In this document: one piece after another, positions 1-43,154 of the stretch
Position numbering within the stretch: the first letter of the stretch is position 1
Layout of the letters: each line of letters starts with the position of its first letter
NCBI GenBank assembly: GCA_018698675.1
Contig: JABIPA010000017.1
Location: forward strand, 1 to 43,154
Origin: a bacterium
GTDB lineage: Bacteria; Margulisbacteria; Marinamargulisbacteria; JABIPA01
DNA length: 43,154 nucleotides
Direction of reading: 5' to 3'
Made by a program: the position numbers and the translations under genes
Notes under the pieces: model-generated
What the model was told of the DNA's origin: nothing
Databases searched by the model: none
What the model saw: the letters and a program-made list of their open reading frames with translations, nothing else

Positions 1-660
1 ACTATCAGCAATAAGTTTCAAATCGTCGCTATCTAATTCTTGGCAATCGTTAAGAATATATCCCAATAACGGAATATTTCTTCTCAATATAGAATCTATA
101 GTCATTAATCCGTGGTTCAAACACCCCAACTTATTACCAATAACTAAAATAACTGGAATCTTCAATTCTTGTACCACATCTATAAGTAAATGTTCAGAAT
201 CAAGAGGTACGAACGCGCCTCCCAAACCTTCAACAATAACAGTCTCAAACGATTCGGAAAGTGAAAAATAAGATTGTTTTATCTCTTCAAGGGAAACAAG
301 AGAGGATTCTAACGAAGCACATAAATTTGGAGCACCCGGAAACTCAAATTCGAATGGAGACCTATCATTAGAAAAGAGTCTCCACTCATCAAGCACCTGC
401 TTCACAAACAACTTAGATTCTTTATTCTTATCTAGAATAGACGCTTGAACAATCGACTCATGAACACGTAAGTCCAAATCATTTTGAGAAAGTCCTGTTT
501 GTATCCATTTTTGAGTAACTATTTTCCGAAGTCGTGACCGATTATTTAAAGATTTACCCGAAGATGATCCAAATATTTCTAAAAAACAGGCTAAAATCAG
601 ACCTGATATCCGAGTTTTCCCTATTTCAGTATCTGTTCCGAGAACAATTAAATTATCCAA
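1..660 (-). CDS. bioD: Dethiobiotin synthetase, partial (C-terminus cut by window edge)
   Basis: BioD closes the ureido ring of dethiobiotin from 7,8-diaminopelargonate, CO2 and ATP in the cytoplasm, the step before biotin synthase. Translating the minus strand from a TTG codon at 658-660 gives a P-loop GTDTEIGKT at residues 8-16, and later the family's EGLGGAFVPL loop. 220 residues are visible and the family is about 220-230 long, so only the last few residues are missing. No ATG or GTG lies in frame near the start, and an AAAGG ribosome-binding stretch precedes the TTG, so TTG is the likely start. It lies 35 bp downstream of bioB on the same strand, so the two are probably co-transcribed. 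Seen: motifs. Family knowledge: function. Confidence 0.9.
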   Translation of the reverse strand, partial: MDNLIVLGTDTEIGKTRISGLILACFLEIFGSSSGKSLNNRSRLRKIVTQKWIQTGLSQNDLDLRVHESIVQASILDKNKESKLFVKQVLDEWRLFSNDRSPFEFEFPGAPNLCASLESSLVSLEEIKQSYFSLSESFETVIVEGLGGAFVPLDSEHLLIDVVQELKIPVILVIGNKLGCLNHGLMTIDSILRRNIPLLGYILNDCQELDSDDLKLIADS

Positions 661-695
661 AAAATAGCCTTTTTATACGTTTACAAGACTGAAGT

Positions 696-1691
696 CTAAG
701 AGTTTACAGGCTGAGGTTCAGATTCTTTCGCTTTTAATCCCAAAGTCGTTAGCATATCAATATCATGCTTCCATTCTGGATTCCCAGTCGTTAATAATTT
801 CTCACCAGTAAACAAAGAATTCGCTCCTGCTAAAAAAGCTAACGCCTGTACTTCTTTAGACAAACCTAATCGTCCTGCACTCAATCGAACTTTAGATTTT
901 GGTAAAAGAATTCTAGCAATTGCAATCATTCGAACCCATTCCGTAGGATCAATAACCTCTTGGTTTTCCAATGGTGTTCCTTTTACTGGAACAAGCGCAT
1001 TAATAGGAACACTTTCAGGTTGAGGTGATAAGTTCGCAAGCGTTAAAATAAACTGCTTTCTATCCTCTATAGATTCACCCATCCCAATGATTCCTCCACT
1101 GCAAACTGAAATTCCTGCTCCAGATATATAGTCTAACGTCTTCAATCGATCGTTATAAGTTCTGGTTCCAATAACTTGTTTGTAAAAGCCTTCAGACGAA
1201 TCTATATTATGATTATACGCTGTTAATCCAGCTTTTTTTAACTTCTTCGCTTGGTCTTCATTTAACATACCTAGTGTACAACACACCTCTAAACCCATTG
1301 AGTTAACTCGATGAACCGACTCCAAAATCGTATCGAAATCCGAATTGTCCTTAACTTCTCTCCATGCGGCGCCCATACAAAAACGAGTAGACCCATTATC
1401 TTTTGCTTGTTGTGCAGATTCTACAATTTCTTCTGTCCCCATCATCTTCTGTTTTTCAACATCAGTATTATATCTAGCTGCTTGTGGACAATATCCACAG
1501 TCTTCAGAACATCCGCCTGTTTTTACAGAAAGCAACGTACACAATTGTACTTCTGTAGGATCATGATTTTCTCTATGAACCGTAGCTGCTTTATAAACTA
1601 ACTCTAAAAATGGTAATGCAAACAACTCATCAACTTGAGCCTTCTCTATTGTTTCATTTGTATTCTTTTGTGTTTTTTTTAAGTTTTCCAC
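696..1691 (-). CDS. bioB: Biotin synthase
   Basis: Radical-SAM enzyme that inserts sulfur into dethiobiotin to make biotin, using a [4Fe-4S] cluster for SAM cleavage and a sacrificial [2Fe-2S] cluster. The radical-SAM cysteines are C61, C65 and C68 in GGCSEDCGYCPQ. The family hallmarks SGGIIGMGE and RLSAGRLGLSKE are also present. The 331-residue length is normal. The gene starts 6 bp after the stop of the murG-like gene and is followed by bioD, so biotin genes are read from a transcript that begins in or upstream of a peptidoglycan gene. No bioA, bioF or bioC is in the window; bioA/F may lie beyond the left edge. Confidence 0.96.
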   Translation of the reverse strand: MENLKKTQKNTNETIEKAQVDELFALPFLELVYKAATVHRENHDPTEVQLCTLLSVKTGGCSEDCGYCPQAARYNTDVEKQKMMGTEEIVESAQQAKDNGSTRFCMGAAWREVKDNSDFDTILESVHRVNSMGLEVCCTLGMLNEDQAKKLKKAGLTAYNHNIDSSEGFYKQVIGTRTYNDRLKTLDYISGAGISVCSGGIIGMGESIEDRKQFILTLANLSPQPESVPINALVPVKGTPLENQEVIDPTEWVRMIAIARILLPKSKVRLSAGRLGLSKEVQALAFLAGANSLFTGEKLLTTGNPEWKHDIDMLTTLGLKAKESEPQPVNS

Positions 1692-1697
1692 TGTCTT

Positions 1698-2834
1698 TTA
1701 CCTCTTTATAACTGAACGTAACGTATCTTCGATAATTGATGCGCTATCCAGAAGTTTAAAAGATTTCATCCGATTTATGAAATCATTCTTTTTAATAAGT
1801 CCTTCATTCAACAAAACTCGAACCGCTTCTTTTGTTAAATCCTTCTCTTCGATCATCATGCTCATTCCTTTTTTGACAAAAAAAGCAGCATTCGAAAGTT
1901 GCTCCCCTCGACTCGCATTTAATGATAAAGGAACCAAAATATGAACTTTCCGTGCCGCGAGTAACTCATATACGGAATTAGACCCAGATCTCGACACTAC
2001 GATGTCAGCCCACGCCAACGCGCTTCCAAAATCATCAATATATTCTTTTTGGACGTAATCATCCGATTTTTTAACCAATTCAGTCGTTTTCCCGGTCCCA
2101 CAAACATGTAAAATATTATAGTTGCTACTCAATTCATCGGAAAAACATTCAAAAAATAGGTTCAACAAAACAGAGCCTAACCCGCCTCCTACAATCAAAA
2201 GGTTCTGTTTCGATTTATATAAAGTGGTCTCTCGATTGGAAAAATATGAATGTATAAGAGAAACGTCAGACGTTTTAACCTTTTTTCGTAATGGCGTTCC
2301 AGACAATACTTTTTTTTCACTGACTAATCGGCATTGATTTAAAGCCTCTTCAAAAGTAAAGCAAAAACGTTTAACAAAAGGTTGCGATAACTTTGAAGTT
2401 AAGCCCATCGTCATATCGGATTCATGAGCAACCACAGGAATATTTAAAATCCATGCCGAAAAAACAACAGGAAAGCTTACAAAACCACCTTTAGAAAACA
2501 AGACCTGCGGCCGCAATTTAATTAAAAAGTAAAATGATTGAAGAATACCTACGCAAACATTAAAAACATCGAAAAAATTTTGAAAACTAAAGTATCGTCT
2601 TAACTTGCCTGAGCGAATAGAAAAATAAGATGAGAGTATTCCATTGTCTAAAAACTCCTGAACGAGGTCACGTTCGACGCCATTTTTAGATCCTATATAA
2701 AAAAATTCATAATCCTTAGATCCAAGTTTATCTGAAAAATGCTCGATTACGCCCAAATTAGGAGTCACATGTCCCGAGGAGCCTCCTCCTGTGAATGCAA
2801 TGATTAGTTTATCTATCGATTTTTTATAATACAT
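1698..2834 (-). CDS. murG: UDP-GlcNAc:lipid I N-acetylglucosaminyltransferase (MurG)
   Basis: MurG adds GlcNAc to undecaprenyl-pyrophosphoryl-MurNAc-pentapeptide (lipid I) at the inner face of the cytoplasmic membrane to make lipid II. The N-terminal glycine-rich loop GGGSSGHVTP (residues 16-25) matches the family GGTGGHxxP signature with some drift. The C-terminal nucleotide-sugar site SRSGSNSVYELLAARKVHILVPL followed by ASRGEQLSNA resembles the Firmicutes-type MurG branch. The 378-residue length is a little above the common 350-365. No other mur/fts genes flank it; instead bioB-bioD follow. It is divergent from the collar-protein operon. A related GT28 enzyme is possible, but MurG is the best call. 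Confidence 0.85.
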   Translation of the reverse strand: MYYKKSIDKLIIAFTGGGSSGHVTPNLGVIEHFSDKLGSKDYEFFYIGSKNGVERDLVQEFLDNGILSSYFSIRSGKLRRYFSFQNFFDVFNVCVGILQSFYFLIKLRPQVLFSKGGFVSFPVVFSAWILNIPVVAHESDMTMGLTSKLSQPFVKRFCFTFEEALNQCRLVSEKKVLSGTPLRKKVKTSDVSLIHSYFSNRETTLYKSKQNLLIVGGGLGSVLLNLFFECFSDELSSNYNILHVCGTGKTTELVKKSDDYVQKEYIDDFGSALAWADIVVSRSGSNSVYELLAARKVHILVPLSLNASRGEQLSNAAFFVKKGMSMMIEEKDLTKEAVRVLLNEGLIKKNDFINRMKSFKLLDSASIIEDTLRSVIKR

Positions 2835-2939
2835 AATTATTTTATTTTTACTCGATACTCTATAATAGAAGATAAATTGCTCAGTTGGATAGGTATATAT
2901 TTTTGTTCTGATAGTTAGAAATAAAGAAATAAATAGTAT

Positions 2940-2967
2940 TTACCTCATTTTCATATTAAATTATAAT
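2940..2967 (+). promoter_or_regulatory. Sigma-70-type promoter for the collar/HTTM operon
   Basis: TTACCT at 2940-2945 and a perfect TATAAT at 2962-2967 are separated by 16 bp. Initiation near 2974 would give a leader of about 50 nt to the ATG at 3026. This is the best promoter-like match in the 191-bp divergent spacer between murG and the operon. In such AT-rich DNA chance matches are common, so the call is moderate. Confidence 0.45.
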
Positions 2968-3025
2968 AAATTTTATTATCTATTTAATAAGTCATAAAAT
3001 CATTAACTTAGGATACGTATAACAC

Positions 3026-4030
3026 ATGCCAATTAAAAACAAATTAGACCCAGCAATAATTATAATTTCTATAGTTTTGTTAGGATCCATTTTTATTTTT
3101 GGGGCAGCTGAAGGTACAAACAAAGCCATGTTAAATAACAAAGTTATGACATTCACAAATGGGTCTGGTTTTACAGCTACAACATTAGAAATAATAGACT
3201 CGTCTTCAGGAGATATTTCTACAAAAGAATATATTCAAGCTACAACACGATTAATGATTGAAGGGGCTGTAATTGATACTTCTTTAAAAGCATTATCAAC
3301 AGGAATTGGCGATGGAGAATCTGCAATTAAAACTCACTACAACGGTATTTTTACAGGATCAGTAGTAGCATTTTCATATGCACCGGACCCGTCAACTGGT
3401 TGGTTACTCTGCGATGGCTCCGTTTTAACAACAAGTCCTACTGACTACAGCTCATTAATCGCCAAACTGGGAACTGCATGGGGAGCAACTGGGCAACTCC
3501 CAGACTTAAGAGGTCGCTATGTATTTGGTACAGCCGTAGGGGTGAGTGGTACTGACAGCTGGAGAATAAATGATGGTCACACAAGTGTAAATGACGTTGG
3601 TGCACATGAGCACAATGTAACATCAACGTCTTCGGGAGGTATAAATACAAGTTCTGATAGAATTGACGCCGGTTCCGGGTCTGGATCACATATTCACAAT
3701 GCGACGGGAATGGTTAATATGACCTCATTTGGAACTTTATTTAGAAAAGATGAGGCTTCTTCTCAATATCGTTCAAGCGGATCAAATTTAAATGCGGACT
3801 CATCTCACACCTATGGGTTCGGAGTTGCTACAACGGCAACAACTCGAACAGATTCTACAGGGTCTAACCTAAATAACTTAAGTCACACGCATTTTATTCC
3901 TCAAGACGAAATAGCGATACCTGCAGGGTCTCTAGGATCTACACCTGCATATTCTTCAGAAACTCGTCCTTTAAACGCTGCCGTTTACTTTTGCATTTAT
4001 TCGGGAGTTGGCGCTGATGTTGATCCATAA
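3026..4030 (+). CDS. Exported phage-tail-collar-domain protein, paralogue 1
   Basis: A 334-residue protein with an N-terminal hydrophobic anchor (about residues 10-27), then a box FTNGSGF at 43-49 shared with the next two proteins. The tail-collar domain follows: GSVVAFSY at 111-118, GWLLCDGS at 125-132, LPDLRGRYVFGT at 158-169. A His-rich, Ser/Gly-rich beta region carries HEH, HIH and HTH pairs, and the C-terminal ETRPLNAAVYFCIY is typical of tail-collar/MdpB-like proteins. Family members are phage fibre tips and poorly understood bacterial secreted proteins. No phage genes are nearby. It opens a five-gene operon, 13 bp before paralogue 2. Surface display is inferred; the role is unknown. 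Confidence 0.8.
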   Translation: MPIKNKLDPAIIIISIVLLGSIFIFGAAEGTNKAMLNNKVMTFTNGSGFTATTLEIIDSSSGDISTKEYIQATTRLMIEGAVIDTSLKALSTGIGDGESAIKTHYNGIFTGSVVAFSYAPDPSTGWLLCDGSVLTTSPTDYSSLIAKLGTAWGATGQLPDLRGRYVFGTAVGVSGTDSWRINDGHTSVNDVGAHEHNVTSTSSGGINTSSDRIDAGSGSGSHIHNATGMVNMTSFGTLFRKDEASSQYRSSGSNLNADSSHTYGFGVATTATTRTDSTGSNLNNLSHTHFIPQDEIAIPAGSLGSTPAYSSETRPLNAAVYFCIYSGVGADVDP

Positions 4031-4043
4031 AAATCAATGAATA

Positions 4044-5144
4044 ATGAAAGAAAAAATTACTATGATTAAACAAATATTAAACAAACCACTATTTCAATTA
4101 GCATTATTAATGATGTTCTTACCTTTATGTCTTTCTGTTATGGAAAAAACCTGGAAGATTTATGGAGTTGATGCTTATTTTAATAATGAATCATTTGTAT
4201 TTGATAATGGTTCTGGTTTCATAGAAACAGAAATACAAGAAACAGGATGCGCTGACTCTGCAACAAAAACGTGGATGCTTAAAGCAATACAAAACCTAAA
4301 ATTAGTTGATGGGACTGATCTAGCAGATATTTCAGGAAGCTCAGCTACATACCTTACAGAAGTTTGGACTGGCGCTATTATGCCTTTTGCCGGCCCAGTT
4401 GGTCCTGGATGGCTCATATGTGACGGAAGTGAGTACCCTGTAGGCCCAAATACAAACTGTAAATATAGAACATTATTTTCTAAGTTAGCAAATGGTGCTG
4501 ATTTCGATGCAGGAGGTGGAACTCCTCTTTGGGGAACTTCAGGTACAACTGGAAGTAGTTATGCCGACTATGAAGGTACTTTAAAAGTACCTGACTTAAG
4601 AGGATACTTTTTAAGAGGAAGCGATGCGACCTCATTGGTAAGTAACACAGCTGTCGGTAGAGATTCATCATATACACAACGTCATCTATCTCCAGATTTC
4701 AGTGCAAACGATAGTCTTGGAGAAAAACAAAAAACAACAAATCTTGCGACAGGAGATGTTATTCTAAATAGTAACAGCTTCCCAGTAGGTACTTATCAAG
4801 GATATACATATGGAAGTCATAGTGAGCATGAACTTGAAATACCCACTATGCCTTTGGGAAACTCAGACGCTATACATAATCATACATATAATCTCACAAA
4901 CTCCAACAAAACTGGTCCCGTTGGAAGCTGGTCAAATGTATGGGAAGACGATAACTATGTTTATAACAGAGGAAATATTACTACCCTTAACACCCCACTA
5001 ACATATATATCTGGCGGCACATCCACATTGGGAGTATCAACAACACATACACATACAATTACGCCGGATTTGTCAGTAACGAACAATGTCGAACTAGAAA
5101 CCCGTCCTAAGAACGCGTCAGTTTATTTCTATATAAAGTATTAA
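4044..5144 (+). CDS. Exported phage-tail-collar-domain protein, paralogue 2
   Basis: A 366-residue paralogue of the preceding protein. A hydrophobic N-terminal segment (about residues 15-32) is followed by the shared box FDNGSGF at 53-59, directly trailed by a Glu-rich stretch ETEIQETG. The collar domain shows AIMPFAGP, GWLICDGS near 123-130, LKVPDLRGYFLRG, several His pairs (HNH, HTHTH), and a C-terminal ETRPKNASVYFYI. An internal ATG six codons in (4062) is an alternative start that keeps the hydrophobic segment. It is 13 bp after paralogue 1 and 3 bp before paralogue 3. Tandem duplication followed by strong divergence is the simplest origin. Function unknown. Confidence 0.8.
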   Translation: MKEKITMIKQILNKPLFQLALLMMFLPLCLSVMEKTWKIYGVDAYFNNESFVFDNGSGFIETEIQETGCADSATKTWMLKAIQNLKLVDGTDLADISGSSATYLTEVWTGAIMPFAGPVGPGWLICDGSEYPVGPNTNCKYRTLFSKLANGADFDAGGGTPLWGTSGTTGSSYADYEGTLKVPDLRGYFLRGSDATSLVSNTAVGRDSSYTQRHLSPDFSANDSLGEKQKTTNLATGDVILNSNSFPVGTYQGYTYGSHSEHELEIPTMPLGNSDAIHNHTYNLTNSNKTGPVGSWSNVWEDDNYVYNRGNITTLNTPLTYISGGTSTLGVSTTHTHTITPDLSVTNNVELETRPKNASVYFYIKY

Positions 5145-5147
5145 ACT

Positions 5148-6134
5148 ATGAAAATAATAAATAAAACTCTTTTAATTACTATCATCTTTAAGCTAATCGT
5201 TATAGGTACTTCATTAAATGCTGAGACTAGCGGTGCAGGAACCTTTTCTAATGAAAAACTAGAATTCGTTAATGGATCATCTTTTACAGAAATTGAACAG
5301 TCCGGATCTTATTATATTAACGCCAGCACAGATATTGTTCTATCTGACGGAACTACCAAAGTTAGTGAATCGCTTGCCACCTTAGCTCCTTTTTTAGGAG
5401 CGATAGTTATGTACGCAAATACGACAACATCTACAATTTCCGGGTTAGATATTGCCAACTTTTCAAATGCTATATACATGAGCGTCATACCATGTGATGG
5501 AAGAGAAGTCACTGCAAATTGGTTTCCTGGTTTAAAAGAAATCGTGGGTACAAACTGGGGAACCCCTTTAGATTCTAATCGTTTCGTTGTCCCAGTTCTC
5601 GACAATTTTTACTTAAGAGGAGACGAATTATCTGGAGGCACGTTGCCAAATCCAGATCCCGCACGAGACATAAACTATGATACAAGAAATAGTTCTGTAA
5701 CCTTTGATGGTTCTACAAAATCAGGAGTGGGATCTTACCAAAATTATCAACTTCAAACACATAAACATTCCATGACTGGAACGACCATATCTACGGATGT
5801 AAACACGGCTACACATACTCATTCAACAGCCTCTGAAGTTTTCGTTGCAAGTACTGGTTCTGGACAAGCAGGAAGTAACGAAAATCAAAACTGGCCAATT
5901 ACAGTCTATCCAACGACGACATCTGGAGGGCAAACCATATCCTCAGAAGTAGAAGGAACTGATACATCAGTGCATTCACATAACCTTACTGACTTTCCAT
6001 CCAGCACGACGATTATTTCAACAGACTCTATTTCTGGAGGCGATGACCCGAAACTACAGTCTTTTGGGCTTACAATGTTTATTTTCGCTGGTCCTTATGA
6101 CGATGATGCCGTTAACGAAGAATTGGGTTTATAG
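5148..6134 (+). CDS. Exported tail-collar-like protein, paralogue 3 (diverged)
   Basis: A 328-residue protein with a signal peptide (hydrophobic about 7-22, cleavage plausible after the LNA at 23-25), then the shared box FVNGSSF at 40-46 followed by Glu-containing TEIEQSG. The collar core is recognisable but degraded: GAIVMYAN, SVIPCDGRE in place of GWLxCDGS, and FVVPVLDNFYLRG in place of VPDLRGxFLRG. His pairs HKH, HTH and HSH remain. The usual ETRPxN ending is replaced by LQSFGLTMFIFAG. It is the most divergent of the three and the closest in position to the HTTM genes, whose first start lies 18 bp downstream. Role unknown. Confidence 0.75.
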   Translation: MKIINKTLLITIIFKLIVIGTSLNAETSGAGTFSNEKLEFVNGSSFTEIEQSGSYYINASTDIVLSDGTTKVSESLATLAPFLGAIVMYANTTTSTISGLDIANFSNAIYMSVIPCDGREVTANWFPGLKEIVGTNWGTPLDSNRFVVPVLDNFYLRGDELSGGTLPNPDPARDINYDTRNSSVTFDGSTKSGVGSYQNYQLQTHKHSMTGTTISTDVNTATHTHSTASEVFVASTGSGQAGSNENQNWPITVYPTTTSGGQTISSEVEGTDTSVHSHNLTDFPSSTTIISTDSISGGDDPKLQSFGLTMFIFAGPYDDDAVNEELGL

Positions 6135-6152
6135 TCTTTACGTTTAATAGGC

Positions 6153-7493
6153 ATGTTACAGTTCTATAATTCAACATCTAAACTTCCTATAACATGGTTT
6201 CAATTTATTTTTGGACTATATTTTTCAATCTATAATTTTAAACATTTATACCTTAACTGGTTACCAGATCTATATACAAAACCAAATTTCCACTCTACAT
6301 ATCCTTTTTTTCCATTTCACCTATCGTTACCTTTGTTTCTACATATACTTCTTTATACAGTACTTATCAGCTGCGGACTTGGCATCGCATTCAATTATCG
6401 AGAAAAATTTTGTACTATCGTCGCTTTAAGTATTTCTATTTTTTACTTTGTATCTGATAGGCTTTATTATTCTGATTTTGCATACCTAAGTTTATTATTT
6501 CTTTTTTGTATATTGATCATCAATTGGGCTACTCATTCAGGAAACTCGGTTCCTATATGGAAGCTTCTGTTAATAAGGGCTCTATTTTGGACCGTCTCAT
6601 TTATATCTCTAATTCAATTAATGGGTAATGACTTTTTAGAAACATATGTATGGGTATCCCGAGTTGAAATATTTAAATTCCATTCATTTTTAAGTCAATT
6701 ATCTAACGTGTCGTTTGCAAAGTTTGGTGTTTATTTCATTATTATTTTATATAGCATTTGCTTAATATTTCTATTAACGAAAAAATTAAAAAAAACAGGA
6801 CTATTTTTATGGTTTATTCTTCAAATTAGTCTATATATACTTTTTTACAAATTCGAATTACAAGTTTCTCGATCCAACTTTCCAATACTAATGATAATAG
6901 GAAGCATCTCATTTATTGAAGAAGAGTGGGCGCTTTCTTTTAAGACTAAGATTCTAAATTGCCTTAAAAGAACAACTACACCAAATAAAAAAGAAATAAA
7001 ACTAGAAAAGTCTCAACAAGGTTTCAAAACAAAAAAACTAACAACGATTGGATTAATATGCCTTCTTCTATTTATGTCTATCCAAATACTTTTACCGCTA
7101 AGAGGTTACATTGTCGGTCATCGCGAAAGAGAATGGACAAATGCTCAGAATATTTTTTCTTGGCGAATGAAATTAAAACAGTTTTATTTCTATGGCCATT
7201 TATCTGTAAAAAATCCAGCCACAGGTCTTGTCGAAAATATTAGTATTTATGACTATCATTTGCCATCAGGTTCATTTCGAATGGGTTCTCCATACTCTAT
7301 ACTAAAATTTTCCCAATTTTTAGAAAAAAAATACAATGAAGCAGGGTATCCAAATGTAGAAATTTATGGATTTATTCTAGCCCGATTAAATAATGACACA
7401 GTCTATAAACCACTTATTAATTCAACTATTGATTTAACTAAAGTTAAGTATAACTATTTTTCTAAAAACGATTGGATTCTTCCTTATGATTAA
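6153..7493 (+). CDS. HTTM / vitamin K-dependent gamma-carboxylase-family membrane protein, probable pseudoenzyme
   Basis: A 446-residue protein with many membrane segments in its first two thirds and a soluble C-terminal part that contains the family motif around residues 309-335 (QILLPLRGYI, then WTNAQNIFSWRMKL; compare PLRxxL...WTxxGxxFSWRM in carboxylase relatives). Aligned by eye with the next gene, the segment that should hold the catalytic His reads YYSDFAYL (F109 in place of His) and the segment that should hold the catalytic Lys reads ISLIQLMG (Q155 in place of Lys). It may therefore be a non-catalytic partner of the overlapping downstream paralogue. The family is well supported by the C-terminal motif; the inactive status is inference. 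Confidence 0.7.
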   Translation: MLQFYNSTSKLPITWFQFIFGLYFSIYNFKHLYLNWLPDLYTKPNFHSTYPFFPFHLSLPLFLHILLYTVLISCGLGIAFNYREKFCTIVALSISIFYFVSDRLYYSDFAYLSLLFLFCILIINWATHSGNSVPIWKLLLIRALFWTVSFISLIQLMGNDFLETYVWVSRVEIFKFHSFLSQLSNVSFAKFGVYFIIILYSICLIFLLTKKLKKTGLFLWFILQISLYILFYKFELQVSRSNFPILMIIGSISFIEEEWALSFKTKILNCLKRTTTPNKKEIKLEKSQQGFKTKKLTTIGLICLLLFMSIQILLPLRGYIVGHREREWTNAQNIFSWRMKLKQFYFYGHLSVKNPATGLVENISIYDYHLPSGSFRMGSPYSILKFSQFLEKKYNEAGYPNVEIYGFILARLNNDTVYKPLINSTIDLTKVKYNYFSKNDWILPYD

Positions 7494-8862
7494 ATTAAAC
7501 GATTACGTTACTACAATTAAATCCAAATTAAATACAGACATAAATGGACTTTCATTAGCAATTTTTAGAATCGGATTTGGACTCATTTTAGGAATACAAG
7601 AAGGACTAGGAAGTCTTTTATACGATAAATTTTACACAGGATACATTTCCACTCTTTTCCATGCGCCCTACCCTAGTTTAAGCGCTATTACATTACCGTC
7701 ATCAATTTATACTGCCTATATCCTATATTTTATATTAATCCTTTCATGTTTATTTATAGCGCTAGGGTATCATTTCAAAATATCAAGCTTAGTATTTTTT
7801 GTAACATATACTTATTTTTTTCTATTAGATTATAACTTTTATAATAACCACTATTACTTAATTTGTTTATTTGGCCTTTTTCTCTTTCTATCCAATGCTC
7901 ATCACAAATTTTCAATAGATAGCCGTAAAAAAAATATAGAGTCTCCTAAACACTGGCATTTATTTCTTTTCCAATTTCAAGTGTGCATTATGTATTTTTA
8001 TGCAGGACTTGCAAAATTAACAAGTATAAACTGGTTAAACGCAGAACCTTTAAAATTATGGGTTAAAAACTTTCCAAAGGACCATCTATTTAACACTCTT
8101 TTTTCTAACGAATTTTCTGCTTATATGTTTAGCTATGCTGGATTACTCGTTGATTTATCATTACCATTTTTAATTCTATTCAAAAAAACTAGACATATAG
8201 GAATACTTTTAATGATTGGGTTTCATTCAATTAATTATTTTGTACTCTTTTCTCCATTAAATAATAACGTTATTGGGTCTTTTTCCGTTTTAGGGGTTCT
8301 AATTGCCATCTTATTTTTTGACGATTCGACTATTGAAAAATATATAAGTAAAATTCTAAATTCATTTTTGTTTAATAAATCAAAAAATATTGAAGTGGAA
8401 AAACAATCTATAGTTATCCCAATTTGTTTTTCATTATTTTTCATCATCCAATTTAGCATTCCTTTTCGATATCTATTAATTGATGGTAACTCAAATCCAA
8501 GATGGACAGAAATTGGACGAACCTTTTCTTGGATGGACTTCACTACATACAAAAGAAGCACATTGGATATAGAAATAGGAAAATTAAACGTACCTCCTAA
8601 AAAAGTTAATATTTCAAATGATCTTACTAAATTTCAACATCATATTGGAGGAATACCTTACTCGACACTTCAGCTTCTCAAAGTAAAAACTAAACAAGCT
8701 GAAAGTAGTGGAATAGATAATCCTCTCGGCTATGCAAAAGCAAACGTATCTCTAAACGGGCGAAACCATCGTCCTATAACAAATTCGTTTTTAAATTTAG
8801 ATAGAACAAATTGGACACCATTTTCTAATCAAATATGGATACGACAATATAGCGATTTATAG
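7486..8862 (+). CDS. HTTM / vitamin K-dependent gamma-carboxylase-family membrane enzyme
   Basis: A 458-residue multi-pass protein overlapping the preceding gene by 8 bp, so translation is likely coupled. YNNHYYL (H122) matches the NNHSYL region of human GGCX that holds H160, and YFYAGLAKLTSINWL (K177) matches the IAGxKKLDADW region that holds the catalytic base K218. The C-terminal part has IQFSIPFRYLL and WTEIGRTFSW, the family's PLR/WTxxGxxFSW element. In animals the enzyme carboxylates Glu to Gla using vitamin K hydroquinone; bacterial HTTM proteins are mostly uncharacterised. Last gene of the collar operon, 16 bp from the convergent GT-C gene. Family assignment is firm; reaction and substrates are inferred. 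Confidence 0.8.
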   Translation: MIKLNDYVTTIKSKLNTDINGLSLAIFRIGFGLILGIQEGLGSLLYDKFYTGYISTLFHAPYPSLSAITLPSSIYTAYILYFILILSCLFIALGYHFKISSLVFFVTYTYFFLLDYNFYNNHYYLICLFGLFLFLSNAHHKFSIDSRKKNIESPKHWHLFLFQFQVCIMYFYAGLAKLTSINWLNAEPLKLWVKNFPKDHLFNTLFSNEFSAYMFSYAGLLVDLSLPFLILFKKTRHIGILLMIGFHSINYFVLFSPLNNNVIGSFSVLGVLIAILFFDDSTIEKYISKILNSFLFNKSKNIEVEKQSIVIPICFSLFFIIQFSIPFRYLLIDGNSNPRWTEIGRTFSWMDFTTYKRSTLDIEIGKLNVPPKKVNISNDLTKFQHHIGGIPYSTLQLLKVKTKQAESSGIDNPLGYAKANVSLNGRNHRPITNSFLNLDRTNWTPFSNQIWIRQYSDL

Positions 8863-8878
8863 ACAAAGAAAACATCCA

Positions 8879-10792
8879 CTAATTCAAATAATACGTTTCG
8901 TAAATGTCAGGGTAAAAATTATTTAATCGAGTCAAAACAGCAGTCGCATTTTCTCTATCTCCAAAAGACATAAAGATGTTCTCTAAATTCATTATAGATC
9001 TAGGATTCGAATCTTCTGCCCAACTAAAAAGTATATTCGGTTTAGGTACAGAAATTAATCGGTGCCCGTATACGGACTTATTTAATAAAACTATTACATC
9101 CTTATTAAGATAGCCAATCCCCCACCCTCCTTTACTTAAGGCCCAGTTAATCAAAAACGGATTGGAGTAATCAAATACTGCAACCTTTGCTAAGGAAGCA
9201 ATCTGAGGCCAGGTAGAGGGCTTAGTATATGAGGGCATATACTCATTCAAAATATATGAAGAAGGATAAGCTTCCGAACGATTATCAATGATAGGCTTAG
9301 TGTTCGGGTAATTAGAAAATATTAAAAATGGTGCTAAGTGTGGAGCATTGTATACATGACTAGGATTCAGATCCTTAATATAGTTAACAAATTGAGCGGA
9401 TTCAGATGATAACCCAACACCATACTTTCTCCTAGTAGGAAAATCTAAGTTCGAACAGTATATAATCAAGACGATAGTCGAAAACAAAAAAGAAACCCAC
9501 AACCCTTTTTCTACTTTAAACGATTCTAAATGCAGTAAATGTTTAATCTTTACCCTATGCCCTAAAAAAGAACATCCAACATAAGTCATTGATTCACAAA
9601 AAAAGGGAAAAATCATAACAATGTATAAACTCGTATTTCTTATGCCCAACAAAACAAATCCAATCGAGAAAATTAACCAGATATTAATCGATAAATTCCT
9701 ACGTTTTAAATTCAAAACAAACAAAATAGTCGACAAGAAAAAGACGCATAAAAATGAATAATGCCTTGGATTTCCCATAAAAGACTTAAATAATGGAGAC
9801 ATATTATCTGCGCCTGGCATTGAATGATTTAAAAATATTAATAAAGGATAAAAAGCACCCTTAATTCCGTTTGGATTAATTAAACAAATGAAAAAAATTA
9901 CTGCCAATGAAAAAAAAACGATTCTAAATCGTGAAAATAATGAACCAAATCGAACAGAACCCGTCTTATTTTTCGAGCGCACGTCACCGATATAGCCCAT
10001 TTCAATAAATACCCATGTATAAAAAATTAGTGGACCTAAGAAAAAATATATATGAGTATTCGTCCAAATAAGTTGAATAAAGGGCAATGTCCAAAAGTAC
10101 CGAGGGAATCGTAGGCCAACAAAACCGTTATACCAGTCCTGACACGCTTGATTCCAATTCCTTAAAAATTGTCCATATTTATAGTTCTTTCCATGCTCAA
10201 TATCTACCGTACCTTCTTTGGGCCCTAATTTTTGAATAATTCCCTTTGTTTCCTGACCAAACAAAACCCACATAAACCATGAAACAAAAAGTAACGATAT
10301 CATTTCAGGACGAATCCCGGCTCTAGAGGTCAATAAAATGGCAGAAACAGGCACCAATGAAAAAACAATCTTTTTTGAACCCGATCTATAAATCGCCGTT
10401 TTTATCGATAGATAACACGATAATGTGATTACAATTGCTTTAAAAACAACTAACCCAGGAATATCAAAAATAGAATAGACCGAAAATAAAATTACTCCAA
10501 AAAACCAATGGTGATTTACAAAAGGAAAATCGAAATGAAACATTGAATACACATTTCTGTACAAAACAGAAATGTTTCCCTGAACAAGCTGCCTTCCGTT
10601 CTCCAAATGCCTTCCCAAATCAAGGTTATCAGATACCATATTCACTTCAAGAAGCTGAGAATAAAACAACCAAACTAACGAAAAAGATGCGCCGACGTAA
10701 AGAAAAAATAAAAAGGGATCCTTTTTAATAAAATTGAGGCAAAACAATAGAAATGACTTAAATAATTCAAACATAGAAATAAGATAACTCAA
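8879..10792 (-). CDS. Multi-pass membrane protein, GT-C-like
   Basis: A 637-residue protein with about 10-12 hydrophobic segments. An early periplasmic-loop sequence SDNLDLGRHLENGRQL, then NVYS and FVNHHWFFGV, resembles the D-x-WWHL-xxG ... YS ... W-xHHWL pattern of uncharacterised bacterial GT-C-fold (polyprenyl-phosphate-sugar-dependent) membrane proteins. A soluble C-terminal part (about 480-637) follows the last segments. It is transcribed towards the HTTM operon, with 16 bp between stop codons. Its 5' spacer to the flavoprotein gene is 161 bp, so it probably has its own promoter. Substrate cannot be told from sequence; membrane glycosyltransferase is a reasoned guess. Confidence 0.6.
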   Translation of the reverse strand: MSYLISMFELFKSFLLFCLNFIKKDPFLFFLYVGASFSLVWLFYSQLLEVNMVSDNLDLGRHLENGRQLVQGNISVLYRNVYSMFHFDFPFVNHHWFFGVILFSVYSIFDIPGLVVFKAIVITLSCYLSIKTAIYRSGSKKIVFSLVPVSAILLTSRAGIRPEMISLLFVSWFMWVLFGQETKGIIQKLGPKEGTVDIEHGKNYKYGQFLRNWNQACQDWYNGFVGLRFPRYFWTLPFIQLIWTNTHIYFFLGPLIFYTWVFIEMGYIGDVRSKNKTGSVRFGSLFSRFRIVFFSLAVIFFICLINPNGIKGAFYPLLIFLNHSMPGADNMSPLFKSFMGNPRHYSFLCVFFLSTILFVLNLKRRNLSINIWLIFSIGFVLLGIRNTSLYIVMIFPFFCESMTYVGCSFLGHRVKIKHLLHLESFKVEKGLWVSFLFSTIVLIIYCSNLDFPTRRKYGVGLSSESAQFVNYIKDLNPSHVYNAPHLAPFLIFSNYPNTKPIIDNRSEAYPSSYILNEYMPSYTKPSTWPQIASLAKVAVFDYSNPFLINWALSKGGWGIGYLNKDVIVLLNKSVYGHRLISVPKPNILFSWAEDSNPRSIMNLENIFMSFGDRENATAVLTRLNNFYPDIYETYYLN

Positions 10793-10953
10793 TAGAAAAA
10801 TCCCATAAAAAAATAAAACCTACCTAACAACCAAACCAACTATGGAAAAGTATATATTTTTCCAGATAAAAAGCATAAACTTTCACACCAATATGACAAT
10901 CACGTCTATTTGTGAATACAAACCATGAAAATATAAATACTAATCCAAAGCAT

Positions 10954-12090
10954 CTATTTAAAACGTGCTATATCAAATTTCTCACAAATTGAAGACCCAT
11001 TTAATATACTGTCCGAACATTGTTTCGCCAATAGAGGTGCGTATAAGGAGCCTTTTGAAGCCAACCCGTTAAACGTCCAAATGTTCGAGAATTTAGGGTG
11101 AGGCCCCATAACAGGTTTTGCGTCTTTCAATGTCGGTCTTACACCAGATTTAATAGAATCGACATCTATATCTAACAAATATTCTGTTTTAATAGATTCC
11201 CCTCTTATCCCTTTCTCAATTACATCATTGGCCCATTTCTTATAAATAAAATCTACGCCTTCGGTGCATATATTCGGGCCATCTTTTTTTAAATCACCAA
11301 GAGAAGAAATCGGAATGTAATTTGATCCAAAGATCCATTCATTTTCGCCACTCGGAACTAGCCATTGATTAAAAAAATGAATGTGCTCTCGAGATAGTCC
11401 AGGATCATTTTTAAACCTAAATTTCATTAACTCACCAAATGTACAAAACCAAGGAAGCCAAGAAAAAAAAGGGTTTGATACAGACTGCCATCCGTCGCAA
11501 AAAACCAATTTAGATTTCCCGATACTAGAATATCCATCCCTTCCCAAGTCATTCAAAAGCCCCGATAATTCCTTCTCGGACACTTTTTTAGACTCAATTT
11601 GATCAGACTCTTCAAAGTATATTCTCAACTTTTTTAAGAGTAATGATACATTCAATAAGGAACTAGACCCCGTTTCCAAACTTAAATAAGACGATTCAAA
11701 TGTGTCCCTTAATTTAAAATCATCAATACTACGTTCCTTATTAACTAAAAATGGAGAGACCTTTTTAACCTGTTTATTATTTAATGGAGTAAAAATATAT
11801 CGTTTAGAAAAAATAGGATTGAAAAATGAACAGTCGAGTAAAAGCTCTAATTCGCGATAAAGTTGAGAGGCATAAGAAAAAGCATTATCAAAATCAAAAA
11901 CGGAGCGAAGTCTAGATCCGAACAAAGGGTCTATTAGACCAGCAGAAACAATGGAACTTGATTTTTCATGAGAAGAATCAAATATGAGTACTTTTGCTCC
12001 CATCTTTTTTAAATGAAAGGCAAGCATCGATCCAGCTAATCCTTGACCGATGACTATAACATCAAACTGTCCAGAAAACAGTTCCTTCAT
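10954..12090 (-). CDS. DAO-family FAD-dependent oxidoreductase
   Basis: A 378-residue flavoprotein. The Rossmann FAD-binding motif VIVIGQGLAGSMLAFHL lies at residues 11-27, and a DAO-type C-terminus reads GVRPTLKDAKPVMGP followed by WTFNGLASKGSLYAPLLA. The family oxidises amines or amino acids (glycine oxidase, D-amino-acid oxidase, the C-terminal half of MnmC). The closest functional type cannot be settled. A free-standing MnmC2-like oxidoreductase is one option because GLASKGSLYAP resembles the GLGSRGL..AP ending of those enzymes. It starts 3 bp after the der stop codon, so the two share a transcript. Confidence 0.75.
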   Translation of the reverse strand: MKELFSGQFDVIVIGQGLAGSMLAFHLKKMGAKVLIFDSSHEKSSSIVSAGLIDPLFGSRLRSVFDFDNAFSYASQLYRELELLLDCSFFNPIFSKRYIFTPLNNKQVKKVSPFLVNKERSIDDFKLRDTFESSYLSLETGSSSLLNVSLLLKKLRIYFEESDQIESKKVSEKELSGLLNDLGRDGYSSIGKSKLVFCDGWQSVSNPFFSWLPWFCTFGELMKFRFKNDPGLSREHIHFFNQWLVPSGENEWIFGSNYIPISSLGDLKKDGPNICTEGVDFIYKKWANDVIEKGIRGESIKTEYLLDIDVDSIKSGVRPTLKDAKPVMGPHPKFSNIWTFNGLASKGSLYAPLLAKQCSDSILNGSSICEKFDIARFK

Positions 12091-12093
12091 AAT

Positions 12094-13704
12094 CTATCGT
12101 GGTTTTTGAGCAGACGCTCTAAAAATGATTTGAATAGGAATACCTTCAAAATGTTTATAAAACGTTCGAAACTGCTTTTCGATAAACCGTTCATAATTTG
12201 GAGGAATGTCGTCACCTTGATTCATAAAAAAGACAAATGTCGGTGGTGCAACACTTACTTGAGTCGCATACTTAACTTTCACTTTTTTACCCCGTTTTGT
12301 TGGAGGAGGATTCCGTTTAATAACATGTTCAATAAAGTCATTAAGTTCAGGAGTAGAAATACGAATTAAACTATTTTGAACAATTTTTGGAATTAAACCA
12401 AACATTTTTTTAATATTTCTATCTGTTTTCACTGCTCCAAAAATCTTTGGATAGTCTTTCAACTGAGGCATTAATTCTTCCATTTTTTGAATAAAATGGT
12501 CAGGTTCAAAAACAAATGGTTTAAAACCTAAGGCATCATACTCTTTGTTTTCAAAAACCTCTTCATAGTCTTCTTCAACAACTAATTCTGCACCTTCAGT
12601 TTTAGAACCTTTTATCGATTCCTTATTATTCCCTTTTTTGTGCCGAGAATCTCGTTTAGACATTTTTTTAGGCGTTTTATTTTTTTGCGTAAGTAATGAC
12701 TCAACATCTACACCAGAACGTTCTGCCATCAATTTTAAATCTTCAGCTTTTTCAACTTCAAGTCGATTAAACTCAGCAATTTCATCATCAAATAAATCTA
12801 TTTTGTTAATAAATAAAATTAAATTTTTCTTAGCATCTAATACCATTTGAATGATTCGTTTATCTTGTTCCGCCATCATTAAATTTGCATCCATCATGAC
12901 AATAACAATATCCGAACGACCAATACTCTTTTTAGTTCGCACTACGGAATAAAACTCTACACCTTGTGCATTTTTAGCTTTTTTTCTTATTCCAGCTGTA
13001 TCAATAATTTTATATGTTTTTCCATGATGCTTAAATTCAACTTCAACAGAATCTCGTGTAGTTCCGGCCACGTCATCAACAATAACGCGCTCATCTTCAA
13101 TAACAGCATTTAACAAGGACGATTTTCCTACATTAGGACGTCCAACAAACGATACCTTAAAATTATCAGGTTCTCTGTAATGAACATCTCTATCAAAATC
13201 TTCTGTACACCAATCCAATAAATCACCAATACCGATTCCATGTAACGAAGAAACTCCTAAAGGCTCCCCTAATCCAAGTGCATAAAACTCACTTAAATTA
13301 TGTAACATATCTGGATTGTCTACCTTATTAACAACAACTTTCACTTTATCTTTATGAACCCATAAAAGTTTAGCAATCGTCTTATCGATAACATGAAACC
13401 CAACTTTAAAGTCGGTAAGAAATATAATTTTAGTCGCTTGTTCAACATATGAACCAATTAAAGATTCAATTTTCGACTGCAAATAAATATTCTCAGAATC
13501 CTCTAAAAGTATCCCTCCACTATCTACTAAAAAAAACGGCTTCCCATTCCAGTCAGTTAAATATTCTAAACAATCCCTAGTAACACCAGGCATATCAAGA
13601 GTGATTAGCTCTTTTTTTCCAATAATTTTATTAATTAATGTTGATTTCCCAACATTAGGTCGGCCTAAAACTAGAACCTTAGCTAAATTTTTCATAAGGC
13701 TCAT
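12094..13704 (-). CDS. der: Double-domain ribosome-assembly GTPase Der (EngA) with a large insertion
   Basis: Der has two tandem G domains and a C-terminal KH-like domain and acts in 50S subunit maturation. G domain 1: P-loop GRPNVGKST (14-22), DSGG (61-64), NKVD (126-129). G domain 2: GRPNVGKSS (188-196), DTAG (235-238), NKID (300-303). The KH-like domain ends in the basic tail IIFRASAQKPR. At 536 residues it is some 50-100 longer than usual: between NKID at 300-303 and the G5-like segment around 421-430 there are about 120 residues instead of about 40. The extra part includes a Lys/Arg-rich stretch (KKMSKRDSRHKKG) and an acidic one (VVEEDYEEVFE). First gene of a der-flavoprotein operon. Confidence 0.95.
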   Translation of the reverse strand: MSLMKNLAKVLVLGRPNVGKSTLINKIIGKKELITLDMPGVTRDCLEYLTDWNGKPFFLVDSGGILLEDSENIYLQSKIESLIGSYVEQATKIIFLTDFKVGFHVIDKTIAKLLWVHKDKVKVVVNKVDNPDMLHNLSEFYALGLGEPLGVSSLHGIGIGDLLDWCTEDFDRDVHYREPDNFKVSFVGRPNVGKSSLLNAVIEDERVIVDDVAGTTRDSVEVEFKHHGKTYKIIDTAGIRKKAKNAQGVEFYSVVRTKKSIGRSDIVIVMMDANLMMAEQDKRIIQMVLDAKKNLILFINKIDLFDDEIAEFNRLEVEKAEDLKLMAERSGVDVESLLTQKNKTPKKMSKRDSRHKKGNNKESIKGSKTEGAELVVEEDYEEVFENKEYDALGFKPFVFEPDHFIQKMEELMPQLKDYPKIFGAVKTDRNIKKMFGLIPKIVQNSLIRISTPELNDFIEHVIKRNPPPTKRGKKVKVKYATQVSVAPPTFVFFMNQGDDIPPNYERFIEKQFRTFYKHFEGIPIQIIFRASAQKPR

Positions 13705-13909
13705 ATTCTACCAGATTACCTACAGTCTTACATCACACTTATTAAAATAAATTCACAAATAAAAGTGACACCCTCGTAAAAAATATAAAACATCGCATTT
13801 TTATAATCAAACCACACCAAAATATATGTCAAATTATGTTTAAATTCCTCATAAAAAGGGAATAGATATATTAAAAAATAAGATAAAAATTAAAATAATA
13901 AAAACTATT

Positions 13910-14338
13910 ATGACAACACAACTTAAAACGAAATCATTAGATATAAGAAATTTACAAAAGGTAACGAGGGACCGCCCGGAGCTTTCTGCCGCATATGCAC
14001 CTAATACTCCATTAAACAAAAAAAAAGAATATCAAACCGAATTTAAGGAAGCTATAGGTAGGCTCTTAAAACATCCAATGAAAATCATGTATATCATCGG
14101 TCATCCAAAAAACCCTGCTGCCTCCTCATTATTTTATATTCAAATAAGTAAAAATAGAATCATAATTGGTGGTAAAAAAAACAATCTCCCGGATAAAATT
14201 ACCTACTATTTGGACAATCATAGTTTGGAAAAAATGGGCCGACCAATTTCAGACGATAAAATTCCACTTTTTATTAAAAAATTAAACAAATGCCTTTCAT
14301 ACCCAAACGTAACTATGTTTGCAGGAGATAGAGAATGA
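13910..14338 (+). CDS. Small basic protein coupled to the 878-residue protein, unknown function
   Basis: A 142-residue, Lys/Asn-rich soluble protein with no signal peptide or membrane segment. It has a probably disordered first 45 residues and a compact-looking middle (LLKHPMKIMYIIGHPKN, then SLFYIQISKNRIIIGGKK) that suggests an alpha/beta or beta-rich fold. I do not recognise a family. Its stop overlaps the next start as ATGA at 14335-14338, a sign of translational coupling, so a chaperone, immunity or partner role for the large downstream protein is plausible. It does not look like the TPR-type chaperones that partner type III translocators. No Shine-Dalgarno sequence is obvious before the ATG. 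Divergent from der. Confidence 0.6.
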   Translation: MTTQLKTKSLDIRNLQKVTRDRPELSAAYAPNTPLNKKKEYQTEFKEAIGRLLKHPMKIMYIIGHPKNPAASSLFYIQISKNRIIIGGKKNNLPDKITYYLDNHSLEKMGRPISDDKIPLFIKKLNKCLSYPNVTMFAGDRE

Positions 14339-16971
14339 GTGTAACTAACCTCCCCCAACAAGGTGTTCGTTCGTCCACCGCAATAAAATCACCACCAAAA
14401 GGAATAGAACAAAAACAAGCAAGTTCAGTATCTTCCGAAGCAAAATTAACATCCGAATTAGGCGGAATCGGTAAACCCGAAACAGGAGTTGAATATCGCC
14501 CCGTCGACTTTAAAAGTGCCGAAGGAAAAAGTTTTCATAAAGGGCTATCAAATGCGATTACAAATTTATCAAACAAATCAAAACCTGAAAGTACTGAGGC
14601 TGCGGCTCCAAAAAGCGTACTTAAACAAGCCGGTGGCGTCGTTAAAAGTGGAATGAGTAAAGTATCTAAAGGAATCGATAAGTTCACGTCAGGGCCGGTT
14701 GGTACTACGATTGCAAAAACGTCTCATACCGGAGCTTTTACCATTAAAGGAGCTATAGGCGTCTTAGCTCAAGCAGGAGTCTCTGTGGCTGCTGCCCCAC
14801 TAGTTGCTGCGGCATGTATTGGAGTATTAGGTGGAATCATGGTAAAAGGTGGATTAAACGCAATAAAAGCTGCTACCGCCGATATTAATAAAGATATTAA
14901 TACCGTAAAAAAAGATACCATGAACCAAATCATGGAGAACAATTTCAATATATCTACCGGTGACGGAAAGTCAATTCCTTTATTTTCGATGGAGGAAAAC
15001 AGCGCTATATCTGACAATTTTATGTCAAATTTAAAAGAAAAAGGAATTCTTGGCGAAGGTGGTGTTCTAAACAAAGATGGTGCTTCGGTGAAAGGGAAAT
15101 CTCAATCAGAAATAAAAGCACTAATTACAGAATGTATGACAGATACATTAAATACAGCAATTGGAGATAACGCAGAGGTCCATGCCGACATGATTGAACA
15201 TATGTCAGAACAAATAGCAGTAGATACAATGTTAGATCTGGGTTGGGTTGAAGCACCTAAAGACGATCTAGGAGGACAAGTCCTGATTGACGTAATGAAA
15301 TCAGCAAACCTTCTTTCTAAAAGTACAGGTAGAATTAATTCAAACAGCGCAGATAACGTCAAAACAGCGATAACGAAAGTTTTAAAAGAATGTGAAAGCG
15401 ATGGAACACTGTCAGATAAACTTGATTCTTTAGGAATTCCAGAAGGAAACGCAGACGATGCATCACATGTACTTCTCCACAGGATGGGATTTATGGATTC
15501 TTCAGCATTAGCAGGCGCTGCCAAAAACTTAGACGGCGTATCACCTTCAAAACTTGACGACAAATTAAAACAAAAAGGAATTGTTTCTCAAGAAGGAACT
15601 CTAATGAAAGTCCCTTCCGAAGAAGAGCTTTGTGACATGTTTATTAGCTTAAACAATCCCTCAGCTTCCCCCTCTGAAAAAGAAGACATGATGAAAGATA
15701 TACTCACTGATGTAACGGTAACTCTAAATAAAACGCCCTTTGAAAAATTTAAAACTGAGATAACAACAAACGTTTTACCAAATAAAAAATCATTAACAAT
15801 GAAAAAAAATAAAGCGAGTACGGCAAACAAAGTAGCGATTGCAAATGGAGCAGGAACGTTAGGAGCAGGAGCTTTATTTTCTAGTGCAAGTGTTATTAGT
15901 GCACTTACTACAATCGGAACATTTACAGGGACCGCATTAGTCGGAGCAGGGACATTAGCTGCAGGACCTTTTGTTGCAATGGGTGCCGCAACTGTGGGTG
16001 GTGCTTGCGCTACTTATGGAGCTGTCAAAAATTGTAAAGCCGGGTATGTTTTAAAAGCCCAAGTAAAGGCGCTTGACAAACAAATGACTGCTATCGGCGA
16101 TGAAATAAAGCAATTAGACGTAGAAATAAAAGATCTTACAAATAATATTTCAGAACTTAAAGCCGAATTGGACCAATTAAATGCACAAGGGGGTAAACTT
16201 AAAGACAAAGAATTAAGTTTAAAAACGATGGCATTAGAGAAAAAAATTAGCGCAAGTGAATTGAAACTATCAACAAAAAAAATTGTTACGGCCAAAACAA
16301 AAATCAAATTAAAAAAAACGACCCTCAATAAAAAAATAACTACCATGAAAAAAGAACTCGCTTTCAAGCAAAGTAGAAAACTCGCTGCATTTGCGACAGC
16401 ATCTGCCCTTGCCGTTACAGCAGGCGTAATTACAATGACAGCGGCAGCTGCGGCATCTGCGGCTACCGGAGGATTAGCTGTTCCCGTTATAATGTTAGCG
16501 GCGGCGGCTTTTACCGGAGGAGGTGTGATCTCACACACGCAAGAGGGAAAACACCAGGACGGAATAAAAAAAGAAGATTCAAGTATGAAAACCCTAATGA
16601 GAGCAACAAAATTTGGAGACCAAATAAAGTCATTAGAAAATGAATTTAAAAATGGTGACATAAGCGAAGAAAATTTTGAGTTAACATTGAAATCCGTCTC
16701 TGAAAATATGGATTCAATCGAAAATGCCATTTCTCAAACCTCTTATGAATCAGAAACATATGGATTAATAAAAGAAGCATTTTCAGAAGCCAGTGATATG
16801 ATTCACGACGCAGCAACTACCCATGGTATAGAGGTTACAGATTTCAAATTATCAGAAAGCCAATCACCTCTTATAGACAGCGGAATATCAACAATTCTTG
16901 GAGAAAATAGTGAGGCTGGAGGCATTGAGGTTCAGCTTGATACACGCAATACATTAGTAGACGTCCAATAA
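14335..16971 (+). CDS. Large Ala/Gly-rich protein with glycine-zipper hydrophobic segments and a coiled coil, unknown function
   Basis: An 878-residue protein with no N-terminal signal peptide. Layout: disordered Ser/Lys-rich N-terminus (1-125); hydrophobic segment 1 (about 134-176); a soluble alpha-helical region (180-490) with what look like two or three degenerate repeats of roughly 80-90 residues; hydrophobic Gly/Ala-rich segment 2 (about 500-563); a long heptad-rich coiled coil (about 572-680); hydrophobic segment 3 (about 682-733); a soluble tail. Lack of a signal peptide with several small-residue-rich membrane-insertable helices and a coiled coil recalls pore-forming or translocator-type secreted proteins, but I see no sequence match to a named family. 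Coupled by ATGA to the small upstream gene. Confidence 0.65.
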   Translation: MSVTNLPQQGVRSSTAIKSPPKGIEQKQASSVSSEAKLTSELGGIGKPETGVEYRPVDFKSAEGKSFHKGLSNAITNLSNKSKPESTEAAAPKSVLKQAGGVVKSGMSKVSKGIDKFTSGPVGTTIAKTSHTGAFTIKGAIGVLAQAGVSVAAAPLVAAACIGVLGGIMVKGGLNAIKAATADINKDINTVKKDTMNQIMENNFNISTGDGKSIPLFSMEENSAISDNFMSNLKEKGILGEGGVLNKDGASVKGKSQSEIKALITECMTDTLNTAIGDNAEVHADMIEHMSEQIAVDTMLDLGWVEAPKDDLGGQVLIDVMKSANLLSKSTGRINSNSADNVKTAITKVLKECESDGTLSDKLDSLGIPEGNADDASHVLLHRMGFMDSSALAGAAKNLDGVSPSKLDDKLKQKGIVSQEGTLMKVPSEEELCDMFISLNNPSASPSEKEDMMKDILTDVTVTLNKTPFEKFKTEITTNVLPNKKSLTMKKNKASTANKVAIANGAGTLGAGALFSSASVISALTTIGTFTGTALVGAGTLAAGPFVAMGAATVGGACATYGAVKNCKAGYVLKAQVKALDKQMTAIGDEIKQLDVEIKDLTNNISELKAELDQLNAQGGKLKDKELSLKTMALEKKISASELKLSTKKIVTAKTKIKLKKTTLNKKITTMKKELAFKQSRKLAAFATASALAVTAGVITMTAAAAASAATGGLAVPVIMLAAAAFTGGGVISHTQEGKHQDGIKKEDSSMKTLMRATKFGDQIKSLENEFKNGDISEENFELTLKSVSENMDSIENAISQTSYESETYGLIKEAFSEASDMIHDAATTHGIEVTDFKLSESQSPLIDSGISTILGENSEAGGIEVQLDTRNTLVDVQ

Positions 16972-17065
16972 AAACAAACTAAAACGTAAAAATACCCCGA
17001 TTCTAAAAAAACCGAATTCTTTATTCTCCTCAAATTTGATTGACATGCGATGCTAAAATGAAAGA

Positions 17066-17182
17066 ATGAGTCAAAATTCAACAATAAAATTATTGTCCTC
17101 AAATTCAGGTTTTGAACAAGCCATACATATTCAAGAAGTTGTCTGGGAAAAAAAACCGTATCAATTCCATATTCAGTATTAA
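17066..17182 (+). CDS. Possible 38-residue small protein
   Basis: ATG at 17066 opens a 38-codon frame beginning MSQNSTIKLLSSNSGF and ending FHIQY before TAA. It lies 94 bp after the 878-residue gene, and no strong ribosome-binding site precedes it. A chance frame in AT-rich spacer DNA is the main alternative; it could also be the remnant of a longer gene. No function can be inferred. Confidence 0.2.
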   Translation: MSQNSTIKLLSSNSGFEQAIHIQEVVWEKKPYQFHIQY

Positions 17183-17344
17183 AGGCAGGTATCAAAATAT
17201 GAAAATAGGACAATCATTAAAAACATTTCAAAAAACCTTCTCTGCACAAAATTCCAACATTCCTTTTAACGACAATTAACAATTATTTCATTTTATAAGA
17301 ATATATAAAAAAATATAGCGGCCTATATATTAAATTAAGTTAAC

Positions 17345-17363
17345 TCTCTTTTGGTAAAAGAGA
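17345..17363. repeat. Short inverted repeat upstream of the MenC-like gene
   Basis: TCTCTTTT and AAAAGAGA form a perfect 8-bp stem around a 3-nt GGT loop, about 58 bp before the ATG at 17421. No T-run follows on the plus strand, so an operator or a leader hairpin is as likely as a terminator. Confidence 0.35.
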
Positions 17364-17420
17364 ATAAAACTATAAATAAAGCATTAAATATTAAAACAAA
17401 TATAATTCTGGAGAAAAATC

Positions 17421-18527
17421 ATGATAAATATCAAAAAAATAATTTTAAGAGAAATAAACATGAAATTGGTAGAACCATTCGAAACATCATCAGGAAGTGT
17501 TGATAACAAACGCATATTACTCGTAGAAATGAAAACAAATACTTACTCTGCATGGTCAGAATGTGTAGCCCAACAAATTCCAGACTACTCTCCAGAAACA
17601 ATAGATACATGTTGGCTAATGATAGAAAAATTTTTAGCTCCAAAACTTTTAAACAACTCAATAGACCACCCAAAAGACGTATTTAATCGTTTAGAAAAAA
17701 ATATCAGGGGCAATTTAATGGCCAAAGCGGCCGTCGAAATGGGTACTTGGGGTCTTTACGCAAATATGACAAACCAATCCCTTAGTAGCTTAATAAAAGG
17801 GACTAGGAAACAAGTGGAAACAGGCGTTTCGATTGGAATCCAAAAAGATCCAGAAACCCTTCTTAAAAAAGTAGATGAATCTGTAAAACTTGGATATGGC
17901 AAAATAAAAATTAAAATCCAACCAGGAAATGATTTTCCATTCATCGACATAGTAAGAAAAAAATACCCAAAGATAAAACTTATGGTAGACGCGAATAACG
18001 CATACAACCTTTCTGACGACTTTTCAAAGTTTGATGGTTACAATTTAATTATGTTAGAACAACCTCTAGCCTGGGACGATGTCTATCAACATGCCCAACT
18101 ACAAAAAAAATTAAAAACTCCCGTTTGTCTCGACGAGTCCATAACTTCTTTAGCAAAAGCAAAAGAAATGATAGCTCTTAAATCAGGACAAATAATTAAT
18201 ATTAAGCCAGGTCGAGTAGGCGGGTTTACTCCGTCAATTGATATTCATAATATATGCCAAGAAAATAATATCCCTGTTTGGTGTGGAGGAATGTTAGAAA
18301 CAGGTATAGGAAGAGCGTATAATATTGCATTAGCAAGTTTACCTAACTTTTCAATCCCAGGAGATTTATCGCCAAGTGCAAGATATTGGAAAAAAGATAT
18401 AGTGACGCCTGAATGGACCATGTCAGATGATGGGTTAATGACGGTCCCTAATAAATCAGGTTTAGGAGTCGAGGTAGATGAAGAAAAAATAGAATCTATT
18501 ACAATTAAAAAGTTAGAATTAAGTTAA
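17421..18527 (+). CDS. menC: o-Succinylbenzoate synthase / N-acylamino acid racemase family (MenC-like)
   Basis: Enolase-superfamily enzyme of 368 residues. Catalytic features of the muconate-lactonizing-type subgroup are visible: the first lysine region KIKIKIQPG, metal ligands in MVDANNAY, MLEQPLAWDD and CLDESITS, and the second lysine in INIKPGRVGG. The C-terminal block GGMLETGIGRAYNIALASLPNF and PGDLSPSARYW is typical of the Firmicutes-type OSBS/NAAAR branch. OSBS makes o-succinylbenzoate in menaquinone synthesis; some members instead racemise N-succinylamino acids. A GGAGA ribosome-binding site sits 7 nt before the ATG. No other men gene is in the window, so the OSBS role is likely but not certain. 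Confidence 0.8.
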   Translation: MINIKKIILREINMKLVEPFETSSGSVDNKRILLVEMKTNTYSAWSECVAQQIPDYSPETIDTCWLMIEKFLAPKLLNNSIDHPKDVFNRLEKNIRGNLMAKAAVEMGTWGLYANMTNQSLSSLIKGTRKQVETGVSIGIQKDPETLLKKVDESVKLGYGKIKIKIQPGNDFPFIDIVRKKYPKIKLMVDANNAYNLSDDFSKFDGYNLIMLEQPLAWDDVYQHAQLQKKLKTPVCLDESITSLAKAKEMIALKSGQIINIKPGRVGGFTPSIDIHNICQENNIPVWCGGMLETGIGRAYNIALASLPNFSIPGDLSPSARYWKKDIVTPEWTMSDDGLMTVPNKSGLGVEVDEEKIESITIKKLELS

Positions 18528-18685
18528 CAAAAAGGACACCTTTACATACACAATTATTAGCCAATCCTGTCATGGAGATCGTCCTCAAGAAGGAAATAAT
18601 TAGATTAAAAAGAACCGCACAAAGAATTATACTTATCAAAAATTCAATTTTAAGGATAAACTAAATTTAAGTTGAAGGAGCTTTT

Positions 18686-19336
18686 ATGAAAAAATTAATT
18701 TGTATTGTCGTTTTCTTAATGTCACTAACTCAAACAGCGCTAAGCCAACGATCTTTTTCGAATTACCATGTTAAAGTTTCTGTTCACGAAAACTTATTAA
18801 ATGAACTCTTTCAAACAATAAACCCCATCAATGGAAAAGGTGAAATTCATGGAGCCTTCGTAAAAGATAAATATAAATGGGCAGTCACATCTACCACCGT
18901 TCACATAAAAAAAGGAATGACAGTAGTTAAAGTAGATATTGACCTAAAAGTTGGAGACAAAACATCAAAAACAACTGCCTTTGGAAAACTCAAAATATCT
19001 TATGATAAAGATAAGAATCAAATAAAATTTAACGTAGAAAAAATTTCTTTCGAAATCTATGCCGATGTTTTCAATAATGACGTGCTTTTAACCACCGTTG
19101 ATTTAACATCTGTATATCAACCCGAGTTTTATCTACCCGGACCATCTAAGTTGGACCAAGTCATCAGTATACCAATACCAAATGGAGAAGATATCTCGGT
19201 AAAAGCAAAACCATCTTCTTATCAAATAAAAATATTGGATAAAAGGGTTGATGTTCTTGCTACATATAAATTTGAAAAAGTAATTAAACTAAAGCCCTCA
19301 AAACTTAGTATTGACGATAAAACATCAAATAATTAA
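18686..19336 (+). CDS. Exported protein of unknown function
   Basis: A 216-residue protein with a clean signal peptide (MKKL, hydrophobic to about residue 17, then ALSQ). The mature part is rich in alternating hydrophobic/polar strands such as VVKVDIDLKVG and KFNVEKISFEIYADVF, suggesting a beta-rich periplasmic or outer-membrane-facing protein. The pattern (HENLLNELF near the start, repeated amphipathic strands) loosely recalls TULIP/SMP-type lipid-binding proteins, but that is a weak impression. A GAAGGAG ribosome-binding site precedes the ATG. The next gene starts 13 bp later, so the pair is probably an operon. Function unknown. Confidence 0.7.
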   Translation: MKKLICIVVFLMSLTQTALSQRSFSNYHVKVSVHENLLNELFQTINPINGKGEIHGAFVKDKYKWAVTSTTVHIKKGMTVVKVDIDLKVGDKTSKTTAFGKLKISYDKDKNQIKFNVEKISFEIYADVFNNDVLLTTVDLTSVYQPEFYLPGPSKLDQVISIPIPNGEDISVKAKPSSYQIKILDKRVDVLATYKFEKVIKLKPSKLSIDDKTSNN

Positions 19337-19349
19337 AATTTAAGTACAT

Positions 19350-19604
19350 ATGGACACCCTTTCGTCATCATATTTATGGATTCTTAATAGCCAATTCTTT
19401 GGCTTTTTCTTCTACTTAGTCGGGCTTGTTGCTTCCGTATCTTTTTTAATTAAACGATTAAAAAAATCCTCTATTAAAAATACGGCCCTAAAAGTCATAA
19501 CTAAGGGATTAATTATATCATTCATTTTATTTCTTATAAGTTTTTCTCTCTGGTTTATTTTAATAAACATTCAAATGATTGGTTCTAGCTCAGTCCCAAC
19601 TTAA
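19350..19604 (+). CDS. Small two-helix membrane protein, unknown function
   Basis: An 84-residue protein with two clear membrane segments (about residues 12-34 and 48-74) joined by a basic loop KRLKKSSIKN, so the loop is probably cytoplasmic and both ends face out. It lies 13 bp after the exported-protein gene on the same strand, and its last 20 nt overlap the 3' end of the convergent glycosyltransferase gene. No family recognised. The hydrophobic pattern and spacing argue that it is real. Confidence 0.55.
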   Translation: MDTLSSSYLWILNSQFFGFFFYLVGLVASVSFLIKRLKKSSIKNTALKVITKGLIISFILFLISFSLWFILINIQMIGSSSVPT

Positions 19605-20346
19605 CACAAACCAAAAATATCCCAATAACTGAACCTACCTGAAAAAAAAGACGTCCCTTTTTGTAACGAATCATACTTACCCATGTAGACTCCATTGCCC
19701 TTAAAATATATTGAGTGTTACTTTTTATTAAACGCGAAGGGCGAGTTGGCTCATTAACGGTGATATCGATATTATCAAATTTAAAATTCAAATATGTTCC
19801 TAAAATATTCATCTCAATCGTATATGTATAAGTTGTATAAAAAACCAATTGTGAAGCTACTTTCCTAGACATAGCCCTGAACCCGCAAGGATAATCTTTT
19901 ATGGTAGAGCCCACTACCCTATTCAAAAAAAAAGTACCAAAAATTTGTAAGAACTTTTTTTTAGAAGAAAACCAAGGCATATTCGTAATCGGTCGACTAC
20001 CAATTGAAACATCAGCCGAACCGGTTATAAGAGGGTCTAAAATCAAGGGAATTTCTTCGGGTTTATACTGACCATCTCCATCTAAGTTAATAATAATATC
20101 AGCACCCTCTTTTAAGGCCCATGACACACCAGAGAAAAATGTTTTTGCCAATCCCAAACGTTTTTCATGCTTAATGATTTTATCAACGTAAGGTTCTGCA
20201 TATTTACAGGTATTATCGGTACTACCGTCATCTATAAGAATAATTTTTACATCGTCAATTTTTGAATATGTTTTAGATATTTTTGTAAGTACGGATACAA
20301 TATCTTGTTCTTCATTATAAGCAGGTATTTGGATAACTAATTTCAA
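19585..20346 (-). CDS. GT2-family glycosyltransferase (DPM1/DpsG-like)
   Basis: A 253-residue GT-A enzyme. IPAYNEEQDI (residues 6-15), DDGSTDNT (40-47), and the metal-binding NLDGDGQYKPEEIP are the classic family-2 motifs; GSRPI and a YPCGFRAMSR acceptor segment resemble dolichyl/polyprenyl-phosphate mannosyl- or glucosyltransferases. A C-terminal hydrophobic helix (about 232-252) may anchor it to the membrane. Such enzymes make polyprenyl-phosphate sugars used by GT-C transferases such as the candidate at 8879-10792. It starts 5 bp after the flavin-reductase-like gene on the same strand. Donor sugar unknown. Confidence 0.85.
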   Translation of the reverse strand: MKLVIQIPAYNEEQDIVSVLTKISKTYSKIDDVKIILIDDGSTDNTCKYAEPYVDKIIKHEKRLGLAKTFFSGVSWALKEGADIIINLDGDGQYKPEEIPLILDPLITGSADVSIGSRPITNMPWFSSKKKFLQIFGTFFLNRVVGSTIKDYPCGFRAMSRKVASQLVFYTTYTYTIEMNILGTYLNFKFDNIDITVNEPTRPSRLIKSNTQYILRAMESTWVSMIRYKKGRLFFQVGSVIGIFLVCVKLGLS

Positions 20347-20351
20347 CGGAT

Positions 20352-20963
20352 CTATAATCGGCCTTGTTCAAAGGATGAATCTACTACCGAATAGTCCGAA
20401 TAACCCAATCTGCATAAAGGATTGAATTTTGACCAAGAAATTCTTTCTCCTTCAAGAATTGAATCGTCTATATGAACATACTCAATTTCCCCAAAAAGAA
20501 AATTTTGAGCCCCGATTTCTATATGTTTATAATACCGAGCAAATAAACTAATAGGTTGATTCTCCAAAACAACATAGTTTTCATGTCCATCAAACGTTAA
20601 TCCATTTTTAGCCTTATCTAAATTCAAATTTAATTCTGAGACCTCCGAAACGTTCCTATCAAAAGGTTTTGAAGATCCAACCATTGGCAGCAAATCATTC
20701 TTGCCTGGGATATGAATTGTAAAATGTGTCCGATTCAAAATATTTTCAAAGGTATCTTTAGGAGTACCATCTCTTTTTGAACCAATCGATATCGAAATAA
20801 CTGGAGGTTCGCTCGATACACCATTAAAAAAGGAAAAAGGGGCCAAATTATGCGTTCCATTTTCATTTTCCGAAAGAACCCAAGCTATAGGTCTTGGAAT
20901 GATAACTTGAGTCATTAGATTATAAATGGACGCTTTAGGCAATTTTTTAATATCAAAATTCAC
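20352..20963 (-). CDS. Flavin-reductase-like (FMN-binding split-barrel) protein
   Basis: A 203-residue protein of the flavin reductase-like family. VIIPRPIAWVLSENENGTHNLAPFSFFNGVSSEPPVISISIG is the family's FMN-binding strand pair (PRPIA...NLAPFSFF...PPxxxxS), followed by KDTFENI and the His-containing FTIHIPG. Members bind FMN and reduce flavins or act as stand-alone oxidoreductases. The length fits the single-domain type. It is the first gene of a two-gene unit with the GT2 enzyme downstream, whose function is not obviously linked. Substrate unknown. Confidence 0.82.
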   Translation of the reverse strand: MNFDIKKLPKASIYNLMTQVIIPRPIAWVLSENENGTHNLAPFSFFNGVSSEPPVISISIGSKRDGTPKDTFENILNRTHFTIHIPGKNDLLPMVGSSKPFDRNVSEVSELNLNLDKAKNGLTFDGHENYVVLENQPISLFARYYKHIEIGAQNFLFGEIEYVHIDDSILEGERISWSKFNPLCRLGYSDYSVVDSSFEQGRL

Positions 20964-21126
20964 AATAATTAGTTTAACTTAGACGCTAAAGTGCATCAAT
21001 ATATTTTGAATCAAACAATCTATTTAAACCCAACATTTAACAGGTTTCCATTCGGTAAATTTAGGGAAATAATTATTTATGAGACATTATAATAAGAAAC
21101 TTAACCAGTGCTTAATAAATTAGCCC

Positions 21127-21155
21127 TTGCAAAGTCATTTTCAAGCACCTATAAT
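21127..21155 (+). promoter_or_regulatory. Sigma-70 promoter for tRNA-Asn
   Basis: TTGCAA (21127-21132) and a perfect TATAAT (21150-21155) with 17-bp spacing. The expected start near 21162 is 14 nt before the mature tRNA 5' end. Strong by eye and well placed. Confidence 0.7.
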
Positions 21156-21175
21156 TTCTGAAAATAATAAACCAT

Positions 21176-21250
21176 TCCTCGGTAGCTCAATGGCAGAGCA
21201 AACGGCTGTTAACCGTTAGGTTGTTGGTTCGATCCCGACCCGAGGAGCCA
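21176..21250 (+). tRNA. tRNA-Asn (anticodon GTT)
   Basis: Perfect 7-bp acceptor stem TCCTCGG (21176-21182) with CCGAGGA (21240-21246). D-arm GCTC/GAGC, anticodon stem AACGG/CCGTT with loop CTGTTAA (anticodon GTT, 21208-21210), T-arm GTTGG/CCGAC around TTCGATC, discriminator G and an encoded CCA at 21248-21250. The next gene's ATG is only 8 nt downstream, with no room for a terminator, so the tRNA is probably processed from a transcript that continues into the glycosyltransferase gene. Confidence 0.97.
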
Positions 21251-21258
21251 AATATTTA

Positions 21259-21939
21259 ATGAAACTTTCAATTATTGTTCCCTGTTATAATGAAGCCTCC
21301 ACAATCAAATTAATTTTAAAACAAATTAAAGACGAACCCTTATCCCTTGAAAAAGAAATAATTGTTATTGACGATGGTTCCACAGATGGAACAAAAGAAA
21401 TTCTAGAAAATCAAAAAGAAATCACGTACATCGATTTAAAACAAAATAAAGGTAAAGGCTTTGCATTAAGAACCGGGTTTCAAGCCGCCACAGGTGATAT
21501 TATAATTATTCAAGATGCAGACCTCGAATATAGTCCCAAAGATTACCATAAGTTATTAGACCCGATTTTAAACAAAGGCGCTGATGTCGTTTACGGCTCA
21601 AGGTTTTTAACTAGCGAACCACATAGAGTTTTATATTTTTGGCACTATGTAGCAAATAAATCATTAACCTATTTATCAAATATGCTAACCAATATTAATC
21701 TATCGGACATGGAAACATGTTATAAGGTATTTAAAGCTCCAATAATAAAAAATATAAAACTGAACCAAAATAGATTCGGTTTCGAACCCGAAATAACTGC
21801 AAAAATATCAAAAAAGAAATTGTCTATCTATGAAGTGGGAATAAGTTACAACGGACGCACTTACGAAGATGGAAAAAAAATAACCTGGAAAGATGGAGTA
21901 GTCGCATTATATTGTATCATTCGTTATAATATTTTTTAG
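21259..21939 (+). CDS. GT2-family glycosyltransferase
   Basis: A 226-residue GT-A enzyme. [10 protein letters not shown] (8-17), DDGSTDGT (39-46) and the metal-binding [13 protein letters not shown] are family-2 motifs. YGSRFL and [11 protein letters not shown] place it in the dolichyl-phosphate glucosyl/mannosyl-transferase-like group; the C-terminal [20 protein letters not shown] is a known signature of that group. No C-terminal membrane helices, so it is soluble or peripheral. It starts 8 nt after the encoded CCA of tRNA-Asn, with no separate promoter visible. It differs from the GT2 enzyme at 19585-20346 in length and C-terminus. Confidence 0.88.
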
Positions 21940-21958
21940 AAATAATAAAGGAAATACT

Positions 21959-22363
21959 ATGTGGAAACTTTTTTTTGGACTTTTATTAATACCTTCTCTA
22001 GTTTTTAGTCTTCATAGGATAGACGAAAACAAACTAAAAACACTTCCCGAAAAAGATCAAGAAGAAATCAATCTCATTATAAACACTTATAAAAAAAGAC
22101 AAGAAACAAGTGGTGTCCGACTAAGAACATTAAGACAACTATTGGATGAAGAACTTTATAAAGAAACAGTAGACTACATAGAAATTAGTAACTTAGGAAA
22201 AAAATTAATGAATGTATATAGGCTTAGAGTAGACAATAAAGTGGATTCCGTAAAAAAATTACGAAAAATACTAGATCCTGTTCAATTCATAGACGTAAAT
22301 ACAAGTCCTGTCCCTAAACAGAAAAAACAAACAATTAAGCGAAAAACTCTTTTTGGACTATAA
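21959..22363 (+). CDS. Small exported protein, unknown function
   Basis: A 134-residue protein with a signal peptide (MWKLFFGLLLIPSLVFS). The mature part is helical and very charged, with NTYKKRQETSGVRLRTLRQLL and VDSVKKLRKILDPVQFIDV. The helical, charged character and a late I-L-D-P-x-Q-F segment faintly recall Spy/CpxP-type LTxxQ periplasmic proteins, but there is no second copy of that motif, so the match is weak. An AAAGGA ribosome-binding site precedes the ATG. It is 19 bp after the glycosyltransferase gene and probably in the same transcript. The C-terminal tail is Lys-rich. Confidence 0.6.
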   Translation: MWKLFFGLLLIPSLVFSLHRIDENKLKTLPEKDQEEINLIINTYKKRQETSGVRLRTLRQLLDEELYKETVDYIEISNLGKKLMNVYRLRVDNKVDSVKKLRKILDPVQFIDVNTSPVPKQKKQTIKRKTLFGL

Positions 22364-22549
22364 CCACAAATAATATTTTTGTAATCTATTCGACCATTTG
22401 AAAACTTATATACTTGTCACACATTCATCAAGATGTTGCCAAATGCTTAAGGTATGAAATTTCTCACGAAAGGCACATATATTTATAGGTAACTGAAGAG
22501 AAAATTTTATAGATTAGGTATTTCGTGACATCGCCAAAGCAAAGCCCCT

Positions 22550-22912
22550 CTATTTATAACGCATGTTAAAGTCCAACAACCTCAACCCAGCCTTATTTTT
22601 TCTTTGTTCATGAGACACATCCTCTGCCCCAAAACCAAGTTTACAAACGTTATATATAATTTTAGAAGGCATTACGAAATCGTCGGAATGCAAAACAAAT
22701 AAGATATCATCATTAAACGATGATTGAAGAACACCATCTATTGAGTCAACTTTATCCAGAATTTTTTTTGGACAATCTTTACAGTCCAAACCAGTAACTT
22801 TAAGGTAAAGACCTTCTACTCGCCTATCACTATTCATCTTAAAAAGAAAAAAAACTATCGCAACCGTCAATGCCATAATAACGGCCCCGCTTATAAACAT
22901 TTTTTTTGACAT
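22550..22912 (-). CDS. Membrane-anchored heavy-metal-associated (HMA) domain protein
   Basis: From the ATG at 22910-22912 (MSKKMF) the protein has 120 residues: one N-terminal membrane helix (about 6-24) and a HMA-like ferredoxin fold with the metal-binding pair GLDCKDCPKK (C44, C47). HMA domains bind Cu(I), Zn(II) or Hg(II) in chaperones and transporters; a stand-alone anchored copy would face the periplasm. A longer frame starts 15 codons upstream, but the MSKK start has a GAGGTG ribosome-binding site about 6 nt before it and leaves a normal signal-anchor, so it is preferred. Divergent from comEC, with 34 bp between starts. Metal unknown. Confidence 0.75.
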   Translation of the reverse strand: MSKKMFISGAVIMALTVAIVFFLFKMNSDRRVEGLYLKVTGLDCKDCPKKILDKVDSIDGVLQSSFNDDILFVLHSDDFVMPSKIIYNVCKLGFGAEDVSHEQRKNKAGLRLLDFNMRYK

Positions 22913-22946
22913 TCTACACCTCAGTTGTTTACGTAATGAAATATAA

Positions 22947-25349
22947 GTGATATACAAAAACCTTACCTATATGATTTGGAATCTTATTAAACTATATTTT
23001 ACACCTATTTCACTATTTTTCTTAGCCTTTGGGATATTTTTCCAAAGGTCTCATTTACTATTACCTATATTACTCACAGTTATCGCTATTGCAGCCTTAT
23101 CTTTTTATTTAAAAAAGATAAAAGTTAACGAACTATTGATAATTTTATTTTTCACATTTTGTTATATGTACTCACCTTTATATAAGCAAATCAAACTCTA
23201 TAAAACTCCATGCCCATGCTCTGTTCATAAAACGTTAAGAATAAATAACTATCCTTACATAAAAAATAAAAGATGGATTTTCGAATCAGAATGCACATCT
23301 TGTAAATTAAACTATCAAACAAGCATAAACATTTATCTTGTTTCCGTTCCTTTACACTATTCTGATCTAATTAACGGAAAAGTTAAGGAAAGACCCTCCC
23401 TTCAAATTAGAAACCCAGGTGGGTTCAATTATGGTACATATTTAAAAAGAAAAGGCTTATCTGGACAACTTCAAATAACACGTATCAAATCAATAAAAAA
23501 ACTTTATCAATCTCCCTACAAAAACAATATTATTTACAAAATAAAATCTCAAATATTTAAGTTAAAACAAAAAATACTTTCTTTTCATTCAAAATATCTA
23601 CCAAACCCTCTAGACGATCTTTTTTCTGGTCTCATATTTGGAGATCAGGGAACCGTTTTACCACAAAAGTTGAAAGACGACATAAAAACGCTAGGATTGA
23701 CCCATTTAATGGTAGTTTCAGGATCTCAAGTCGCATTAATTTCTGGAATACTCGCCCTTTTTTTAGACTACCTAAGAATAAAAAAAGTGAAAAAAGGAAT
23801 TATAATCACAATTTCAAATATTTGCTTTTACATCTTAACAGGCGGCGGACCATCCATATTTAGAGCTGTTCTTATGAATATAATGATGATCTTCATGAAA
23901 GAATACGGAAAAAAAACAACGGCCCTCCATTCTCTAAGTTTCGTTGCACTAATTATGTTATTAATTGACCCGCAAAATCTAACAAGCGTGAGTTGCCAAT
24001 TAAGTTTTGCGGCCACATCTTCTTTAATATACGGAGTTCCTTTTGTAGAAAAATCACTTTTAAAAAAAGTAACTCCTTTCTTAAAAAAACCACTAGCCCT
24101 TGCACTAGCTCCCTTCATTTATACAAGCCCCATATTGTGGGCAAATACCCAAACCCTTTCATTCGTATCTATATTCAGCAATTTACTACTTGTCGGAATG
24201 ATTGAGTGGCTAGTCATTATCGGATTCATATCAACCCTTTTAGGGGTCATCTATTCGCCCCTAGGTTATTTGGGTATAAAAGCGTGTTATTTCATACTTG
24301 TTCTTTTTTTAAAACTAATCGATCTATTATTAAAAATACCAATTTCCATGCTTTATCTTATAAAACTTCCTCAATTATTAGGGCTTTTTTTCGCTTTAGG
24401 CATTGGAGTAGTTTGCTCTAAATTTGAGAAAAATAAAGAAACGAAAAGACAAATCATAAAATACACCTTATTAACGGTACCTTGTCTTCTATTTATTTTT
24501 TACTTTAATAAAACACTGCCTAACAAATATTTAAAAATTACTTATTTTGACGTTAATCAGGGAGATTCATGCCTTATTGAAACGCCAAAAGGAAAAACAA
24601 TATTAATTGATGCTGGAAAATCTGATAGAAAGAATCCAGCATTAAATATGGGTAAAAAAATAATCGGCCCATCACTAATATCCAAAGGAATCAATAAATT
24701 AGATATGGTCATCATTACTCATTACGATAACGACCATGTAGGAGGTCTGCCATTTATTATCGACAATTTTTCAGTTTCAACATTAATCGACAATGGAAGG
24801 TTCCATATAAATAAATACAAGTTTCCAGACAAATTCGAAAAAAAGCTCAAATCGAAAAATATAAGTATAAAACAAAGTAAAACAGGAACGATGGATATAG
24901 AAAAAGACATATTCTTAGATTTTTTTTCCATATTCAGTAAAAAAGAAACGAACTCAATGTCCGAAAACAATGCTTCAGTAATATTTAAGCTGAAATTCAA
25001 ATCGTTTACTGCTCTATTTACAGGAGATCTCGAAGAAACTGGAGAAAAAAAACTAGTAAAACAATTTAAAAGCAACTTACAATCGGACATATATAAATGC
25101 GGGCATCATGGAAGTAAAACGAGTTCTAGCTCAAATCTATTAAATGCAGTACGTCCTCGACTTTCAATAATAAGCGCCGGACAAAAAAACAGATATGGAC
25201 ATCCATCAAAATCCGTTCTCGACACACTAAAAACATTTAATTCACTTATTATATCCACTAAAGTAAATGGCGCAGTAGAAGTCTTAACAGATGGTCACGA
25301 CTACTACGTTAAACCGTTTATTGGTGAATGGACACCTAATCTGTTATGA
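22947..25349 (+). CDS. comEC: ComEC/Rec2 DNA-uptake channel with C-terminal metallo-beta-lactamase domain
   Basis: ComEC forms the inner-membrane channel that takes up single-stranded DNA in natural transformation. The 800-residue protein has an N-terminal membrane/DUF4131-like part, then the competence domain ([37 protein letters not shown]) and many membrane helices. The metallo-beta-lactamase domain has [34 protein letters not shown] (first His about 592), [10 protein letters not shown] and [10 protein letters not shown]. All three ComEC regions are present and the length is typical. GTG at 22947 is the longest start; ATG at 22971 is an alternative. thiG starts 13 nt after its stop. Competence is not proven by ComEC alone. 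Confidence 0.93.
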
Positions 25350-25362
25350 TTTCAATCACATT

Positions 25363-26136
25363 ATGAAGCAAGATCTCCTAAAAATTAGCGACAAAACATT
25401 TAATTCACGATTAATACTTGGAACAGGTAAATTTTCATCTGCTCAAGTAATGAAAAATGCAATTGAATCATCCGGGACCGAAATGGTTACAGTTGCTATG
25501 CGTAGAGTTGACGTAACTGATAGCCAAGACGATTTCATCGAATCAATTGATAGAAGTAAAATCAGCTTTCTTCCAAATACTTCGGGTGCAAGAACTGCCG
25601 AAGAAGCAATCAAGCTAGCTAAAATAGCAAAAATTTCAGGGCTTTCGTCATGGATTAAACTAGAAATAACACCTGAGCCCAATTATCTATTACCGGACCC
25701 TATAGAAACATTAAAAGCGGCACAACAATTAGTTAAGGATGGGTTTACAGTTCTTCCTTATATCAATGCAGACCCAATTTTAGCCAAACATTTAGAAGAA
25801 GTAGGATGTGCTGCCGTAATGCCACTTGCATCTCCTATCGGAAGCAATCAAGGTATCCGAGTTAAAGAGCTCATTCAAATAATAATCGAACAATCTAGCG
25901 TTCCAGTAATTGTAGACGCAGGACTTGGTCGTCCGTCTCATGCTGCTGAAGCCTTAGAATTGGGTGCTGATGCTGTAATCGTAAATACAGCAATCGCAAC
26001 TGCAAACGACCCTATATTAAATGCTTCTGCATTCAACATGGCCGTTAAAGCGGGACGTGATGCTTACTTATCTGGACTCCCATCTGAAATTAAACAAGCA
26101 AGTGCCTCCTCACCTTTTACTAGCTTTTTAAACTAA
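25363..26136 (+). CDS. thiG: Thiazole synthase ThiG
   Basis: ThiG condenses deoxyxylulose-5-phosphate, dehydroglycine and ThiS-thiocarboxylate into the thiazole phosphate of thiamine. The start [13 protein letters not shown] matches known ThiG N-termini; a 24-codon upstream extension would overlap comEC and is rejected. RLILGTGKF, the Schiff-base lysine in [10 protein letters not shown] (K99), [13 protein letters not shown], and [29 protein letters not shown] are all present. The 257-residue length is normal. It is followed 12 bp later by thiH. ThiS, ThiF and ThiC are not in the window, and no TPP riboswitch can precede it because comEC ends 13 nt upstream. Confidence 0.96.
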
Positions 26137-26148
26137 TTTATTAACAAA

Positions 26149-27255
26149 ATGAACACGCCTTTCAGTATAAATAACGATGACATCGTATCAACCGCTTTAA
26201 AATCAAAATCAATCACTAGTGACCAAGTAAAACAAATCCTATCAAAAGAATCTTTCTCTTTGCAGGATCTTCCTATACTGCTATCTCCCGCTGCTGCTGA
26301 GCATATTGAAACAATAGCAGCTCTTGCCAATACTCTATCTAAAAAAAGATTTGGAAATACCATCCAACTTTTTGTTCCTATGTACCTATCAAACCTTTGT
26401 TACAATAAATGTACATATTGTGACTTTAGTATAGATAATAAAGTAAAACGGATTGTTTTATCTGACGAAAAAATCGTTGAAGAAGCAAAATTATTATCTA
26501 AAAAAGGATTTAAACATATTCTTCTATTAACTGGTGAAGCAGAACCAACGGTTGGTCCTGCTTACATCTCTAACGCAATAAAACTTATGTCCCCGTACTT
26601 TTCATCCGTTGGAATAGAAGTTCAACCGCTAACAAAAGAAGGCTATCAGCAAGTATTTGAGGCCGGATGTGATAGCATTACGCTTTATCAAGAAACCTAT
26701 CATGAAGAAGCCTACAAAAAGTTTCACGTAAGCGGTAAAAAAAAGCATTATGCAAAACGATTAGAAGCTGCCGAAATTTCTGCATCCGTAGGGTTTCACA
26801 AAATGCAAATTGGTGCGTTACTAGGTTTATATGATTGGCATTATGAAGCGTTTAGCCTCGCTCAACATTTAAGCTTCATGAAAAAAAAGTATTGGAAAAC
26901 TAAATTTGGAATTTCTTTTAACAGAATTAAAGATATTTCATCTGGTTTCAAACCGGACTACCCTCTTTCAGATATGGAACTGGTTCAATTAATCACAAGT
27001 TTCAGACTTGTATTTCCAGATGTTGGAATATCTATGTCCACAAGGGAACCCGCTTCATTAAGAACAAATCTAATTCCTCTTGGAATCACTCAAATGTCTG
27101 CCGAATCTAAAACATCTCCAGGAGGATATTCTGGAGAATCCGAATTAGAACAATTCTCAATATCCGACGAAAGCTCAATATCTGCTGTTATCCAGTCTAT
27201 TAAAAGCAAAGGTTACGACCCAGTTTTTAAAGATTGGGATCTTTGTATGACTTAA
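26149..27255 (+). CDS. thiH: Tyrosine lyase ThiH
   Basis: Radical-SAM enzyme that cleaves tyrosine to dehydroglycine and p-cresol, supplying the ThiG substrate under anaerobic or low-oxygen conditions (aerobic bacilli use ThiO instead). The [4Fe-4S] cysteines C84, C88 and C91 lie in NLCYNKCTYCDFS. Further family motifs: GFKHILLLTGEAE, TLYQETYHEEAYKKFH, MQIGALLGLYDW, and near the end MSAESKTSPGGY. The 368 residues match the family. Co-transcribed with thiG. Using ThiH suggests the host can work where oxygen is low. Confidence 0.95.
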   Translation: MNTPFSINNDDIVSTALKSKSITSDQVKQILSKESFSLQDLPILLSPAAAEHIETIAALANTLSKKRFGNTIQLFVPMYLSNLCYNKCTYCDFSIDNKVKRIVLSDEKIVEEAKLLSKKGFKHILLLTGEAEPTVGPAYISNAIKLMSPYFSSVGIEVQPLTKEGYQQVFEAGCDSITLYQETYHEEAYKKFHVSGKKKHYAKRLEAAEISASVGFHKMQIGALLGLYDWHYEAFSLAQHLSFMKKKYWKTKFGISFNRIKDISSGFKPDYPLSDMELVQLITSFRLVFPDVGISMSTREPASLRTNLIPLGITQMSAESKTSPGGYSGESELEQFSISDESSISAVIQSIKSKGYDPVFKDWDLCMT

Positions 27256-27305
27256 CTCTAAATCCAAAAACTGATTTAATACTTCTTTAAAAGAAACACT
27301 GGCTT

Positions 27306-28940
27306 TTAAGCAAGAGTCATAGCAAATTTTTCCACTATCGTCCTACTCTTCTCTTGTAATACATAACACGTACTTCGTCCTGATCCTTTAGATTGCAATA
27401 AAGATTTAGATACGAGATCAACAAGTTCAATATGAGCCGTTTTATGGGAAACACTCAACAAGTGTCTGTACTCTTTGTTACGAATAGAACCATTTTCCAA
27501 AACAAAAGATATCGCTTTAGATTGTCGATTGTTCAATGCATTTTCAAATTCCAAAAACTGACCTTCTTCAGAAATATCCTCAGAATTAGACAGTTCTTCG
27601 GTTGTTACCAATCCTAAACTATCTTCAAACCCTGTATTTTCTTGGTTCACTCCAAACCCTGAAACTCCTGATTTAGGTGAATCAACTGAGTTATCCGGTT
27701 TTTCTTGTGCTGGAATAACATGTTGTGAAAGAGGACTATTTTTTGTCTCATTAATGGTCTGTTTATTAAACAAAGACTCTAACCCACTCTTATTTTCTAA
27801 CGACGATTGAGATACAGAATCAGGTTCTTTTTTCTTAGCAGGCGCCGCCATTTTATAATTAATCTTAACAAAACTATCTTGTACCTTCTCTTTGATTGAA
27901 CTAGGAGTCGGTTCAGAATTAGATATTGAAGACATTTTTTCCTGAGGAGAATTATCTGTATCTTCTTCAACATTTTCATTAACAATGTCACTAGTATTAG
28001 AAGGTATATTTTTTACAATCTCATTCGCGTTATTTATTGAATCCGAAGACATTTCCTCTATATTAGTCACTATATCCTTTTTAATAAGGCTCTCAGAAAC
28101 TACAGGGTCGGTTTCTATTCTGTTTATTTGATGGTCTCCGGCGGTTTTCCCATTCTTCAACTCATTATTAAACGAATCCGATATAACAGGCTGAGAAGCT
28201 TCCTCTAAAAGATCCGCAGATCTCCAAGCAGACTCCCCTACATTAGTAGCTTTTTTCCGAGAAAACTCTCGTGCATCAACATATTCTGACTGGTTTGGTG
28301 TAACAACCGACGTTGATTCAACAGGTGTTAAATTACTATCTGTTTCGGAAATATTATTATGAGTTTTTTCAGAACTTGAGTCAGATACAGGTTGTTTATG
28401 ATTTTGAAGATTAGGCTGAGGTAGAATAGCTCGTTCTTTTTTTTGAGTTGGAAGCTGTTCTTCGCTAAACAAAGCATTTGAAGCACCTATATTAGGTTCA
28501 GTTACGGTATCTCCTGATGTCAGCGTTTGTTGTTCAGTATTTTCTAAGGAGTGATCAGGCTCAAATTTATGCATAGCCATCTTTAATAATCCATCTTCAA
28601 ATAAAAAACATTTCTTTTTGTAAAAAAATGGTTTTAATTTTCCTTCGAATACCTGAATACAAACAACACTTTTACTATCACGTTGAATTTTATCAACTTT
28701 AATTTCAAAAAAAGGATTACAATAATCTTGAATAAGAGCTTGAATCCACTCCAAGGTAATATCTGAACCTAAAAAATGTAATTGGTTAATATCAATTCCA
28801 ACGACAACATGACCGCCTGTACCAGACGCTAGTGCAGTTAAAACTGGACCTAAATCATCAACAGACTTAACTCGACTTAAAAAACGTGTATCCCCTGATT
28901 CCCCGGAACGTACCAATTGCATTAATTCTGGCCAGTTCAT
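27306..28940 (-). CDS. AlbA_2 (Schlafen-like) DNA-binding-domain protein with long disordered linker and C-terminal winged helix
   Basis: A 544-residue protein of three parts. Residues 1-125 form an AlbA_2/Schlafen AAA_4-like domain: ESGDTRFLSRV, LTALASGTGGHVVVGID, LIQDYCNPFFEI, then KPFFYKKKCFLFEDG. Residues about 130-465 are Ser/Asn/Glu/Thr-rich, without hydrophobic clusters and probably disordered. Residues 468-544 look like a winged helix-turn-helix (NRQSKAISFVLENGSIRNKEYRHLLSVSHKTAHIELVDLVSKSLL, then GRSTCYVL), as in RecG-like/AlbA_2 transcription regulators. An AAGGAAG ribosome-binding site precedes the ATG. Divergent from purD, with an inverted repeat between. A DNA-binding regulator is inferred; targets unknown. 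Confidence 0.75.
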   Translation of the reverse strand: MNWPELMQLVRSGESGDTRFLSRVKSVDDLGPVLTALASGTGGHVVVGIDINQLHFLGSDITLEWIQALIQDYCNPFFEIKVDKIQRDSKSVVCIQVFEGKLKPFFYKKKCFLFEDGLLKMAMHKFEPDHSLENTEQQTLTSGDTVTEPNIGASNALFSEEQLPTQKKERAILPQPNLQNHKQPVSDSSSEKTHNNISETDSNLTPVESTSVVTPNQSEYVDAREFSRKKATNVGESAWRSADLLEEASQPVISDSFNNELKNGKTAGDHQINRIETDPVVSESLIKKDIVTNIEEMSSDSINNANEIVKNIPSNTSDIVNENVEEDTDNSPQEKMSSISNSEPTPSSIKEKVQDSFVKINYKMAAPAKKKEPDSVSQSSLENKSGLESLFNKQTINETKNSPLSQHVIPAQEKPDNSVDSPKSGVSGFGVNQENTGFEDSLGLVTTEELSNSEDISEEGQFLEFENALNNRQSKAISFVLENGSIRNKEYRHLLSVSHKTAHIELVDLVSKSLLQSKGSGRSTCYVLQEKSRTIVEKFAMTLA

Positions 28941-29024
28941 ATTGCTTCCTTTCTAAAGTACCTAAAATTTACTTATTCTATGCTCATATTACATGATTAG
29001 AGTGATGATAACATTAAATATAAC

Positions 29025-29043
29025 GTTACGTTTTAATCGTAAC
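29025..29043. promoter_or_regulatory. Inverted repeat, candidate operator
   Basis: GTTACG (29025-29030) and CGTAAC (29038-29043) form a perfect 6-bp inverted repeat with a 7-bp spacer. It lies between the divergent AlbA_2-type regulator and purD, about 37 bp upstream of the candidate purD -35 box. Geometry fits a dimeric winged-helix protein; autoregulation is a guess. Confidence 0.3.
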
Positions 29044-29079
29044 ATAGTGATAATTAAAAAAGAAATTAATATTTTGTAC

Positions 29080-29109
29080 TTGACCCTAGAAAAGCACCTC
29101 TGCTAGATT
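29080..29109 (+). promoter_or_regulatory. Extended -10 promoter for purD
   Basis: TTGACC (29080-29085), 18-bp spacer, then TGCTAGATT with an extended-10 TG and -10 TAGATT (29104-29109). The expected start (about 29116) is at or just before the ATG at 29117, and no ribosome-binding site fits, so the message may be leaderless. Confidence 0.5.
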
Positions 29110-29116
29110 TTTTGGT

Positions 29117-30409
29117 ATGAAAAATAATCAATTAAAAATACTACTTATTGGATCCGGTGGAAGAGAACATAGTCTTGCTTTAAAATTAAAAGAAAGTAAT
29201 CAGAACCCTTCTCTTTTTATTGCCCCAGGAAATGCGGGTACTGCTCAATGTGGAACAAACGTTCAAATTAATGATACAGATATAGAAAACCTCTTAAAGT
29301 TTGCGATAGAAAATGAAATCGATTTAACAGTTGTAGGTCCGGAAGCGCCTCTCGTTAAAGGAATTGTAAATACATTCAACGATAACAATCTAAATATCAT
29401 TGGCCCTGACGAAATAGGTGCTCAACTTGAAGGGTCTAAGGCTTGGTCAAAAGCATTCATGGAAAAATACGATATTCCAACGGCTAGCTACAAAGAGTTT
29501 ACGAATTCTGCCGATGCTAAAAAGTATATAGATGACACAAATCAATTCCCAATTGTTATAAAAGCTGATGGATTAGCTGCTGGAAAAGGCGTAACGATAG
29601 CAGCCACAAAAACAGAAGCATATTCTGCAATAGAGGATGCTATAGACAACGATAAATTCCAAGAAGCCGGAAAAAAAATAATAATTGAAGACTTTCTCGA
29701 TGGAGAAGAAGCCTCCATTTTTGCATTTTGCGACGGAAAAACAATTTTACCAATGACACCTGCCCAAGATCATAAAGCCATTTTTGATGGTGATAAGGGT
29801 CCAAATACGGGTGGAATGGGCGCTTATAGTCCAACCCCTCTAATAACTGATGAACTATTTAAAACAATCAAAGCAGACGTTTTTGATAAAGTGTTAAAAG
29901 GATTTAAAGAAGAAAAAATAGATTATAGAGGAATCGTTTATGCAGGAATCATCGTCGTTAAAGGAAAACCCTTAATAATTGAGTTTAATGCCCGTTTTGG
30001 TGATCCGGAAACACAAGTAGTCCTTCCAAGACTAAAAAACGACCTAGCAAGCATATTCCAAGCAATGACAACCCAAACACTTGATACAATTACCCTTGAA
30101 TGGAAACCAGAATCAGCTGTATGTGTAGTTTTAGCTTCTGGCGGATATCCTGATTCTTACGAAAAGGGAAAAGAAATCAAAGGAACTGCTGATTTTTCTG
30201 ACAACACATCTATTCAGGTGATACATGCAGGTACGAGATTAAACAATAAAAAGCTAGAAACATCTGGAGGCAGAGTTTTAGGCGTAGTAGGAATAGACTC
30301 GTCCCTAAAAAGAGCAATAGATCAAACTTATTCTGCCGTAGAGAAAATTTCATTTGAAAAAAGCTATCACAGAAAAGATATCGGCCACAAAGCCCTAGCC
30401 CGTTTATAG
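29117..30409 (+). CDS. purD: Phosphoribosylamine-glycine ligase (GAR synthetase)
   Basis: ATP-grasp enzyme that joins glycine to phosphoribosylamine, the second step of purine synthesis. LLIGSGGREHSLALKL at the N-terminus, GPEAPLVKGIV, the ATP-binding GLAAGKGV, PAQDHKAIFDGDKGPNTGGMGAYSPTP, and EFNARFGDPETQVVLPRL are the family signatures, in order. The 430 residues match the family. No other pur gene is adjacent. A short promoter-to-ATG distance suggests a leaderless transcript. The gene is followed by a 13-A run and the inverted-repeat region at 30432-30722. Confidence 0.97.
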   Translation: MKNNQLKILLIGSGGREHSLALKLKESNQNPSLFIAPGNAGTAQCGTNVQINDTDIENLLKFAIENEIDLTVVGPEAPLVKGIVNTFNDNNLNIIGPDEIGAQLEGSKAWSKAFMEKYDIPTASYKEFTNSADAKKYIDDTNQFPIVIKADGLAAGKGVTIAATKTEAYSAIEDAIDNDKFQEAGKKIIIEDFLDGEEASIFAFCDGKTILPMTPAQDHKAIFDGDKGPNTGGMGAYSPTPLITDELFKTIKADVFDKVLKGFKEEKIDYRGIVYAGIIVVKGKPLIIEFNARFGDPETQVVLPRLKNDLASIFQAMTTQTLDTITLEWKPESAVCVVLASGGYPDSYEKGKEIKGTADFSDNTSIQVIHAGTRLNNKKLETSGGRVLGVVGIDSSLKRAIDQTYSAVEKISFEKSYHRKDIGHKALARL

Positions 30410-30431
30410 AAAAAAAAAAAAAATTCTATGA

Positions 30432-30456
30432 GAAATTAAATAATAAATTTAATTTC
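30432..30456. repeat. AT-rich perfect hairpin downstream of purD
   Basis: GAAATTAAAT (30432-30441) and ATTTAATTTC (30447-30456) pair over 10 bp around an AATAA loop. On the minus strand it is followed about 9 nt later by a run of Ts (the A-run after the purD stop), so it could terminate a minus-strand transcript; for purD itself no T-run follows. Confidence 0.4.
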
Positions 30457-30485
30457 AAACAAAAAACGTCATCAAGCAAAAAATA

Positions 30486-30594
30486 CTGAAAGCATTAAAA
30501 AATCCCAGTAGATGGCGAAATTTAATAACGCAGACTCCTAGTGGAGTTAAGTTATAAAATTTCGTCATATAGTGAGATTTTCTAATGCTTTCAG
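30486..30594. repeat. Long interrupted palindrome, candidate structured RNA or palindromic element
   Basis: A 109-nt hairpin: 12 bp CTGAAAGCATTA (30486-30497) with TAATGCTTTCAG (30583-30594); AAAATC with GATTTT; CGAAATTT (30516-30523) with AAATTTCG (30557-30564); ATAAC (30525-30529) with GTTAT (30551-30555); and an apical ACTCC (30534-30538) with GGAGT (30543-30547) around TAGT. Only small internal loops interrupt it. No protein is encoded. It resembles neither tmRNA, SRP RNA nor RNase P RNA by their conserved segments. The single-hairpin shape could fit a 6S-like RNA, but the large central bubble is missing. Confidence 0.6.
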
Positions 30595-30599
30595 GTTTT

Positions 30600-30722
30600 G
30601 TGGGCGGGGTGCAAAGTATGAGGTCCTTTTTGAAAAAAGGAATGCATAGATGCATTCTCGTGTAGATACGCAAAAAATAAGAAAAGAAGCTTCAAAATTG
30701 AAGAAAAAACTTTGCCCCCCAC
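30600..30722. other. Second multi-hairpin module adjacent to the palindrome
   Basis: GTGGG...GCAAAGT (30600-30617) pairs with ACTTTGC...CCCAC (30709-30722), enclosing four small hairpins: CCTTTTT/AAAAAGG (30625-30640), GAATGCA/TGCATTC (30640-30657), CGTGT/ATACG (30659-30670) and CTTCAA/TTGAAG (30690-30703). The module has unusually GC-rich closing strands for this AT-rich window and no credible coding frame. Together with 30486-30594 it makes a two-domain structure of about 237 nt filling most of the 373-bp purD-HPt spacer. Strand is uncertain. Confidence 0.5.
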
Positions 30723-30782
30723 GGATAAATCTTATACCCTGTTATTGAGAAAACTAAACATTAACGATAAATACATTATACT

Positions 30783-31076
30783 ATGGAACAAAATTTTAAC
30801 TCAAAACAACATCCCCTTATACGCCCCCTTTTACCTGCATATTTTAATTGCCGAAAAGAAGATCTTAAATCTTTAAAAGAGGCATTGAATTTACTAAACT
30901 ATGAAAGTATTTCCGAAATTGGGCACAAATTAAAAGGATCTGGAGGAACGTTTGGATTTCAAGATCTTTCTGATATCGGAGACAAAATTGAAACTGCAGG
31001 AAATCAAAAAAACAAAAACTTAGCGGTAGAATACATCGACCTATTAAGTGAATTTCTAACGTCTACATCAATCTAA
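30783..31076 (+). CDS. Stand-alone histidine phosphotransfer (HPt) domain protein
   Basis: A 97-residue all-helical protein with the HPt phospho-acceptor motif GHKLKGSGGTFGF, in which H48 would accept phosphate from a hybrid histidine kinase receiver and pass it to another receiver. The length is that of a single HPt domain, with no kinase or receiver fused. No two-component genes are near, so partners lie elsewhere. A TATACT hexamer sits directly before the ATG; if it is a real -10 box, transcription would start inside the frame, so the promoter is unclear. Convergent with the fatty-acid-hydroxylase gene, 21 bp between stops. Confidence 0.8.
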   Translation: MEQNFNSKQHPLIRPLLPAYFNCRKEDLKSLKEALNLLNYESISEIGHKLKGSGGTFGFQDLSDIGDKIETAGNQKNKNLAVEYIDLLSEFLTSTSI

Positions 31077-31097
31077 CACATTTCTAAATACTACAAT

Positions 31098-31766
31098 CTA
31101 TACTTTATAGGTTCTAAAGATTTTGTCGATAAATGGCATAAACAATGAAAAATTTTTGGTAGGAAGCAAATGATGAATATGATGATACCTCGACGTATAA
31201 ATTAAATTCGGACGAGAGTAGTCGTCGCCCTCCAGTTCTGAAATATTCTTTATATTCCGAGATTCACTTATATGCCCCTTCAAATTCAATACATCGAAAC
31301 AAATTAAATAAACCATAATGCTCTGAAATGATACACCAAAAACAAACGACGTAATAAAAACAGGAATACTAAAAAGTAATGTATATGAAAATCTCTCCGC
31401 AAAATGGAAACACAACGACGATTCAGGTGATGGATTAATTTCTAAATGATGAAATCGGTGAATTTTTTGATAAATTTTTGGATGATGAAGTAATCGATGA
31501 AACCAATAATACACAACTTCAACAACCGTTATATGTAAAAAGAATATAAAAAATAGGCTCCATATATTAAATACGGAGGTGACATCGATTACAAACGATG
31601 TCACAACTACGATATAAATAGATTCAAAGACTAAACTTAAAATCCCCCTCGAAATCGTATGGTTTGTTGGCTTGTGACTATACTTTTTTGAAAATAAAAG
31701 TAATAGAAAAATTCGAACTATTGTTAGGATAATAGTTTCAGATAAAATAAAACATTGAAACGTCAT
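31098..31766 (-). CDS. Fatty acid hydroxylase / sterol desaturase-family membrane di-iron protein
   Basis: A 222-residue integral membrane protein. The di-iron histidine boxes are HRLLHH (H90-H95), HRFHH (H103-H107), H165 in NLKGHISES and HHIHH (H195-H199), with membrane segments between about 10-26, 45-80 and 128-160. Members hydroxylate or desaturate lipids such as sterols, sphingoid bases, carotenoids or alkylglycerols. Its 222 residues are on the short side. It is the last gene of the minus operon that starts at 34682, 3 bp after the nitrilase gene. Substrate cannot be told from sequence. Confidence 0.82.
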   Translation of the reverse strand: MTFQCFILSETIILTIVRIFLLLLFSKKYSHKPTNHTISRGILSLVFESIYIVVVTSFVIDVTSVFNIWSLFFIFFLHITVVEVVYYWFHRLLHHPKIYQKIHRFHHLEINPSPESSLCFHFAERFSYTLLFSIPVFITSFVFGVSFQSIMVYLICFDVLNLKGHISESRNIKNISELEGDDYSRPNLIYTSRYHHIHHLLPTKNFSLFMPFIDKIFRTYKV

Positions 31767-31769
31767 TAT

Positions 31770-32576
31770 TTATAGGCCTATCGTTCGATGCTTTAAAAAA
31801 GGAGTTTCTTTTCGACGTCGTCTTAGCGTTTCCAAATCCAAATCAGAAGTTATTGTTTCAGATTTATCTGTACTTGCTTTAGACAAAACAGTTCCCCAAG
31901 GATCAACAATAAGACTCGTTCCAAACGAGGCAATTTTTCCTGCACCAATACCTGTTTGATTCGGAGCAAGAAAAAAACATTGGTTCTCAATTGCCCGTGC
32001 CCTACAAAGAGCTTCCCAATGAGCTTCGCCTGTAGGAAATGTAAAAGAGGCAGGACAAACCATTAGTTCAACACCCTCTTTAGAATAATGTCGAAAAAGT
32101 TCAGGAAATCTCAAATCATAACAAATACTCATCCCAATTTTTAAACCAAAACATGTTCCTATTACAGGTTTTTCTCCAGCCTCAAAAACTAATGATTCAA
32201 TAATTCGTGTCCCATTAAGATTCACATTAAATAAATGGATTTTTCTATAAATACCCGTAATTTCTCCGTATTCATCTATCAGAATAGAGGTATTATAGAC
32301 CTTTTTCGAACCTTCAATCGGTTCATAGATTGAACCAGCCAAAATCGCTACTTTATTCTCTTTTGCTTTTTGACGGAGTGCCTGAACAATCGGTCCATCC
32401 AAGGGCTCTACTTTTTTAGATAACGATACAGATCGATAATAAAAAACTTCAGGGAATAATATGAAATTTGATCCATCATCTACGGCTTTCTGAATAGATT
32501 GATAGCAATACTCCAAATTTTCATCCAAATTGTCTGTCGTATTCATTTGAACCAAAGAAACTCTCAACTTATCCAT
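31770..32576 (-). CDS. Nitrilase-superfamily carbon-nitrogen hydrolase (Nit2/YafV-like)
   Basis: A 268-residue cytosolic amidase. The catalytic triad is visible: E43 in LFPEVFY, K112 in YRKIHLFNVN and C152 in SICYDLRFPEL. The best-known relatives are omega-amidases/deaminated-glutathione amidases (Nit1/Nit2), and the sequence GMSICYDLRFPELFR is typical of that branch. If it is a deaminated-glutathione amidase, it would clean up a by-product of the glutathione made by the gshAB operon nearby, which is an inference. It overlaps the 5-formyl-THF cyclo-ligase gene by 8 bp, so translation is coupled. Confidence 0.85.
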   Translation of the reverse strand: MDKLRVSLVQMNTTDNLDENLEYCYQSIQKAVDDGSNFILFPEVFYYRSVSLSKKVEPLDGPIVQALRQKAKENKVAILAGSIYEPIEGSKKVYNTSILIDEYGEITGIYRKIHLFNVNLNGTRIIESLVFEAGEKPVIGTCFGLKIGMSICYDLRFPELFRHYSKEGVELMVCPASFTFPTGEAHWEALCRARAIENQCFFLAPNQTGIGAGKIASFGTSLIVDPWGTVLSKASTDKSETITSDLDLETLRRRRKETPFLKHRTIGL

Positions 32577-33195
32577 TCTTCTTCAAAATCCCTTTTTCCG
32601 TTACCACCATATCCATTGGTCTATCATGAGATTCTTTAGGACATTCATCGATCAGTTGCCAGTCATAAGCGACACCTATCCGTTTTCCATTATATTTATC
32701 GAGCAATCGATCGTAATTTCCTTTTCCAAACCCTAAGCGAACGCCCTGTTTATCAAAAGCTAAACCAGGAACCAATATTAGGGTTTCAACAGTCGTAGAC
32801 CATTTCGAATACTCTTTCGGCTCTTTAACTCCAAATTTCCCTGAAAAAAAGTTTGAATAGAAATCCCATTTTTCCTGAAAGTCACAATGATTAACCGCTC
32901 CAAAATCATATTCACCGTCTTTTGCATAAGGAAACCCTATAGATACAGAATCATCTTTAATCAATTCATGAATCATTGGTAATAAGTTCACTTCATTTTT
33001 AAGAGGATAGTAAAAAATAACGGCTTTATAATTGTTTCGAGCCAACTCTTTTAAGAGTACATCACAGATTTGACGACTTTTAATATCTACGTCTGCTTGC
33101 TCCATACTAATCCGACGTTCTAAAATTCCTCGTCGTAATGACTGCTTTTTTAACGACGTATTTCCCATAACTTTCTCACCTTTATCTTTGCTCAT
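32569..33195 (-). CDS. 5-Formyltetrahydrofolate cyclo-ligase (MTHFS)
   Basis: A 208-residue enzyme converting 5-formyl-THF to 5,10-methenyl-THF with ATP. Visible motifs: basic N-terminus SLRRGILERR, FYYPLKNEVNLLPMI, LILVPGLAFDKQGVRLGFGKGNYDRLL (the ATP/folate-binding signature) and VAYDWQLIDECP. The ATG at 33195 follows the trmB stop with no spacer; a second Met at residue 10 is an alternative start. In many bacteria this gene sits next to 6S RNA, but here no 6S-like structure adjoins it. Confidence 0.9.
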   Translation of the reverse strand: MSKDKGEKVMGNTSLKKQSLRRGILERRISMEQADVDIKSRQICDVLLKELARNNYKAVIFYYPLKNEVNLLPMIHELIKDDSVSIGFPYAKDGEYDFGAVNHCDFQEKWDFYSNFFSGKFGVKEPKEYSKWSTTVETLILVPGLAFDKQGVRLGFGKGNYDRLLDKYNGKRIGVAYDWQLIDECPKESHDRPMDMVVTEKGILKKNG

Positions 33196-33801
33196 TTACC
33201 CTTTTAATTTAAACGATTGATAAAACTGACTTCGATTATCTCTATCGGAAAACAAACTCCAATGCGACGAATAATCCTTTTTCCAAAACTCTTCATTTTC
33301 AACTGGCTCATACAATTTACAATCTTCAATTTTCAATAATATATCGTCCCACAATTCAGACACGTCGGTAGATATGTGTAACAAACCATCATCTGTTAAT
33401 CGATCTGCGATAACGGACAACAATTTATCAGAAACAACACGTCTATTATGATGTCTCTTCTTAAACCAAGGATCTGGGTGAAAAATAAACACATTATCCA
33501 AGGCCTTTTTTGGCAACGAATCTTCTAAAAAAATTAATCCCTGCCCATGAATTAACGATACATTATCTAGTTCTTCTTTATCGCAGCGTTCTTGTAGAAC
33601 AGCAACAATTTGCTTTCGTACTTCTACTCCTACCATCAAGCGTTCTGGGTATGACTTCGCCCACTCCCGTAAAAAAATTCCTCGTCCAAAACCGATTTCA
33701 CAATCCATGCTTTTCAATTCAGGGAATTTCTCTCTAAAATCTATTGGCTTCATTCGTTCAAAATAATTGAAAGGATTTGTATGTGTTCTTATTCTCGCCA
33801 T
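33196..33801 (-). CDS. trmB: tRNA (guanine-N7-)-methyltransferase
   Basis: TrmB methylates G46 in the variable loop of tRNAs using SAM. A SAM-binding glycine loop reads DCEIGFGRGIFLREWA (residues 33-48), and the family hallmark FIFHPDPWFKKRHHNRRVV holds the catalytic and tRNA-binding residues. The 201-residue length fits the short, bacterial type. Its stop abuts the start of the folate enzyme, and its 5' end overlaps the end of the upstream hydrolase-like gene by 13 bp, so all four or five genes of this operon are read together. Confidence 0.93.
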   Translation of the reverse strand: MARIRTHTNPFNYFERMKPIDFREKFPELKSMDCEIGFGRGIFLREWAKSYPERLMVGVEVRKQIVAVLQERCDKEELDNVSLIHGQGLIFLEDSLPKKALDNVFIFHPDPWFKKRHHNRRVVSDKLLSVIADRLTDDGLLHISTDVSELWDDILLKIEDCKLYEPVENEEFWKKDYSSHWSLFSDRDNRSQFYQSFKLKG

Positions 33802-34682
33802 TTTTTTTCTCTCATTTCTCTGTCTATTTTTAGTTGATGTGCCCCGAACGGTTTATTTGTAATAAATTCATATATATCCGACATAAATTCATGCTCGGGA
33901 TTCCAAAACCATTTCTTTCGTTTATCAAATATTTTTACACGAACATGCTTTCCCTTTTGTTGAAAAAGGCTCAATATAATTTCCGAAATCGTTATCTTCC
34001 ACGTATTTTCTCTCTGACCAATCATCAGCATAACATCTGCCTTAATTTTACCTATTTTACGTGCTAATTCGGGCAACGACAATCGACCCGTATAATGAAT
34101 CATATGTGGACTTATTATTGTCACCGTTTTTACACCGGGAAAAGAGTCTAGGGACAATAACGATAAAAAAGCACCTTCAGAAACGCCCACCATATGTATA
34201 TCGTCTTTATTTGCTTGTTCTAAAGACGTTGCGTATTCAATTGCTCCCTTAACGGCATTTAATTTATGATTACGTTCTAAAGGAATTATACAGATCATAT
34301 CCCATTCCCCAAAAGCTTTTAAAAAGGCCTCTAAATCGTATCCTTTTTTTAAAGCGAGTTCCCTACCTGCCAAATCCAAAAATTGATCGTAACTATAAAT
34401 AACAACAGGTAAGTTTTTTAATTTTCTTGGAATATAAACTACAGCTTTATAGTTTCCTGAGTACGAGTAAGGGACAATTCTTATATCATATTTTTTTTCT
34501 GGTTCATCAAAGCCTTTTTCAATAATGCGCTTTCTTTTTAAACTATCATAAGACGATGTATCGAATTCATTAGAAGAAAACGTAGTCGTTTGTGCCGACA
34601 AATCAGAAATAAAAACACAGTTAATCATCAAAACAAGACAAAAACTTTTTCGAAAAACTTTAATTACATTTTTTAAAAACAT
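33789..34682 (-). CDS. Exported alpha/beta-hydrolase-like protein
   Basis: A 297-residue protein with a signal peptide (hydrophobic about 12-27, then DLSAQ). After a Ser/Asp-rich linker, a beta-rich region and GVSEGAF (a GxSxG nucleophile elbow) suggest an alpha/beta-hydrolase fold. Downstream are MLMIGQREN in the usual acid position and a late His in WNPEHEF. The catalytic acid is uncertain. It is the first gene of the trmB operon, which is odd for a secreted protein beside tRNA and folate enzymes. Esterase, peptidase or dienelactone-hydrolase-like activity are all possible. Confidence 0.6.
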   Translation of the reverse strand: MFLKNVIKVFRKSFCLVLMINCVFISDLSAQTTTFSSNEFDTSSYDSLKRKRIIEKGFDEPEKKYDIRIVPYSYSGNYKAVVYIPRKLKNLPVVIYSYDQFLDLAGRELALKKGYDLEAFLKAFGEWDMICIIPLERNHKLNAVKGAIEYATSLEQANKDDIHMVGVSEGAFLSLLSLDSFPGVKTVTIISPHMIHYTGRLSLPELARKIGKIKADVMLMIGQRENTWKITISEIILSLFQQKGKHVRVKIFDKRKKWFWNPEHEFMSDIYEFITNKPFGAHQLKIDREMREKKWRE

Positions 34683-35007
34683 TATCTTACCTATTTATTC
34701 TTTATTGATGATATGGATTGTATCTACTATTAAATATCCCGCATAGCCAAGCACAGCCTTAATTTTCTCATATATTGGCGACAGATACGACAGCAAACTT
34801 CTTACTCTCTTTATCCAAGAAAAAAATTGATGAAATTTATTTAATCGTTATTCAATAGAGAATCAAGTCCATCATGCATCTCGTCAAATAAACCCAAATT
34901 TAAATTCGAATAGTTCATCAAATAGTGAAGGATAAAACAAACATTTCTCCCAATTTTATATACAACAAACGAGTTTATATTTTACAATACATAAAAAGAC
35001 AAAAAAC
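34683..35007. other. Divergent 325-bp spacer
   Basis: Between the hydrolase-like gene (minus) and the ABC/gsh operon (plus), so it must hold two promoters. I see AT-rich hexamers such as TACAAT (on each strand) but no pair with a good -35. There is no tRNA, and no structured RNA that I can support. Confidence 0.5.
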
Positions 35008-36735
35008 ATGTGGAAATTCATTAATCAATACGTAAAAAAATACTGGCTTATTTACTCATTTGGATTCGTAGCCTTAACCGCAACAAATTTAGCCGCGGTA
35101 AGAATCCCTTTAGAAATAAAAGCAATCATCGATGGATTAAAAACAAATGACCATTCTGATTTAAAACGATTTGTTCTCGTAATTGTAGGTTTATCTGCGA
35201 TTATTTTTATTTCACGAACACTATCGAGGCTCTTCTTTTTTATACCGGGAAGAAATGTAGAATTCGACATCAGAAACGACCTATACAAACACCTTATTAG
35301 GCTGTCTCCTCGTTTCTACAAAGAAAACAAAGTTGGAGATTTAATGTCTCGACTCGTAAATGATTTATCTGGAATACGCGTCTTCGTCGCGCTTGCTGCC
35401 TTGCATATTTTCAACACAACTATCAGTTATATTTTTGTCTTCTCAGAAATGATTAAAATTAGCTTACCACTTACTCTTTACGTAATTGCGCCGATCCCTC
35501 TCGCTATGTTTGGCATTCGGTTTTTAGTAAAAAAACTCTTTATATATATGGTTCGATACCAAAAACTATTGGGAGAAGTAACAGATAAAATCGTTGAAGC
35601 ACTTTCTAACATTCATCTTATTAAATCTTATGGAATAGAAGATTCTACATTATCGATGTTCAAGGAAAAAAACGAAGAATTTTTAGAAAATGGAATCAAT
35701 TTAGCAAAATATAGATCTAGCATGTTCCCTTTCATTGGAATAATTGGAAGCCTTGGTCAATGCATTCTATTTTTCGTAGGTGGTTTGTGGATTATTAAAG
35801 ACCAATTAACAATTGGTGATTTTACAGCAATGAGTTTATTTTTAGCTCAAATTGTTTGGCCAACAGCCTCTCTTGCATGGATTATTAATATTATTCAACG
35901 AGGACGAACCAGTCTTAAACGAGTCAACAAAATATTAGATGAACCAGAATATTACCGTCCTGAAGATAAACAGAATATAGATATTGATAACAACGCTATG
36001 TCAGTTAAAAATTTAACATTTTCATTCCCAGATTCAAAAACACCTGCTCTAAACGATGTATCATTCGATATTCCTAAGCACAGTTCCATTGGTTTTTTCG
36101 GCCCAACGGGTTGTGGTAAAACGACGTTAGCAAAAATTTTAGCAGGATTAGAAACACCACCAAAAAACTCTGTCTTTCTTAATTACCAAGACATCACGTC
36201 AATTCCCATAGCCACATATTGGGGCTTAATATCATATGTGCCACAGCTATCATTTCTATTTTCGGATACAATTACCGAAAATATTGGATATGCAAATCAA
36301 AAATTCGAATCACCAAACAAAGATATAATTGAAAAATTATCAAAAGCATCCTCTGTATATAACGACGTCATGGCCTTCCCAGATGATTTCGAAACGATTA
36401 TTGGAGAAAAAGGAATCATATTATCGGGCGGACAGAAAAAAAGAATTTCATTGGCTAGGGCATTATATAAAAAGCATTCAATCCTAATTCTAGATGACCA
36501 TTTATCTGCCGTTGACCACAAAACCGAGCATTTCATCAATAAAGCAATTTATGAATTAGAGCTTAAGACAAAAATAGTAGTCTCACATCGAATTAGTGCC
36601 CTCGTCGACTGCGACAATATTTTAGTTTTAGAAAACGGAAAAATTGTTAATCAAGGTTCTCACAAAGAACTCATCAAAAAAGAAGGTCTTTATAAAGATA
36701 CGTGGTTATATCAGCAAGTAGAGGAACAAAACTAA
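35008..36735 (+). CDS. ABC exporter half-transporter with degenerate catalytic site (subunit 1)
   Basis: A 575-residue type-IV (B-type) exporter: six membrane helices in residues 1-300 and an ATPase domain after about 330. Walker A GPTGCGKTT (365-373), Q-loop VPQ (411-413), signature LSGGQ (472-476), Walker B ILILDDH (492-498) and H-loop SHR (526-528). The catalytic Glu after Walker B is Asp here (D497), as in the degenerate subunit of heterodimeric exporters such as TM287/288 and BmrCD. Its stop TAA overlaps the ATG of the next ABC gene by one base, so a heterodimer is likely. Substrate unknown. Confidence 0.9.
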   Translation: MWKFINQYVKKYWLIYSFGFVALTATNLAAVRIPLEIKAIIDGLKTNDHSDLKRFVLVIVGLSAIIFISRTLSRLFFFIPGRNVEFDIRNDLYKHLIRLSPRFYKENKVGDLMSRLVNDLSGIRVFVALAALHIFNTTISYIFVFSEMIKISLPLTLYVIAPIPLAMFGIRFLVKKLFIYMVRYQKLLGEVTDKIVEALSNIHLIKSYGIEDSTLSMFKEKNEEFLENGINLAKYRSSMFPFIGIIGSLGQCILFFVGGLWIIKDQLTIGDFTAMSLFLAQIVWPTASLAWIINIIQRGRTSLKRVNKILDEPEYYRPEDKQNIDIDNNAMSVKNLTFSFPDSKTPALNDVSFDIPKHSSIGFFGPTGCGKTTLAKILAGLETPPKNSVFLNYQDITSIPIATYWGLISYVPQLSFLFSDTITENIGYANQKFESPNKDIIEKLSKASSVYNDVMAFPDDFETIIGEKGIILSGGQKKRISLARALYKKHSILILDDHLSAVDHKTEHFINKAIYELELKTKIVVSHRISALVDCDNILVLENGKIVNQGSHKELIKKEGLYKDTWLYQQVEEQN

Positions 36736-38471
36736 TGAGTTTTGAAAACGATAAAAAGTATATCGTCCAATATTGGAACTATCTCAAAAAACATTCAAAA
36801 TTACTGACAGTCGGATTTATATTAATTCCATTTATATCTCTACTTCACCTTTTTCAACCATACATAACAAAATATGGGATAGACGAAAACATCCTAAAAA
36901 ATGATTATAGTGGACTCACTTTAACAGCAACTTTATTTGCAATGTGTGTTATTGGAGAATTTATTTCCCGTTGTCTACAATCGTTTATCTTTCAGTATAT
37001 AGGACAACAAACAATCGCTGAGATTCGAAAAGACTTGTTCAAACATGTGCTTACATTTTCTTCTAGCTATTTTGATAAAACACCTTTGGGAACAATTACA
37101 TCTCGATTAACAACAGACATCGAAGCATTAAACGACAGCTTTGCAAGCGGAGTCGTTACCCTTTTAAGTGATTTACTTACGCTAATAGGGATTATTGGAT
37201 TCATGCTTTACCTTAGTCCAAAACTAACCTTGATTGCGATTCTAATTGTTCCTCCTTTAGCAATAATTAGTAATTTTTTCAGAATAAAACTTCGATACTG
37301 TTTCAACAAAATACGAACGTTAACGGGAAAAATGACCGGAATGCTACAAGAACAATTACATGGCGTTTCAATTATCCAGCTATTTGGTCGGTATTCAAAA
37401 AACTATTCTATGTTCAAAAAAATAAACAGCGATTATAGAAAAGCTAATGTTCAATCGGTCGTTTACGACGCTCTTTTATATTCCTTAGTTGAAGCAATAA
37501 GTTCCGTCGCGGTTGCTTTAGTTTTATGGTATGGGTGGGGTCAATACAATCAAAGTTTAGTCACAATTGGTTTATTGGTAGCATTTATAGAATATATTCA
37601 AAAGTTCTTTCATCCTTTAAAAGAGCTTTCAAACAAATTTGCGATATTACAACATACATTAGCAGCATTAGAAAAAATATTTGGAACATTTGAAGTAAGA
37701 GATTCTATACCAAAAGGAACAATTCCACTCAAAAGTTTAAACGAAGAAATTAATTTTTCTAATGTTTCATTTGCCTATCCTAGCCATGAAGATAAAAAAA
37801 TACTCCATGACCTCAATTTCAAAATTAAAAAAGGCCAAACTCTAGCAATCGTAGGCCCAACTGGTTCCGGCAAAACGACAATTAGTAGAATCCTTACCAA
37901 ACTTTATATTGGCTATACAGGTTCTATTACTGTCGACAATAATGAAATAAAAGACATCGTAACAAAAGACCTACGACAACTTTCGTCAATTGTTTCTCAA
38001 GACGTTCAACTATTTAGCTCGTCAATTAAATTCAACATAACCTTGGGAAACCCCTCGGTAACCGATGAAATGATGGTAAGTGCTGCTAAAAAGGTTCAAA
38101 TTCATGCCGATATATTAGGTCATGAAAACGGTTATGACTCCCTTGTCCAAAATGGAGGCCAAAATCTTTCGGCAGGACAAGCCCAATTAATAACCTTTGC
38201 AAGAGCATTAGCATCCCCTGCCCCACTAATCCTTTTGGACGAAGCAACGGCATCCGTAGATTCCCAATCGGAAGCAAAAATTCAATCGGCATTGGAAGAA
38301 ATCCTTACTCAAAAGACGGTCATTGTAATCGCACATCGATTGTCAACAATTAAGAAAGCAGATACAATCCTAGCTATGAAAAATGGTCAATGTATCGAAA
38401 TGGGAACTCACGACGAACTGATGGCTAAAGATGGATACTACGCTAAATTATTTAAACTTCAATTTTCCTAA
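36735..38471 (+). CDS. ABC exporter half-transporter (subunit 2, catalytic)
   Basis: A 578-residue B-type exporter from MSFENDKKY; a frame reaching back to 36702 overlaps subunit 1 and is rejected because GAGGAA lies 9 nt before this ATG. Six membrane helices, then Walker A GPTGSGKTT, Q-loop, signature LSAGQAQ, Walker B LILLDEATASVD with the catalytic Glu, and H-loop AHR. The signature has Ala in place of the first Gly; in a dimer this signature faces subunit 1's degenerate Walker B, which fits one canonical and one degenerate ATP site. Located just before gshA-gshB, so a thiol or thiol-conjugate exporter (compare CydDC) is an inference. Confidence 0.9.
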   Translation: MSFENDKKYIVQYWNYLKKHSKLLTVGFILIPFISLLHLFQPYITKYGIDENILKNDYSGLTLTATLFAMCVIGEFISRCLQSFIFQYIGQQTIAEIRKDLFKHVLTFSSSYFDKTPLGTITSRLTTDIEALNDSFASGVVTLLSDLLTLIGIIGFMLYLSPKLTLIAILIVPPLAIISNFFRIKLRYCFNKIRTLTGKMTGMLQEQLHGVSIIQLFGRYSKNYSMFKKINSDYRKANVQSVVYDALLYSLVEAISSVAVALVLWYGWGQYNQSLVTIGLLVAFIEYIQKFFHPLKELSNKFAILQHTLAALEKIFGTFEVRDSIPKGTIPLKSLNEEINFSNVSFAYPSHEDKKILHDLNFKIKKGQTLAIVGPTGSGKTTISRILTKLYIGYTGSITVDNNEIKDIVTKDLRQLSSIVSQDVQLFSSSIKFNITLGNPSVTDEMMVSAAKKVQIHADILGHENGYDSLVQNGGQNLSAGQAQLITFARALASPAPLILLDEATASVDSQSEAKIQSALEEILTQKTVIVIAHRLSTIKKADTILAMKNGQCIEMGTHDELMAKDGYYAKLFKLQFS

Positions 38472-38480
38472 AAAAATCCT

Positions 38481-39731
38481 ATGAATATTACAAAATTTTT
38501 ATTTTCAAACAAAGAAAAAATATCTAATTGGTTATCTGAAAAAGAAAGTCAAGTTACTCCCGTTTTCTATTCGTCTGTAGATGTTAGAGATTCTGGGTAT
38601 AAAACGGCAGTTGTAGATACCAACTTTTTCCCAGCCGGGTTCAATAACTTATGTTACGTTGGTCAAACAGATGCCGTTTCAGCCTTTCAGGATTTCATGA
38701 AAAAGAAATTCCCAACCGTTAAAAATATATTAATCGTTATCGAAGAACATACAAGAAACCTTTGGTATTTAGAAAATGCGAAAGTTCTCCAATCTATTAT
38801 TAACCGTGCTGGTTATACAAGTAAAATTTCTACTGTTTTAGAAGACGATACACAATCTATGTCCACTCTAAAAACTGCATCGGATGCCGAAATTGATGTC
38901 TACAATTTAGATAGACAAATATGTAAAAATAATTCAGAAACATTCGACCTTGTTATCTTAAATCACGACCTTAGTTCAGGAATCCCCTCATGCCTTGAAA
39001 AAATAAAAATACCTATTATTCCTTCCTTAAAAGCAGGCTGGTATAACCGATCAAAAACTCATCATTTTAAATGTACAAACGACCTCATAGACGAGTTTGC
39101 GAGCGAATTTGGGATTGACCCTTGGTTCTTTACTTGCCTTTATGAAACTGCTGAAGCTGTAAATATTAACGAAGAATCAGATAGAATTACTTTAGCAACT
39201 AAAGCAAAAACACTTCTCGAGCGCATTCAAAAAAAGTATGACGAACACGATATCAAGTCAAAACCATATCTCTTCTTAAAATCAAGTCAGGGGACATATG
39301 GAATGGGCGTTCAAGCAATTTATGATTCTGAAGATATTTTAACTTTGAACCGAAAAAACAGGAATAAACTATCTAAAGGAAAATCTGCAAATATAATCAA
39401 CAATTTCATACTGCAAGAAGGATTAGAATCCGCTTTAACTATTGAGGATAAATCAGCTGAAGTTTGTATTTATAATATTGGCAGTAAATCAGTTGGAGCC
39501 TTCTATAGAGTGAACACAAAAAAATCTGTACGAGATAATCTTAATTCTTCGGGAATGGAATTTAGAAAAATATGTCCAGCGGCAATGAAACATCCTGACT
39601 GTCTTCCCGACACAAATGATTATTGTGGAATTCCTCTTTTACAAGATAAATTCTTTGTTTACCATGTCGTTGCAAGACTCTCGATATTGGCATCTGTTAA
39701 GGAAGTCCAAGAACTGGAAATGAAGTCATGA
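38481..39731 (+). CDS. gshA: Glutamate-cysteine ligase, GshA of the short ATP-grasp-like type
   Basis: Makes gamma-glutamylcysteine, the first step of glutathione synthesis. The 416-residue sequence resembles the Thiobacillus ferrooxidans-type glutamate-cysteine ligase family, unlike E. coli GshA (about 518 residues). Motifs: LIVIEEHTRN, IPIIPSLKAGWYNRSKTHHF, LFLKSSQGTYGMGVQ and ILQEGLESALTIEDKSAEVCIYNIG. It is 9 bp after the ABC pair and overlaps gshB by 4 bp. No clear ribosome-binding site. The family call rests on motif resemblance plus the directly coupled gshB. Confidence 0.85.
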   Translation: MNITKFLFSNKEKISNWLSEKESQVTPVFYSSVDVRDSGYKTAVVDTNFFPAGFNNLCYVGQTDAVSAFQDFMKKKFPTVKNILIVIEEHTRNLWYLENAKVLQSIINRAGYTSKISTVLEDDTQSMSTLKTASDAEIDVYNLDRQICKNNSETFDLVILNHDLSSGIPSCLEKIKIPIIPSLKAGWYNRSKTHHFKCTNDLIDEFASEFGIDPWFFTCLYETAEAVNINEESDRITLATKAKTLLERIQKKYDEHDIKSKPYLFLKSSQGTYGMGVQAIYDSEDILTLNRKNRNKLSKGKSANIINNFILQEGLESALTIEDKSAEVCIYNIGSKSVGAFYRVNTKKSVRDNLNSSGMEFRKICPAAMKHPDCLPDTNDYCGIPLLQDKFFVYHVVARLSILASVKEVQELEMKS

Positions 39732-40681
39732 AATTTGCGTTTCTAATGGACCCTCTTAAAACGATAAACATTATAAAAGATACGACTTATGTATTCATTA
39801 AAGAAAGCCACTCAAGAGGTCACGATTGTTACTTTATTGGCCAAGACGATATTTACTTTAAAAATAATTCCGTTCACTTAAACACTATCAAAATTGAACC
39901 AACTGACAACGAAAACAAACAATTTAATGAGATAAAATCAGAAACTCTCTCTGCAGAAGAATTCGATGTAATTTTTATACGTCCTGACCCACCTTTTGAC
40001 GATCGATACCTTCGAAACACTTGGCTACTAGACTTATGTAAACATCCCTATATAATGAATAATCCAAAAGGAATACGAACTGTAAACGAAAAAATATTTG
40101 CACTTCAATTCGATTCGATGATTCCAACTTCCTTAATTACTCAAGATAAAGAAGAATACTTAGACTTTTTAAACAAACATAAAAAAATCATAATCAAACC
40201 ACTTAACGGATATGGCGGACAGGGAATATTTATCGTGAATGAAGGCGATACGAATATGAATGTAACATTTGAAACTTTAATTAAATTAGAAAACAGTCCC
40301 ATCCTTTGCCAAACATATATCCCTGAAGCATCTGTTGGAGATAAACGAATTTTACTATTAGATGGAGAACCATTGGGAGCTGTCCTTAGAGTTCATAATA
40401 AATTAGACCATAGAAATAATTTTTTCGCTGGTGGAAAAGCTATTGAAACAGAAATTACAGATAATGATAAAAAAATAATCGACACCATTCGACCATACTT
40501 AAAAGAGAATCAATTAAGCTTCGTAGGTATCGACATTATAGGCGACTATTTAATAGAAATTAATGTAACCTCGCCAACGTGTTTACAAGAAATGAATACC
40601 ATATACGATCAAAAACTAGAAAAACAAGTCATTGATTTCGTTGAATCTAAAGTTAAAAACAACATAAAAAAGGACATATAA
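39728..40681 (+). CDS. gshB: Glutathione synthetase
   Basis: ATP-grasp ligase adding glycine to gamma-glutamylcysteine. A 317-residue protein with the family's N-terminus MKFAFLMDPLKTINIIKDTTYVF, FIRPDPPFDDRYLRNTWLL, an ATP-binding loop KPLNGYGGQGIFIV, GDKRILLLDGEPLGAVLRV, and the terminal IEINVTSPTCLQEM. The overlap ATGA with gshA implies translational coupling. The next gene, a glutaredoxin, starts right after the stop. Together they give the cell a complete two-step glutathione pathway. Confidence 0.96.
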   Translation: MKFAFLMDPLKTINIIKDTTYVFIKESHSRGHDCYFIGQDDIYFKNNSVHLNTIKIEPTDNENKQFNEIKSETLSAEEFDVIFIRPDPPFDDRYLRNTWLLDLCKHPYIMNNPKGIRTVNEKIFALQFDSMIPTSLITQDKEEYLDFLNKHKKIIIKPLNGYGGQGIFIVNEGDTNMNVTFETLIKLENSPILCQTYIPEASVGDKRILLLDGEPLGAVLRVHNKLDHRNNFFAGGKAIETEITDNDKKIIDTIRPYLKENQLSFVGIDIIGDYLIEINVTSPTCLQEMNTIYDQKLEKQVIDFVESKVKNNIKKDI

Positions 40682-40682
40682 T

Positions 40683-40925
40683 ATGAGCGAACAAACATTA
40701 TCTTTATACCATTTTCCTTCATGCCCATACTGCCAAAAGGTATTAGCATACATCAGACAAAACGAAATAAAAGATATCGAATTAAAAAACATCATGGAAG
40801 AACCTGATTTCAGACAAGAACTATTTTTCTTAACAGGAAAAAACCAAGTTCCTTGTTTAGTAATAAATGGAGAGCCAATGTTAGAATCTAACGATATTAT
40901 CGATTGGCTTGTTCAAAACAAATAA
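40683..40925 (+). CDS. grxC: Dithiol glutaredoxin
   Basis: An 80-residue glutaredoxin: active site CPYC (C14, C17), the cis-Pro segment NQVPCLVINGEPMLES and the GSH-binding ESNDIIDWL. It reduces disulfides and mixed glutathione disulfides using glutathione from the upstream gshAB genes. An AAAGGA ribosome-binding site precedes the ATG. It is one of two glutaredoxins in the operon and is the dithiol type, with the monothiol type following bolA. The symbol is by type; the exact E. coli orthologue is uncertain. Confidence 0.9.
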   Translation: MSEQTLSLYHFPSCPYCQKVLAYIRQNEIKDIELKNIMEEPDFRQELFFLTGKNQVPCLVINGEPMLESNDIIDWLVQNK

Positions 40926-40963
40926 TAAGTTCCCATATATCAATTCAAAAAGGAGACTCACTA

Positions 40964-41221
40964 ATGGTTGAAGAAATAAAAGAGGTCATACAAGCAGAAC
41001 TTCCAGAGGCCATTGTTTACGTGTTCGATCCCAATCAAGATGGACAACATTTTGAAGCGCTCGTCATCGATAAACAGTTTGAAACATTGTCATTAGTAAA
41101 ACAACATAAATTAGTTATGAATGCACTAAAGTTAGCATTTGCTACAAGTGTTCACGCTCTTGGTCTTAAAACATTTACGCCTAAAAAATGGGACGCTGTT
41201 AAAGACCAGTACATCAGATAG
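40964..41221 (+). CDS. bolA: BolA-family protein
   Basis: An 85-residue protein with the BolA/IbaG class II KH-like fold: [16 protein letters not shown], then [30 protein letters not shown] and the Fe-S-ligand His in [15 protein letters not shown]. BolA-like proteins bind a [2Fe-2S] cluster with a monothiol glutaredoxin, and exactly such a gene follows. A strong AAGGAG ribosome-binding site lies 9 nt before this ATG; a frame starting 60 nt upstream in grxC is rejected. The length fits the short IbaG/BolA2 subtype. Confidence 0.92.
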
Positions 41222-41318
41222 TGATAAACTGTATTCAATTAAACTGAATTTTGTTAAAAAAATAAGCAAAAAGATCCGAAGCCCTAAAAATAAAATTATA
41301 AAAAAAGGAACAAACATT

Positions 41319-41654
41319 ATGGAAAACAATCAAGACCAAATTGAACTAAAAAAAAGCATCGAAAACATCGATAAAGAAGTAAAAGAAAACAAAATCATTC
41401 TTTACATGAAGGGCTACAGAGATATGCCTCAATGCGGTTTCTCTTCTCAAGTCGTTCAAGTATTAAAACTAATGGGAATCGAATTTGAAACACGAAACGT
41501 TTTAGAAGACGACTACTTAAGAGAAGGAATCAAACAGTACTCTGATTGGCCAACCATTCCTCAATTGTACATAAATGGCGAATTTATAGGCGGTTGTGAC
41601 ATCATCATGGAAATGTACGAAAATGGCGAGCTAAAAACGGCTGTAGAATCTTAA
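41319..41654 (+). CDS. grxD: Monothiol glutaredoxin (Grx4 type)
   Basis: A 111-residue protein with the Grx4 active site MPQCGFSSQ (C39) and KGYRDMP before it, then [20 protein letters not shown], all hallmarks of CGFS glutaredoxins that hold a [2Fe-2S] cluster with glutathione and partner BolA. An AAAAAAGGA ribosome-binding site sits before the ATG at 41319; a longer frame starting in bolA is rejected. It is the last gene of the operon. Its job is Fe-S cluster transfer or iron sensing, which fits its neighbours bolA and gshAB. Confidence 0.95.
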
Positions 41655-41675
41655 ACTAGCTACAAAAACACTCAT

Positions 41676-41718
41676 TTTAAATAGAGTAGCTTTCTTAAAA
41701 GATGTTACTCTATTTAAA
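41676..41718. terminator. Strong AT-rich hairpin after grxD
   Basis: TTTAAATAGAGTA (41676-41688) pairs perfectly with TACTCTATTTAAA (41706-41718), and the stem can extend two more pairs (G-T, C-G) around a 13-nt loop. It begins 21 nt after the grxD stop. No T-run follows, so it may stabilise the 3' end or bind a protein instead of terminating. Confidence 0.45.
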
Positions 41719-41842
41719 TAACCATTCTCCCAACCCCATTGCTATAAAACTACCAAAACTATTTAACTCAAATTCATTAAACTATAATACAGCTAATCTA
41801 CCCTATTTATATTCGATAATATCTAAATAAAAATAGACAAAA

Positions 41843-41870
41843 AAAAAGGCCCTAATTAAAGGGCCTTTTT
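41843..41870. terminator. Bidirectional Rho-independent terminator
   Basis: AAAAAGGCCCT (41843-41853) and AGGGCCTTTTT (41860-41870) form a perfect 11-bp stem with an AATTAA loop. It is flanked by an A-run on one side and a T-run on the other, so it terminates both the grxD side and the convergent fibre-like gene. Confidence 0.9.
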
Positions 41871-41897
41871 CATTTTCGAATTTTAGAAAAACTAAAC

Positions 41898-43154
41898 TTA
41901 TTTATTTGCGTTAATAAGTTCGTATATCTTTCTAATTTCTTCTTTCAATTCTTTATTCTCTTTTTCTAGTCTATCCAAAATTGATGTTGGTTGAGAATGA
42001 GGAGTAATCGCAACATTCACATACTTAAGACCCGTTTTAGATGACGACTCCCAAGCCTGACCAACTATTTGTGATGACTGTTCAACAGTTAAGTTAGAAG
42101 GAGAAACTGCAATTGCAATTCCATCATTACTTCCACTAGGAACAATATAGTCTCCAGATTTAACAGAACCTTTAATTTTTACTGGAACTTGTCCAACAAA
42201 AGCCACTGTTTCATACGTTAATTCTGTGTCTTTACCTTTCCAGTTACCAACTACTAACGGCATACTAGAAATTACCATCACTTTTTGAGCACCAACTAAA
42301 TCTTTAGAGATATGACCATCTTTCACACCAATGATATCTCCCGGCTCCATTTCTTCACGGTTATCTGCTTTTGGTAAATACTCCGCATAATCCGCTCCGT
42401 ATGATTCAAATTTAACACCTGATTGAGAAAGAAGTTGACTGTCATGGCCTTTAATAGAACCGAACGATTCTTCTCCTTTACCTTTGAATCCGATAAATTC
42501 ATTTGAGTCATCAATATTGTCTGAATCTAAACTAAGAGATAAAACATTTCCTTCTGTTGAATTGTTTTTCATCGTTATTCCATATCCGTCGTCTTTACTA
42601 GCAAACAAGTTAATCTGACCATCAGACATAGTATATGTTGCTGAATCATTATCTGAAACAATAAAAATGTCGTTTTTAGCAGAAATTCTCATGTTATATT
42701 CTGAAGAAATTGCAAATCTAGGAACCGAACCACTATTACTATCCATCTTAATTTGAGCATCAAACGCATCTGGTATAGTTAAACCCAGCCCCGAGTATGT
42801 AGTTGTATCTCCAAATTTCAAAGGAGAATCAGTCACAAATCTTAGAGGTGTAGCCGTGTTATCAACGTCGCCACTTAGTTTGAACGCCCCACTCGTTTCA
42901 GATAATCCACCATCGGTTGCTGCTGAGTATGTCGTGTCGCTATCCGTAATCGTTGTATTCGTTACTCCTGTAACACGTCCTTGCGCATCTACCGTCAATG
43001 CTGGTACTTGCGTCGCTGACCCATACGTTCCTGCTGTTACCGCTGTATTTGCTAGTGAAAATGCTCCACTTGCTAATCCCAGTCCCGTTCCTGCTGTGTA
43101 TTCAGTATTCTCATCCGTAATCGTTGTATTCGTTACTCCTGTAACACGTCCTTG
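41898..43154 (-). CDS. Tail-fibre-like repetitive surface protein, partial (N-terminus beyond window)
   Basis: 418 residues of the C-terminal part are visible. The frame stays open to the window end, so the gene starts outside. It begins with repeats QGRVTGVTNTTITD-(E/S), of the kind seen in phage tail fibres (GSATQVPALTVDAQGRVTG). A beta-rich middle (about 90-200) follows, then a domain with YAEYLPKADNREEMEPGDIIGV and VPVKIKGSVKSGDYIVPSG, and last a heptad-rich coiled coil ILDRLEKENKELKEEIRKIYELI that would trimerise it. No catalytic motif of the S74 auto-cleaving chaperone was identified by eye. Likely a trimeric secreted or surface fibre; the ligand is unknown. Confidence 0.7.
   Translation of the reverse strand, partial: QGRVTGVTNTTITDENTEYTAGTGLGLASGAFSLANTAVTAGTYGSATQVPALTVDAQGRVTGVTNTTITDSDTTYSAATDGGLSETSGAFKLSGDVDNTATPLRFVTDSPLKFGDTTTYSGLGLTIPDAFDAQIKMDSNSGSVPRFAISSEYNMRISAKNDIFIVSDNDSATYTMSDGQINLFASKDDGYGITMKNNSTEGNVLSLSLDSDNIDDSNEFIGFKGKGEESFGSIKGHDSQLLSQSGVKFESYGADYAEYLPKADNREEMEPGDIIGVKDGHISKDLVGAQKVMVISSMPLVVGNWKGKDTELTYETVAFVGQVPVKIKGSVKSGDYIVPSGSNDGIAIAVSPSNLTVEQSSQIVGQAWESSSKTGLKYVNVAITPHSQPTSILDRLEKENKELKEEIRKIYELINANK
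42942..43154 (-). repeat. Near-identical coding repeats in the fibre-like gene
   Basis: 42 nt at 42942-42983 recur without change at 43113-43154, 171 nt (57 codons) apart, encoding QGRVTGVTNTTITD. The DNA identity, not just protein similarity, indicates recent duplication or gene conversion. More copies probably continue beyond the window edge. Confidence 0.85.

What the first reader, a model, noticed from the sequence alone, without database searches (positions are those of the whole stretch)
3026..8862. Five-gene operon pairing three exported collar proteins with two gamma-carboxylase-family membrane proteins
Three tandem tail-collar paralogues (13- and 3-bp gaps) are followed within 18 bp by two overlapping HTTM/VKG-carboxylase paralogues. 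Seen: spacing, signal or anchor segments, collar and HTTM motifs. Known: animal members of the HTTM family carboxylate Glu on secreted proteins using vitamin K hydroquinone, and the function of most bacterial members is unknown. Inference: the collar proteins are the dedicated substrates of the HTTM pair, giving metal-binding Gla or another modified residues on secreted fibre-like proteins. I know of no described system with this composition.
Basis: partly seen in the sequence, partly recalled or inferred. Interest (0 to 1): 0.85.

Follow-up and report, generated by a model that had tools for sequence, protein, structure and literature searches.

The report
Split vitamin-K carboxylase beside exported fibres
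An uncultured bacterium carries three genes for predicted exported, phage-fibre-like proteins directly followed by two relatives of the animal vitamin K carboxylase, one keeping the active-site residues and the other keeping a conserved linker that the first has lost, so the two are predicted to work as one two-part enzyme that would likely modify the fibre-like proteins.

Summary
The same block (three collar proteins plus an HTTM pair) occurs in two genera of another family of the class, with different flanking genes; a sister species carries it split over two contigs. So the neighbourhood is real.

New here: the two HTTM proteins are not two carboxylases. In 4 of 4 pairs one member keeps the GGCX active site (N159, H160, K218) but has lost the TM-to-lumen linker residues at GGCX 401-402, and in one genus its whole lumenal domain. 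The other has lost the active site but keeps that linker and the lumenal domain. Unpaired relatives keep both. Best reading: an obligate two-subunit vitamin K-type carboxylase whose likely substrates are the collars.

MenA, MenB and a haem-copper oxidase are present. VKOR was not found, the collars show no Gla-type Glu cluster, one collar triad has no HTTM beside it, and the match to the animal propeptide-binding domain is only partial. Carboxylation and the collar-substrate link remain inference. New variant of a known kind.

The parts
3026..4030 (+). collar protein c1 (334 aa): hydrophobic N-terminal segment, N-domain, tail-collar domain, variable C-terminal part
   Evidence: Pfam Collar 40.9 bits; sister-species orthologue 85% identical in residues 36-90 (N-domain) and 36% in residues 166-300
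4044..5144 (+). collar protein c2 (366 aa)
   Evidence: Pfam Collar 24.5 bits, just over the cut-off of 24
5148..6134 (+). collar protein c3 (328 aa), degenerate collar domain
   Evidence: Collar 14.5 bits, below the cut-off; N-domain match 52.7 bits, itself a row of the profile; in the sister species the end of c3 lies 17 bp before H1
3125..3289 (+). N-domain of c1, candidate docking element
   Evidence: Phe invariant in 14 of 14 rows of A3
4173..4337 (+). N-domain of c2
5241..5381 (+). N-domain of c3
6153..7493 (+). H1: HTTM/VKGC-family partner subunit (446 aa) without the catalytic residues
   Evidence: VKGC lumenal 85.3 bits, HTTM 20.6 bits; model pLDDT 82.9, 16 of 16 PDB hits at E<=0.001 are GGCX; dN/dS 0.126 with dS near saturation
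7047..7490 (+). VKGC lumenal domain of H1
7161..7172 (+). H1 linker W-R-M-K (GGCX 399-402 equivalent), intact
7486..8862 (+). H2: HTTM/VKGC catalytic subunit (458 aa)
   Evidence: HTTM 171.1 bits, lumenal 58.4 bits; GGCX E 1.4e-23
7849..7851 (+). H2 His122 (GGCX H160 equivalent)
8014..8016 (+). H2 Lys177 (GGCX K218 catalytic-base equivalent)
8530..8541 (+). H2 linker W-M-D-F, broken at the GGCX 401-402 positions
8419..8847 (+). VKGC lumenal domain of H2, weaker match
2939..2967 (+). best promoter-like site upstream of c1 (10 of 12); 25 such sites in the scanned stretch against 30.4 expected by chance, so weak

Best explanation
The block encodes three collar-family proteins and two relatives of the animal vitamin K-dependent carboxylase (H2 with the catalytic residues, H1 with the intact linker and the stronger lumenal-domain match) that are predicted to form one enzyme and likely modify the collar proteins during their predicted export. 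Shown: gene order; recurrence of the block in three genera; complementary loss of catalytic and linker/lumenal features in the pair; presence of MenA, MenB and a haem-copper oxidase. Inferred: H1 and H2 form a heterodimer in which H2 deprotonates reduced menaquinone with Lys177 and holds a Glu near Asn121/His122, while H1 supplies the linker and the lumenal domain that holds the substrate; the hold is likely on the conserved N-domain of the collars (invariant Phe), by loose analogy with the GGCX propeptide; the product is likely gamma-carboxy-Glu on one or a few residues; the collars would then act as metal-binding, surface-exposed fibre-like proteins with a variable C-terminal part.
For: Block in G000, G015 and G017, and in G001 across a contig gap; outer flanks differ: glycosyltransferase-28 gene, rpoN-like gene, lnt-like gene (the last two named by eye). 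Catalytic columns N159, H160, K218, W223, D263, F286 intact in the catalytic member of 4 of 4 pairs; N159, H160 and K218 lost in 4 of 4 partners; linker 401-402 is D-F, D-F, N-A, S-H in the catalytic members but M-K in 4 of 4 partners (one search agrees except that it aligns gaps there for G017 H2). Single HTTMs with a lumenal domain (G004, G010, G018) and GGCX keep both; the G013 HTTM was not aligned. In 118 homologues N159, H160 and K218 are 118 of 118, and position 401 is V (102) or M (16) (the best listed hits to H2, 118 of 502). G017's catalytic member is 349 aa, the 3' end of a convergent gene lies 2 bp after its stop, and it has no lumenal match; its partner has lost the N-terminal membrane half. 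Partners form one clade, 95/92. H1 dN/dS 0.126. H1 model matches only GGCX at E<=0.001. MenA/MenB over NCBIfam cut-offs in G000 and G015, and haem O synthase in G000; UbiA family 8 of 8 and COX1 8 of 8 genomes. The roles of K218, N159, H160 and M401 and of the propeptide groove are from PMC12589487 (parts 1 and 2 of 3 read).
Against: VKOR not found in G000, G001, G015, G016, G017. No Glu cluster of Gla-domain type seen in the collars; Glu 2.2-4.7% in linked collars; the unlinked triad of G017 has less (0.4-1.3%) but G011, with no HTTM found, has 4.9 and 10.2%. The G017:C3 triad has no HTTM beside it and bears the N-domain too, so the N-domain is not tied to a neighbouring HTTM. GGCX Y395 and R436 are not conserved and K217 is absent in all 11 phylum proteins aligned. 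H2 aligns to GGCX only up to about residue 503, while the propeptide-binding domain has named residues up to T591 (PMC12589487), so the animal groove is only partly matched. Partner clade rests on long branches, and the catalytic members do not come out as one clade. H2 still has a detectable lumenal domain in g1. No interaction or product has been seen.
Confidence: 0.5

Rival explanations
1. H1 is a decaying duplicate; H2 alone is a normal one-chain carboxylase-like enzyme, and the pairing carries no meaning.
For: H1 lacks the active site and evolves faster than H2 (63% against 76% identity to the sister species; dN 0.233 against 0.155).
Against: H1-type partners kept in 4 of 4 pairs and form one clade; H1 dN/dS 0.126; the catalytic member has itself lost its linker residues in 4 of 4 pairs and its lumenal domain in G017, which a stand-alone enzyme should not.
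Confidence: 0.15
2. The pair is a two-part carboxylase-type enzyme, but its substrate is another exported protein and the collars are only co-transcribed.
For: No Glu-rich stretch in the collars; a collar triad without HTTM beside it exists in G017, and G011 has collars but no HTTM found. Single HTTMs of the phylum sit elsewhere: in G018 after a giant repeat protein, in G004 against two large proteins with export-type N-termini, in G010 with no such neighbour (by eye).
Against: All pairs found (4 of 4, 3 genera; one across a contig gap) are directly behind collar genes while outer flanks differ, and single HTTMs with a lumenal domain are not beside a triad (0 of 3).
Confidence: 0.2
3. The pair no longer carboxylates; it is a membrane assembly or quinone-linked factor for collar export or trimerisation, or carries out different hydroquinone/oxygen chemistry.
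Against: N159, H160 and K218 are kept in every catalytic member aligned and in 118 of 118 homologues, which is hard to explain without the base-driven chemistry.
Confidence: 0.25

Closest known systems
Vitamin K-dependent gamma-glutamyl carboxylase GGCX (animals)
   Same: Fold of H1 (Foldseek, 16 of 16 hits at E<=0.001 are GGCX), sequence of H2 (E about 1e-23), N159/H160/K218 in H2, linker and lumenal domain in H1
   Different: One chain in animals, two here with the functions divided; substrates are collar proteins by inference, not Gla-domain proteins; no VKOR found; H2 aligns only to about GGCX residue 503, so the distal propeptide-binding domain and the Arch-like domain described in PMC12589487 are not seen
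Single-chain bacterial HTTM/VKGC proteins (P0003-P0120; the named ones mostly Bacteroidota)
   Same: Length mostly about 450 aa, HTTM plus lumenal domain, catalytic residues
   Different: Keep catalytic residues and linker in one chain; the eight loci outside the phylum that I scanned have no collar hit, and one lies among imelysin-like and di-haem-oxidase-like genes (named by eye)
Phage tail-collar / tail fibre proteins (Pfam PF07484; PHROG 327, 523)
   Same: Collar domain; C-terminal E-T-R-P-x-N motif of c1 is shared by more distant collar proteins
   Different: Hydrophobic export-type N-terminus and a distinct N-domain; no phage genes seen around (by eye); c1 has only two close relatives in the protein search, about 56% identical, one on the sister species' contig, and three weak ones

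Membership tests
VKGC / GGCX family (PF22777 + PF05090) | GGCX fold with HTTM and lumenal domain | tested here: met
   H2 by sequence and Pfam (no model was made of H2); H1 by lumenal domain and model; HTTM of H1 is below the Pfam cut-off
VKGC / GGCX family (PF22777 + PF05090) | Catalytic Lys218, His160, Asn159 in the same chain as an intact linker and lumenal domain | tested here: not met
   Divided between two chains in 4 of 4 pairs; so filed as a variant, not as an ordinary single-chain member
VKGC / GGCX family (PF22777 + PF05090) | Reduced vitamin K (menaquinone) and oxygen available | tested here: met
   By genes only: MenA, MenB in G000 and G015, haem O synthase in G000; COX1 in 8 of 8 genomes. 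MenA not identified in G017 itself
VKGC / GGCX family (PF22777 + PF05090) | VKOR-type recycling of the epoxide | tested here: not met
   PF07884 no match in G000, G001, G015, G016, G017; genomes are 83-91% complete
VKGC / GGCX family (PF22777 + PF05090) | Substrate with a recognition element followed by clustered Glu | tested here: inconclusive
   Shared N-domain with invariant Phe but no Glu cluster seen
VKGC / GGCX family (PF22777 + PF05090) | Makes gamma-carboxyglutamate | not testable with these tools
   needs biochemistry
Phage tail-collar proteins (PF07484) | Collar domain over the curated cut-off | tested here: met
   c1 and c2 yes, c3 no
Phage tail-collar proteins (PF07484) | Part of a phage or phage-tail gene cluster | tested here: not met
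   Neighbours look like housekeeping genes in G000, G015, G017 (read by eye apart from the Pfam hits)

The most novel reading that the evidence does not exclude
A two-subunit vitamin K-dependent carboxylase, in which one chain supplies the active site and a catalytically dead paralogue supplies the active-site linker and the substrate-holding domain in trans, dedicated to three bacterial collar-fibre proteins of the cell surface: it would be the first divided VKGC and the first bacterial VKGC with its substrates encoded beside it.
Probability: 0.42. Interest if true: 0.87.

Novelty: new variant of a known kind. Interest (0 to 1): 0.72.

Why it matters
Here the substrate candidates are encoded in the same block, three at a time, and the block recurs with different flanks. 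The divided enzyme would also give a natural dissection of GGCX: it separates the base chemistry (H2) from the linker and lumenal domain (H1), so the contribution of each could be tested by adding or leaving out one subunit. If Gla is found on the collars it would be a bacterial route to metal-binding secreted fibres.

Tried and rejected
Propeptide-like motif exclusive to HTTM-linked proteins: rejected. The N-domain profile finds 16 places in 6 of 27 class genomes; 15 are collars of triads (14 of them rows of the profile), among them the unlinked G017:C3 triad and the two G011 collars, and one is an 855-aa frame in G008, a genome without an HTTM match. Two large G004 proteins beside a single HTTM look alike at the N-terminus by eye but do not reach E 0.01.

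Gla-domain-like Glu clusters in collars: none seen. Glu against Asp in linked and unlinked G017 triads: 23:41 against 7:36, Fisher p 0.03, one genome, and contradicted by the Glu-rich G011 collars; I give it little weight.

Collar structure: the AlphaFold model of c1 failed (pLDDT 30.9) and was not searched. Fold search of H1 among viral proteins gave 0 matches at E 0.001 or better. H2 was not modelled.

Other dead partners: the protein search with H1 gave 9 proteins, own and sister sequences included; the other 7 all keep K218. It did not list the G015 and G017 partners, so it misses distant ones.

Collar next to HTTM outside the phylum: 12 of 383 genomes carry PF22777, 5 of them outside the phylum; none of their 8 loci, nor 2 contigs of the viral collection, has a collar hit at E 0.01 (several loci end at contig ends). 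Some G146 copies lie at contig ends or look frameshifted; I do not count them as split enzymes. No phage record matches H2 at E 0.001; 5 plasmid records do at 22-29% identity and their neighbourhoods were not read.

Phage origin of the block: c1 matches 37 phage records weakly (best E listed 8e-6) and no phage genes were seen beside it.

Literature: (listings, cut at 20 of 148, 15 of 3,117 and 10 of 190) showed no described collar-HTTM system or divided VKGC; only open-licence PubMed Central papers are held, so absence from print is not shown.

Full report
Observation. The five ORFs lie at 3026-4030, 4044-5144, 5148-6134, 6153-7493 and 7486-8862 on the + strand. No terminator-like site was found on the + strand in 2600-9200, which fits one transcript. 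Pfam finds Collar in c1 (40.9 bits) and c2 (24.5, cut-off 24) and weakly in c3 (14.5), and the VKGC lumenal domain in H1 (85.3) and H2 (58.4); HTTM is strong in H2 (171) and below its cut-off in H1 (20.6).

Is the neighbourhood conserved? PF22777 occurs in 7 of 74 genomes of the phylum, HTTM in 9 of 74, Collar over its cut-off in 7 of 74. Reading the neighbourhoods, G015 and G017 (two genera of another family of the class) carry three collar genes followed at once by two HTTM/VKGC genes. The sister species G001 has collar 1 at the end of one contig and the end of collar 3 plus H1 and H2 at the start of another, 17 bp between c3 and H1; I infer one operon across the gap, collar 2 not being seen. 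G016, of the genus of G017, has only an HTTM fragment at a contig edge in the same place as in G017. Outer flanks differ between the three genera. The order of the pair also differs: partner then catalytic in G000, G001 and G017, catalytic then partner in G015. The other three carriers of PF22777 (G004, G010, G018) have one HTTM each and no collar hit in the stretches fetched; nor has the G013 HTTM, which has no PF22777 match.

Are triads always with HTTM? No. The N-domain profile (48 positions) found 16 places in 6 of 27 class genomes. Fifteen are triad collars, 14 of which were rows of the profile: G000 3, G001 1, G015 3, G017 6 (two triads), G011 2. Triads beside an HTTM pair: G000, G001 (across the gap), G015, G017:C4. 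G017:C3 has none beside it. G011 stops at a contig end after collar 2 and no HTTM was found in that genome.

The pair is divided. I aligned 11 phylum HTTMs with the GGCX stretches printed, and again with 129 proteins of the searches. In window H2, G001 H2, G017 H2 and G015 Ha the residues at GGCX 158-160 (N-N-H), K218, W223, D263, F286, H287 and N290 are intact. In window H1, G001 H1, G017 H1 and G015 Hb N159, H160 and K218 are all lost. At the TM-to-lumen linker (399-402) the picture is reversed: partners read W-R-M-K, W-R-M-K, W-R-M-K, W-S-M-K; the catalytic members read W-M-D-F, W-M-D-F, W-I-N-A, W-N-S-H (for G017 H2 one search aligns gaps at 401-402). The singles G018, G010, G004 and GGCX have both sets (G004 with N in place of H287). 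In 118 homologues of H2 (the best listed of 502, own and sister sequences left out), N159, H160, K218, W223, D263 and F286 are 118 of 118, 401 is V (102) or M (16), and 402 is M (109), K (7), L (1) or I (1). The lumenal domain follows the same split: over the cut-off in all four partners, weaker in H2 of g1, not detected in G015 Ha, and absent in G017 H2, where the 3' end of a convergent gene lies 2 bp after its stop. In PMC12589487 (parts 1 and 2 of 3 read) K218 is the base, N159 and H160 hold the Glu, M401 lies in the wall between the Glu and vitamin K pockets, and the lumenal lobes clamp the propeptide. So each pair holds two half-enzymes that add up to one. A limit of the analogy: H2 aligns to GGCX only to about residue 503, short of propeptide-binding-domain residues such as T591 named in that paper.

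Not decay. H1 has dN 0.233, dS 1.848, ratio 0.126 against its sister orthologue; H2 0.087; dS is near saturation. The lumenal half of H1 is better kept (73%) than its membrane half (60%). The partners form one clade (95/92) in a tree of 37 rows, with a warning about long branches; the catalytic members do not form one clade, two singles falling among them in an unresolved fork. One old division is likely but not proven. The H1 model (25 rows, pLDDT 82.9, pTM 0.85) matches GGCX in all 16 PDB hits at E 0.001 or better.

Collars. Between the two g1 species c1 is 85% identical in residues 36-90 (N-domain), 71% in 105-165 (collar) and 36% in 166-300: a fixed base and a fast-changing outer part. An invariant Phe and Gly mark the N-domain in 14 of 14 rows. 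No Glu cluster was seen. The c1 model failed.

Chemistry available? MenA and MenB pass NCBIfam cut-offs in G000 and G015, and haem O synthase in G000; UbiA-family genes are in 8 of 8 genomes and COX1 in 8 of 8 (the family also holds nitric oxide reductases, recalled); cytochrome bd in 0 of 8. VKOR passes its cut-off in 10 of 74 genomes but in none of those with the block; how an epoxide would be reduced is open.

Elsewhere. Of 383 genomes searched, 12 carry PF22777, 5 of them outside the phylum; a profile of the collars finds none in their 8 loci at E 0.01. Within what I searched, the link is confined to this class.

Verdict. What is shown is genomic. That collars are substrates (about 0.6) and that the product is Gla (about 0.5) are inferences.

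Noticed in passing
window 41898-42998 (-): Fibre-like protein at the window's end whose C-terminus looks like that of the 3738-aa giant protein before the single HTTM in L014 (by eye).
   Followed up: no
L075 (G000:C38:70000-89999) 6132-20000 (-): Giant repeat protein (open frame 5446 aa) of the window's own genome that ends in a collar-like domain (17.7 bits, below the cut-off).
   Followed up: partly
L070 8173-10679 (-): Second collar triad of G017 with the same N-domain, without an HTTM gene beside it and with less Glu.
   Followed up: partly
L114, L115, L116 (G146): Several tandem or frameshifted HTTM/VKGC copies, some at contig ends, in a genome of another phylum.
   Followed up: partly
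L117 4598-10320 (+): HTTM/VKGC gene in a row with imelysin-like and di-haem-oxidase-like genes (named by eye), a quite different neighbourhood for the family.
   Followed up: no
L016 9600-14085 (+) and L015 11267-13360 (-): Large proteins just past the block in G015 and G017; the first of the two G015 ones and the G017 one share a weakly similar C-terminal part (E 4e-7).
   Followed up: partly
L138 708-2018 (+): A contig in a viral collection carries a single-chain HTTM/VKGC gene with N-N-H; the contig may be bacterial rather than viral.
   Followed up: no
window 14335-16971 (+): 878-aa protein with long hydrophobic and coiled-looking stretches directly after a 142-aa gene; function not looked at.
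   Followed up: no
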